Source of the DNA: a virus
Length of the DNA: 36,996 nucleotides
Virus record (IMG/VR): IMGVR_UViG_3300047557_000609
Location: 1-36,996 of that record
Reading direction: 5' to 3' (one strand)
Every line of letters starts with the position of its first letter. Positions within the stretch are counted from its first letter, which is position 1. Both the position numbers and the translations under genes were made by a program. This document shows positions 1-36,996 of this stretch, one piece after another. A model generated the notes under the pieces. It worked only from the letters and a program-made list of their open reading frames with translations, searched no databases and was not told where the DNA came from.

Positions 1-127
1 TCTGGGGTCGTGGCACTGCTGAGAAGGGCTACAATATGCAGAAAGCTATTGACGCTCAGATCAGAGCTCACCTAGACAGCCTTGCTTTGACCACTGCTCC
101 GATGATGGCAATGGATGCTACACGTCT
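1..127. repeat. Terminal overlap, left copy (equals 36870-36996)
   Basis: Bases 1-127 are identical to bases 36870-36996. Joining the ends removes one copy and leaves a unique circle of 36,869 bp. The portal reading frame continues without a break across the junction. A length of exactly 127 matches a common maximum assembler k-mer and the copies lie inside a coding gene, so I read it as an assembly overlap that shows a complete circular or circularly permuted genome, not as a phage terminal repeat. Confidence 0.97.
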
Positions 128-998
128 ACCACGTGGTGCTAAGTATGATGTGCGTCCTGGAAAGAACCTCTTAGTCAATGGTAATCCCAATGAGATCATG
201 ATGCCATTCAAGTTTGGCAACACAGATCCGCTAAATATGGGAACTGCTCAGACTTTCCAATCAATGCTCCTCCAAGCAACAGGAACAATGGATTCTGCTG
301 CTATGCCTAGCCAAGTAGCTGCTGGAGAAGCCTCAGGTGCTGGTCTTTCTATGGCTCTCTCAGGCTTAATGAAGAAGAATAAGCGTACTTTGATTAACTT
401 CCAAGAGGACTTCTTAATCCCATTCATTACTAAATCTGCCTATAGATTCATGCAGTTTGACCCAGATCGCTATCCTGTTAAGGATTTTGTGTTCTTGCCT
501 ATATCTTCCTTAGGAATGGTAGCTCGTGAGTACGAACAACAGCAGATGATGGGTTTAATGTCCACCTTAGGAGGTCAATCTCCTATAATCCCAGTGCTTT
601 TACAGGGTGTAATCCAGGGATCAAGCATTGCAAACCGTGAAGAAATCATTGCTACGCTCCAACAAATGAGCCAACCTGACCCAATGCAGCAGCAAATGCA
701 ACAGCTTGCTATGGCAACTGCCCAAGCACAGCTACAGAAGACCCAAGCAGAGGCTGCTAAAGCTATGGCAGAGGCTCAGAAAGCTGGAGCACAGGCTCAG
801 GCTGTACCTGTTGAAGCTCAGGCTAAGGTAATCGCTGCAGCTTCTAAGAATACTGCTGATCCTATGGCAGATGAGTTCGAAAAACGCATGAAAATTGCTG
901 ATCGCCTCATTAAAGTAGAGGATATTAAGTCCAATGAGCGTATTGCTGAGATCCAAAGCATGGGAAAACTGCAAAAAGGACTTGACAATTTGATGTAA
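3..998 (+). CDS. Portal (head-tail connector) protein, C-terminal part
   Basis: This is the C-terminal half of the portal protein, which forms the dodecameric ring at the capsid vertex through which DNA is packaged and ejected. The open frame runs in from base 3 with no start of its own and is the continuation of the gene that begins at 35885. Joined across the contig ends the gene is 1,983 nt (660 aa), a normal size for podovirus portals. Visible features are a conserved stretch rich in Met and Asn after the junction and, at about 673-870, a long Gln/Ala-rich helix (repeats of Gln-Ala-Glu-Ala type), typical of the barrel and tail end of T7-like portals. The last codons overlap a strong promoter (982-1010). 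Confidence 0.9.
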   Translation, partial: WGRGTAEKGYNMQKAIDAQIRAHLDSLALTTAPMMAMDATRLPRGAKYDVRPGKNLLVNGNPNEIMMPFKFGNTDPLNMGTAQTFQSMLLQATGTMDSAAMPSQVAAGEASGAGLSMALSGLMKKNKRTLINFQEDFLIPFITKSAYRFMQFDPDRYPVKDFVFLPISSLGMVAREYEQQQMMGLMSTLGGQSPIIPVLLQGVIQGSSIANREEIIATLQQMSQPDPMQQQMQQLAMATAQAQLQKTQAEAAKAMAEAQKAGAQAQAVPVEAQAKVIAAASKNTADPMADEFEKRMKIADRLIKVEDIKSNERIAEIQSMGKLQKGLDNLM

Positions 999-1010
999 AT
1001 ATGGTATAAT
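982..1010 (+). promoter_or_regulatory. Sigma70 promoter P1 (rightward, late arm)
   Basis: Perfect -35 TTGACA (982-987) and -10 TATAAT (1005-1010) with a 17-bp spacer; the -10 is preceded by TGG, an extended -10 element. The predicted start is near 1017. It lies in the last codons of the portal gene and would drive the scaffold and capsid genes. Confidence 0.9.
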
Positions 1011-1058
1011 ATTAGTAAATAATACCACAATAAACTCTCCTTGTCAAGGAAAAAGAGT

Positions 1059-1316
1059 ATGAACAGAGAATTACAGGATTACTACGAGAATAGATTCGCT
1101 ATGATGGCTACCCAAGGGTGGCAAGATCTATTAGAAGACATAGATTTAATGCTTAGTACGACTGACACCATTAAAGGTGTGGATACTGAGCAGCAGCTTT
1201 GGTTTAGAAAGGGAGAAGTCTCTATCATGACCTGGCTAAAGAATTTAAGAGAGTCAAGCACCGAAGTCTACGAGCAGCTTCAGAATGAGGAAGACAATGC
1301 CAAGACGGATGTTTGA
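1059..1316 (+). CDS. Conserved podovirus protein between portal and scaffold (85 aa)
   Basis: An acidic, helical protein of unknown function that begins with MNRELQDYYENRF. I chose ATG 1059, about 40 nt below the predicted P1 start and preceded by a purine-rich AAGGAAAAAGAG; a TTG at 1041 would add six basic residues but looks less likely. Proteins with this N-terminal style and the WFRKGEVS-like centre are, from memory, common between portal and scaffold genes in T7-like phages without RNA polymerase. The 3' end overlaps the next gene by 20 nt, so the two are likely translated together. A structural or assembly role is inferred from position only. Confidence 0.8.
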   Translation: MNRELQDYYENRFAMMATQGWQDLLEDIDLMLSTTDTIKGVDTEQQLWFRKGEVSIMTWLKNLRESSTEVYEQLQNEEDNAKTDV

Positions 1317-1530
1317 CTTTGAATGTAAGAATTCACACATCACTGAGTCCTTCGTCGATATAGACACAAAAGAAGTTCAGTGTGGTGAGTGTGGCGAGGT
1401 AGCTACTCGCATTCTTTCCTCTCCTCGGTTGGGTTTAGACCCAGTCTGCGGAGATTTCCCCAGTGCTACTGCACGATGGGCAAAGATGAGAGCTGAGAAG
1501 CTGGCATTGGAAAGAAAAACAAATAGCTAA
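1297..1530 (+). CDS. FmdB-like zinc-ribbon protein (77 aa)
   Basis: A small protein with an N-terminal zinc ribbon: one Cys near residue 10 in the form FDFECKNSH, then the knuckle CGECG at about residues 30-34, as in the FmdB/CxxC-CxxC zinc-ribbon family. It ends in a charged helix (WAKMRAEKLALERK). ATG 1297 (MPRRMFDF) fits the family start better than the in-frame ATG at 1285, because family members begin MPxxxFDF. It overlaps the preceding gene by 20 nt and is followed by a terminator-like hairpin. The role in the virion or in DNA/RNA binding is unknown. Confidence 0.8.
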   Translation: MPRRMFDFECKNSHITESFVDIDTKEVQCGECGEVATRILSSPRLGLDPVCGDFPSATARWAKMRAEKLALERKTNS

Positions 1531-1572
1531 GCAAGGCTCGTAAATGGACTCTTGACCACCGAGCTATTTTTT
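1521..1572 (+). terminator. Terminator or attenuator-like hairpin before scaffold gene
   Basis: AAATAGCT (1521-1528) pairs with AGCTATTT (1562-1569) and is followed by T residues to 1572. A competing inner stem, GCTCG (1536-1540) with CGAGC (1560-1564), cannot form at the same time. The long loop makes this a weak or conditional terminator. It may set the ratio of portal-side to capsid-side transcripts. Confidence 0.5.
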
Positions 1573-1609
1573 AAATGTCCTAAAATCGCATTGCGACAGG
1601 AGAATATAC

Positions 1610-2440
1610 ATGGCTGCAAATTTTATCGAACTGCCCGAAGTAGATGTTAACGAGAAGTACACTGATCCAACACAAGAAGAAGCAACACCAGACGCTGTAG
1701 AACAAACTGCAGCAGAACCTGAAGCGGTTGCCCAAGAACAAGAACTGCCTGAGAAGTATCGTAACAAATCTCTAGACGAGATTATTAGGATGCACCAAGA
1801 AGCCGAGAAGTTAATCGGACGACAGGCACAAGAGGTTGGAGAAGTACGTAAGTTAGCTGATTCGCTTCTAAAGCAACAACTCGAAACGAAGCACGACTCA
1901 CAGCCAAGTAAAGCACAAGAGATTGATTGGTTTGAAGACCCTGAGAAAGCAGTAAATCAGGCTGTAGAAAATAACCCTGTTCTTAAGAAACTGCAAGAAG
2001 AGCAAGCTAAACAGGCTCAGCTCGTAGCACTGCAGACTATTGAGAAGGCACATCCTGACTATATAAACGTAGCTCAGAGCGAAGACTTCCAGAAATGGGT
2101 AGTGTCCTCTAAGATACGCTTAAGGTTATACGAACAAGCAGCAGACTATGATGTAGATTCGGCTATGGAATTACTAGATACTTACAAGTCTCTACGTAAT
2201 ATCAAGCAACAGCAGCAAGAAACAGTAAAAGCTGCGGACGAGTCTCTAAAGAAAGTAGATGCTGAGAGTAGAAGTAAAAACCTTAAAACTGCTGCCGTTC
2301 AACAAGGCGGTACTGGGGAGTCAACAAAACCTGTTTATCGTCGTGCAGATCTTATTCGCTTAAGAATGCAAGACCCAGCTAGATACGAAAGCATGGCAGA
2401 TGAAATTCTGGCAGCTTACGCAGAAGGTAGGGTTAAATAA
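1610..2440 (+). CDS. Capsid assembly scaffolding protein (276 aa)
   Basis: The scaffolding protein directs polymerisation of the coat protein into the procapsid and is lost before maturation. It sits directly before the major capsid gene as in T7-like phages. The sequence is highly charged, rich in Glu, Gln, Lys and Ala, and predicted almost wholly helical: an acidic N-terminus (about residues 1-50), a central coiled-coil region (60-220) and a basic, helical C-terminus (YRRADLIRLRMQDPARYE) of the kind that contacts coat protein. The start has a clear ribosome site (AGGAG at about 1599). Nothing looks truncated. Confidence 0.88.
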   Translation: MAANFIELPEVDVNEKYTDPTQEEATPDAVEQTAAEPEAVAQEQELPEKYRNKSLDEIIRMHQEAEKLIGRQAQEVGEVRKLADSLLKQQLETKHDSQPSKAQEIDWFEDPEKAVNQAVENNPVLKKLQEEQAKQAQLVALQTIEKAHPDYINVAQSEDFQKWVVSSKIRLRLYEQAADYDVDSAMELLDTYKSLRNIKQQQQETVKAADESLKKVDAESRSKNLKTAAVQQGGTGESTKPVYRRADLIRLRMQDPARYESMADEILAAYAEGRVK

Positions 2441-2468
2441 ACTTTAATTTATTTAGGAGATTTTAAAA

Positions 2469-3434
2469 ATGGCTTTAACAACTGCAACATATCCTGGTAG
2501 TTCTACTACCATTGTCAACAAGACTAATGCTGACAAATTCATTCCAGAAATCTGGTCTGACGAAGTACTCGCTGCTTATCAGAAAAACCTAGTATTGGCT
2601 AACCTCGTTAACAAAATGACGATGCGTGGCAAGAAGGGCGATACGCTCCATATTCCTAAGCCAACACGTGGTGCTGCTAATGCTAAGTTAGCTAACACTG
2701 TTGTAAACATTCAAGCTGATACCGAGAACGAAGTACAAGTCGTTATCAACAAGCACTTCGAATACTCACGTTTCATCGAGGACATCGTCGAAGTTCAAGC
2801 TTTGGCTTCTTTACGTCGCTTCTACACCGAAGATGCTGGTTATGCTTTGGCTAAGAAGGTTGACGATGAGCTCTTCCAATTGGGTCAAACCTTTGGTGAC
2901 GGTTCTTCTGACTGGACTCATAGCAACAGTTACTACATCGACGCTTCTACTGGTTTAACAGCTTATGCTGATGACACCGTAGTTCCTGCTGACGTATTCA
3001 CTGACGCTGGTTTCCGTGCGTTGATCAAGCTCATGGATGACGCTGATGTTCCAATGGATGGTCGTTTCTTTGTTGTTCCTCCATCACTCCGTGCTGCTAT
3101 CATGGGTATTGACCGTTATAACAGCTCTGACTTTGTTGATGGTCGTGGTGTTCAGAATGGTCAAATCGGTAGCCTCTATGGTATCGACATCTATGTTTCG
3201 AGCAACTGCCCAGTTATCGAGACTGATGCTCAGAACACAGCAACTGCTGGTGGCGACATCAAAGCTGCTATCCTTGCACACAAAGATGCAATGGTATTGG
3301 CTGAGCAAATGGCTGTTCGTTCACAGACTCAGTACAAGCAAGAGTATCTGTCTACGCTCTACACTGCCGACACATTGTTCGGTGTGAAGACTGTACGTCC
3401 AGAAGCTGGTTTCGTACTCGCTGTAAACGCTTAA
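2469..3434 (+). CDS. Major capsid protein (321 aa)
   Basis: The coat protein of the icosahedral head, HK97 fold. It follows the scaffold gene by 28 bp with a strong ribosome site (AGGAG before ATG 2469). The length is usual for T7/P22-type podovirus coats. The N-terminal part has the motif FIPEIWSDEVLAAYQKN and the middle has a conserved run around HFEYSRFIEDIVEVQA, as in this coat family; the C-terminus holds the segment around LAHKDAMVLAEQM. A strong intrinsic terminator lies 11 bp after the stop codon, which would give high coat mRNA levels and reduce read-through into the fibre region. Confidence 0.93.
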   Translation: MALTTATYPGSSTTIVNKTNADKFIPEIWSDEVLAAYQKNLVLANLVNKMTMRGKKGDTLHIPKPTRGAANAKLANTVVNIQADTENEVQVVINKHFEYSRFIEDIVEVQALASLRRFYTEDAGYALAKKVDDELFQLGQTFGDGSSDWTHSNSYYIDASTGLTAYADDTVVPADVFTDAGFRALIKLMDDADVPMDGRFFVVPPSLRAAIMGIDRYNSSDFVDGRGVQNGQIGSLYGIDIYVSSNCPVIETDAQNTATAGGDIKAAILAHKDAMVLAEQMAVRSQTQYKQEYLSTLYTADTLFGVKTVRPEAGFVLAVNA

Positions 3435-3444
3435 TAGCAACTCT

Positions 3445-3476
3445 AAAGCTCTCCAGTTTCGGCTGGAGAGTTTTTC
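3445..3476 (+). terminator. Intrinsic terminator after major capsid gene
   Basis: The perfect 8-bp stem CTCTCCAG (3449-3456) / CTGGAGAG (3463-3470) has a 6-nt loop and is followed by TTTTTCTTT. AAAG before the stem can pair with the T-tract and extend it. This is the clearest rightward terminator in the window. Confidence 0.92.
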
Positions 3477-3505
3477 TTTAAGTGCATTCACTGAGTGTAT
3501 TTAAA
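3477..3505 (+). other. Long imperfect RNA hairpin ahead of the HNH gene
   Basis: TTTAAGTGCATTCA (3477-3490) can pair with TGAGTGTATTTAAA (3492-3505). All 14 positions are Watson-Crick or G-U pairs in RNA, and the top opens to a small loop. It starts inside the T-tract of the capsid terminator and ends three bases before the HNH start codon. It could mask HNH translation, contribute to termination, or mark the edge of the inserted element. Confidence 0.55.
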
Positions 3506-3508
3506 CAA

Positions 3509-4006
3509 ATGAAATACTGTTATAAATGTAAGCAATCTAAAGAACTTGATTTATTTGGTAAAAATAAGTCTCGGAAAGACGGTTTAGCAGATGAATGCCG
3601 TCCTTGTAAACAAGAACAAGATAGAGATTATGCTTTACGAAACAGAGAGAAAGCAAAAGACAGAGCGTCTAAATGGTACTATCAAAATAAAGAATACGCT
3701 TTACAGAAGAATAAAACTTATTCAATAGAATGGCGAAAATATAATAAAGATCGTCATGCTGCACATGAGAATAAGCGAAGAGCATTAAAACTAAACGCAA
3801 CACCAAATTGGTTAACTAAAAAACATCATCAACAAATAGAAGCATTTTATTGGTTAACTAAATTACAAGAAGAATTAACAGATACAAAATATCATGTTGA
3901 TCATATAATACCTTTAAAAGGTAAAACAGTATGTGGGCTTCATGTGCCTTGGAATTTACAAGTATTATCTGCAAAAGACAATTTAAGTAAATCAAATAAA
4001 GTTTAG
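3509..4006 (+). CDS. HNH homing endonuclease 1 (165 aa)
   Basis: A free-standing HNH nuclease of the mobile, site-specific type. ATG 3509 gives MKYCYKCKQS, which begins the zinc ribbon (Cys4, Cys7, Cys30, Cys33); an upstream GTG at 3482 lies inside a hairpin and adds nine unlikely residues. The middle is a Lys-rich helix (about 40-100). The C-terminus carries the HNH core YHVDHIIPLKGK, then a conserved Asn in PWNLQVLSA and the end DNLSKSNK. It is inserted between the capsid terminator and the tail fibre, whose first in-frame codons begin 14 bp after its stop with no usual start codon. Its codons are A/T-rich compared with the neighbours, consistent with separate acquisition. No good ribosome site is visible. 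Confidence 0.88.
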   Translation: MKYCYKCKQSKELDLFGKNKSRKDGLADECRPCKQEQDRDYALRNREKAKDRASKWYYQNKEYALQKNKTYSIEWRKYNKDRHAAHENKRRALKLNATPNWLTKKHHQQIEAFYWLTKLQEELTDTKYHVDHIIPLKGKTVCGLHVPWNLQVLSAKDNLSKSNKV

Positions 4007-4020
4007 GAAGGTAGGGTAAA

Positions 4021-6813
4021 ATCATAGGTATTTATCGTGGAGCAGGTGGCTCTGGTGATGCAATAAATGATTCTTCCAGTGAAGCACTCATTACAATTCA
4101 AGCAAAAGACGCTGCACTTGCTGCACAGGCTGCTGCAGAGGCAGCTCAAGCTGCTGCAGAATTAGCAGAGACTAACGCTGAGACTGCAGAGACTAATGCA
4201 GAGACAGCAGAGACTAACGCAGAAACTGCTGCAACTAACGCTGCAAGTTCTGCCAGTGCTGCATCTACTTCTGCAAGCAACGCTTCAACATCTGCTACTA
4301 ACGCTGCATCATCTGCATCGGCTGCTTCAACCTCAGCCAGCAATGCTTCTACATCTGCAACAAATGCCTCAAACAGTGCATCTGCTGCGTCTACTTCTGC
4401 AACTAACGCATCTAATTCAGCTACCGCAGCTGCTACTTCCGCTACAAATGCTGCATCGTCTGCTACATCAGCTTCAGGAAGTGCTTCTACAGCTACTACT
4501 CAGGCTACTAACGCAGCAAACTCAGCTACCGCAGCAGCGACTTCTGCAACTAACGCATCTAATTCTGCGTCTGCAGCGTCAACTTCTGCTACGAATGCTG
4601 CTTCGTCTGCTACATCTGCTGCAGGATCAGCAACCACTGCAACTACCCAAGCCACTAATGCGAGCAATTCAGCTTCTGCTGCATCTACTTCAGCAACTAA
4701 CGCTAGTAACTCTGCCAGTGCTGCTGCTACATCGGCTACTAATGCCAGCAACTCAGCTTCTGCAGCGTCTACCTCAGCAACTAACGCAAGTAACTCAGCT
4801 TCTGCTGCTGCAACTTCAGCGACTAACGCTGCAGCTTCCTACGACTCATTCGATGATCGTTACTTAGGAGCTAAATCTTCTGCTCCGTCTGTAGACAATG
4901 ATGGTAATACTCTTTTAGTAGGTGCTTTGTATTTTAATACAACCACTAACGAGATGAAAGTCTGGAGTGGTTCTGCTTGGTTAGATGCCTATGCTTCGCT
5001 CTCTGGTGCTTTACTTGCTTCTAATAACTTATCTGACTTAGCTAACGCTGCTACTGCTAGGACTAACTTAGGAGTAGCGATTGGCACGAATGTCCAAGCA
5101 TGGGATGCTGACTTAGATACTTGGGCTACTAAGACTGCTCCATCTGGTACAGTAGTCGGAACTTCTGATACTCAGACTCTCTCTAACAAAACCTTAGCTG
5201 GTGTAACTAACTCAGGCAACCTCACCTTCACAGGCACAGGTAATCGTATTACTGGTGATTTTAGTAATGCTACTGTTGCTAATCGTGTAGCTTTTCAAAC
5301 TAGCACAACAAATTCAAATACCTATATTGAAATATTGCCTAATGGGACAGCTACTCAAGCAGGAATTGATTTAAATAATGCAGCAGACCCTACTAATTCA
5401 TCTCGCTTTACTTTATTGAACACTGGCTCTGATGTTCGTATAGCTTCAGCAATTAATGGAACAGGCACATACCTACCACTAACAATGTATACAGGCGGTA
5501 GCGAAAGACTACGCATAGATACAAGTGGTAATGTAGGTATTGGTACTACTACAACTAGTTCAAAATTAGAAGTTTTAGGCTCTGTTGTAAATTCAATCTC
5601 AAACGCTGGTACAGAAGACGCTGCCACAGTCACTATTACTAATAATGATGTATCAGGATTAGGTAGAATTGCTAAAACTCTATACCAAATCGGTGGCTTA
5701 TCTATTGCGTCTGTATCTGGAGTATATACAGTATTTAATGGCTCAAACGATATTGGAGGGGCTTTAGCATTTTCTACACAAACTAATGCTGCTGGTGGTG
5801 TTGTAGAGCGTATGCGTATCGATTCTAGTGGTAATGTAGGTATTGGTACTGCTAGTCCTGCTACACGCCTTCATGTTGTATCAGGCTCAAACCCACCAAT
5901 GCGAGTTGAAGCCACTATAGGTGCTAGTGTTATTGTTTTTAAAGACTCTACTACTGGAGCAACTTTACCGTATGTAGGAAGCATTGGAAACAATACCGTA
6001 TTTGGACAGTTTGGTGGTTCAGAATCAATGCGTATCGACTCCAGTGGTAATGTTGGTATTGGTACTACTAGTCCACAAACAAAACTACATTTACAAGATA
6101 ATGCTGCTGTATTTATACAAATGACCGATGCTGGTGACGGAGCAAGCAGAATAGGTCAAAATGGTACAGCATTAACTTTTGGGGTTGATGGTTCTAGCGG
6201 CACAACAGAACGGATGCGTATCGACTCTAATGGTAATGTTGGTATTGGTACTACTAGTCCATCTACAAAACTTCATGTTTCAGACGCAGCAGCAGTTTCA
6301 GGATTTAGCTCAACTTCTATTCGTGCTGCTCGTTCTAATTATGGTGCAGATTTTGTAGGATATATTGACCAAGGAGTTGGTCATGGTGCAATTATTTCTA
6401 CAGTAGACAATGGCACAGCTACAGAACGAATGAGGCTCACCTCTAGCGGTAACCTACAGTTCAACTCAGGTTACGGCTCAGTAGCAACTGCATACGGATG
6501 TCGTGCATGGGTGAACTTCAACGGTACTGGCACTGTAGCTATTCGTGGTAGTGGTAATGTAAGTTCTATTACTGATAATGGTACTGGTGATTATGGTGTT
6601 AACTTCACAAACGCAATGCCTGACACGAATTATTCTGTTGCTGGCTTAGGTAAAGAGTTTGACAGCACAAGCAATTCGTGGGTCAATCTCTTTCTTGGTA
6701 AGAAAACTATCTCCAATACCTTTCAAACTACAAATATTCAAGTAGTGACACAGAACTCTGCAAACGGTCAAGTTATTGACTGCCCTGTTGTTAATGTAGC
6801 AGTATTCCGCTAA
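4021..6813 (+). CDS. Tail fibre / receptor-binding protein with non-standard start (about 930 aa)
   Basis: A long fibre likely to bind the host surface. The frame is open from 4015 (TAG at 4012) to 6813, but the first ATG/GTG/TTG is TTG 4927, which would discard a well-formed N-terminus. Residues from 4021 read IIGIYRGAGGSGDA, which resembles the attachment end of related fibres. I set the start at ATC 4021 or ATA 4024 because AGGAAGG and GTAGGG lie 5-10 nt upstream. In order: attachment segment; about 250 residues of Ala/Ser/Thr/Asn repeats (4096-4836); a YLGAKSSAP/WSGSAWLD domain; four or five repeats around RIDSSGNVGIGT (5505-6450); and a C-terminal domain (WVNFNGTG to NVAVFR) widespread in phage and prophage fibres. 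A true N-terminal exon or a start altered by HNH insertion is possible. Confidence 0.85.
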   Translation: MIGIYRGAGGSGDAINDSSSEALITIQAKDAALAAQAAAEAAQAAAELAETNAETAETNAETAETNAETAATNAASSASAASTSASNASTSATNAASSASAASTSASNASTSATNASNSASAASTSATNASNSATAAATSATNAASSATSASGSASTATTQATNAANSATAAATSATNASNSASAASTSATNAASSATSAAGSATTATTQATNASNSASAASTSATNASNSASAAATSATNASNSASAASTSATNASNSASAAATSATNAAASYDSFDDRYLGAKSSAPSVDNDGNTLLVGALYFNTTTNEMKVWSGSAWLDAYASLSGALLASNNLSDLANAATARTNLGVAIGTNVQAWDADLDTWATKTAPSGTVVGTSDTQTLSNKTLAGVTNSGNLTFTGTGNRITGDFSNATVANRVAFQTSTTNSNTYIEILPNGTATQAGIDLNNAADPTNSSRFTLLNTGSDVRIASAINGTGTYLPLTMYTGGSERLRIDTSGNVGIGTTTTSSKLEVLGSVVNSISNAGTEDAATVTITNNDVSGLGRIAKTLYQIGGLSIASVSGVYTVFNGSNDIGGALAFSTQTNAAGGVVERMRIDSSGNVGIGTASPATRLHVVSGSNPPMRVEATIGASVIVFKDSTTGATLPYVGSIGNNTVFGQFGGSESMRIDSSGNVGIGTTSPQTKLHLQDNAAVFIQMTDAGDGASRIGQNGTALTFGVDGSSGTTERMRIDSNGNVGIGTTSPSTKLHVSDAAAVSGFSSTSIRAARSNYGADFVGYIDQGVGHGAIISTVDNGTATERMRLTSSGNLQFNSGYGSVATAYGCRAWVNFNGTGTVAIRGSGNVSSITDNGTGDYGVNFTNAMPDTNYSVAGLGKEFDSTSNSWVNLFLGKKTISNTFQTTNIQVVTQNSANGQVIDCPVVNVAVFR
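4096..4836 (+). repeat. Low-complexity Ala/Ser/Thr/Asn coding repeat
   Basis: Degenerate tandem repeats of 12-45 nt built on codons for Ser-Ala-Thr-Asn-Ala-Ser (for example TCTGCAACTAACGCA and variants) code for a shaft of the tail fibre, predicted to form a trimeric helical or coiled rod. Such repeats gain and lose units by recombination, so the length may vary between relatives. The repeats also create long false open frames on the minus strand. Confidence 0.85.
5505..6260 (+). repeat. Dispersed fibre-domain repeat (RIDSSGNVGIGT type)
   Basis: Four well-conserved copies of a motif coding for R(I/M)RID-(S/T)SGNVGIGT occur at about 5505, 5806, 6024 and 6207. A degenerate fifth (RMRLTSSGNLQF) lies at about 6426. 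Spacing is about 180-300 nt. They mark repeated beta-structured modules and offer sites for recombination inside the gene. Confidence 0.85.
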
Positions 6814-6828
6814 AAAATAAGGATTAAC

Positions 6829-7026
6829 ATGAATCAACGAATTATATTTCCTAACGATAACGGTGGAGTATCCGTCTTAATTCCAACTCCTGAGTATCTC
6901 CAAGACCACACAATCGAAGAGCTTGCTGCTAAGGATGTTCCTGCTGGTAAGCCTTATAAGATTGTAGATGTCTCTGAGATTCCTGAAGACAGAACTTTCC
7001 GTAACGCATGGGAGTATCAAGAATGA
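6829..7026 (+). CDS. Small tail-fibre accessory protein (65 aa)
   Basis: A small soluble protein that starts MNQRIIFPNDNGGVSVLIPTPE. It follows the fibre gene by 15 bp with a ribosome site (AAGGA) and overlaps the next gene by four bases (ATGA), so the pair is coupled. From memory, a protein of this kind followed by a short helical protein is common just after tail fibre genes in phages and prophages, where fibre assembly chaperones are encoded. A chaperone role is inferred from position; no catalytic motif is visible. Confidence 0.75.
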   Translation: MNQRIIFPNDNGGVSVLIPTPEYLQDHTIEELAAKDVPAGKPYKIVDVSEIPEDRTFRNAWEYQE

Positions 7027-7244
7027 TTGTTATTAACATTGACAAAGCTAAGCAGATAACAAAGGAGCGTCTTCGTGTTGAGCGTACCCCTTTACTACAA
7101 GCTCAGGATGTGGCATTTCAGAGAGCTTTAGAGTCTGGAGCAGACACTGCTGCGATCGTTGCTGAAAAGCAAAGGCTAAGAGATATTACTAAACTGGCTG
7201 ATGAGGCTACAACACTAGAGGAATTAAAGGAGATTAAGGTATGA
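7023..7244 (+). CDS. Small helical tail-fibre accessory protein (73 aa)
   Basis: Starts MIVINIDKAKQITKERLR at ATG 7023, inside the stop codon of the preceding gene (ATGA). It is predicted all-helical and charged; the C-terminal part (LRDITKLADEATTLEELKEI) resembles the end of DUF4376-like and tail-fibre-assembly proteins. It overlaps the following gene by four bases. It likely acts with the 65-aa neighbour in folding or attaching the fibre, by inference from order. A GTG at 7008 would add five residues and has less support. Confidence 0.75.
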   Translation: MIVINIDKAKQITKERLRVERTPLLQAQDVAFQRALESGADTAAIVAEKQRLRDITKLADEATTLEELKEIKV

Positions 7245-7531
7245 ACTTTGAATGGAATGTAGTAAACTTAGAGCGTAAAGCTGACAATGGATTTGTAACC
7301 ACAGTACATTATACTGTATCTGCAGTCGACGGAGAAGTAACTGCTTCGACCTACGGTACTGTAGGATATACACAAGAAGCTGACAATTTTACACCTTTTG
7401 AAAGCCTGACTAAAGAGCAAGTCATCGGATGGGTTAAAGATTCTTTAGGAGAAGAAACTGTACAGGATAGTTTAGCTGCACAGATTGAAGCTCTGAAGAA
7501 CCCAGTTCAGGAATCTGGACTACCTTGGTAA
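7241..7531 (+). CDS. DUF7936-like tail-region protein (96 aa)
   Basis: A beta-rich N-terminal half (FEWNVVNLERKADNGFVTTVHYTVSAVDG) and an acidic C-terminal helix ending QESGLPW. This layout recalls DUF7936-type proteins found beside tail fibre genes; the assignment is from memory and not tested. The start overlaps the preceding stop (ATGA). Function unknown. Confidence 0.7.
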   Translation: MNFEWNVVNLERKADNGFVTTVHYTVSAVDGEVTASTYGTVGYTQEADNFTPFESLTKEQVIGWVKDSLGEETVQDSLAAQIEALKNPVQESGLPW

Positions 7532-7559
7532 TTTAACTTAACTTTAAAGGAGAATAACG

Positions 7560-7778
7560 ATGTCCGAGAAAAAAACACAGACAATCGTAATCGATGATGT
7601 AGAACACAATTTTGATGAAATGACTGATGAGCAGAAGTTGCTTGTTAATCATTGTTTAGACTTAGATCGTAAGATTGCTTCTACACAATTTAACTTAGAC
7701 CAGCTCCAAGTAGGTAAGGAGGCATTCCTTGCAAGACTCAAAGCTAGTTTAGAATCCAAAGAAACCGTAACTGAATAA
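7560..7778 (+). CDS. DUF6447-like coiled-coil protein (72 aa)
   Basis: Begins MSEKKTQTIVIDDVEHNFDEMTDEQKLLVNHC, then one amphipathic helix rich in Gln, Leu and Lys. A short beta hairpin (VIDDVEHN) followed by a helix is the pattern of DUF6447, a small phage family. A good ribosome site (AAGGAG) lies before ATG 7560. Function unknown; it stands just ahead of a small membrane protein. Confidence 0.7.
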   Translation: MSEKKTQTIVIDDVEHNFDEMTDEQKLLVNHCLDLDRKIASTQFNLDQLQVGKEAFLARLKASLESKETVTE

Positions 7779-7786
7779 TAAAAATC

Positions 7787-7993
7787 ATGGCTGACATCGA
7801 TCCAGTAGAGTACGGCAAGCTAGTGCAAGCTGTTGAAAATTTAGAATCCAAAGTAAGTACAATGGAGTCCGACATCAAGAAACTTGTTGCAATGGCTGAA
7901 CGCTCTAAAGGATCGTTGTGGGCTATTATGGGAGCTGCCTCAGTCTTTGGTGGTTTTGTAACTTGGATGGCTGACTTGGTATTTAAGAAATGA
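7787..7993 (+). CDS. Small coiled-coil membrane protein, holin or XhlA-like (68 aa)
   Basis: Residues 8-35 form a heptad-like helix (VENLESKVSTMESDIKKLV) and residues 43-65 one hydrophobic membrane span, ending in two lysines. This layout, soluble coiled coil then a C-terminal anchor, matches XhlA/haemolysin-type phage proteins that assist lysis. It lies about 10 kb from the holin-endolysin pair, so it may be a second lysis factor or a virion membrane component. It overlaps the next gene by four bases. Confidence 0.7.
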   Translation: MADIDPVEYGKLVQAVENLESKVSTMESDIKKLVAMAERSKGSLWAIMGAASVFGGFVTWMADLVFKK

Positions 7994-8337
7994 GTAGACC
8001 ACACTCCGTAGGTAAAGACTTAGTAGCTAATACTAAGACTACAATGTTTACTGTTCCAACTAGGAATATTGCTCGTTGGAGTTTACTCTTTGCAGCAAAC
8101 CATAGTGCTTCTTCTAAGTGGTTTACTTGTTGGTGGTATGACTCCAGTGAAAACACTGAGATTGAAGTAGTATTTGAATATGGTCTAACTGCTAAGTCAT
8201 TCTTAAAGTTTGATGGATCAGAAGTAATCCTAGACGAAGGTGATGAGATTCGAGTACAGTCTGAGACAGGCTCTACTTGTACTTGCATCATTACAGTCGA
8301 GTTAGAGCAACGCAGCACTGTACAACAGTTTAATTAA
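7990..8337 (+). CDS. Conserved tail-region protein, likely virion-associated (115 aa)
   Basis: Starts MSRPHSVGKDLVANTKTT and is predicted mainly beta (alternating hydrophobic runs such as TMFTVPT, FTCWWYD, IEVVFEYGL, TCTCIITVELE). The form TVPT...LLFAANHS...WWYD...EGDEIRVQSETG resembles a small beta-sandwich protein frequent near tail fibres of podoviruses; I do not know a tested function. Its start overlaps the preceding stop (ATGA). Confidence 0.7.
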   Translation: MSRPHSVGKDLVANTKTTMFTVPTRNIARWSLLFAANHSASSKWFTCWWYDSSENTEIEVVFEYGLTAKSFLKFDGSEVILDEGDEIRVQSETGSTCTCIITVELEQRSTVQQFN

Positions 8338-8346
8338 GAGAAGTAA

Positions 8347-8514
8347 ATGGCTACTAAGAAACAAGAAGCTAAGATTAGCAAAGTAATGCGAGAGTACAAA
8401 AAAGGAGAACTCAATATTGGTAAATCTCCTAAGAAGGTTAAATCTCGTAAGCAAGCAGTAGCTATTGCTTTAAGTCAAGCTGGTATGTCTAAGCCAATGA
8501 AGAAAGGTAAATAA
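8347..8514 (+). CDS. DUF6496-like basic protein (55 aa)
   Basis: MATKKQEAKISKVMREYKKG begins a small protein with about a third Lys/Arg. The core KVMREYKKGELNIG then KVKSRKQAVAIALS is the DUF6496 pattern (a short helix, a basic linker, and an RKQAxAIALS helix). It is the first of four consecutive small basic genes. The high charge suggests binding to DNA or RNA, but this is inference. Confidence 0.8.
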   Translation: MATKKQEAKISKVMREYKKGELNIGKSPKKVKSRKQAVAIALSQAGMSKPMKKGK

Positions 8515-8515
8515 T

Positions 8516-8650
8516 ATGCCAATGGTAAAAGAGAAAAAGTTTCCCTACACTGCTAAGGGTAAAAAAGAAGCTAAGCAGTATGCTCAGAAGACTGGTGCTA
8601 AGATGGTATCTAAGCCAGCTAAGAAGATGGGTGCTAAGCGTGGCTACTAA
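8516..8650 (+). CDS. Lysine-rich mini-protein (44 aa)
   Basis: Starts one base after the DUF6496-like stop. It holds 13 lysines in 44 residues (MPMVKEKKFPYTAKGKKEAK at the start, KKMGAKRGY at the end). The end overlaps the next gene by 11 nt. The tight spacing and the same codon style as its neighbours support it as a real gene. Function unknown; likely nucleic-acid binding by charge. Confidence 0.7.
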   Translation: MPMVKEKKFPYTAKGKKEAKQYAQKTGAKMVSKPAKKMGAKRGY

Positions 8651-8792
8651 GCCTGGCTTGTATGCCAACATCGCAGCTAAGCGTCGTAGGATTGCTGCTG
8701 GGTCTGGTGAAAAGATGCGTAAGGTAGGCTCTAAAGGAGCTCCTACAGCTAAAGCTTTTAAGGAAGCAGCTAAAACTGCTAAGAAAAAATGA
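8640..8792 (+). CDS. Small basic conserved phage protein (50 aa)
   Basis: GTG 8640 starts MATKPGLYANIAAKRRRIAA, which I recognise as a recurrent phage mini-protein of the form GLYANIxAKRxRIxAGSGEKMRKxGxKGAPTAKAFKxxAKTAKKK. The longer frame upstream is the shadow of the 44-aa gene. About 16 of 50 residues are Lys or Arg. Function unknown. It overlaps the next gene by four bases. Confidence 0.82.
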   Translation: MATKPGLYANIAAKRRRIAAGSGEKMRKVGSKGAPTAKAFKEAAKTAKKK

Positions 8793-9058
8793 TTAAAAAG
8801 GGTAAAGAAACATTCTCAGGTTACAATAAACCTAAACGTACTCCTAACCACCCTACTAAATCCCATGCTGTATTAGCTAAGTCTGGGGATACGGAGAAGT
8901 TAATTCGTTTTGGTCAACAAGGTGTAAGCGGAGCAGGTTCAAATCCTAAGACACCAGCTCAGAAAGCTAGACAGAAGAGCTTCAAAGCTCGCCATGCTGC
9001 GAATATCGCTAAAGGTAAGCTTTCTGCTGCGTACTGGTCGGATCGGGTAAAATGGTAG
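8789..9058 (+). CDS. DUF6321-like basic protein (89 aa)
   Basis: Contains the run FSGYNKPKRTPNHPTKSHAV, then KLIRFGQQGV and RQKSFKARHAAN followed by SAAYWSDRVKW. These are the hallmarks of DUF6321-type phage proteins: NKPKRTP, K(L/I)IRFG, an RKSFRARH-like stretch and a C-terminal YWS-KW. No enzyme motif is seen. It closes the cluster of four basic proteins and overlaps the HNH gene that follows by seven bases. Confidence 0.8.
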   Translation: MIKKGKETFSGYNKPKRTPNHPTKSHAVLAKSGDTEKLIRFGQQGVSGAGSNPKTPAQKARQKSFKARHAANIAKGKLSAAYWSDRVKW

Positions 9059-9525
9059 TAAAATCAAAGACTTACACTAAGAACTGCCCAGAATGTAATG
9101 CTGTTCAAACATATGGACGATTAGATCATTATAAGTCAGCAGTGCGTGGACAGTGGAAGTGTCGTTCCTGCAGCAGTCATGATAATAATTTTAAAGGTAG
9201 ATACCATCAGATACCTCATACATGGTTAGCTGTAAAACAACGAGGAGGAATCTCCAGAGGTTTTCAGTGGGATTTAACCATTGAGTTTATCTGGGAACTC
9301 TACGAAAAGCAAGGAGGAGTCTGTGCTTTATCTGGACTACCTATTGGATGGGCTGAGAAGGGCTTAACTGCTACGGCTTCTATTGATCGTATTGATAGCT
9401 CAGAAGGCTATCTCAAGGAAAATGTCCAGTTAGTTCATAAGGATATTAACTTTATGAAGCAGCAGTACGATCAAGAGAAGTTTATTGCATTATGTAAAGC
9501 TGTAGCAGATCACACAGGGTATTGA
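9052..9525 (+). CDS. HNH-type endonuclease 2 (157 aa)
   Basis: A second free-standing homing-type nuclease, different from the first. The N-terminal zinc knuckles are CPEC (Cys12, Cys15) and CRSC (about residues 37-40). The C-terminal part has GGVCALSGLPIGW and the core ASIDRIDSSEGYLKENVQLVH followed by KDINFMKQ, the pattern of the small HNH family often found in phages. Its start overlaps the basic-protein gene (ATG 9052). Its stop codon (9523-9525) lies inside the -35 of promoter P2. It may have moved in with the promoter-carrying end or been kept because the promoter is needed. Confidence 0.85.
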   Translation: MVVKSKTYTKNCPECNAVQTYGRLDHYKSAVRGQWKCRSCSSHDNNFKGRYHQIPHTWLAVKQRGGISRGFQWDLTIEFIWELYEKQGGVCALSGLPIGWAEKGLTATASIDRIDSSEGYLKENVQLVHKDINFMKQQYDQEKFIALCKAVADHTGY

Positions 9526-9550
9526 CTTTTAACCAATTTTATGGTATAAT
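9522..9550 (+). promoter_or_regulatory. Sigma70 promoter P2 (rightward, tail genes)
   Basis: -35 TTGACT (9522-9527), 17-bp spacer, -10 TATAAT (9545-9550) with extended TGG. The predicted start is about 9557, only two bases before the ATG at 9559, and no ribosome site is visible. The tail tubular A mRNA from this promoter would be almost leaderless. The -35 overlaps the HNH stop codon. Confidence 0.87.
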
Positions 9551-9558
9551 ATATAACT

Positions 9559-10215
9559 ATGGCATCGATGAACTATATCCAACTCGTAAATGACGTGCTT
9601 ATCAGGCTACGTGAGCCAGAGGCTTCCTCAGTCTCTGATACTGCCTATGTTAAACTAATCGCTAAGTTTGTCAACGACTCTAAAAGAATGGTAGAAGACT
9701 CCTATAACTGGAATAGTCTATCTGAGACGCTTACAGCGGACACTACGGCTGAGTTATTTAACTATGTATTAGAAGGATCTGGACAGCGGTTTAGAGTTAT
9801 TGACGTTATTAACGATACTACTAATGCTTTTGTAGAACTAGCCACAACAAAATGGATGGATCAACAGTTCTTAATGACTACCCCTGTGCGTGGTGCTCCT
9901 CAGTATTATAACTTTAACGGAACTGATGCTAACGGAGATACTCAAGTAGATTTATATCCTATTCCTAACGGTGTATATAATATTCGTTTTAACATTATCA
10001 AACCACAAGAACCCTTAGTAGCTAATGCTGATACATTATTAGTTCCTCATGAGCCAGTTATTCTTGGTGCATTAGCACGTGCTCAGGCAGAACGTGGTGA
10101 AGATGGTGGAGTACAAGCAGGAGAGACATATCAACTAATGCGTCAGAGCTTAGCAGATGCTATTGCTTTAGAATCAGGACGGTATTTAGAAGAACAAGAG
10201 TGGGTTTGGGTCTAA
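9559..10215 (+). CDS. Tail tubular protein A (218 aa)
   Basis: A gatekeeper and adaptor ring protein of the short tail, like T7 gp11, that binds the portal and tail tubular protein B. Length and predicted helical N-terminus (YIQLVNDVLIRLREPEASSV) with a beta-rich centre (YYNFNGTDANGDTQVDLYPIPNG) match the family. It comes before the tail tubular B gene as expected. Translation probably uses the near-leaderless mRNA from P2. The stop codon overlaps the next start (TAATG). Confidence 0.9.
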   Translation: MASMNYIQLVNDVLIRLREPEASSVSDTAYVKLIAKFVNDSKRMVEDSYNWNSLSETLTADTTAELFNYVLEGSGQRFRVIDVINDTTNAFVELATTKWMDQQFLMTTPVRGAPQYYNFNGTDANGDTQVDLYPIPNGVYNIRFNIIKPQEPLVANADTLLVPHEPVILGALARAQAERGEDGGVQAGETYQLMRQSLADAIALESGRYLEEQEWVWV

Positions 10216-11840
10216 TGGCTAGTCCACTACAAACAGCGTCAATCGCTGCTCCAGGCTTCTACGGATTAAACACACAAGAGAGTAGTATCACTCTGTCTTC
10301 TGGCTTTGCATTAAAAGCTCAGAACTGTGTGATAGATAAATATGGTCGTATCGGAGCAAGACGGGGATGGACTGCTCTGAACACCTCAGTTAATACTGAC
10401 TTAGGAGCTGCTAATCCAATAGAGTTTTTATTTGAAGTAGTAACTGGCGGTGGTACAGAAGTATTGAGTGCTGGTAATAATAAGTTATTCGTAGGCACAA
10501 CTACGATGACTACTAAGACAGTGCGTAATGCAGATAACAGCGGTAATGCTATTTACACGATTACTGCTAATAACTGGCAAGGTGCTGCTCTGTCGTATGG
10601 TGATGTAAGCGATTTCCAACCTCATGTGTATTTAGCACAAGCTGGGCATCCAATGTTAGTGTGGCATGAGTTACCTGTTTCTGGAGGAGCATTTGATGCT
10701 CACAATAGTAACATTTTTGGATTTCAGCGTGTAGGAGATGACGCTAAATTACCATCTAACCACAACACCGCATCATTCATGCCAAGTTGGGTCTTATCCG
10801 CTTATGGTAGAATTTGGTGTGGTGGTATCTCAGGCGATACCCAGACTGTCTATTTCAGCGACTTACTAGCTGGTACAGATTTCTTAAACGGATCTGCTGG
10901 ATACATAAACCTACAAGAAGTTCTCCCTAATGGAGATCCTGTAGTCGCTGCTGCAGCACATAATGGATATATTATATTCTTTGGTCGTAAACACACAGCA
11001 ATCTATGCTAATCCATTAGATACTGCTTCATTAACTTTAGTAGAAGTATTAAACAATGTAGGATGTATTGCTCGTGATTCAGTTCAGAGTATTGGCACAG
11101 ATGTGTTATTCTTATCTGACGCAGGAGTTCGGAGTTTACAGCGAGTAGTACAAGAAAAGTCTTTACCAATGCGAGACATCTCTAAGAATGTTCGTGATGA
11201 GTTAATGACTGCTGTTTCTTCTGAGACAGACTTAACCAAGATTAAAAGTATTTATTATGAAAGAGATGCTATTTATCTCTTAACGCTACCGACAACTCGT
11301 TTTGTGTATTGTTTTGATACTCGTGCTGCATTGCAAGATGGTGCAATGAGAGTAACAATTTGGGATAGTTTAGATCCTAAAGCATTTACCGTAACACAAG
11401 ATAGAAATTTGTTAATTGGTAAGCCTGGCTATATTGGTAAATATTTTGGTCATTCTGATAATGGCTCAGCTTATCGTATGCAATACTTTACTAATTATTT
11501 TGACTTTGACGCTGCTACATCTTTAAAGATTTTAAAAAAGATTGGTTGGGTTTTAATCGGAGGAACAAACCAATCAGTATCTGTTAAATGGGGTTTTGAT
11601 TATACCGAAGGTTATCAAGCTACAACGTATACCTTAGATACTGCTGTGGTGTATGAATATAATATTGGTGAATATAATATTGCTGAGTATAGCTCAGGCA
11701 TTGTATTAGATCGTTTTAGTATAAACGCAGGTGGACAAGGAACAGTAATGCAGCTAGGTTTAGAAGCTGACATCAATGGTAATCCTCTGTCTATTCAAAA
11801 GATTGACGTAGGAATTAAACAAGGAAAGACTTTAGTCTAA
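10215..11840 (+). CDS. Tail tubular protein B (541 aa)
   Basis: The tube or nozzle protein of the podovirus tail, similar to T7 gp12 in place and type, though shorter than the T7 protein (about 794 aa). Start ATG 10215 gives MASPLQTASIAAPGFYGLNTQ, with NTQESSITLSSGFAL...NCVIDKYGRIGARRGW typical of the N-terminus. The middle is a repeated-beta region (SDLLAGTDFLNG, SDAGVRSLQ) as in a beta-propeller. The five bases TAATG join it to tail tubular A. No frameshift is seen. Confidence 0.9.
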   Translation: MASPLQTASIAAPGFYGLNTQESSITLSSGFALKAQNCVIDKYGRIGARRGWTALNTSVNTDLGAANPIEFLFEVVTGGGTEVLSAGNNKLFVGTTTMTTKTVRNADNSGNAIYTITANNWQGAALSYGDVSDFQPHVYLAQAGHPMLVWHELPVSGGAFDAHNSNIFGFQRVGDDAKLPSNHNTASFMPSWVLSAYGRIWCGGISGDTQTVYFSDLLAGTDFLNGSAGYINLQEVLPNGDPVVAAAAHNGYIIFFGRKHTAIYANPLDTASLTLVEVLNNVGCIARDSVQSIGTDVLFLSDAGVRSLQRVVQEKSLPMRDISKNVRDELMTAVSSETDLTKIKSIYYERDAIYLLTLPTTRFVYCFDTRAALQDGAMRVTIWDSLDPKAFTVTQDRNLLIGKPGYIGKYFGHSDNGSAYRMQYFTNYFDFDAATSLKILKKIGWVLIGGTNQSVSVKWGFDYTEGYQATTYTLDTAVVYEYNIGEYNIAEYSSGIVLDRFSINAGGQGTVMQLGLEADINGNPLSIQKIDVGIKQGKTLV

Positions 11841-11849
11841 GGATATAAC

Positions 11850-12848
11850 ATGTCAAATTATGTAAAGGCAACAAACTTCACAGCTAAAGATAGTTTACCT
11901 TCAGGTAACGCTGGTAAGATTGTCAAGGGTGCTGAGATTGATACTGAATTAACTGCAATAGCTTCTGCTATTTCTTCTAAAGCTGACTTAAATAGTCCTG
12001 CATTAACTGGCACTCCAACAGCCCCTACTGCTACTACAGCTACTAATACCACTCAAGTTGCTACAACAGCATTTACTCAAGCAGTTGTTACCAATGAAAG
12101 AGATACAACCGCTACGATCACCAATAAAACTATTAATTTAACAAGTAATACTTTATCTGGTACGATAGCTCAGTTTAATACGGCACTATCAGATGGTAAT
12201 TTTGCTACTCTTACTGGATCAGAAACTTTAACAAATAAAACACTAACTAGTCCTACATTGACTAGTGCTTCGTTGTCTAGTCCTACATTGACAGGAACTC
12301 CAATAGCTCCTACTGCTTCCGCTGGCACAAATACTACACAAGTTGCTACAACAGCTTTTGTTCAAACAGCAACAACAACATTAGTTCCTACAGGAATTAT
12401 TAGTCTGTGGTACGGAAGTATTGCTACCATTCCGACTGGATGGGCTTTATGTAATGGCTCTAACGGTACTCCTGATCTTCGTAATCGTTTTGTTATTGGA
12501 GCACATAGCGATGCTACTGGTGTAGCTAATACAACAATTACAGGATCTAGTACTTTAACTGGCGGTACTAAAGATGCAATCATTGTAAGCCATACACATA
12601 CAGCAACTGTAGCAGATGCAGGACATACACACGGATTAGGCAACACAACATCCACAAGTGATTCTGGTAATATAACAAGTTTTACAGGTCCTGGATCAAG
12701 TTCTGTATATAGAAATATTAATACATTGACAGGAACAACCAATAGTGCAGTAACAGGAATCACTGTTTCAAACAGTACAGAAGGTTCTAGTGGTACAAAT
12801 GCTAACTTACCTCCATACTATGCCTTAGCGTATATTATGAAGCTATAA
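11850..12848 (+). CDS. Collar-domain tail fibre protein (332 aa)
   Basis: A second fibre or tail-tip protein. The N-terminal part (about 1-50) is an attachment region. Repeats follow of the type SPALTGTPTAPTATTATNTTQVATTAF (first about residues 49-77, second about 144-172). The C-terminal half has a phage tail-collar domain: GIISLWYGSIATIPTGWALCNGS with TPDLRNRFVIGA, and a His-containing SHTHTATVADAGHTHG stretch that may bind metal, ending NLPPYYALAYIMKL. The gene starts nine bases after tail tubular B and shares its last base with the next start (TAATG). Confidence 0.88.
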   Translation: MSNYVKATNFTAKDSLPSGNAGKIVKGAEIDTELTAIASAISSKADLNSPALTGTPTAPTATTATNTTQVATTAFTQAVVTNERDTTATITNKTINLTSNTLSGTIAQFNTALSDGNFATLTGSETLTNKTLTSPTLTSASLSSPTLTGTPIAPTASAGTNTTQVATTAFVQTATTTLVPTGIISLWYGSIATIPTGWALCNGSNGTPDLRNRFVIGAHSDATGVANTTITGSSTLTGGTKDAIIVSHTHTATVADAGHTHGLGNTTSTSDSGNITSFTGPGSSSVYRNINTLTGTTNSAVTGITVSNSTEGSSGTNANLPPYYALAYIMKL

Positions 12849-13132
12849 TGAAAGTACCAGTAGTCTTAAGAGAAGACTATACAATGTCTTTGGAATTATT
12901 TGAAAGCATGTTGTGGTTTCACTCAGATGTACATAGATGGACACCAATAGTTAAAACAAAGTATTTAGAAGATTTAAATTTATTACAGTATTTAGTAAAT
13001 ATTCCATTAGTAGCATTAGTAGCTGAAACAAATACAAAACTTGCTAAGTTTGGAAAAGTAACAGGATGGAAGAAATTTGATAAAGTAGTATTTAATAACG
13101 TGAAATACGATATTTATTCTAGGAGCAAATAA
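12848..13132 (+). CDS. Small conserved protein before ejection proteins (94 aa)
   Basis: Reads MKVPVVLREDYTMSLELFES, has a helical middle (KYLEDLNLLQYLVNIPLVAL) and ends FNNVKYDIYSRSK. I recall a similar protein in T7-like phages at this place, ahead of the internal virion proteins, where T7 has the short gp13; the relation is not tested. The K-x-GWKKFDKVVFNNVKYDIYSR end has some likeness to the last part of acetyltransferases, but no acetyl-CoA motif is clear. Coupled by TAATG at both sides. Confidence 0.75.
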   Translation: MKVPVVLREDYTMSLELFESMLWFHSDVHRWTPIVKTKYLEDLNLLQYLVNIPLVALVAETNTKLAKFGKVTGWKKFDKVVFNNVKYDIYSRSK

Positions 13133-14454
13133 TGGGCGGTGTAGTCAGTAGTATTGCAAATGTATTCACAGGGGCTAACAGCACTAGACAAGCTGGTATA
13201 GACGCTGCTAACCAAATGCGTGAAGCATCTCGTGAGGGAGCTGCTGCTGCTGCGTTTAGACCTGTAGGAATGACCACTAGGTTTGGAACATCTCAGTTTA
13301 CTCGTGAGGTAGATCCTGAGACAGGTATACCTTACATTTCTTCTGCGGGATATACAGCTTCTCCAGAACTACAAGCTATTCAAAATAGATTGTTTGGTCA
13401 GTTTGGTCGGGGTCTAACATTCGCTGAAGAACAGCAATTAATGGCTTCTCCAATCGCAGGAGGTGCTCAACGTTTGTTCCAACTCGGAGGAGCTTTCCTT
13501 CCAGATCAAGTCAATCGTGCTCCTTCTGCTGAAGCAGTAGACTTAGCAGCACAATACCGCAGAGCTGCTGAAGGATTGATGCCTACTTCGTTTGCCCCTG
13601 AAGTCTCTCCTGAAGCACTATCCTATGCAGATCAATTAAGTAGATTAGCTTCTACAGTTACTCCTACAACATATGATCCTACTGCTGCTGCTCAACAATA
13701 TATTGAACAACAGCGAGCACTCCTAAGACCTGAACAAGAATCTCAGTTTGCTCGTTTACGTTCAAATGTATTTGCAACTGGTCGTGGTGGCTTAGGAGTT
13801 AATACTGGTACAGGTGGTGCTCCTACAAGTCCAGAGATGCAAGCTTATTTTAACTCACTTGCTCGTCAAGAAAGAGAACTGACTGCAACAGCAACTGATG
13901 TAGCTCGTAGTCGTTTAGCTCAAGATATTGGCTTAGGCACACAACTAGGTGGTCAATCTCTAGCAACAAGAACTGCTGCCCAGGAACTTGCTCGTCAAAA
14001 CATGTTACAAAACTTAGGCACAAGCTTAGGATTCAGGCAGAATGCTTTTGGTACATTAGCAAGTGCAGAAGACTTAGCTCGTCAGCGTCTCATGCAAGAT
14101 ATTAGCTACGGTGCTGGCTTGTTCGGTACTGGTGGTTCTTTACTAGGACAGCAAGCTCAGGTAGGTGCTGGTGCTTATGCTCCATTCCAGACTCAATTAG
14201 GAACTGCTGGTCAAGTAGAACAGATGAGTCAGATGCCGTTCCAACTAGGTGTTCAACTCGGTCAAGCTGCTCAACCAGGTGCATCGCAAGCTGCACAGCT
14301 CTATACTGGTGGTCAAACACAAGCTGCACAAACACAATACGGTGCAACTGCTGCAGCCAATGCTGCTAATGCTGGCTTCTGGAGTGGTTTAATTAGCGGT
14401 GGTGCTCAGGCATATGGCATGAGTCGTCGTGGTACTGGCTCATTGTTTGGTTAA
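13132..14454 (+). CDS. Internal virion / DNA ejection protein 1 (440 aa)
   Basis: An Ala-, Gln- and Gly-rich protein with many short helices and a C-terminal hydrophobic stretch (WSGLISGGAQAYG), probably released into the cell envelope during infection, as for the T7 internal core proteins. The order tail genes, then three large virion proteins, then lysis genes supports this. There is a repeated AQ-LAxQ-type pattern. It overlaps the preceding gene by one base. No sequence match to gp14 or gp15 is provable by eye. Confidence 0.72.
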   Translation: MGGVVSSIANVFTGANSTRQAGIDAANQMREASREGAAAAAFRPVGMTTRFGTSQFTREVDPETGIPYISSAGYTASPELQAIQNRLFGQFGRGLTFAEEQQLMASPIAGGAQRLFQLGGAFLPDQVNRAPSAEAVDLAAQYRRAAEGLMPTSFAPEVSPEALSYADQLSRLASTVTPTTYDPTAAAQQYIEQQRALLRPEQESQFARLRSNVFATGRGGLGVNTGTGGAPTSPEMQAYFNSLARQERELTATATDVARSRLAQDIGLGTQLGGQSLATRTAAQELARQNMLQNLGTSLGFRQNAFGTLASAEDLARQRLMQDISYGAGLFGTGGSLLGQQAQVGAGAYAPFQTQLGTAGQVEQMSQMPFQLGVQLGQAAQPGASQAAQLYTGGQTQAAQTQYGATAAANAANAGFWSGLISGGAQAYGMSRRGTGSLFG

Positions 14455-14467
14455 TTAAAGGATAATC

Positions 14468-15439
14468 ATGGCTACTAAACCTTTTGCACAAAGTTTATTT
14501 GGAGTAGATCCTGCTGAGTACTCCATGCAGCAACAGAAACTCTGGTCTAATTTATATGCCCAGGCTGGTTCTCCTTATGAGAAGATGGGTATTGCTTTAG
14601 CTCAGATCGGAGGAACTGCTTTAGGATTGACTGAGACACCAGTAGATAAGAAGATAGCTGATATTACTAAAGTATTAAATGACATTGGTACTCAGTATCA
14701 AGTAGGTACTGCGGAGTATTACAAAGCAGTAGCTGACGCACTGCCTCCTGAGTATGCTGATGCTAAAGCACAAGCAACTGCTGAGTTTATTAAATTCAAA
14801 GAGAAAGAAACAACTGTATTTACCGCTGCTCAGAAAGCTGTAAGAGAAGATCCTGAGTCTGTCGATGTCTACATTGATCCTCTTAAAGTAAACATCCTAC
14901 GTAAAGCAACAACTAAAGGATGGAATGAAGAAGAAGTTCCTATTCCTCAGACTGCTGCGGAGCTTACAGAGTTTGCTAAGAAGTTTGGTTTAACTAATGA
15001 TCCAGATTTCCGTAGAGCTACTTCGTTGTATCGTATTTCAGAGAAAGAAGCTAAGAAAGAAGCTGTTGAAGCTGAAACAAAACTTCTACGTATTGAAGAT
15101 ATTAAAGGTCAAATTAGGAAGAATAACGCAGAACTCAATAAGATTGCTAACGATAACTTTGATGCTGGTCAACGTTGGAATGCTGAGCGTGAGTCTGCTA
15201 TTGCTTTGTTTAGAGCTGCTGGCTTAGATCCTACTAAACCTCTTCGTGGTGCTAATCTAGCCAACACTGAGTTAGTAAATTCTCAACGACTTGCACTGCG
15301 TGAGCCTTGGGCTGGTAGAGCTAACGTAACGATTACTCCTCCATCTGCTGTTGGAGCTCCTCCTGCTGCACCTGCTGCTCCACGTGCGGGTAGTACTAAC
15401 GGATGGTCTGCGACTGTAGTTCAACCTCCTAAGAAATAA
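14468..15439 (+). CDS. Internal virion / ejection protein 2 (323 aa)
   Basis: Starts MATKPFAQSLFGVDPAEYSM; the first part is helical with a short Gly/Ala-rich segment (IALAQIGGTALGL), followed by long charged helices (about residues 60-260, EKEAKKEAVEAETKLLRIED) and a Pro/Ala-rich tail (VGAPPAAPAAPRAG). The N-terminal form (SLFGVDP) is common to podovirus core proteins. It probably acts with its two neighbours in trans-envelope DNA transfer. ATG 14468 has a weak AAGGA site. Confidence 0.75.
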   Translation: MATKPFAQSLFGVDPAEYSMQQQKLWSNLYAQAGSPYEKMGIALAQIGGTALGLTETPVDKKIADITKVLNDIGTQYQVGTAEYYKAVADALPPEYADAKAQATAEFIKFKEKETTVFTAAQKAVREDPESVDVYIDPLKVNILRKATTKGWNEEEVPIPQTAAELTEFAKKFGLTNDPDFRRATSLYRISEKEAKKEAVEAETKLLRIEDIKGQIRKNNAELNKIANDNFDAGQRWNAERESAIALFRAAGLDPTKPLRGANLANTELVNSQRLALREPWAGRANVTITPPSAVGAPPAAPAAPRAGSTNGWSATVVQPPKK

Positions 15440-15448
15440 GGAGTTTCA

Positions 15449-18259
15449 ATGCCTGTTTTTAAAGTAACAGCTCCAGACGGTGCTGTAATAGAAGTCAATG
15501 CTCCTGAGGGTGCAACTGAAGCACAAGCTATTCAGTACGCTCAGCAGCAATATAATCCTTCAGCAAAGCAAGCTATCGTTGCAGACCCTCTTGTATCAGA
15601 AACCAACAAGGCTGCTATTGATAGAATTGCTCAGGCTATTCCTGATCCAGTCAAAGAAGTAGCTGGTAAGATTGGCAGTATATTTAAATCTGGCTACAAT
15701 GCATTACCTGAGGATGTACAAAAAGCAGGTAAAACTACTGGCAACTTCCTCCTCGATTCTATTGAAATCCTTAGCCGTCCATTCCAAGCCACTGCTACAT
15801 ATCTAAAAGCAATCGGACAAACTCCTGAGTTTAAGAGTGGTGCTCCTGTTTGGGATATCCTTTCTGATAAAAACTTAAGAGATGCTCAGCAAGCTGGTAT
15901 TCGTGGTCTCAGAGGAGAAGAAAAAGCTTCATTTCAAGAAGCATTGCCTGAGGAGTTCCGTCGAAACAATCCAGTTAAGTCTATGCTCTTAGGATTTATG
16001 GGAGATGTTGTGATTGATCCTCTCAAAGGAGGAACTGTAGCTCCTTTCTTTAGTACCGTTAAGTCTGCTGCTAAGACAGTAGATGGTTCTATTGGCATTA
16101 CTTCTCGCTTAGCAGATAACGAATTGTTCAGAGCTTTCAATATTAATACTGGTGATGTAGCTAAGGCTCAGGAACTCTTTAACAACTATCGTTATCTAAA
16201 AGATAAAGCAAGGATCGAAGGAGTTCAGAACGCTAAAGCTTTAGACAACCAGATCAAAGCATTATCTAAGCAGACTGGTGTTCCAGTTAACGAATTAAAA
16301 GCTAAAATTGTACAAGACATCGAGACAGGAAATATGTCAGATGATGTTATTGGTGCTATCGAGAGCAAAATCGTAGCTCGTAATCGTGAACTCTTAGAAC
16401 AACAAAGAGCTGCTGGTGTAGACATTGGAGACTTAGGCGAGACTTATATGCCTCACGTCTTAACTAAAGAAGCAGATGAACTCCTCAAAGGTGAAGGAAC
16501 TAAGAACTTCTTTGGTCTACGTCCTTCTGCTAAGACTCCTCAAGCTATCTCTCGTGAGATCGAGGGCACTGTTAAGGAGATTAACTCTAAGAACCTGTAC
16601 GGAACAGCTAAGTTTTTCCAAGATGATCCAGCAATCTTGGCAGGATATGCTGAGTTTAATGCTGCTCAGGCTATCGCAGGTAGAAAGTTTTTAGATGATG
16701 CTGCTCAATTAGGAGTACGTGCTGAAGTAGCTCCTGCTTCTTACACTACAGTCCCTGAGATTCCTGGTATAAAGTTTCCACAAGAAGTGGCTGCTCGTTT
16801 AAACCGTTCATATCAGGTCTTAACCAGTAACGAAGAGATCAACAAGTTCTTGAAGGTATATGACGGAGCTCAGAACTGGTGGAAGATGTGGTCTCTAGGT
16901 GCTCGTCCTGCATACCATGCTAAGAATACTATTGGTAACTTGTGGAATAACTACCTCGCTGGTGTGACAACTCCTAAACCATACGCTGATGCTGCTGCTT
17001 TCCAAGTCAAGCTTGCTAAGAATAATATGAATGGTTCTATTGCTGGATATAAAACAGATGAACTCTACAATGCAATGGCTACTCGTGGTGTGTTCGGAGA
17101 AGGTCAATACTCAGGCGATATAACTCGCACCGTAGAAGATGTTCTTAAGGGTGGTTCATCTAATCCTTTTACTCTGTCTACTCGTAATCCTATTCTTCGT
17201 GGTGGTTTTAAGATTGGACAGACCATTGAAGACAATGCTCGTATTGCTCTCTTCATTGACTCGCTAAACAAGGGTAAGAACTTTGATGAGGCTGCTTCGC
17301 AAGTGCGTAAGTACCTCTTTGACTACGGTGATCTCAGTCCATTTGAGCGTAGCACACTGAAGCGTTTGATGCCATTCTACACATGGTCTCGTAAGAACTT
17401 ACCTCTGCAGTTAGAGGCTATTGTGCGTCACCCAGATAAGGTTAATAAGCTGAACTTAGCGAGAGAGAACATTCAGTTTGAGACAGAAGTACCAGACTTA
17501 GAAGATGTTCCTAGCTATATCAGAGAAGCTTTACCAATCTACGGTGCTGAGAAGTTCTTAGGAGAACCTGCTCTGCCAGGAACTGCTAAGGCTATCACAT
17601 TAGCTAACCTAATTCCTTTTGCTGATCTTGCTACATTTACTAAGTGGCTAGATACTGAGACAACTCCTGAGAAGATTGAGAAAGGGAAACTTTCTAGCAC
17701 GATTTCCACAGCTCTTGGAGGTGTGTCTCCTCTGCTCAAAGCCCCAGTAGAATATCTATCTAACTATGACTTCTTCCGTCGTAAGACTATTGAAGAGTTT
17801 AAGGGACAAACTGCTGATATGTTAGGTATGAAGATGCCAGTACACTTAGCTAAGGCACTGTCTAATATTGTAATGCTTAATGAGATCGACAGAGCTAACC
17901 CAGGCGGTGTCTTCGGTACACGATCAGTAGATCCTGTAACTAAAGAGGTTGTAACTATTCCTGGAATCTTAGGTTTTACCCCTCGTGAGACTCGTGTTGA
18001 TTTACCTGAAGAGCAAAGAGAAGCACAGTACTTAACTGGTATTCGTATTTATGATGTAATCTTTGATGACGTAGGTGCTCAACAAGCTCAGACAATCAAG
18101 AAAGATATCGCAGCATTGAAAGGCTTTATCAAGAGAGCTGCTGTAAAAGAAAAGACTAGAGAAGTATACGACGCTGAAGCTGCGTTGGAGAAGTATAGTG
18201 CAGAACTAGATCGTATCGAAGCAGCTCGTGAAACTCGTAGGAAGAAGGAGAAACAATGA
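15449..18259 (+). CDS. Large internal virion / DNA ejection protein 3 (936 aa)
   Basis: The largest protein of the window. The first 35 residues (FKVTAPDGAVIEVNAPEGATEAQAIQYAQ) form a small beta-beta-alpha domain seen at the start of many phage virion proteins. The rest is mostly helical, with a region RKYLFDYGDLSPFERSTLKR followed by LMPFYTWSRKNLPL that recurs in large polyvalent and ejection proteins (LPD38-like). I see no lysozyme or transglycosylase motif. The place corresponds to T7 gp16, the core protein that crosses the envelope, but it is shorter than gp16 (1318 aa). The C-terminus is a charged coiled coil (EKYSAELDRIEAARETRRKK). It overlaps the holin gene by four bases. Confidence 0.8.
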   Translation: MPVFKVTAPDGAVIEVNAPEGATEAQAIQYAQQQYNPSAKQAIVADPLVSETNKAAIDRIAQAIPDPVKEVAGKIGSIFKSGYNALPEDVQKAGKTTGNFLLDSIEILSRPFQATATYLKAIGQTPEFKSGAPVWDILSDKNLRDAQQAGIRGLRGEEKASFQEALPEEFRRNNPVKSMLLGFMGDVVIDPLKGGTVAPFFSTVKSAAKTVDGSIGITSRLADNELFRAFNINTGDVAKAQELFNNYRYLKDKARIEGVQNAKALDNQIKALSKQTGVPVNELKAKIVQDIETGNMSDDVIGAIESKIVARNRELLEQQRAAGVDIGDLGETYMPHVLTKEADELLKGEGTKNFFGLRPSAKTPQAISREIEGTVKEINSKNLYGTAKFFQDDPAILAGYAEFNAAQAIAGRKFLDDAAQLGVRAEVAPASYTTVPEIPGIKFPQEVAARLNRSYQVLTSNEEINKFLKVYDGAQNWWKMWSLGARPAYHAKNTIGNLWNNYLAGVTTPKPYADAAAFQVKLAKNNMNGSIAGYKTDELYNAMATRGVFGEGQYSGDITRTVEDVLKGGSSNPFTLSTRNPILRGGFKIGQTIEDNARIALFIDSLNKGKNFDEAASQVRKYLFDYGDLSPFERSTLKRLMPFYTWSRKNLPLQLEAIVRHPDKVNKLNLARENIQFETEVPDLEDVPSYIREALPIYGAEKFLGEPALPGTAKAITLANLIPFADLATFTKWLDTETTPEKIEKGKLSSTISTALGGVSPLLKAPVEYLSNYDFFRRKTIEEFKGQTADMLGMKMPVHLAKALSNIVMLNEIDRANPGGVFGTRSVDPVTKEVVTIPGILGFTPRETRVDLPEEQREAQYLTGIRIYDVIFDDVGAQQAQTIKKDIAALKGFIKRAAVKEKTREVYDAEAALEKYSAELDRIEAARETRRKKEKQ

Positions 18260-18642
18260 TTGATCCGTTAACAGCCTTAGCAGCGTTTGCTCCGTTAGTC
18301 GTTGACTTAGGTAAGTCTCTGATCTCTCGCTTCGTAGCTCCTTCGGAATTTAAACCTGCTACGATAGAACAATATGTACAGATGCGTCAGCTTGACTTAG
18401 ACATGTTCAAGGCTATGAACGATGCAGGTGGTACTAATCCATCCTATCCCTGGGTGGAAGCTGTAGTCAGATTAATGCGTCCTACGATAGCATTCATTGT
18501 CTTAGGAACGTGGGCTTATTTAGAACTCTCAGGAGGTGCAAGTGATACTGTTAGCAACTTTGCTTCTGCCATTGGTTTTTATCTATTTGGTGACAGGTCT
18601 CTCTTTTATGCCAAGAAGAGTTTAAATGCAGCTAAGCCCTAA
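18256..18642 (+). CDS. Holin (3-TM type, 128 aa)
   Basis: Membrane protein that probably forms the inner-membrane lesion for lysis. There are hydrophobic segments at about residues 4-20 (weak), 76-92 (TIAFIVLGTWAYLEL) and 100-113 (ASAIGFYLFG). The centre PWVEAVVRLMRPTIAFIVLG and the end GFYLFGDRSLF match the 3-TM holin family of GTAs and podoviruses. It starts in the stop of the ejection protein (ATGA) and overlaps the endolysin gene by 17 nt, the usual holin-endolysin order. Confidence 0.85.
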   Translation: MIDPLTALAAFAPLVVDLGKSLISRFVAPSEFKPATIEQYVQMRQLDLDMFKAMNDAGGTNPSYPWVEAVVRLMRPTIAFIVLGTWAYLELSGGASDTVSNFASAIGFYLFGDRSLFYAKKSLNAAKP

Positions 18643-19060
18643 CTTTAGCCTAGCAGAACTCACTGCTTCACAGACTGCTGAGCGTAGAGGATTAGACAAT
18701 ACTCCTAATGCTACAGCGATAGCTAACCTGACTAGGGTAGCAGCCCTGCTTGAGCAGGTTAGAGCAGTAATTGGTAAGCCTATTATTATAACCTCTGGGT
18801 ATAGATCTCCTGAGGTAAATAAAGCTATAGGTTCTACCAGTAAATCCCAACATCCATTAGGTTGTGCTGCTGATTTCAAAGTCCACGGTATGACCCCTAA
18901 ACAGGTCGTAGAGGCTTGCATTAAAGCAGATATACCCTACCATCAGATCATCGAAGAATTTGCTTCCTGGACTCATATAAGCGTTCCTAATACCCCTTCT
19001 GAAGCACCCAAGAAACAAGCTTTAATTATAGACCGTAACGGCACTCGTCCGTTCCAATAA
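18626..19060 (+). CDS. Endolysin, M15A peptidase (144 aa)
   Basis: A zinc D,D-peptidase-like endolysin that cuts peptidoglycan stem peptides. The M15 pattern is present: SGYRSPEVNKAIG (residues 57-69), SQHPLGCAADF with His76 and Asp83, and SWTHISV with His117, giving the His-Asp-His metal site. The length suits a single-domain enzyme and no signal peptide or wall-binding domain is seen, so it needs the holin to reach its substrate. It is the last gene of the rightward arm. ATG 18626 lies in the end of the holin gene. Confidence 0.9.
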   Translation: MQLSPNFSLAELTASQTAERRGLDNTPNATAIANLTRVAALLEQVRAVIGKPIIITSGYRSPEVNKAIGSTSKSQHPLGCAADFKVHGMTPKQVVEACIKADIPYHQIIEEFASWTHISVPNTPSEAPKKQALIIDRNGTRPFQ

Positions 19061-19063
19061 AAA

Positions 19064-19081
19064 AGCCCCTTTGCAGGGGCT
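19064..19081 (-). terminator. Terminator where the two arms meet
   Basis: AGCCCCT (19064-19070) and AGGGGCT (19075-19081) form a perfect 7-bp GC-rich stem with loop TTGC. On the minus strand it is followed by six T residues (plus-strand AAAAAA at 19058-19063), a strong terminator for the leftward arm. On the plus strand only CTTAAGTT follows, so it would stop rightward transcription less well. Confidence 0.88.
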
Positions 19082-19087
19082 CTTAAG

Positions 19088-19216
19088 TTAACGCTCGAAG
19101 GAAAACAGTAGCCTGAATATTCCTACGTCTAGAATAAGATGTCGACAATCATCATATTCATCGATATATTCAAAGCCTACCATAAACCCAGTAAGAAAAG
19201 ATAGTTCAATACTCAT
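19088..19216 (-). CDS. Small conserved protein, last leftward gene (42 aa)
   Basis: MSIELSFLTGFMVGFEYIDE begins this short protein, which continues with DDCRHLILDVGIFRLLFSFE. The form SFLTGFMVGFE plus LDVGIFRLL recurs, as I recall, in phages as a tiny ORF. It starts in the stop of the next upstream gene (ATGA) and ends just before the terminator. It is partly hydrophobic and may associate with membrane. Function unknown. Confidence 0.75.
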   Translation of the reverse strand: MSIELSFLTGFMVGFEYIDEYDDCRHLILDVGIFRLLFSFER

Positions 19217-19365
19217 TTCGATTCCTTATAATTTTCTATTGCTCTGAGGAACAGGGTTTCTAAGCCAACCTGAATGAGAAGAGTCTTAGCTTCTTCGTCT
19301 AGTTCTACTTCCATATCAGCAGACCCATCCTCATTCTCAGTTAAGTTTAGCAGTTCAATCTTCAT
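19213..19365 (-). CDS. Small acidic conserved protein (50 aa)
   Basis: Reads MKIELLNLTENEDGSADMEV, then a helix with EEAKTLLIQVGLETLFLRAIE. Predicted beta hairpin plus helix. It starts in the stop codon of the ribonucleotide reductase gene (ATGA), so it is translated with it. It could be an accessory to nucleotide metabolism, but only the position says so. Confidence 0.75.
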   Translation of the reverse strand: MKIELLNLTENEDGSADMEVELDEEAKTLLIQVGLETLFLRAIENYKESK

Positions 19366-21269
19366 TTAACTGGGCATGCACCACTGGCACACTCGTCCCC
19401 ACCGTCAAAGCTTGCTTCATCAATCTTAGTAATCAAACGAGTCTTAGCGACTAGCTCTTCATACTGCTCTTTAGTAATCTCCTCCAAAGGTGCTTGGTGG
19501 AATCCATGCTCATTGTGTAGCAAGAACGACAAGGACTTATGATTGTTCTTATAGTTCTTAGCAAGGTACTTCTTGATCTCAGGTAGTTCTTCCTTACGAT
19601 AATACACTGTACAGGAAACACTATTATCTGACCAATGAGCTTGCAACCACTTCACAACTTCCAACTGATCAATCGCAGTCATCTCAGCAGCTAACTTTAT
19701 TCCCTCTGGATAGCAGAACGGGAAGCTAACTACCATTGTACTGTGATCTTCACTACCATCAAAGTTACGCTGATACTCCACAGGATAGCCGTGATCACGA
19801 CAGACTTGTACGAGAGCGTGGTCTGCTGCAATACGAATCCTACGAATCATGTACCGAGAATACGCAGGGTGGCAACCAGAAGTTACACCTGGAAGCAATG
19901 ATAATGTACCTGAAGGTTTAACAGTGGTAAGTTTTACTGACTCTGGGAAGCCATGCTTAGCACTGTACTCCTTATCGAAAGCTCGTAACTCTTCATAAGC
20001 TTCAGATAGCCAGCTACGTTGATCATCACTTGCTTGCAAGACACCAGTAACTCCGATGCCCATCCGCATATTACTATGTACAATATCTGCAGTCTCTTCG
20101 AGGTGGCAGGGTAAAGCAAGACTGTGCTTATTGATACGATATAGCAGCTTACAGATGTCAATGAACTCAGCTTTGTTCGTGACATTAGGCAGATATATCT
20201 CAGCTAAACAACAAGTCTCATAAGGAGCTAGGGACTGCTCAGCACAAGGATTGTAACCCATCACCTTAGGATCAGGATATTGAGTCTCTCCCAATCGTCC
20301 AATCTTTCTGCTAAGCTTTAGGTTGATTAAACCATAAGGCTCGCCCTTGCCTTCGTACCCATCCCAGAAATACTCATGGAGATCTTTGAAGTCATTGCAT
20401 ACTACGCTGTTATTAGACATAGCTCTCCACGAAGGAATGTTACCCATGTCCCACCGTTTAGCCAGCAAGTATTCAACATCATCAGGATCACCAATAGCAA
20501 TCTGAGCAGAGCGTCTTACATTACCTGCTACTACAATTGCACCGATAATGTTCATGATGTCGAGGCAGTCGATAGAGCGTAACTGTCTACCAGCTCGCTT
20601 CTCCAAGATCTCACTGATCTTAGCAATACCCCAACATAAATCCTCAGCACCTGAAGCAGTGCCACCAAAGCCCTTGATAGGAGAACCCTTACCACGAACT
20701 AGTTTCGTTGAATAAGTAAAGGTTGTAGCAGTGTTCGCTAAGAAGGCAGCCTTCAATGTTTTACCGAGGAGCTTAACCCATCCTTCACGAGAGTCAGGTA
20801 CAATAAAGTCAGCATCATTACTATCAACACGAGTCGGAGCAGCAAAGCTAACATTAACTGGAGGAAGCTTAGACACATGCTCACGTTGGATGTTGTAGCC
20901 TACTCCTGAACCTAGCATCAATAGATCCATTGCCCATGTGAACGGACGCACTGGCTGATCTACTACAGTGAAGGCACAGTTCTGTAGACTAGCTAGACCT
21001 AAGCGACCTACTGTGTCAGTGCCCAGCTGCCATAAGAAGCGACCTGCTACAGTGCCTTTCAATTCCATCAGATACTTCTGTAAACGTTTCTTCTCAGCAT
21101 CAGTAAAGCCACACTGAAGCTGGTCATTAGACGCTGTTACGACACGATTAACTGTGTCTGCAAACTCTTCTGTAGGACTACCAGGATCTGCTTCGTTCAA
21201 TCGACGAGCGTATGTCCTTTTGTATGTTATATAGCCTACGGTACTAAACGGTGTGTTAAATTCTGTCAT
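19362..21269 (-). CDS. nrdJ: Class II (adenosylcobalamin) ribonucleotide reductase, monomeric type (635 aa)
   Basis: Reduces ribonucleotides to deoxynucleotides using adenosylcobalamin to make the thiyl radical, thus supplying dNTPs for phage DNA. Visible: the first redox Cys in LQNCAF (Cys98), the active-site Asn340-Pro-Cys342-Ala-Glu344 (NPCAEQSLAP), the phosphate-binding region TVKPSGTLSLLPGVTSG, and the C-terminal redox pair CASGAC (Cys627, Cys632). The order and the single chain match the monomeric ribonucleoside-triphosphate reductase type rather than the NrdAB pair; no small subunit is encoded. It needs B12 made or imported by the host. It is translationally joined to small genes at both ends. 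Confidence 0.93.
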   Translation of the reverse strand: MTEFNTPFSTVGYITYKRTYARRLNEADPGSPTEEFADTVNRVVTASNDQLQCGFTDAEKKRLQKYLMELKGTVAGRFLWQLGTDTVGRLGLASLQNCAFTVVDQPVRPFTWAMDLLMLGSGVGYNIQREHVSKLPPVNVSFAAPTRVDSNDADFIVPDSREGWVKLLGKTLKAAFLANTATTFTYSTKLVRGKGSPIKGFGGTASGAEDLCWGIAKISEILEKRAGRQLRSIDCLDIMNIIGAIVVAGNVRRSAQIAIGDPDDVEYLLAKRWDMGNIPSWRAMSNNSVVCNDFKDLHEYFWDGYEGKGEPYGLINLKLSRKIGRLGETQYPDPKVMGYNPCAEQSLAPYETCCLAEIYLPNVTNKAEFIDICKLLYRINKHSLALPCHLEETADIVHSNMRMGIGVTGVLQASDDQRSWLSEAYEELRAFDKEYSAKHGFPESVKLTTVKPSGTLSLLPGVTSGCHPAYSRYMIRRIRIAADHALVQVCRDHGYPVEYQRNFDGSEDHSTMVVSFPFCYPEGIKLAAEMTAIDQLEVVKWLQAHWSDNSVSCTVYYRKEELPEIKKYLAKNYKNNHKSLSFLLHNEHGFHQAPLEEITKEQYEELVAKTRLITKIDEASFDGGDECASGACPVK

Positions 21270-21442
21270 TCAGTTTCTTCCCAATCTACTTCTTTTAGAA
21301 GTCTGTTGTAATTGTTTTCGATATTGTCGCTAAAAGTTTCTACTAAATCTTCTGAAGCTATGTCGAGTAACTCCAGAAGAAGTACTTCGTCTAGACTCTT
21401 CAACCGTTCTTTTAACTCTGTCAGTGTAAGAGTACGATTCAT
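21266..21442 (-). CDS. Small helical conserved protein (58 aa)
   Basis: Starts MNRTLTLTELKERLKSLDEV at ATG 21442, one base after the stop of the next upstream gene; an upstream in-frame ATG at 21472 overlaps that gene and is less likely. All helical with many Leu and Glu; TLTLTELKERLKSLDEVLLLELLDI resembles a small domain found in several phage proteins of unknown role. The stop overlaps the reductase start by four bases, hinting at joint expression. Confidence 0.72.
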   Translation of the reverse strand: MNRTLTLTELKERLKSLDEVLLLELLDIASEDLVETFSDNIENNYNRLLKEVDWEETE

Positions 21443-21443
21443 G

Positions 21444-21788
21444 TTACTTTTTCTTCGCTCGCTTAGCAGCATTCGCTGCAGTAGCCTTAGCAGGTTGTGC
21501 CATACAAGCAGTTACAAAGTCAATCGTTTTCTGAGCAGCTTCTTGAATCGTCTTTAACTGAGCAATTGCATCCTTATGATTCCAGTCACTAACCCAGAAG
21601 TCTACTACATTCTTAGTGTCTGCTTGGATAGTTAGATTAATTTGCCAGTCATCCTTCTCAGTAAAACTACCTGATACATTTACAAATGAATTATCTTCTG
21701 GAAAAAACTTATTAAACTTAATTGATTTCACTGGTTTCCTTTCGTTCTTATGTGCTTCGTTGATTAGCTTTACTAATGATGTAGTCAA
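21444..21788 (-). CDS. Unknown protein with basic tail (114 aa)
   Basis: Not recognised. It has a beta-rich middle (FVNVSGSFTEKDDWQINLTIQA) and a helical C-terminal part ending in an Ala/Lys-rich tail (AANAAKRAKKK). The tail would suit nucleic-acid contact. It overlaps the DUF3310 gene by 41 nt and so is in the same transcript. Confidence 0.7.
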   Translation of the reverse strand: MTTSLVKLINEAHKNERKPVKSIKFNKFFPEDNSFVNVSGSFTEKDDWQINLTIQADTKNVVDFWVSDWNHKDAIAQLKTIQEAAQKTIDFVTACMAQPAKATAANAAKRAKKK

Positions 21789-22089
21789 GGTAGTGCCTCG
21801 CTTTTTCTAAATCCTGTACTCCGTCTTTATGTTTCCAACGTAGTATATATTTTACCACATTTCCTTCCCAGAAGTCAAGATCCCATGCTTCGATAATATC
21901 CCAAGGTTGAATTCCTTTACCCTGATGGTAGTGCTTACCTCCGACTTGCTTGTCTCTAGGTGCATCTAGTTCAGGAATGTAGGAGTCCAGTGCTGGTTCT
22001 TCTATCTGTAGCCTACGAAAATATTCTTCTAAGGTTATCTCACCTTCGTCATATCCGTATGGCTTAGGCATTGCAATTGGATTCTTCAT
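21748..22089 (-). CDS. DUF3310 protein (113 aa)
   Basis: The core VGGKHYHQGKGIQPWDIIEA and the following LDFWEGNVVKYILRWKHKDG with LEKARHYLDYII is the DUF3310 pattern, known in T7 gp1.7-type nucleotide kinases and many other phage proteins. A role in nucleotide metabolism is plausible next to the reductase, but DUF3310 alone does not prove kinase activity. The start lies in the stop of the metallophosphoesterase gene (ATGA). Confidence 0.85.
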   Translation of the reverse strand: MKNPIAMPKPYGYDEGEITLEEYFRRLQIEEPALDSYIPELDAPRDKQVGGKHYHQGKGIQPWDIIEAWDLDFWEGNVVKYILRWKHKDGVQDLEKARHYLDYIISKANQRST

Positions 22090-22850
22090 AAGTATCTCTT
22101 CTTTAAAAAGTCTAAGGAAACAAACATCTCATCGAAGCAACCGTCATGAACTTCGTGTAAGACCACAATACCTCTCCAATAGTTATTACCCTGTGCTCCC
22201 AAGTAATCTTCGTCGTGTTCATAGCAACTCCCTGCGATTATCGCTGTAAGCGTTTTTCCATCTGCTCTAGTAGCGTAAGCAACTTGTCTACCTTGCTGAT
22301 GACCCACAACACACGACTGATGTTTCTTGGAGATAATGGCTGCTGCCGATCCGACAGGGCGATTAAGAGCACCTGCAGTAACATAATGGGAATATAGAAC
22401 ACCATCAATAATAATTGGCTGCTCAAACGGAACAACTTCCCAACCAGCTTCAGCATACTTCAAGTCCTCTATTGAAATCGTACCATCTAACATCGAATCG
22501 TTTTCAACTGCACGATTAATACGATGTTCGTGGTTGCCTATCGTTAACACCATTCGTGGTTTGTACACCTTATCTTTATTCCTCCGCTGTCTTGCTTGTA
22601 AGTCACGCAGTGGTTTTAATAAGATGTTCATTGCTTCATGTGTAGCAGTTACATCGTGCTTATATCGTCGACCTTCGAAGGACTTCTTTCCTTTATCGTA
22701 GCTTGATAATGAAGGCATGTCCGCAAAGTCCCCAATATTAATAATAACATCAGGACGCTTCTTAACAATGTAGTTTCCTATTGCTCGTAAGTAATTATAA
22801 TCATGACCAGGTTTGATCTGACAATCTGGAATTATCAAGTGGGTCGGCAT
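22086..22850 (-). CDS. Calcineurin-like metallophosphoesterase (254 aa)
   Basis: Phosphoesterase with a two-metal site. Visible: IIPDCQ (Asp9, with Gln in place of the usual His at 11), INIGDFAD (Gly40-Asp41), TIGNHEHR (Asn106-His107-Glu108) and later YSHYV and VVGHQQG, giving the remaining His ligands. The first motif being DxQ instead of DxH is seen in some phage members. The substrate is unknown; a nucleotide, DNA end or protein phosphate are possible. It lies between nuclease and nucleotide genes. The 5' end overlaps the upstream gene by 50 nt. Confidence 0.85.
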   Translation of the reverse strand: MPTHLIIPDCQIKPGHDYNYLRAIGNYIVKKRPDVIINIGDFADMPSLSSYDKGKKSFEGRRYKHDVTATHEAMNILLKPLRDLQARQRRNKDKVYKPRMVLTIGNHEHRINRAVENDSMLDGTISIEDLKYAEAGWEVVPFEQPIIIDGVLYSHYVTAGALNRPVGSAAAIISKKHQSCVVGHQQGRQVAYATRADGKTLTAIIAGSCYEHDEDYLGAQGNNYWRGIVVLHEVHDGCFDEMFVSLDFLKKRYL

Positions 22851-23049
22851 CGTAATCCTTTATATTAATTTCATATCCGTATACATTTGACAAGAAGCTT
22901 ATAAACTCACGCAGCACATAGTTCCAAGGCTGGTCTGCTGAGATATGAAACTCATGTCTAAGTTCTTTATTAAAAGGAAAGTCATACTTAGCATCGACTT
23001 CTTCGCCTTCTAAGAATTCAAACGTATATCTATTTATAGGATGTGCCAT
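22801..23049 (-). CDS. Unknown acidic protein (82 aa)
   Basis: Starts MAHPINRYTFEFLEGEEVDA; the later part NYVLREFISFLSNVYGYEI looks helical. Not recognised. It overlaps the metallophosphoesterase by 50 nt out of frame and the 39-aa gene by 16 nt. Confidence 0.68.
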   Translation of the reverse strand: MAHPINRYTFEFLEGEEVDAKYDFPFNKELRHEFHISADQPWNYVLREFISFLSNVYGYEINIKDYDADPLDNSRLSDQTWS

Positions 23050-23153
23050 TTAGAATCCTTCCAAAAGTAAATCCATCCTTGTTCATCCATGCCAAGAACA
23101 GTAAAGTTTGCACTGTCTCCGACTACTTTCCATTCTTTAATGTTAAGTTCCAT
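23034..23153 (-). CDS. Short protein (39 aa)
   Basis: MELNIKEWKVVGDSANFTVL begins a protein that ends WIYFWKDSKWHIL; predicted small beta sheet. It fills the gap between the nuclease gene (11-nt overlap) and the 82-aa gene (16-nt overlap), the same close packing as elsewhere in this arm. Function unknown. Confidence 0.6.
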   Translation of the reverse strand: MELNIKEWKVVGDSANFTVLGMDEQGWIYFWKDSKWHIL

Positions 23154-23487
23154 TTGCTTTCCTAACTAATTCAATAAAGTATTCAGCATCTACTAAGACA
23201 AGAGGCTTACTATTATTTTGTTTCAAGACTACTAGTGGCTCGACTAATCCATGCGTCTGAGCTTGTTCATAATCTTTGAAGACTGCAATAGCTTTGCGAT
23301 TCTTGCACTCAATCTGAAAAGGAAAAAGACTACGAGCAGCCGAGCTAAGCTGAACATCCTCTCCACTCGCTCCCATGCTTGTGCTTCTGACATCATCAGT
23401 GCTCAGCGTAGGGAATCGTTGGAGTATCTGGTCTCTCACCCACTGCTGTAACTTTCTTCCTTTTGCTTTTGCTGACTGGGGCTTCAA
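23143..23487 (-). CDS. PD-(D/E)XK nuclease, resolvase-like (114 aa)
   Basis: A small nuclease likely to act on branched or replicating DNA. The N-terminal helix (KGRKLQQWVRDQILQRFP) with GASGEDVQLSSAAR (the Glu-Asp of the active site) and FQIECKNRK (the ExK) follows the PD-(D/E)XK order. In this place, next to exonuclease and polymerase, it would do the job of T7 endonuclease I (gp3), though it is not clearly the same family. It overlaps the upstream gene by 92 nt. Confidence 0.8.
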   Translation of the reverse strand: MKPQSAKAKGRKLQQWVRDQILQRFPTLSTDDVRSTSMGASGEDVQLSSAARSLFPFQIECKNRKAIAVFKDYEQAQTHGLVEPLVVLKQNNSKPLVLVDAEYFIELVRKANGT

Positions 23488-23737
23488 GTTTAATTACCTT
23501 TCGTTTCTTTATCCATGCCTTAGGCACATGCATCCTAGCGTTGCTATCTTCCTTAGACACTGTTGATGCAATGCATATTGCGTCCGCTGTTTCACTAATC
23601 AGGAATCCGATTGTGTGACAGAGGTGGATCTCAGCTTTGACTCCGTCTTCCCATCCTGAGTCTGCGACTGCGTCAACCCACTCGATGTAGATAGCTTTGG
23701 TGGTGTCCAGATTTGGTTTGGTTGTCTTCTTATCCAC
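23396..23737 (-). CDS. Conserved T7-like phage protein (113 aa)
   Basis: The conserved core is KAIYIEWVDAVADSGWEDG followed by HTIGFLISETADAICIASTV and ARMHVPKAWIKKRKVI, which recurs in many T7-like phages beside the exonuclease gene; I know no function. The best start I see is GTG 23737 (VDKKTTKPN); the longer frame upstream reads the exonuclease gene out of frame. This gives a 139-nt overlap with the exonuclease end and 92 nt with the nuclease gene. The C-terminus is Lys-rich. Confidence 0.75.
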   Translation of the reverse strand: MDKKTTKPNLDTTKAIYIEWVDAVADSGWEDGVKAEIHLCHTIGFLISETADAICIASTVSKEDSNARMHVPKAWIKKRKVIKLEAPVSKSKRKKVTAVGERPDTPTIPYAEH

Positions 23738-24369
23738 AGTAATTGTCCGTTCTCCAGCACCCTTGCTGCGTCTCCTTTGTAAGCTTCCAGGACAGCAAGA
23801 TACATTTCGTTTTCGTCTTTGCATTCTTTAAGTATTCTCTCTGCTTTAACTGCTCCAATGCCTTTAATCCCAACAACATTGTCTACCCTATCACCAGTTA
23901 AAATCTGTTTATAAAAATTCCTGATTCCTTCTTCCTCAGTTATAAAGTAACGGTGATCCTTAGTAAAGTTAAAGTGATCTCCTCGTATCATATCCAAGTC
24001 TTTATCGATTGTACAAATACAGTACTCACCAGGTTCTAGTGCATACGCTGCAATACCAATAGCGTCATCTGCTTCTTGTTCTTCAATCATCTCAAAGCCC
24101 CAGCTCTGCTGCATATACTGTCGAAGTATAGCGTAGTGCTTTGGCTTAGCTGATTTGCGATTACCTTTATACGGAGCAGTTACTGCTATATCATGCCTGA
24201 AGTTACTACCACCTGTTAAATATCCTTTATAGTCCTCGAATCCATTGAAGAGAATCAGGTTCTCTAGAAACTCACCGCATCTAGCTATCGCTATTGACTC
24301 GGTATCTTCCTCCGATGCAAAGCCAATGCGATAAACTAGAATGTCCCCATCAATCAGGGCGAGGTGCAT
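23599..24369 (-). CDS. 5'-3' exonuclease, T7 gp6 / FEN type (256 aa)
   Basis: Removes RNA primers and degrades host DNA from 5' ends. The N-terminal PIN-like nuclease has LIDGDILVY (Asp7, Asp9), the acidic run EEQEADDAIG and CTIDKDLDM; then the helix-three-turn-helix GDRVDNVVGIKGIGAVKAER. After ENGQLLWIRRQPNQIWTPP, where I expect such enzymes to end, there is a Ser/Thr/Gln-rich tail of about 30 residues that lies in the overlap with the next gene. The tail suggests a lost stop codon or overprinting. It starts one base into the stop of the SSB gene (TGATG). Confidence 0.9.
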   Translation of the reverse strand: MHLALIDGDILVYRIGFASEEDTESIAIARCGEFLENLILFNGFEDYKGYLTGGSNFRHDIAVTAPYKGNRKSAKPKHYAILRQYMQQSWGFEMIEEQEADDAIGIAAYALEPGEYCICTIDKDLDMIRGDHFNFTKDHRYFITEEEGIRNFYKQILTGDRVDNVVGIKGIGAVKAERILKECKDENEMYLAVLEAYKGDAARVLENGQLLWIRRQPNQIWTPPKLSTSSGLTQSQTQDGKTESKLRSTSVTQSDS

Positions 24370-24788
24370 CAGAGAGCTTCTTCCTCGATGTCTGCAAGGT
24401 TAACACCAGTAGGTTTGTACTCGATTAAATCTTTCACGATGATCTTACTGATACCTACTCCGACACCCTTCTTACCACCGACATTATACGAATACGGTTT
24501 GATCAAGGCAACACCTTTAGATCCGTTAGCAATCTTAACACTAATCTGGTTACCCTTCTCATCCACTGCAAGGATAGGATATAACTTGCTCTTAGCAGTA
24601 ACGAAGAAGCCCTGGTCAGGTTTGTTCGAATCATTCTTTACATTAATACCCATGTCCATCAAAGTCTTGATAGCGTCCTTAGACAGGTTACACAGATCGA
24701 CCTGATACTTCTCAGAGTATTTGTTCTTCTCGTTCAATGAAGCCCAGAAGAGGTCGGCTTTGATTGGTACTGGTTTTACTTGTTCCAT
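24369..24788 (-). CDS. Single-stranded DNA-binding protein, T7 gp2.5-like (139 aa)
   Basis: Coats single-stranded DNA at the fork and recruits polymerase and helicase. Features: an OB-like beta core (ADLFWASLNEKNKYSEKYQV, GFFVTAKSKLYPIL) and an acidic C-terminal tail (LADIEEEAL) that usually carries the protein-binding site. It is shorter than T7 gp2.5 (232 aa). It stands first after promoter P4 with ribosome site AAGGAG and lies just before the exonuclease gene. Confidence 0.87.
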   Translation of the reverse strand: MEQVKPVPIKADLFWASLNEKNKYSEKYQVDLCNLSKDAIKTLMDMGINVKNDSNKPDQGFFVTAKSKLYPILAVDEKGNQISVKIANGSKGVALIKPYSYNVGGKKGVGVGISKIIVKDLIEYKPTGVNLADIEEEAL

Positions 24789-24817
24789 TTATTTCTCCTT
24801 AGTAAACAACTACATAT

Positions 24818-24846
24818 ATTATACACTACTATTAATGCTTAGTCAA
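24818..24846 (-). promoter_or_regulatory. Sigma70 promoter P4 (leftward) before SSB
   Basis: On the minus strand, -35 TTGACT (24846-24841), 17-bp spacer, -10 TATAAT (24823-24818). The start would be near 24811, with AAGGAG (about 24801-24796) before the SSB ATG at 24788. The promoter sits at the end of the 58-aa gene and gives extra expression of SSB and the genes down to the reductase. Confidence 0.9.
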
Positions 24847-25008
24847 GTGTTCTTCTAAGCCTTCGTTTTGCAGGATCATAACAGTACGTTCCAGGAGTTC
24901 AATCGTCTCATCGTTGGGCATCCTAGTGTACACCATTAAGTATCCATCCTTTTCAGCAAGTACTACTAAATCATTCACATCCTCAGGTAATTCTTCCATC
25001 ACACTCAT
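24832..25008 (-). CDS. Small acidic protein (58 aa)
   Basis: ATG 25008 gives MSVMEELPEDVNDLVVLAEK; an alternative start is at MEELPED. The core LVVLAEKDGYLMVYTRMPND followed by an amphipathic helix (TIELLERTVMILQN) looks like a small phage family; function unknown. It overlaps the next gene by four bases, and its end contains the -35 and spacer of P4. Confidence 0.75.
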   Translation of the reverse strand: MSVMEELPEDVNDLVVLAEKDGYLMVYTRMPNDETIELLERTVMILQNEGLEEHLTKH

Positions 25009-25181
25009 GGTCGAAAATCCGAATCATGAATAGCTTCGATAATCTCAGACACAACTGGATTAGCTTCACGCTTAGTAGCATCTGCTACATTTCCAGCCAG
25101 CTTATAAAGAATATCTATGACCGTATGAGGAGAAGTACCCATTCGTATTTCCTGAAGTACCGCTTGTTTGATTCTATCCAT
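25005..25181 (-). CDS. Small helical protein after DNA polymerase (58 aa)
   Basis: ATG 25181 shares its A with the polymerase stop (TGATG) and starts MDRIKQAVLQEIRMGTSPHT; longer starts within the polymerase frame have weaker support. The form has three helices with IDILYKLAGNVADAT in the middle. Function unknown; co-expressed with the polymerase. Confidence 0.75.
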   Translation of the reverse strand: MDRIKQAVLQEIRMGTSPHTVIDILYKLAGNVADATKREANPVVSEIIEAIHDSDFRP

Positions 25182-26830
25182 CAGTGTGTTTCCTTCCATG
25201 AATTTCCTATTCTGTACTCGCCAGTGAGAGGGCATCGCATCTTTAATACACGACCTGCTTCTTCAATAGCTTGTACTCCTAACTTACCTACCATATCTGC
25301 GTATGGTTCTTCTACTTCAATCTGCCATTCGTCATGCACATTAGCGACGAACTTATAATCAATACCTAGTTTGCTTATGCGATCATCTAAGATCACCAAA
25401 GCTTGCTTCATGACAATCGCACCCGCACCTTGGAGAAGTGTGTTGAGTGCTGCATGGTCAGACCTAACGTGTAGTCTACGTCCATCAAGACCTGGTAACG
25501 ATCCCGACGACTTGCGGATTTTATCCACTGTCTCCCTAAGGACTCGTAGTTTCGGGGTGTTCGCCAGAAAAGAATCAATAAGTCTTTGTCCTTCTTTCGC
25601 TCCAGCACCAACAACTTTCCCGATCTTGGCAGCCCCTGCACCATAGAGGAATGCATATATAAACGTCTTTGCTTGAGCACGTGTTTCGAGTCCAGCAGCT
25701 TTCTGGTTTGCTGTGTGGATATCACCTTGTGTGACCTCATAAATATACGCATCGTCTTTCATATAGTGAGCAAGCATCCTAAGCTCCAGCCCTGAAGCAT
25801 CGATACCAACTAACTTATATCCTTTCTCTACAATCCAAAGATCCCTGCAGTCTTCTCCGTAGGGGCTACCACAACTAGGTACTTGTGCCATGTTAGGACT
25901 GTGATGTGTCATCCGTCCAGTCACTGCACCATTCGTTATTACTTTACCATGTACTCTACCATCAGGCTTTAGTTCTTTTAACCATGATTGGATCTGAGCA
26001 ATTCGTTTCTGTAATAGTAAGAACTCAGCAATCGCTTTAGCTTCAGGAAACTCTAAGCCTTCGAGCGTCCCTTCGTCGACGATTGGCTGACCGTTTTCTG
26101 TGAACTTCTCTGGCTTCCAGCCTTTCTCGATGAGCCTTTCCCCGATTTGTTTCCTGCTGCCTGGGTTGAAGACTTCAACTTTTGACTTGAGGGGCTTGCC
26201 TGTTTTCTCAGAGACTCGCTCGATAGTCTTGGCTGGAAAAATGTTTTGAAGCCCAGCCTCAAGAAGATCCAACTTATTTTGCAGCGTTGCAAGAAGGATG
26301 ACAGCTTGCTTCTCGTTGAGCTTGAAGCCGTTTGTTTCTTGCGTTGCAATGATCGCTTGTACATTGTGCTCAAGTTTAATACTCCTCTCATCAAATTTAT
26401 TTCTAGTAAGTTCAGCAGTTAAATGCTGGTACAGTTTCTCAGTTACTAAAGTATCTTGGATACAGTACTCCTCCATCTCTTTGGAATACCCAGCATCCCA
26501 GTCTTTGAAGTCTCCCTTAGGAAAACCTAAGCGTTGACCCCACGCATCTAAGCTATGTCCTCCCTCTAGACTTGGACTTAGCAGCCGACTTAGCACGAGC
26601 GTATCGCACATCTGGCTCTGCTTCATCGTAATGTTCCAATTCCTTTTCAGTACTGGGGCATCGAAGCATATTCCGTTGTGCATGATAATCAAATCGCAAC
26701 TGTCCAAATACTTTTGTAACTCGTTTGCTTCCTTCCATACTATTACGTCTCCTCCCACTTCTCTTGTAACACACATCCAAATCTTGTCATGTGTGCTGTT
26801 TGTTTCTATGTCGAGAATAATCTTTCTCAT
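25181..26830 (-). CDS. DNA polymerase, family A, T7-like with 3'-5' exonuclease (549 aa)
   Basis: The replicative polymerase. From ATG 26830: exonuclease domain with DIETN (Asp7, Glu9), LIIMHNGICFDAP (about 48-60) and the EYCIQDT segment; polymerase domain with motif A GIDASGLELR (Asp344), motif B RAQAKTFIYAFLYGAG, and motif C VANVHDEWQ (His499-Asp500-Glu501). The canonical Asp of motifs A and C are present. At 549 residues it is shorter than T7 gp5 (704), as in many phages of this type; no thioredoxin-binding insert is clear. It ends joined to a 58-aa gene (TGATG). Confidence 0.93.
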   Translation of the reverse strand: MRKIILDIETNSTHDKIWMCVTREVGGDVIVWKEANELQKYLDSCDLIIMHNGICFDAPVLKRNWNITMKQSQMCDTLVLSRLLSPSLEGGHSLDAWGQRLGFPKGDFKDWDAGYSKEMEEYCIQDTLVTEKLYQHLTAELTRNKFDERSIKLEHNVQAIIATQETNGFKLNEKQAVILLATLQNKLDLLEAGLQNIFPAKTIERVSEKTGKPLKSKVEVFNPGSRKQIGERLIEKGWKPEKFTENGQPIVDEGTLEGLEFPEAKAIAEFLLLQKRIAQIQSWLKELKPDGRVHGKVITNGAVTGRMTHHSPNMAQVPSCGSPYGEDCRDLWIVEKGYKLVGIDASGLELRMLAHYMKDDAYIYEVTQGDIHTANQKAAGLETRAQAKTFIYAFLYGAGAAKIGKVVGAGAKEGQRLIDSFLANTPKLRVLRETVDKIRKSSGSLPGLDGRRLHVRSDHAALNTLLQGAGAIVMKQALVILDDRISKLGIDYKFVANVHDEWQIEVEEPYADMVGKLGVQAIEEAGRVLKMRCPLTGEYRIGNSWKETH

Positions 26831-26892
26831 TACATTCCATTTCCAAAAGTTATTCCAATTAAATAAATTTAACGGAGGACATTTCCATATCA

Positions 26893-27114
26893 CTACACTG
26901 GGACTCCTTGTCTAATTCGATTAGGAAACTCACGCTCTAACCAGAAGCAGCGAGTGTCTCCATGTTCATCTCTTGCGTAATAACCATCCCACTTAGAGTA
27001 CTTAGTATTGTAACTGCTGCATTCAATATTGTTTAGTCTATGCTTATGCTCACTAATTAAGAAGCCAATAAGCATGCCAAACAAAGCAGCCACTACAATT
27101 AAAGAGTTCTTCAT
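26893..27114 (-). CDS. Small membrane-anchored or exported protein (73 aa)
   Basis: MKNSLIVVAALFGMLIGFLI is a hydrophobic N-terminus (anchor or uncleaved signal), followed by a polar domain with two Cys (IECSSYN, TRCFWLE) that might form a disulphide in the periplasm. Not recognised. It overlaps the upstream gene by four bases and lies just ahead of the DNA polymerase. Confidence 0.7.
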   Translation of the reverse strand: MKNSLIVVAALFGMLIGFLISEHKHRLNNIECSSYNTKYSKWDGYYARDEHGDTRCFWLEREFPNRIRQGVPV

Positions 27115-27281
27115 TTTGTTTTGACTTTCTTAGCAGCAGCCTCTGCTTCTTTAACTACGACCTGCTGAGTAGCCAACACAAAAGCATCCTGCAGTTCTTT
27201 AACCATCAGTTCTAACTTAGCAACTCGTTGACCTAGTTCATTGACTGAATCAATAACCTTAGGCATTTGTAATAAACTCAT
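27111..27281 (-). CDS. Small coiled-coil protein (56 aa)
   Basis: MSLLQMPKVIDSVNELGQRV begins a wholly helical protein with heptad-like hydrophobic positions (VNELGQRVAKLELMVKELQDAFVLA) and a Lys-rich C-terminus (AAAKKVKTK). The start lies a base after the upstream stop and the end overlaps the next gene by four bases. Possibly an oligomerising partner of a neighbour; function unknown. Confidence 0.72.
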   Translation of the reverse strand: MSLLQMPKVIDSVNELGQRVAKLELMVKELQDAFVLATQQVVVKEAEAAAKKVKTK

Positions 27282-27282
27282 T

Positions 27283-27504
27283 TCATAACCTCACATTTAT
27301 ATAGGTGACTACTCCTGCAAAATACAGGGCTACAGCCACAGCCTCGACCAGGATCAAAGGTAGATCACGCTGCAGTATACCTGCATAAGTCCACAAACCT
27401 GATCCAACCAATCCAAATAATATATTAAGGGGATATACATTGAAGCTAGTTAATGCTATTCCAATGAGACATAATATAGTACCTCCCCATTTAATTAATT
27501 GCAT
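27283..27504 (-). CDS. DUF6552-like small membrane protein (73 aa)
   Basis: ATG 27504 gives MQLIKWGGTILCLIGIALTS, then NVYPLNILFGLVGSGLWTYA and a third hydrophobic segment (VEAVAVALYFAGVVTYINV); three membrane spans. The pattern ILCLIGIALTSFNVYPLNILFG...WTYAGI fits DUF6552 as I recall it. The longer frame upstream is the shadow of the exported mini-protein (overlap of ten bases). Role unknown. Confidence 0.75.
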   Translation of the reverse strand: MQLIKWGGTILCLIGIALTSFNVYPLNILFGLVGSGLWTYAGILQRDLPLILVEAVAVALYFAGVVTYINVRL

Positions 27505-27629
27505 ATCGTTACATTCGGACATACGGTACAGGTGATGTACTTTCCACCAGATGAAACGATGGTAGTGGTGCAAGCGAAGCTATTATTATACACCACAACT
27601 AGGGATAACGCAAGTAAAATCTTTTTCAT
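27495..27629 (-). CDS. Exported Cys-rich mini-protein (44 aa)
   Basis: MKKILLALSLVVVYNNSFAC is a signal peptide with a likely cleavage site after SFA and a Cys next to it. The mature part has four Cys (ACTTT, YITCTVCPNVTICN) and a short beta hairpin. From memory, similar tiny secreted proteins with a TTVV-G-TCTVC-C pattern are common in phages of Proteobacteria. It overlaps the primase-helicase gene by four bases (ATGA). A role in the envelope during infection is possible. Confidence 0.78.
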   Translation of the reverse strand: MKKILLALSLVVVYNNSFACTTTIVSSGGKYITCTVCPNVTICN

Positions 27630-29263
27630 AATTTATTCTCCTCAGGAGGGAGCTCTGTCATGCGTCCAGTCAAGCGACTGTACAGTAATCGAGAAGCTAA
27701 CCCAGTTAAACCACTAAAACGATTCTTTAATACTCGGACGTAGGTAGTGTTACGTTCCTGCTCGTCTTCATGCTGACCGTTACGTTCCAATCCAATGACC
27801 ATGTCTGATAGCTGAGCAATCGAACCTGAACCACGTAGCTGTGCTAATGATGTAGCAGCACCTTCCTCATGCCCTTTAGATTCTGGACGCTTAAGATGTG
27901 ATACCACAAACAAAGCAATGCCAGTTTCTTGCACGATAGTCCGCAGCTTAGTCATGATCTCGTCTAATGCTTTCCTTTCGTCCCCATTCTCCTGAGCACT
28001 GACCACAATCGATACGTGATCAAGGAATACATAACGACAATTAAGACCTTTTGCCATAAAGCGTACTCGGTTGATAATATTGTCAATGGCGGTAGACCCA
28101 AAATGATCAAACAAAAATACACGATCAGTTCCAAGGGTAGCATCAAATGCATAGCGTAGTTCCTCCTCGTCAACATCACAATCAGGTAAGTGCAATGGTT
28201 TGTTTGCAGCAAGAGACATCAAACTCTTAGCAGTTTTCTTGACCGACTCCTCCAAAAACATAAGACCAATGTTCTCCTCAGTCTTGTTCAGAATCTGCCA
28301 CACAATCTCTCGCATAAACTGAGACTTACCGAGTCCTGATCCAGCAGTAATCGTTACGAGTTCACCCTGTCGGATACCGTAAGTTAACCCATTTATACCC
28401 GAATAGGGATACATCACCTCAGCCTTCTCGACTGGCTGGTTAACGAGTTCCCACAAGGTAGATCCTGCTACGATACCATCAGGTACATACTTCTCTGCGT
28501 TCCACCACTCCTCAACAAACTCCTTCACCAATCCCTGAATCAGGTAATCATTGGCGTCCTTGAGTTCCTTCTTAGGGAATCGAAAGATGTGTGCCTTACT
28601 GCCAAACAACTCAGCCACTTGGTTAGATGCCTGTTGACCTGGCTCATCGTTATCAAAGCAAATCACAATCTTATCAAAGGAGTCTAGGTACTCAAAACTT
28701 GCTCGACAATCCTTTAATGCAGATGTAGCACCGTTACGAATGGATACCACTGGGTAGCGAGATCCTGTCAACTGATAGCAAGCCAATGCATCGAACTCAC
28801 CCTCGGTAATCGTGATAGCTTTACCACCAGGAGTAAACTTGTTCTGCCCGAAGAGCACTGCTTCCTTCCAATCACCCACCACACTGAATTGTTTCTCAGT
28901 CATTGAGCGAGTCTTAGCAGCCACCACCTTACCAGTGATATCACAATATGGAAAGTAGTAGCTAGTACCATCAGAACCTGCACCAAAGAAGTGCATAGTC
29001 TGTGTAGAAATACCACGCTCTACAACTGGGGTAGCTTCTACGTTAGCCAATGCCTCTAGGACTGATTTAAACTGCTTAGGAGCAGCGTTCGTAGGTGCGG
29101 TGATACCCTCCCTTAGGACAGCCTGAACCATCGCCTCTGAGCCCTTCTTATACGTTCCACACTTATGACAGTACTCATGCCCATCATCATAGATACTGTT
29201 CGCATCCGAAGATCCGCAGGTACTGCAAGGTATGTGTTTCAAAAAGTTACTTTCTGTTTTCAC
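27626..29263 (-). CDS. Primase-helicase, T7 gp4-like (545 aa)
   Basis: Makes RNA primers and unwinds the fork. In order: zinc ribbon (Cys13, Cys16, Cys32, Cys35), TOPRIM primase core with TITEGEFDAL (Glu154) and VICFDNDEPG (Asp204, Asp206), linker, and RecA-like DnaB-type helicase with Walker A AGSGLGKS (307-314) and Walker B CRYVFLDHVS (about 398-407). The length agrees with gp4 (566 aa). All key residues are present. It starts the replication module of the leftward arm. Confidence 0.94.
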   Translation of the reverse strand: MKTESNFLKHIPCSTCGSSDANSIYDDGHEYCHKCGTYKKGSEAMVQAVLREGITAPTNAAPKQFKSVLEALANVEATPVVERGISTQTMHFFGAGSDGTSYYFPYCDITGKVVAAKTRSMTEKQFSVVGDWKEAVLFGQNKFTPGGKAITITEGEFDALACYQLTGSRYPVVSIRNGATSALKDCRASFEYLDSFDKIVICFDNDEPGQQASNQVAELFGSKAHIFRFPKKELKDANDYLIQGLVKEFVEEWWNAEKYVPDGIVAGSTLWELVNQPVEKAEVMYPYSGINGLTYGIRQGELVTITAGSGLGKSQFMREIVWQILNKTEENIGLMFLEESVKKTAKSLMSLAANKPLHLPDCDVDEEELRYAFDATLGTDRVFLFDHFGSTAIDNIINRVRFMAKGLNCRYVFLDHVSIVVSAQENGDERKALDEIMTKLRTIVQETGIALFVVSHLKRPESKGHEEGAATSLAQLRGSGSIAQLSDMVIGLERNGQHEDEQERNTTYVRVLKNRFSGLTGLASRLLYSRLTGRMTELPPEENKL

Positions 29264-29279
29264 TACTCACTCGCTTTCT

Positions 29280-29471
29280 TTAACTAATTTTGTAATCAAC
29301 TGTATGGCATCTAGGACACTGAACAGTCATTTTTGGCGGTATACAAGCCAACACCGCATAGGGTTGGGGATAGTACATTTCGACTTTGCAGTAATCACAT
29401 AAAACCCCAGCCTTATTTTGTTGTTCAATTTCTCGATAGCTTTGGTTGTTGTGTTCGGAAATAGTCTTCAT
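29280..29471 (-). CDS. Small zinc-finger protein (63 aa)
   Basis: Two Cys pairs, LCDYCKVE (Cys25, Cys28) and VQCPRCHTVD (about 51-54), form one zinc-ribbon. The N-terminal part is polar. Function unknown; it might bind DNA or a host protein. The end is 16 nt ahead of the primase-helicase, and the start overlaps the upstream gene by four bases. Confidence 0.75.
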   Translation of the reverse strand: MKTISEHNNQSYREIEQQNKAGVLCDYCKVEMYYPQPYAVLACIPPKMTVQCPRCHTVDYKIS

Positions 29472-29668
29472 TTCTCACTCGCTTCCTTTAGTGCTGACCA
29501 AACAATCCACTGTCTTTCTAATCCTTGCTCTTGAATAAATTGAGATGCTTGTTTTATAAGGTCTGCTTGTTGGCGTAGCATTTTACAAGTGTTAAGCATT
29601 AATTTTTCATTACTTGACCATAAACGGTCTTTGTTTTCTAAGTTATTTGCTAATTCGTATGCGTTCAT
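29468..29668 (-). CDS. Small helical protein (66 aa)
   Basis: MNAYELANNLENKDRLWSSN begins a protein predicted all-helical with Gln/Leu-rich middle (MLRQQADLIKQASQFIQEQG). Resembles short phage proteins of the form ANELE...MLRQQADxI that often go with small zinc proteins; function unknown. Coupled by ATGA to the genes on both sides. Confidence 0.75.
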   Translation of the reverse strand: MNAYELANNLENKDRLWSSNEKLMLNTCKMLRQQADLIKQASQFIQEQGLERQWIVWSALKEASEK

Positions 29669-29925
29669 TTTATCCCATGTCTCTGTTCAATAAGCTCTGC
29701 AAACGTAAGAATAATATAGTTTATAGTGCCGTCATTGTTTCTCATCTCAGGCAATAGCTCTGTGTTATCTGCTTCGCACCATAATTCATAAACTTCTTCA
29801 TCACTTAATCGCTTAGATTTCCAGATCATCTTAGCAGGATCTAATCCAGTGTACTTAGTAGTAGGATTAACTACTGCGTCCTCATATCCTGGATGGAATG
29901 GTGCTTCATCAACAAGTTTATTCAT
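29665..29925 (-). CDS. Unknown early protein (86 aa)
   Basis: Chosen start ATG 29925 (MNKLVDEAPFHPGYEDAVVN). The second half, SDEEVYELWCEADN and YIILTFAELIEQRHGIK, looks like a small helical domain seen in phage proteins of unknown function (from memory, near other small early genes). It overlaps the next upstream gene by eight nucleotides. Confidence 0.7.
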   Translation of the reverse strand: MNKLVDEAPFHPGYEDAVVNPTTKYTGLDPAKMIWKSKRLSDEEVYELWCEADNTELLPEMRNNDGTINYIILTFAELIEQRHGIK

Positions 29926-30082
29926 AACTGAACTCCGCAGTGGTATCATGTTGCTTTAATCTAAAGTTCCAGGCATCAACGATATCTTGCAGCACGACAT
30001 CAATACCGTATCGACCTGCACTATCGACAGCATTCTGCACGACAAAGTGATAATGCATTTCTTCTTCGTAGTTATCTTCCAT
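29918..30082 (-). CDS. Small early protein (54 aa)
   Basis: Starts MEDNYEEEMHYHFVVQNAVD at ATG 30082 with ribosome site AGGAG (about 30092-30088). A second in-frame ATG at 30103 also has AGGAG upstream and adds seven residues, so there are two possible starts. First gene after promoter P5. Function unknown. Confidence 0.72.
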   Translation of the reverse strand: MEDNYEEEMHYHFVVQNAVDSAGRYGIDVVLQDIVDAWNFRLKQHDTTAEFSYE

Positions 30083-30085
30083 AGT

Positions 30086-30163
30086 TACTCCTAAGTTTAA
30101 CATCTAAGTTATCTCCTAAGTACATACTATATAAAATACTATCTATATAAATACTTCTAAGTA
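30086..30163 (-). repeat. Repeated ACTTAG motif in P5 leader
   Basis: On the plus strand CTAAGT occurs at 30091-30096, 30104-30109, 30116-30121 and 30157-30162; the first three are 12-13 bp apart, roughly one helix turn. Two copies belong to the ribosome sites (ACTTAGGAG on the minus strand). The same motif recurs around promoter P3 in the control region. Confidence 0.6.
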
Positions 30164-30166
30164 AAT

Positions 30167-30195
30167 AGTATAGCATGCTTAGTAATCGTTGTCAA
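30167..30195 (-). promoter_or_regulatory. Sigma70 promoter P5 (leftward) within early arm
   Basis: On the minus strand, -35 TTGACA (30195-30190), 17-bp spacer, -10 TATACT (30172-30167). Start near 30160. It overlaps the end of the 77-aa gene. The leader (30160-30083) holds four copies of ACTTAG on the minus strand, the first at the start site itself, a possible operator. Confidence 0.85.
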
Positions 30196-30412
30196 GTTTA
30201 TTTTCTTGACGGTAATCATGATCGTCTGCACTCAGGAAGTCTTCCTCGTAGTCTTCGTCTTCATCATACAGATCTGTCCTTTCGTATGTTAGTAAGTCAT
30301 CACTTATAGTAGCGTAACATTTATTACACATGTCTAAGTATTCGTTGGTGTGTACACTCTTACGAGTGGCTTCAAAATCTGATAACATTTTATTACAGCA
30401 ATGGCATCTCAT
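30179..30412 (-). CDS. Zinc-finger protein with acidic tail (77 aa)
   Basis: CHCCNKM (Cys3, Cys5, Cys6 region) and MCNKCYA (about residues 29-32) make an N-terminal zinc knuckle; residues about 48-66 are very acidic (DEDEDYEEDF). A nucleic-acid mimic or transcription modifier would fit the acidic tail but there is no proof. The gene end overlaps promoter P5 and the start overlaps the upstream gene by four bases. Confidence 0.75.
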   Translation of the reverse strand: MRCHCCNKMLSDFEATRKSVHTNEYLDMCNKCYATISDDLLTYERTDLYDEDEDYEEDFLSADDHDYRQENKLDNDY

Positions 30413-30600
30413 ATTAGTGCATCTCCTAAAATTTTATAAGCCCAATTAAATTTATTGTCTACTGTCTTTTTACGTTCCATCATAAGTACTTGAATCTTAA
30501 AGGATTTGTCTAGTAGTAAGAACTTCTCAGCCTCTTCCTTATAACCAAAGATTCTAACAACTGAACCATCATAGTCTAAAATCTTATATAGCTTTTTCAT
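30409..30600 (-). CDS. Small early protein (63 aa)
   Basis: Start ATG 30600: MKKLYKILDYDGSVVRIFGY, continuing KEEAEKFLLLD; beta hairpin plus helix. A similar form, DYDGSVVRxFxxKEEAxxFL, is known to me as a short phage protein of unknown role. The start lies in the stop of the mini membrane protein (ATGA). Confidence 0.75.
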   Translation of the reverse strand: MKKLYKILDYDGSVVRIFGYKEEAEKFLLLDKSFKIQVLMMERKKTVDNKFNWAYKILGDALI

Positions 30601-30719
30601 TGTAGTACTCCGTATAAGTAACAAGATAATTCTAACCCGATATAGTATAGCACATGTCCACCGAAGTATGCAAGTGCAAACCATAAAGCATATTTAATCC
30701 ATTGGTCTTCGTTGTTCAT
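30597..30719 (-). CDS. Mini membrane protein (40 aa)
   Basis: MNNEDQWIKYALWFALAYFG starts a protein with one or two hydrophobic segments (WFALAYFGGHVLYYIGLEL). It is joined to neighbours by ATGA at both ends. A weak promoter-like pair (TTGCAT 30673-30668, TATACT 30649-30644, 18-bp spacer) lies inside it on the minus strand. Confidence 0.68.
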   Translation of the reverse strand: MNNEDQWIKYALWFALAYFGGHVLYYIGLELSCYLYGVLQ

Positions 30720-30790
30720 AAATCCCTTCCAATATAATAAGTTAAGCAAACCCAAATCAATATGATAATTGTTTTGTAATCAATCTCCAT
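30716..30790 (-). CDS. Very small membrane peptide (24 aa)
   Basis: ATG 30790 begins MEIDYKTIIILIWVCLTYYI, a single hydrophobic span, then GRDL. The start shares a base with the upstream stop (TGATG) and the stop overlaps the next start (ATGA), so translation coupling runs through it. This favours a true mini-gene in spite of the length. Confidence 0.6.
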   Translation of the reverse strand: MEIDYKTIIILIWVCLTYYIGRDL

Positions 30791-31008
30791 CAGAGTTTGC
30801 TCATCCTTTCAAGTCCATCTTGACAATCCTTACAATCACAGGGTATCACATCATTCTTTGCAGCTTGTCTAACCTCAGCCATTGAATCATATCCTCTAGT
30901 ATGTACAATATCATCAGAGAAACGGAATCCAAACGGAAGCCAAAGCATGTAAGTTTCTTCATCTGCTGACACATCTACATCTCTTTTAACATCTAGTTTG
31001 TATTTCAT
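30790..31008 (-). CDS. Small early protein with CDCKDC motif (72 aa)
   Basis: MKYKLDVKRDVDVSADEETY at the start, then YMLWLPFGFRFSDDIVHTRG, and VIPCDCKDCQDGL near the end (Cys56, Cys58, Cys61), a possible metal site. The middle is reminiscent of a small phage family (LWLPxGFRF...THxRxYDS). The ribosome site AAGGA lies before ATG 31008. Function unknown. Confidence 0.72.
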   Translation of the reverse strand: MKYKLDVKRDVDVSADEETYMLWLPFGFRFSDDIVHTRGYDSMAEVRQAAKNDVIPCDCKDCQDGLERMSKL

Positions 31009-31040
31009 AGCAGTCCTTTCGTGTTAGATACTACACCTCC

Positions 31041-31069
31041 AGTATGCCCCAGTTTTACAGGCTTGTCTA
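31041..31069 (-). promoter_or_regulatory. Possible weak promoter (leftward)
   Basis: On the minus strand TAGACA (31069-31064), 17-bp spacer, CATACT (31046-31041). Five and four of six bases match consensus. It sits in the longest leftward intergenic gap (31009-31108), which also holds TTAGGG-AAAA-CCCTAG and ATTTCA-TAATG-TGAAAT hairpins. Confidence 0.45.
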
Positions 31070-31071
31070 TT

Positions 31072-31101
31072 AGGGAAAACCCTAGGTTATTTCATAATGT
31101 G
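31072..31101 (-). other. Hairpins in gap 31009-31108
   Basis: TAGGG/CCCTA (about 31071-31084) and ATTTCA/TGAAAT (about 31089-31105) can form two small stems between the stop of the 107-aa gene and the possible promoter at 31041-31069. There is no T-run, so they are not clear terminators; they may be RNA processing or stability elements. Confidence 0.4.
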
Positions 31102-31108
31102 AAATAGT

Positions 31109-31432
31109 TTAATCTTCTTCTGCGTATCCTCTAGCAACTTCTCGCCAGTAGTTTAGTACCTTGTCTTTTACTTCCTGTGGTGCTAGGTTAAAAGGAATAT
31201 CTTCGAAGACTGTACCTGTGTATCCAGTCTCAGAGACTCCCTCATACCATTGCTCATCAGCTTTCCAGTAGAATTGTCCCTCAGGATCTTCTACCATATT
31301 ATGGATTCTCTCCTCAATTAATTCCTCGTCATAATCCTCGTCTTCTGGCTCATAATATCTATCGTTATAGTATCCGCTATCGTATCTGTTCATATCTTCC
31401 TCTTCAATTATTAGCTGCTTCAGTTTGCCCAT
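31109..31432 (-). CDS. Acidic Tyr-rich early protein (107 aa)
   Basis: From ATG 31432 (ribosome site GGAG) or, less likely, 31393 (MNRYDSGYYND). Residues about 14-50 are rich in Tyr, Asp and Glu (YYEPEDEDYDEELIEER). The C-terminal half (YWKADEQWYEGVSETG, FNLAPQEVKDKVLNYWREV) seems folded. The acidic character suggests DNA mimicry or binding of basic host proteins; inference only. It overlaps the upstream gene by 29 nt. Confidence 0.7.
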   Translation of the reverse strand: MGKLKQLIIEEEDMNRYDSGYYNDRYYEPEDEDYDEELIEERIHNMVEDPEGQFYWKADEQWYEGVSETGYTGTVFEDIPFNLAPQEVKDKVLNYWREVARGYAEED

Positions 31433-31610
31433 GATTACTCCATTGAAATATTAGTTTATCCTCTAATTCCTCCAATATTGCAAGCTTCTTAAGTAAACCA
31501 TTCCTTACATCGTCTTCTAAGTACGGATTTTCTAATCCTTTCCTCACGTCCTCCTGATTATACAGTACTCCCTGCCATAAGTAAACTCTTTCCTCGTATG
31601 TGAATTGCAT
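31404..31610 (-). CDS. Small helical protein (68 aa)
   Basis: MQFTYEERVYLWQGVLYNQE at the start; mostly helical, with EELEDKLIFQW near the end. Similar short proteins of the type YTEEE...LWQGL are found among early phage genes as I recall. Starts one base after the stop of the protease-like gene. Confidence 0.7.
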   Translation of the reverse strand: MQFTYEERVYLWQGVLYNQEDVRKGLENPYLEDDVRNGLLKKLAILEELEDKLIFQWSNHGQTEAANN

Positions 31611-31611
31611 A

Positions 31612-32043
31612 TTATCCCACCTTATAAAAATGTTTTACTCTTGCCCTGGGGTTTGGCTCATGGTTATCGTACCACACTCCATCAATTAAAGCTAGAGCAT
31701 GGTTAGATTTTACCACAATATACTTACCTTTAGGGAATAATTCTGCAAACTTTTTAAGAGTCATATTCAGATAAGTAGGCATCCTCCAATTACCCTTTAC
31801 TTTTATGACATGCTTTTCGTTTTCAATACTGTAATCCTTCTCAGCATTCATAAGCCAGTTTATAGAGCATGACATCATAAGGGTAGAGCATCCCCTACCA
31901 TGTACCCTCCCAAATGCCTTGTATACCTTATAGACATCATAATAGGGTATATCTAGTGCTAAGGATGTCGCATTGAGTGCACAGCAGTTACGATCCTCAC
32001 CTTTTACATGAGCTATCTTGTTGACGTATTGCATTTTATCCAT
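31612..32043 (-). CDS. Possible papain-fold cysteine protease (143 aa)
   Basis: Start ATG 32043 follows a strong GAGGAGG site; 32061 is a possible longer start without one. The N-terminal segment GEDRNCCALNATSLALDIPY puts Cys20/Cys21 at the head of a helix, as in papain-fold enzymes, and YIVVKSNHALALIDGVWYDN puts His115 in a beta strand followed by Asp126, the usual order Cys-His-Asp. GRVHGRGCS between them is also typical. I recall similar proteins in T7-like phages with no tested function. It could cut or deamidate a host protein. It overlaps the next gene by eight bases. Confidence 0.6.
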   Translation of the reverse strand: MDKMQYVNKIAHVKGEDRNCCALNATSLALDIPYYDVYKVYKAFGRVHGRGCSTLMMSCSINWLMNAEKDYSIENEKHVIKVKGNWRMPTYLNMTLKKFAELFPKGKYIVVKSNHALALIDGVWYDNHEPNPRARVKHFYKVG

Positions 32044-32209
32044 GAATGTGTCCCTCCTCAATTAATTGTCTAGCTGTACGTCCGAACCAGCCTTGTAATT
32101 GCCAAGCCATACCAGTATCTACTAAGGTCTGCCAAGCTTCTAGTACTTGCTCCTCAGAATCTGCCTCAATAAATCCTTCTGCAATTCCTACAGCGTCCAT
32201 TGTATTCAT
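32036..32209 (-). CDS. DUF7417-like early protein (57 aa)
   Basis: MNTMDAVGIAEGFIEADSEE, then the core EAWQTLVDTGMAWQLQGWFG and TARQLIEEGHIH, a recurrent phage mini-protein (AWQxLIDTGxxWQLQGWFGRTA). Helical; unknown role. It overlaps the protease-like gene by eight bases; its end contains that gene's ribosome site. Confidence 0.82.
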   Translation of the reverse strand: MNTMDAVGIAEGFIEADSEEQVLEAWQTLVDTGMAWQLQGWFGRTARQLIEEGHIHG

Positions 32210-32227
32210 TTTCAATTTTCCTTTAGT

Positions 32228-32869
32228 TTATTTCATTGCAACAATCTTAATAACTTTAGCCATTTTAACTCCATGAGCTTTATATGCGACAATCTGCACG
32301 TCCTTATCGTAACATGCTCGGCAGCCGTTACATTTTCCCTCATGCTGATAAGCTTTACACTCGAAGGCATTAGCAGGTAGTTTATCAGAAAATATAGTGC
32401 TAGTAGTTTGCCCTGGTATAGTCTCACCAGTAACACTATCGCTAGAGAATCTTACCACTACATTAGGAAGAGCTTGCATAGCTTGTATAACGTCCGTAAA
32501 CTTAGCAAACTTATGCATGCGAGTAGGTAACCAATGCTTGACGTGAGGGGTTTTTTGCATGACTAAAAAGATCTTCCATGCTAGATCATGAGAGTACATA
32601 TCCCCACTATCAAACCAGCGAAAGTATCTAGAATTCTCTAAAGACTGTACCATGTCGCTAACCCATGAGTCTCGCTTCCAATCCTCCCTATTGAATTCCC
32701 TAGGCTTCTTAACATTAGTAAACCTATAATTCCCTGTAGTGGCATAGCATCCCTGGCATGCTGGTACTAGATTACCTGTAGAATCCTTAGATCCTGGACA
32801 AGTATCCAATGCCTGTAATGACCATGAAAGAATTCCATCCAGTTTACTTGTTTTAGATAATTTGATCAT
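32228..32869 (-). CDS. GP88-like Cys-rich protein, possible metal-cluster enzyme (213 aa)
   Basis: Two Cys groups: Cys24, Cys38, Cys41 (DTCPGS...ACQGCYA) and Cys171, Cys180, Cys183, Cys186 (FECKAYQHEGKCNGCRACYD). Between them are RWFDSGDMYS, WLPTRMHK and VVVRFSSDS, beta-strand ends that recall the TIM-barrel-like core of phage GP88 / Gp37-Gp68 (DUF5131) proteins related to radical SAM enzymes. Iron-sulphur or zinc binding is inferred. No substrate is known. It is the largest gene of the small-gene block; ribosome site CTTAGGAG before ATG 32869. Confidence 0.72.
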   Translation of the reverse strand: MIKLSKTSKLDGILSWSLQALDTCPGSKDSTGNLVPACQGCYATTGNYRFTNVKKPREFNREDWKRDSWVSDMVQSLENSRYFRWFDSGDMYSHDLAWKIFLVMQKTPHVKHWLPTRMHKFAKFTDVIQAMQALPNVVVRFSSDSVTGETIPGQTTSTIFSDKLPANAFECKAYQHEGKCNGCRACYDKDVQIVAYKAHGVKMAKVIKIVAMK

Positions 32870-32880
32870 GTTTATAGCTC

Positions 32881-32976
32881 CTAAGCGTAAAACGTTACGA
32901 AAATAATTAAACCTATAAAACTACTAACCATTGTACCAGTATTTATAAGACTGAGTAATTTATCTTTTTGTGACAT
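32881..32976 (-). CDS. Mini membrane protein (31 aa)
   Basis: MSQKDKLLSLINTGTMVSSF leads into one hydrophobic span (FIGLIIFVTFY). Ribosome site AAGGAGG lies just upstream of ATG 32976, and the stop codon is part of the ribosome site of the GP88-like gene. A membrane-active peptide by its sequence; function unknown. Confidence 0.65.
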   Translation of the reverse strand: MSQKDKLLSLINTGTMVSSFIGLIIFVTFYA

Positions 32977-32988
32977 GGTAAAACCTCC

Positions 32989-33231
32989 TTAGATCCAAAG
33001 TTTATACGAATACTCAGGAGAGATTCTGGAGACTGTCTTTTTAGTGTACATGTCTTTTAATCCTCCTCTGATACCTACTTCAATAAGCCATGATTTATAA
33101 GAAGTGCTGGCTTGTACAAAAATGAATCCGTCCTTGTTTTCTACAATTGCGTTAGCTTGTGGATCGTACTCATTAATTCTATCAGCGATCCGTTGAGCTA
33201 TTCTTAATTGCTTCTCGCTAGTTTTGAACAT
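32989..33231 (-). CDS. First gene of leftward arm (80 aa)
   Basis: ATG 33231 has a very good ribosome site (AAGGAGG, about 33245-33239) and gives MFKTSEKQLRIAQRIADRIN; the middle is beta-rich (ANAIVENKDGFIFVQA). It lies about 20 nt below the start of promoter P6. The longer frame upstream runs through the promoter and is not used. Being first, it is likely expressed very early; no match recognised. Confidence 0.75.
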   Translation of the reverse strand: MFKTSEKQLRIAQRIADRINEYDPQANAIVENKDGFIFVQASTSYKSWLIEVGIRGGLKDMYTKKTVSRISPEYSYKLWI

Positions 33232-33258
33232 GTTTGCTTCCTCCTTGTTTATGTATCC

Positions 33259-33287
33259 ATTATCACGATCCATAACCCTACGGTCAA
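33259..33287 (-). promoter_or_regulatory. Sigma70 promoter P6 (main leftward promoter)
   Basis: On the minus strand, -35 TTGACC (33287-33282), 17-bp spacer, -10 GATAAT (33264-33259). Five of six bases match in both hexamers. Start near 33252, followed by the ribosome site and ATG 33231. It would drive the early gene block. Confidence 0.78.
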
Positions 33288-33378
33288 CAATGTTATTCCA
33301 CAATATGACAAAATCTTCTAAGTGTTTACCCTAAGCCAGGATGTCTTCCTAGATCTGCTCAGGATCTATTGAGAATGT

Positions 33379-33482
33379 CTTTAGAGTGTTAAGAATTTAT
33401 GCTCTAGAGTGTGGCATCTCAACCCACACACTCACTAAACTATACAGAAAACTATCAAGATTCTATAAAGATAACTCTAAAG
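33379..33482. repeat. Inverted and direct repeats, origin-like zone
   Basis: CTTTAGAGT (33379-33387) and ACTCTAAAG (33474-33482) are perfect inverted copies. Between them, GAGTGTG (33407-33413) can pair with CACACTC (33427-33433). Short direct copies of TAGAGTGT lie at 33382 and 33405. A G-run and an A-rich tract follow. Such clusters occur at replication origins; no known iteron is recognised. Confidence 0.45.
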
Positions 33483-33588
33483 CATGGGGGAGGGGGTATA
33501 ACGATTTAGTAATATAATCAGATCACTACTAAACACCTAAAAAGTTAAATTAAAAAGAAGACTAAATTGAAGAAATTAAAAGAAGTTA

Positions 33589-33617
33589 ACGACAGAAGAC
33601 TACAGATAAGATATACT
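33589..33617 (+). promoter_or_regulatory. Possible rightward promoter upstream of mini-ORF 1
   Basis: ACGACA (33589-33594), 17-bp spacer, TATACT (33612-33617). Four and five of six bases match the consensus. The start would be near 33624, ahead of AAGGAG (33642-33647) and ATG 33659. Confidence 0.5.
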
Positions 33618-33658
33618 ATATAAATCAATGGGTTAGTAATCTAAGGAGATAGCAGAAG

Positions 33659-33679
33659 ATGAGCTACGATAGTGAATAA
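33659..33679 (+). CDS. Mini-ORF 1 (6 codons: MSYDSE)
   Basis: A six-codon frame with a perfect AAGGAG ribosome site 11 nt before the ATG, below the possible promoter at 33589. Too short for a normal protein; a leader peptide or a ribosome loading site is possible. Confidence 0.35.
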   Translation: MSYDSE

Positions 33680-33778
33680 TAAAGGCTAGTTAGCTACACT
33701 TGCGGAACACGTGCTAGTTTACTGGGTAGACCCGCTGAACTCAGCTTCCCTATACCCATGAAATGTGCTACATAGTGA
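33663..33778. repeat. Direct repeat flanking hairpin domain
   Basis: GCTACGATAGTGA (33663-33675) and GCTACATAGTGA (33767-33778) differ by one base insertion and enclose the hairpin domain at 33723-33758. Confidence 0.55.
33723..33758 (+). other. Structured RNA-like hairpin domain in terminase leader
   Basis: TGGGTA (33723-33728) pairs with TACCCA (33753-33758), enclosing GCTG-AACT-CAGC (33734-33745). A competing stem GGG-TAGA-CCC (33724-33733) excludes the outer one. Sequence has no tRNA arms. It may be a regulatory leader or a small RNA. Confidence 0.5.
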
Positions 33779-33790
33779 GCTCCTAAGTAA
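33778..33790. repeat. 13-bp direct repeat AGCTCCTAAGTAA, first copy
   Basis: Identical to 33858-33870. The two copies flank promoter P3 with 80 bp between starts. The reverse strand reads TTACTTAGGAGCT, like the ribosome sites of leftward genes. A regulator binding pair is possible. Confidence 0.7.
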
Positions 33791-33798
33791 AATAATAC

Positions 33799-33827
33799 TT
33801 GACAAATCTTGATAAGTGTGGTATAAT
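33799..33827 (+). promoter_or_regulatory. Sigma70 promoter P3 (rightward, terminase and portal)
   Basis: Perfect TTGACA (33799-33804) and TATAAT (33822-33827), 17-bp spacer, extended TGG. Start near 33834, giving a leader of 150 nt to the small terminase GTG at 33984. Flanked by the 13-bp repeat pair. Confidence 0.92.
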
Positions 33828-33852
33828 AGTTGTACTAAGGAGAAAAAACGCT

Positions 33853-33870
33853 ATGTTAGCTCCTAAGTAA
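33853..33870 (+). CDS. Mini-ORF 2 (5 codons: MLAPK)
   Basis: ATG 33853 follows AAGGAG (33837-33842) at the head of the P3 transcript. It ends in the second copy of the 13-bp repeat. It might be a translated leader affecting terminase expression; very short, so uncertain. Confidence 0.35.
   Translation: MLAPK
33858..33870. repeat. 13-bp direct repeat AGCTCCTAAGTAA, second copy
   Basis: Identical to 33778-33790, about 25 bp downstream of the P3 start. Lies in mini-ORF 2. Confidence 0.7.
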
Positions 33871-33913
33871 TAACGATATAAAAAACAAATAATATAAAAA
33901 CTACTTAGTTAAA

Positions 33914-33933
33914 CTTCTAAGTAATCTTAGAAG
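33914..33933. promoter_or_regulatory. Palindrome, possible operator or hairpin
   Basis: CTTCTAAG (33914-33921) and CTTAGAAG (33926-33933) are perfect inverted arms with TAAT between. The arms contain the CTAAGT/ACTTAG motif seen at P5. ACTTAG also occurs at 33903-33908. It lies 50 bp before the small terminase start, so it may bind a dimeric regulator or fold in the mRNA. Confidence 0.65.
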
Positions 33934-33983
33934 AGAAGTAATTTTTAAATGTTAGTCTCTACTTACGTAGGAAAAGGCTTAGA

Positions 33984-34376
33984 GTGGACTTAGAAGAAAA
34001 AGAAGACAATCAAGTTGTTGTGTCTATCCCTCGTAGGGGTCGTCCACCTAAGGCTGTCGTAGAAGCAAAGCGTAAAAGAGGTAAGGTAGGTCGTCCCCAG
34101 GGTGACACAGGAAGGATCGCTGAATTCAAAGCAAGACTCCTGAGTACTACTGGAACTAAGGTTATAGACACTGTCTTAAGAAAAGCCTTGGATGATACCG
34201 ATAAAGATCAGGTAGCATGTCTAAAGATGTGCATGGACAGACTTCTACCTGTCTCACTCTTTGAAAAGGATGCGAAGGGTCAGCGGAATGCTGTAACCAT
34301 TAACATTACTGGCTTGGGTGAGACTAAGGTGGAAGCTGTAGAGACCATCGACATGGAGCAAGAAGATGAATCTTAA
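33984..34376 (+). CDS. Small terminase subunit / DNA maturase A-like (130 aa)
   Basis: Recognises phage DNA and regulates the large terminase. GTG 33984 (MDLEEKEDNQVV) follows AGGAAAAGG. Two AT-hook-like elements, RRGRPPK (residues 17-23) and KVGRPQGD (35-42), suggest minor-groove binding. A helical part follows (IAEFKARLLSTTGTKVIDTV and CLKMCMDRLLPVSLF), which recurs in small terminases of similar podoviruses. The acidic end overlaps the large subunit gene by 11 nt. Identity depends on order and these features. Confidence 0.78.
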   Translation: MDLEEKEDNQVVVSIPRRGRPPKAVVEAKRKRGKVGRPQGDTGRIAEFKARLLSTTGTKVIDTVLRKALDDTDKDQVACLKMCMDRLLPVSLFEKDAKGQRNAVTINITGLGETKVEAVETIDMEQEDES

Positions 34377-35619
34377 CTTCGAACTCCTGCCCTGGCAGAA
34401 ACAAGTATTCAGTGATGACACTAGGTTTAAGGTAATCGTAGCAGGTCGTCGCTGTGGAAAGAGTAGACTCTCAGCAGTAGCCCTCTTGGTAGAGGGACTG
34501 AGATGTCCAGCAGGTAGTGCGGTTATGTATGTAGCTCCTACGCAAGGACAAGCCAGACAGATTATCTGGGACTTGCTAATGGATCTTGGTAGAGAAGTGA
34601 TAACGAACTCCCATGTAAATAACATGGATATCACTTTGATTAATGGTGCTAAGATCTACGTCAGAGGTGCTGATAGACCAGATACCTTGCGTGGAGTCAG
34701 TTTAACATTTCTCGTACTAGACGAGGTAGCTGACATTAAACCAGACACTTGGGAGAAGGTATTACGTGCAGCGTTATCGGACAAGAAGGGCAAAGCGTTA
34801 TTTATTGGAACTCCGAAGGGACGCAATTGGTTCTATGAAATGTATAACCTTGGCACGTCAGCAGAGGATGAAGAGTGGAAGAGTTGGCACTTCACGACGA
34901 AAGATAACCCACTCATTGATCCAAAAGAAATTGAAGGAGCTAAGAAAACACTTTCTTCGTTTAGCTTTAAGCAGGAATACGAAGCCTCCTTCGATAATGC
35001 AGGAACAGATTTATTCAAGGAACAATGGATTCAGTACGGAGAAGAGCCTAGCGACGGTGTCTATCACATAGCGATTGACTTAGCAGGGTTTACGAATACA
35101 AACTACTCCTCCGCACGAGCAAAGAAATTAGACGAATCAGCAATCGCTGTAGTAAAAGTAACAGATGATGGAGACTGGTTTGTTAAAAAGATTGAACATG
35201 GTCGCTGGGATGTTAAAGAAGCTGCAGCAAGGATACTCAAAAACATCCGTCAGTTTGAACCAGTAGGTGTTGGGATTGAGCGAGGGACAGTACGCAACGC
35301 TGTATTACCCTATCTTAGCGATCTGATGAGATCAAACAACGTCTACGCAAGCATACAAGATTTAACGCATGGTGGTAAGCAAAAAACTGAGCGAATCCTC
35401 TGGGCATTACAAGGACGCTTTGAGCATGGTAAAGTAACATTAAATGAAGAAGAGGATTGGAGAGACTTCACCGATCAGCTTCTAATGTTTCCTACACCAC
35501 AGGTGCATGACGACTTAGTGGATGCTCTAGCGTATATCGATCAGTTAGCTGTAACGTCATACTTTACAGATGACGAAGAAGAAGATTATGAACCAACCGA
35601 TTTCATTGCTGGCTATTAA
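34366..35619 (+). CDS. Large terminase subunit (417 aa)
   Basis: ATP-driven packaging motor and nuclease. Walker A VAGRRCGKS (residues 25-33), Walker B FLVLDEV (115-121), coupling region FIGTPKGRNWF, nuclease domain with HIAIDLAG (Asp238), GVGIERG (Glu305) and HDDLVDALAYI (Asp382, Asp383, Asp386). Length is within range for podovirus large subunits, somewhat shorter than T7 gp19 (586 aa). All key residues are present. Followed after eight bases by a small gene and the portal. Confidence 0.95.
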   Translation: MNLNFELLPWQKQVFSDDTRFKVIVAGRRCGKSRLSAVALLVEGLRCPAGSAVMYVAPTQGQARQIIWDLLMDLGREVITNSHVNNMDITLINGAKIYVRGADRPDTLRGVSLTFLVLDEVADIKPDTWEKVLRAALSDKKGKALFIGTPKGRNWFYEMYNLGTSAEDEEWKSWHFTTKDNPLIDPKEIEGAKKTLSSFSFKQEYEASFDNAGTDLFKEQWIQYGEEPSDGVYHIAIDLAGFTNTNYSSARAKKLDESAIAVVKVTDDGDWFVKKIEHGRWDVKEAAARILKNIRQFEPVGVGIERGTVRNAVLPYLSDLMRSNNVYASIQDLTHGGKQKTERILWALQGRFEHGKVTLNEEEDWRDFTDQLLMFPTPQVHDDLVDALAYIDQLAVTSYFTDDEEEDYEPTDFIAGY

Positions 35620-35627
35620 GGATAAAC

Positions 35628-35882
35628 ATGTACGATAAAGAAAATGAGAATGAATATGTTCCTCTGAACTTCGAGGAGCTTAGCAAGAACCCAGCAGTTT
35701 GGGAAGTAATGAAAGAAGAAATGAATTACCTAAGTGGTGACTGCTTAATGAAGATCATCACTGCTGCGAAAGAACAAGGACTAAAAGATGATAAAATCTT
35801 TGTTCCTGCAATGAAAGTTGTAGAAGTTGAGTTTGAAGATCTATTCAAATCATCGATTGTTGACTCCACTGAGGAAGACTAA
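35628..35882 (+). CDS. Small acidic protein between terminase and portal (84 aa)
   Basis: MYDKENENEYVPLNFEELSK begins a helical acidic protein with DCLMKIITAAKEQGLKDDKI in the middle. It has an AAGGAT site before ATG 35628 and ends three bases ahead of the portal start. It may be a packaging or head accessory protein by its place; not recognised. Confidence 0.72.
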   Translation: MYDKENENEYVPLNFEELSKNPAVWEVMKEEMNYLSGDCLMKIITAAKEQGLKDDKIFVPAMKVVEVEFEDLFKSSIVDSTEED

Positions 35883-35884
35883 GA

Positions 35885-36996
35885 ATGGCTGAGTTCAAAG
35901 AAGATACAGTTACTGAAGCTGATCGTGAGTTAGTTTCATTTATTGTTGATCACACTACTCGATGGAGAGACCATCGGGATGTAAACTATTTAGACAAGTG
36001 GGAAGAGTATGAAAGATTGTGGCGAGGGATCTGGGATGGACTCGACAAGACTCGTGAATCCGAGAGATCTCGTCTTATTACTCCAGCCCTCCAGCAAGCT
36101 ATCGAAGGTAAGCAAGCTGAAATTTCTGAAGCTGTGTTTGGTCGTGGTGAGTTCTTTGATATTGTTGATGATCGTCAAGATCCTACTAAAGAAGATATCG
36201 CCTTAGTCCGTCAACAAATGCACGAGGACTTTAAGTTCTCTAAGATTAAGAAAGCAATTGATGATGTGATTCTCTTAGGAGAACTCTACGGTACAGGTAT
36301 CGGAGAGATTGTAGTTGAGGAAAGAACTGTAATGTCCCCAGCTACTGAGCCTATTCCTGGTAGCAACATGGCTGCTATCGGTGTTAAAGAACAAAAGAAA
36401 TTCATGGTAGGTTTAAATCCTATCAATCCTCGTAACTTCTTAGTTGATCCTAATGCTCGTGACGTAGAGTCTGCCTTAGGTGTTGCTATCGAAGAATACA
36501 TGCCCTACTTCAAGATTGTTCAAGGCATGGTTGATGGTACGTATCGTAAGGTAGGAATTACTCCCAGCTATAACGACATGGACTTAGAACCTGTCCAAGA
36601 AATGTCTCCTAAGCAGGACGACAAGGTACGAGTTATTCGTTACTATGGTCTTGTTCCTAAGAGCTACTTAGAAGAATTAAAAAAGAAAGATGGAGAAGAA
36701 GTTGTAGAACTCTTCCCTGAAGGCTCTATCGCTGAAGACTACCAAGACATGGTAGAAGCTATCGTAGTGGTTGCTGATGATCAGTGGCTATTAAAGGCTG
36801 AAGAGAATCCTTACATGATGAAGGATCGTCCTATTGTCTCCTATCAAGCTGATTCTATGCCTGGTCGTTTCTGGGGTCGTGGCACTGCTGAGAAGGGCTA
36901 CAATATGCAGAAAGCTATTGACGCTCAGATCAGAGCTCACCTAGACAGCCTTGCTTTGACCACTGCTCCGATGATGGCAATGGATGCTACACGTCT
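35885..36996 (+). CDS. Portal (head-tail connector) protein, N-terminal part
   Basis: Begins MAEFKEDTVTEADRELVSFI at ATG 35885 and stays open to the contig end, then continues at base 3 of the window. Features are a helical N-terminus with WEEYERLWRGIWDGLDKTRE, a stretch RSRLITPALQQAIEGKQAEI typical of podovirus portals (LxxPxLxxAVE-type), GELYGTGIGEIVVEE, and NPINPRNFLVDPNARDVESA. The frame phase across the junction is correct (985 nt before, 998 after, total 1,983 nt), which supports that the genome is circular. The first part follows the 84-aa gene by two bases. Confidence 0.93.
   Translation, partial: MAEFKEDTVTEADRELVSFIVDHTTRWRDHRDVNYLDKWEEYERLWRGIWDGLDKTRESERSRLITPALQQAIEGKQAEISEAVFGRGEFFDIVDDRQDPTKEDIALVRQQMHEDFKFSKIKKAIDDVILLGELYGTGIGEIVVEERTVMSPATEPIPGSNMAAIGVKEQKKFMVGLNPINPRNFLVDPNARDVESALGVAIEEYMPYFKIVQGMVDGTYRKVGITPSYNDMDLEPVQEMSPKQDDKVRVIRYYGLVPKSYLEELKKKDGEEVVELFPEGSIAEDYQDMVEAIVVVADDQWLLKAEENPYMMKDRPIVSYQADSMPGRFWGRGTAEKGYNMQKAIDAQIRAHLDSLALTTAPMMAMDATR
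36870..36996. repeat. Terminal overlap, right copy (equals 1-127)
   Basis: Exact copy of 1-127, inside the portal gene. See the left copy for the reasoning; only one copy belongs to the genome. Confidence 0.97.

Follow-up and report, generated by a model that had tools for sequence, protein, structure and literature searches.

The capsid-fibre junction

The window analysed here is a 36,996-nucleotide stretch from an uncultured phage (positions 1 to 36,996 of IMG/VR record IMGVR_UViG_3300047557_000609). The genes and features of the junction all lie on its plus strand. The major capsid protein gene (2469-3434; phrog_267, E 1.9e-50; PF19821) starts with ATG and is followed by an HNH endonuclease gene (3509-4006) and a tail fibre gene (4024-6813), the last assigned through PHROG tail fibre families and homologues that also stand after a capsid gene. 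Two stable hairpins are arranged in tandem behind the capsid gene (3445-3504). One is terminator-like with a T-rich tail (3445-3474; MFE -18.5 kcal/mol, z -4.8) and was unlisted by the consensus scanner; the other is smaller (3478-3504; MFE -10 kcal/mol, z -4.3).

The HNH protein has 165 aa when read from ATG 3509, a longer frame from GTG 3482 being possible. It matches phrog_1035 (endonuclease VII; E 5.4e-23) and phrog_26577 (unknown function; E 4.7e-20), and residues D131, H132, N149 and N158 are invariant among 10 homologues. Pfam gave no match at E 0.01; the nuclease domain is recognized from the PHROG HNH/endonuclease families together with the invariant residues.

The stop codon of the HNH gene, TAG 4004-4006, falls inside the purine-rich leader of the fibre gene. 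This Shine-Dalgarno-like (SD-like) leader, AGGAAGGTAGGG and then TAAAATC (4005-4016), carries AGGAAGG and GTAGGG. The form AGGAAGGTAGGGTAAA is conserved in relatives, identically in L095, L096, L097, L103 and L105 and as a variant in L098, L100, L101 and L104. The spacing is unusual, the best match (AAGG) standing 12 nt and a nearer AGGG 7 nt from the start proposed below; many of the relatives with an AUA, AUU or AUC start (AUH) have AGGAG 6-7 nt upstream of it. RNA structure at the fibre start showed nothing unusual, and no phage-encoded tRNA for reading AUA was found. A sequence resembling the leader, GAAGGTAGGGTTAAA, is also present at the end of the scaffold gene (2423-2437; chance expectation 0.04) and is probably a coincidence, since class-2 relatives do not have the copy there.

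An earlier, sequence-only reading had drawn attention to the lack of an ordinary start codon for some 900 bp of the fibre frame, and this was borne out. The frame is closed upstream by TAG 4012-4014 and open from 4015 to the stop at 6813; its codons from 4015 are GGT AAA ATC ATA GGT ATT TAT CGT (GKIIGIYRGAGGSGDA...), and the earliest ATG, GTG or TTG (NTG) is TTG 4927-4929, 912 nt in. The HNH stop does lie, as that reading had it, 14 nt before ATC 4021, and 17 nt before ATA 4024. Entry by a frameshift out of the HNH frame was considered and rejected, as the stop at 4012 in the fibre frame would block it. So great an NTG-free distance is unique to the fibre gene within the window's evident genes. 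It is nevertheless unsurprising, because a shaft of Ala, Ser, Thr and Asn hardly uses Met, Val or TTG codons; in relatives with ATG or TTG starts the median distance to the next NTG is 645-909 nt. The true anomaly, judged from the alignment, is that NTG is missing at the very column where all the homologues start, and this is not chance.

The fibre start codon and its recurrence

Relatives were recruited with the capsid protein (80 among the matches listed). The homologous fibres found after the capsid gene begin M/L-[A/G/S/P]-IYRG or with a close variant, and ATA 4024-4026 of the window aligns with their first codon, an ATG, TTG or GTG. The closest relative among the matches listed, L007, has a 98% identical capsid and is without the HNH gene; it reads ATC TTG GCA ATT TAT CGT, against ATC ATA GGT ATT TAT CGT in the window. 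The sequence-only reading had offered initiation at AUC 4021 or AUA 4024 and suggested aligning the N-terminus with HNH-free homologues. That alignment speaks for the AUA, which coincides exactly with the TTG of L007, so that ATC 4021 is one codon too early. The codon matching ATC 4021 is moreover UCU, ACC or AAC in several AUH relatives and is implausible as a start, although ATC 4021, which adjoins the ATA, could act as a second initiation point. Residue 2 of AUH fibres is always Ser, Ala, Gly or Pro, like that of their ATG homologues, fitting removal of an N-terminal Met. The fibre gene of this phage thus almost certainly begins at AUA 4024, which gives it 929 codons before the stop.

All of IMG/VR was scanned for ATA, ATT or ATC at the fibre start column, and 22 more contigs emerged. 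In 21 of these there is no NTG from the in-frame stop, 12-48 nt upstream, to the column; the remaining contig, L088, carries a TTG in frame at -51. The next NTG downstream, where present, is 282-1263 nt away and its position is not conserved. A control scan for codons with a middle base other than T at the same column gave 35 contigs, 34 of them with enough upstream sequence, and an in-frame NTG stands 3-36 nt upstream of the column in every one of the 34 (Fisher p 1.6e-14 against the AUH contigs, a guide only because the contigs are related). Codons at the column that are not near-cognate thus always have an upstream NTG and AUH codons almost never do, which identifies the AUH codon as the start. 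The window itself is free of NTG all the way from the upstream in-frame stop to the conserved N-terminus, and independent relatives have AUH at the homologous position.

Pairs of AUH fibres differ at 258, 176 and 508 sites in codon positions 1, 2 and 3, respectively, over codons 14-33, which lie outside the search pattern. The third-position excess is stronger in codons 2-13, but there the pattern itself fixes residues. The excess at codons 14-33 argues that the N-terminus is translated in AUH phages; by this comparison, the N-terminal fibre codons are under purifying selection.

Start codons in 147 non-redundant junctions are ATG (at least 99), TTG (at least 26), GTG (at least 1), ATT (9), ATA (7) and ATC (5), numbers in which AUH is over-represented because the ATH scan was complete and NTG was counted only among the matches listed. 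The capsid-recruited sample (48 fibres, among the matches listed) has ATG in 31, TTG in 15 and ATT in two, i.e. a non-ATG start in 17/48. On the same contigs, the capsid gene has an ATG start in all 103 cases that were resolved (five were unresolved), which makes non-AUG initiation a feature of the fibre gene. When the AUH label is mapped on a capsid tree of 119 rows, 16 changes are needed, and well-supported branches force 14 of them; these are changes of state rather than proven independent mutations, because fibre ends are exchanged between genomes.

The HNH gene and the exchanged block

The HNH gene, the leader, the AUA start and the first fibre bases form a block (3511-4034) that is 99-100% identical to contig L096 and absent from L007. 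The capsid and fibre flanks of the same pair are mostly 69-90% identical, and the common identity stops at 4034, in the fourth fibre codon. The empty site in L007 reads TTTAAACAAAT followed by AAGGAGATAGATCTTGGCAATTTATCG, and the block replaces its AAGGAGATAGATC TTG GCA. The smaller hairpin (3478-3504) is kept in empty-site relatives, its sequence being nearly the same upstream of the TTG in L007 and L009. Block-wise exchange of the same kind is seen in the pairs L100/L104 and L021/L093. With its nuclease domain, its presence or absence at one site and its block-wise exchange (window versus L007 and L096), the gene resembles a free-standing homing endonuclease.

Junctions bearing an HNH gene are AUH in 11 of 14 cases and the others in 7 of 105, in a sample partly recruited by AUH; with independent pairs the association has a median p of 0.016. 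Owing to this recruitment a scan centred on the HNH gene was made, in which about four of about 11 distinct HNH-fibre junctions were AUH among the matches listed, and the remainder had ATG, TTG or a start inside the 3' end of the HNH gene that adds 12 fibre codons. AUH is also found in HNH-free lineages (L088, L107, L095, L103/L105, L094/L102 and L092), so the HNH gene is a frequent carrier of the AUH start and not its sole source. On these comparisons the link is a tendency, and fibres behind an HNH gene can have ATG or TTG. The proposal that insertion of the HNH gene displaced or altered the start is therefore upheld for this lineage, where one exchanged block has replaced a TTG of the L007 type, and fails as a general cause on account of the HNH-free AUH relatives.

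In L097, which lies on the same contig as L338, the fibre start and the HNH stop codon overlap in the sequence AUAG, like the AUGA of coupled genes. Many relatives begin the fibre with an NTG that precedes the usual column by 36 nt, which adds 12 residues (e.g. LFCDFPKHKHLK before CTIYRG; L337, L340-L343, L419, L421-L424, L426-L432, L435, L436, L439, L441-L444, L447, L448, L450 and L451). In L337 and L340-L343 the extended start sits in the 3' end of the HNH gene, and the 12-residue extension appears, from these sequences, to be a further means by which an HNH gene replaces the fibre start.

Interpretation and known parallels

It is very probable that the fibre starts at AUA 4024, that the leader determines this position, and that leader, AUA and HNH gene arrived together in one exchanged block, the leader and AUA taking the place of a TTG start. 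The purine-rich leader would place the ribosome at the AUA, which would be read by the ordinary initiator tRNA and give initiation with fMet, and ribosomes that terminate on the HNH gene, 17 nt upstream, would probably help by reinitiating. Weak, SD-driven initiation of this kind would probably keep fibre output low, which would suit a low-copy fibre beside a high-copy capsid. In S. aureus, AUA and AUU starts with a long SD yield ~10-30% of AUG output (PMC13009471). In vitro, IF3 requires the first two base pairs to be correct, with weak third-base pairs penalised and sometimes tolerated, and the use of AUN at the fibre start fits this tolerance at the third base (PMC10158994).

Several other accounts of the missing start fare badly. 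A sequencing or assembly error, the true base at 4026 being G, would need one substitution to give ATG GGT ATT TAT, close to L011, and the sequence-only reading had allowed for one wrong base. The independent contig L096, however, carries this ATA junction unchanged, and the 22 further AUH contigs show three different bases in the third position; these facts and the control scan leave the error next to no probability. A start codon supplied by an intron or an upstream exon, also suggested in that reading, gains some appeal from the upstream HNH gene, such genes being a companion of many group I introns. It is nonetheless extremely improbable: the capsid-fibre gap can be as small as 83-114 nt in HNH-free AUH relatives, which leaves too little space for a group I intron, an Rfam search found no intron, and the difference from the empty site is a replaced leader and start, not a coding frame cleanly interrupted by an insert. 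As general explanations, error and intron are both excluded by these sequence comparisons. Hardly more credible is a start at TTG 4927, for all that this is the first conventional start of the frame, or a dead gene. The scatter of the next NTG in AUH relatives, the purifying selection on the N-terminal codons that would be discarded and a frame open for >930 codons all speak against it, and the TTG was rejected as the start.

As to the role of the weak start, the chances are about even that it reflects adaptive tuning independent of the HNH gene, with UUG, AUU, AUA and AUC repeatedly selected for low fibre copy and the HNH linkage due to hitch-hiking or to coupling with an upstream translated gene. 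The TTG starts of 15/48 capsid-recruited fibres (among the matches listed), beside a capsid gene that is always ATG, and the AUH starts of HNH-free lineages agree with tuning; most fibres still use ATG, however, and tuning alone does not explain the HNH association. Alternatively, AUH might be mainly a mark of immunity: the endonuclease would recognize the conserved fibre start region, which the block replaces so that its own genome stays uncut, weak initiation would be a tolerated side effect, and HNH-free AUH phages would be relics or resistant types. The HNH genes lie precisely at the 5' end of the fibre gene and in most cases alter its start, whether to AUA/AUU, to a new TTG or ATG, or to an HNH-internal start with the 12-codon extension; the exchanged block stops just past the start; and free-standing HNH endonucleases of T4 act beside their targets with co-conversion (PMC2988022). 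Against this, some HNH-bearing fibres retain ATG or TTG, and immunity would need no changed start codon if the insertion by itself splits the site. We regard the immunity mark as possible, though tentatively so. It is unlikely, if conceivable, that a homing HNH cassette brings in the AUH start region both to capture translational control of the fibre and to hide the site, the near-cognate start then serving as the immunity mark.

The preferred reading, an AUA start delivered with an exchanged HNH block, has partial parallels elsewhere. In E. coli, infC and pcnB start with AUU. Bacterial genes with AUU or AUA starts also include infC, cvfC1, ccpN and citZ (PMC13009471), and they resemble the fibre gene in the AUH codon, the purine-rich SD and the expected low output. 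They differ in being cellular and in several cases regulatory, whereas here a structural gene of a phage virion is involved, and three AUH codons interchange between close relatives in linkage with an HNH gene. The T4 mobA gene is said to be tied, following Bonocora and colleagues in 2011, to a 50-nt ribosomal bypass in gene 60. MobA and gene 60 likewise join an HNH gene to a translational oddity in its target, but that case involves a split gene and a ribosome hop and the present one an altered start codon (PMC2988022). Free-standing mob genes of T4-like phages share the location between genes, the likely target alongside and block-wise exchange, and are the nearest model for a start region that shields its genome from the endonuclease; in the window, unlike there, the downstream gene has had its ribosome-binding site and start codon replaced by the block (PMC2988022). 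Saffermanviridae and similar podophages (Anabaena phage A-4L, Pf-WMP3) have a ~33% identical capsid protein and tail genes after the capsid gene, but the cultured-phage collection contained no IYRG-type fibre start and no phage with the same fibre N-terminus.

AUH starts are known for few bacterial genes, and the fibre would be a recurrent case in a phage virion gene. In the literature, covered in part and without preprints, no phage tail fibre was reported to have an AUH start, and no phage virion gene to have a recurrent one. Standard gene callers take only ATG, GTG and TTG; fibre genes with AUH starts are therefore truncated or lost, which matters because fibre genes are central to predicting phage hosts. 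A single virion gene that switches among AUG, UUG, AUU, AUA and AUC between close relatives offers a natural series for studying start-codon discrimination by IF3 and why a phage wants a weak start. The link to the HNH cassette points to an ability of selfish endonucleases to rewrite the start of translation.

Elsewhere in the window, a gene on the minus strand (19362-21269) carries domains of a B12-dependent (class II) ribonucleotide reductase.

Follow-up and report, generated by a model that had tools for sequence, protein, structure and literature searches.

What is the function of the 752 bases (33232-33983) that part the leftward early and replication arm from the rightward terminase and structural arm in this uncultured freshwater phage? 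The window, by which we mean the whole analysed stretch of 36,996 nucleotides, is a circular map of 36,869 bp; its two ends share 127 identical bases, and the portal gene runs on across them. The leftward arm comprises the genes from 19362 to 33231 (ribonucleotide reductase, exonuclease, DNA polymerase, primase/helicase and small genes), and the rightward arm extends from 33984 across the window ends to 19060 (terminase, portal, capsid, tail and lysis genes).

Results

The gap and its setting

An earlier note on this DNA had described about 750 bp without a standard gene. The description proved exact, as the gap lies between the ATG at 33231 and the GTG at 33984 and contains no plausible gene. 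It is bordered by the following genes:

32989-33231, minus strand: first gene of the leftward (early) arm, an open reading frame with its ATG at 33231 behind AAGGAGG; no convincing family match
33984-34376, plus strand: terminase small subunit gene, starting at GTG 33984; assigned by position, with AT-hook-like motifs RGRPPK and GRPQG and no family match
34366-35619, plus strand: terminase large subunit gene (phrog_2, E 5e-48)

The label "T7-like" given earlier holds for the primase/helicase and DNA polymerase, which are both T7-type. It does not extend to the rest of the phage: the scan of annotated proteins detected no gene for a single-subunit phage RNA polymerase, and the arms diverge. Megablast and distant blastn searches of the region in the phage collection gave no match, and a host search in bacterial genomes identified no relative. 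Elsewhere in the window, two near-perfect sigma-70 promoters lie face-to-face on opposite strands at the end of the portal gene (982-1047), within one long inverted repeat (TTGACAA...TTGTCAA). The protein encoded at 9052-9525 is Endonuclease VII-like; phage families with a sigma-70 decoy or anti-sigma annotation were weaker hits.

The gap itself contains the two opposing promoters that had been reported:

33799-33827, plus strand: late promoter TTGACA-17-TATAAT with TG ahead of the -10, 12/12 sigma-70 consensus with 17-bp spacing; kept in relatives of the group
33287-33259, minus strand: sigma-70-like early promoter TTGACC-17-GATAAT, 10/12 consensus; transcript start expected ~20 bases before the ATG

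Both are sigma-70 type, unlike a T7-like origin, which would have a promoter for a phage single-subunit RNA polymerase. The cumulative GC skew, proposed earlier as a check, does reach its minimum in the gap, as an origin would predict, yet gene direction switches at the same places; given this confounding, skew was discarded as origin evidence. The inverted repeat CTTTAGAGT/ACTCTAAAG, previously considered noteworthy, turned out to be at chance level, with four 9-mer inverted pairs in the region against 3.8 expected.

Conserved blocks in related phages

With the large terminase protein as the query against IMG/VR, 80 relatives were recovered. Conservation was assessed in 35 aligned relatives, spacings and leaders in 43 non-redundant relatives, and the G-run in 40 non-redundant relatives with enough flank. 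The earlier note had named a lack of conservation in relatives among the findings that would refute its reading; among the 35 aligned relatives, conservation is strong, taking the form of sharp blocks within otherwise variable DNA. From left to right, these are a G-run, an A-rich box, a variable stretch (with iteron-like quasi-palindromes in some relatives), an IHF-type site of the pattern AATCAAnnnnTTA with varying nnnn, a 35-bp box, the late promoter, a leader with pseudo-palindromes, a small hairpin, and the terminase ribosome-binding site. The blocks upstream of the promoter are:

33486-33496, plus strand: G-run G5-A-G5, GGGGGAGGGGG
33531-33553, plus strand: conserved A-rich box AAACACCTAAAAAGTTAAATTAA, with columns mostly 80-100% identical in the 35 aligned relatives
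33547-33611, plus strand: purine-rich A+T tract, within a destabilised stretch
33623-33635, plus strand: IHF-type site AATCAATGGGTTA, an exact match to the consensus WATCAANNNNTTR
33701-33735, plus strand: 35-bp box TGCGGAACACGTGCTAGTTTACTGGGTAGACCCGC ("element A"), nearly invariant in the 35 aligned relatives and single-copy in the genome

The G5-A-G5 run was correctly noted before, and no other G5 runs occur in the window; a pattern of this type arose in 1 of 40 whole-genome shuffles. It is found as G4+NG3+ in 37 of the 40 relatives, with G10, GGGGGAGAGG or an assembly gap in the remaining three. The run also occurs in deeper groups and in still deeper relatives, including GGGGGTGGG in the gap of the cultured Pelagibacter phage HTVC103P. 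In the aligned relatives, the A-rich box stands ~48 bp to its right, and in the group of L081, ACCGAAAAAG is found about as far from the G-run. L081 itself has a small terminase subunit that is free of AT-hook-like motifs, and its gap is likewise free of an IHF site. The leftward promoter reaches 11/12 in several relatives, in some of which it lies 42-46 bp left of the G-run.

The IHF-type site and the 35-bp box, like the operator-like leader repeats and the helical phasing described below, are additions to the earlier note. The IHF core WATCAANNNNTTR is exact in the window and in 35/35 aligned relatives, where the nine positions of AATCAA and TTA are invariant and NNNN is variable. It accompanies the 35-bp box, which has the form TGCGGAA..AGACCCGC, in all relatives with enough flank. 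When IMG/VR was scanned for this box, it was found only in this phage group, with chance pattern matches having neither the IHF site nor the promoter. Every true copy has an IHF site up to ~100 bases ahead and the late promoter after it, except where contigs are too short. In a deeper group (L219-L230), the G-run, A-rich box and promoter are retained, and several members have an IHF-type site; there, a different sequence replaces the 35-bp box, and the G-run is 301-303 bp from the promoter where both were found.

Spacing follows the DNA helix

The distances between these blocks were found to fall into discrete classes in the 43 non-redundant relatives:

G-run to IHF-type site: 126-127, 135-138 and 157-159 bp (class means 126.5, 136.5 and 158)
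IHF-type site to 35-bp box: 57-58, 68-70, 79-81 and 90-91 bp (class means 57.5, 69, 80 and 90.5)
35-bp box to late promoter: 63, 73-77, 85, 94-97, 105-107, 117-118, 127-128 and 149 bp (class means 63, 75, 85, 95.5, 106, 117.5, 127.5 and 149)

The spacings therefore move almost only in steps of ~10.6 bp, which correspond to whole helical turns. For the three spacings, Rayleigh R was 0.83-0.91 at best periods of 10.6-11.0 bp, where the sites were found by pattern, but with search ranges many turns wide. Random distinct distances matched the observed R in 2 of 5,000 draws (0.04%) for G-run to IHF and in none for the other pairs, although the classes are partly dependent because the window and its main relatives share ancestry. 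The IHF-to-promoter distance, which ranges over 131 to 228 in 22 distinct values, is still phased, and changes between nearest relatives were of 0-2, 9-12, 20-23, 30-33, 43-44 or 53 bp, with none in between. In contrast, the leader served as an unphased control: the distance from promoter to hairpin took 18 distinct values with R at most 0.26, and the first operator-like repeat showed no phasing either (R at most 0.22).

Distances conserved modulo the helical turn are what a phased promoter-control complex predicts, and such whole-turn spacing is the sequence signature of a single folded DNA-protein complex that is linked to the late promoter. The phasing fits any folded DNA-protein complex, transcriptional or otherwise. 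Because the spacings alter only by whole helix turns, we consider that the IHF-type site, the G-run, the 35-bp box and the strong late promoter very probably act jointly, as one complex governing the late-gene switch.

Destabilised DNA and the possibility of an origin

The purine-rich A+T tract of about 65 bp reported previously was recovered at 33547-33611; its 75% purine content is the highest reached by any 65 bases in the genome. Among all 100-bp stretches of the genome, 33864-33963 ranks second and 33526-33625 third in instability; they flank the promoter with destabilised DNA and give the gap the easily melted A+T-rich stretch expected of an iteron-type origin. The first-ranking 100 bp lie within 30072-30195, just past the start of the replication-operon promoter described below, which has an operator-like motif of the late-leader type.

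These features raise the possibility of a replication origin, at which an initiator would bind iteron-like repeats, IHF would fold the DNA, the A+T tract would open, and the T7-type primase/helicase and polymerase would load. In a variant, the primer may come from late-promoter transcription or from transcription through the G-run. In addition to the genome's highest purine asymmetry, an origin could account for the quasi-palindromes TGCyTAA..TTArGCA, which occur as two copies 20-23 bp apart between the A-rich box and the IHF site in a second clade (L047, L059, L050 and others). These repeats, however, are degenerate in the window, and the stretch that holds them is swapped for another module among close relatives. 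Plasmid and bacterial origins employ IHF and require helical phasing of their sites (PMC5043065), and the G-run resembles the mitochondrial CSBII element, a site of R-loop primers (PMC6317783). On the other hand, an origin does not require phase-locking to a promoter, and the early proteins included no recognisable initiator. With skew uninformative, we regard an origin as possible, if doubtful.

The late leader and a second promoter with the same motif

Downstream of the late promoter, the leader contains a recurrent 10-bp pseudo-palindrome, ACTWnnWAGT, and the same motif was observed at the promoter that, by position, drives the operon holding the primase/helicase and polymerase:

33834-33842, plus strand: operator-like half site ACTAAGGAG at the transcript start; also Shine-Dalgarno-like
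33900-33933, plus strand: tandem operator-like repeats, ACTACTTAGT at 33900, ACTTCTAAGT at 33913 and a degenerate CTTAGAAG at 33926
33959-33970, plus strand: small hairpin CTAC-TTAC-GTAG ahead of the terminase ribosome-binding site
30153-30195, minus strand: replication-operon promoter TTGACA-17-TATACT (30195-30167), with the operator ACTTAGAAGT (30162-30153) covering the predicted start site

A total of 87 copies of ACTWnnWAGT, mostly 12-13 bp apart, were counted in the 43 late leaders, compared with 8 expected and a maximum of 17 in 300 shuffles. ACTWAGnAG occurs 3-8 bases past the -10 in 39/43 relatives. At the replication-operon promoter, the motif is present in 16/20 distinct relative sequences, often followed by another copy 13 bp away; in the other 4/20 the operator is not an exact match. 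In L063 and L195, the operator in the replication-operon leader has grown into a 10-bp tandem array, TAAGTAGTCT. Because two unrelated promoters carry one motif at the transcript start, the sequences suggest a common regulator of replication and late genes. Alternatively, the motif could represent small hairpins at the transcript start. The repeats are unphased and are therefore treated as a layer separate from the phased set. A search among the early proteins recognised no DNA-binding family and no regulator gene. A candidate leader peptide, ATGTTAGCTCCTAAGTAA (33853-33870), was rejected, as its frame is not kept in relatives.

The conservation could instead reflect a riboswitch or other structured regulatory RNA ahead of the terminase genes. 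The hairpin beside the ribosome-binding site does show paired changes, being CTGC-GTTA-GCAG in the second clade, and optional small inverted repeats occur ahead of the 35-bp box. Most of the conserved blocks, however, lie upstream of the late promoter, the spacing tracks the DNA helix, and the quasi-palindromes occur equally often with plus-strand C-A mismatches, which are disfavoured in an RNA helix. Searches of the region for tRNA and Rfam families returned no match. The 35-bp box was also considered as a riboswitch and dropped, since its variants have no consistent inner pairing and its spacing follows the DNA helix. Overall, an RNA explanation appears highly improbable.

Contig ends and packaging

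Since the region lies directly upstream of the terminase genes, we considered a packaging region of the cos or pac type, where the small terminase subunit would bind the boxes and IHF would shape the site as in lambda cosB. In lambda, terminase binding sites flank an IHF site within cosB, beside the terminase genes, and cos spans ~200 bp (PMC4856287; PMC4669245). The IHF-type site near the terminase genes resembles this arrangement, and the small subunit has the AT-hook-like motifs listed above. Contig ends also cluster here, with 27 of the 80 related contigs ending within 1 kb before the large subunit gene compared with 4 in the first 1 kb beyond, and one 38-kb contig (L070) ending in the region itself. 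These ends are nevertheless spread and not at a single point, which speaks against a fixed genome end in the region, and assembly breaks could produce them. The window and three relatives close into circles that are cut at unrelated places, and the repeat part varies among close relatives whose small subunits are 98% identical. Moreover, deleting 11 bp between cosN and cosB is lethal in lambda (PMC4856287), while changes of 10-11 bp are the accepted ones here. We judge packaging to be an unlikely function by this analogy. Origin and packaging functions could each coexist with control of the late promoter.

Discussion

As the late promoter is a member of the phased set, its control is the most economical function for the region. 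We lean slightly towards reading the gap as the main cis-acting switch between the early and late arms. The early/late switch suggested by the earlier note is thus borne out to this degree, in that opposed promoters flank a conserved set phase-locked to the late promoter, and the operator-like motif is common to the replication-operon promoter. A point against a switch is that a promoter of consensus strength may require no control.

In the proposed mechanism, host IHF would bend the DNA at 33623-33635, and the bend would bring two partners onto one helix face, a protein complex bound across 33486-33553 (G-run and A-rich box) and a protein bound to 33701-33735 (35-bp box), where host RNA polymerase at the late promoter (33799-33827) would join them. 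The complex would mainly restrain the late promoter early in infection and would free it once phage proteins and replication alter its occupancy. The 10-bp operator-like repeat at the late and replication-operon transcript starts would add a second layer, placing both under one further regulator. We think restraint followed by release is the favoured form, and activation a less likely one, because the late promoter is already at full consensus. IHF occupancy of 33623-33635 is presumed, as are the presence of IHF in the host, the nature of the partner proteins, and when and in which direction the control acts.

The closest known systems include promoter DNA loops assisted by IHF or HU, such as the repression loops of the gal/GalR type and those at the IHF sites of phages Mu and lambda. 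The region shares with these a site for a bending protein between partner sites, a dependence on helical phase, and putative control of a strong sigma-70 promoter; it differs in that the evidence comes from natural variation and the partner proteins are putative. We know of no counterpart of the G-run plus 35-bp box in IHF/HU loop systems. Among phages, the Pelagibacter phages HTVC103P and HTVC115P have the same divergent layout, with a strong sigma-70-type promoter before the small terminase gene; no 35-bp box or IHF consensus was found in their gaps. The lambda cos region (cosQ-cosN-cosB, with IHF site I1) is similarly a compact noncoding region with an IHF site before the small terminase gene. 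Unlike cos, the region tolerates whole-turn spacing and has a promoter in its phased set.

The lambda ori and iteron plasmid origins (pSC101, R6K gamma) have in common with the gap repeats, an A+T-rich stretch, phasing and, in the plasmids, IHF, but no initiator was found here and the repeats are poorly kept in the window. The primary origin and early region of T7 also combines A+T-rich DNA by promoters with a primase/helicase and polymerase of this type, in contrast to the host-type promoters, diverging arms and lack of a detected phage RNA polymerase gene described above. Mitochondrial CSBII also has such a G-run pattern and belongs to the control region of a genome that a T7-type helicase/polymerase pair replicates; this is a resemblance only. 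In a combined reading, which we rate as quite unlikely, one phased structure would be both replication origin and late-promoter lock: a transcript stalled at the CSBII-like G-run would act as the primer, and replication would dismantle the complex and release the late promoter. If this were true, late genes would begin only after replication.

Although the freshwater phages of this group are represented here purely by sequences, their natural variation resembles a finished spacing-mutant experiment, with whole-turn spacer gains and losses over ~300 bp. The region would offer a model for late-gene timing in a phage without its own RNA polymerase, and the approach may provide a general comparative route to folded DNA-protein control regions in unculturable genomes.
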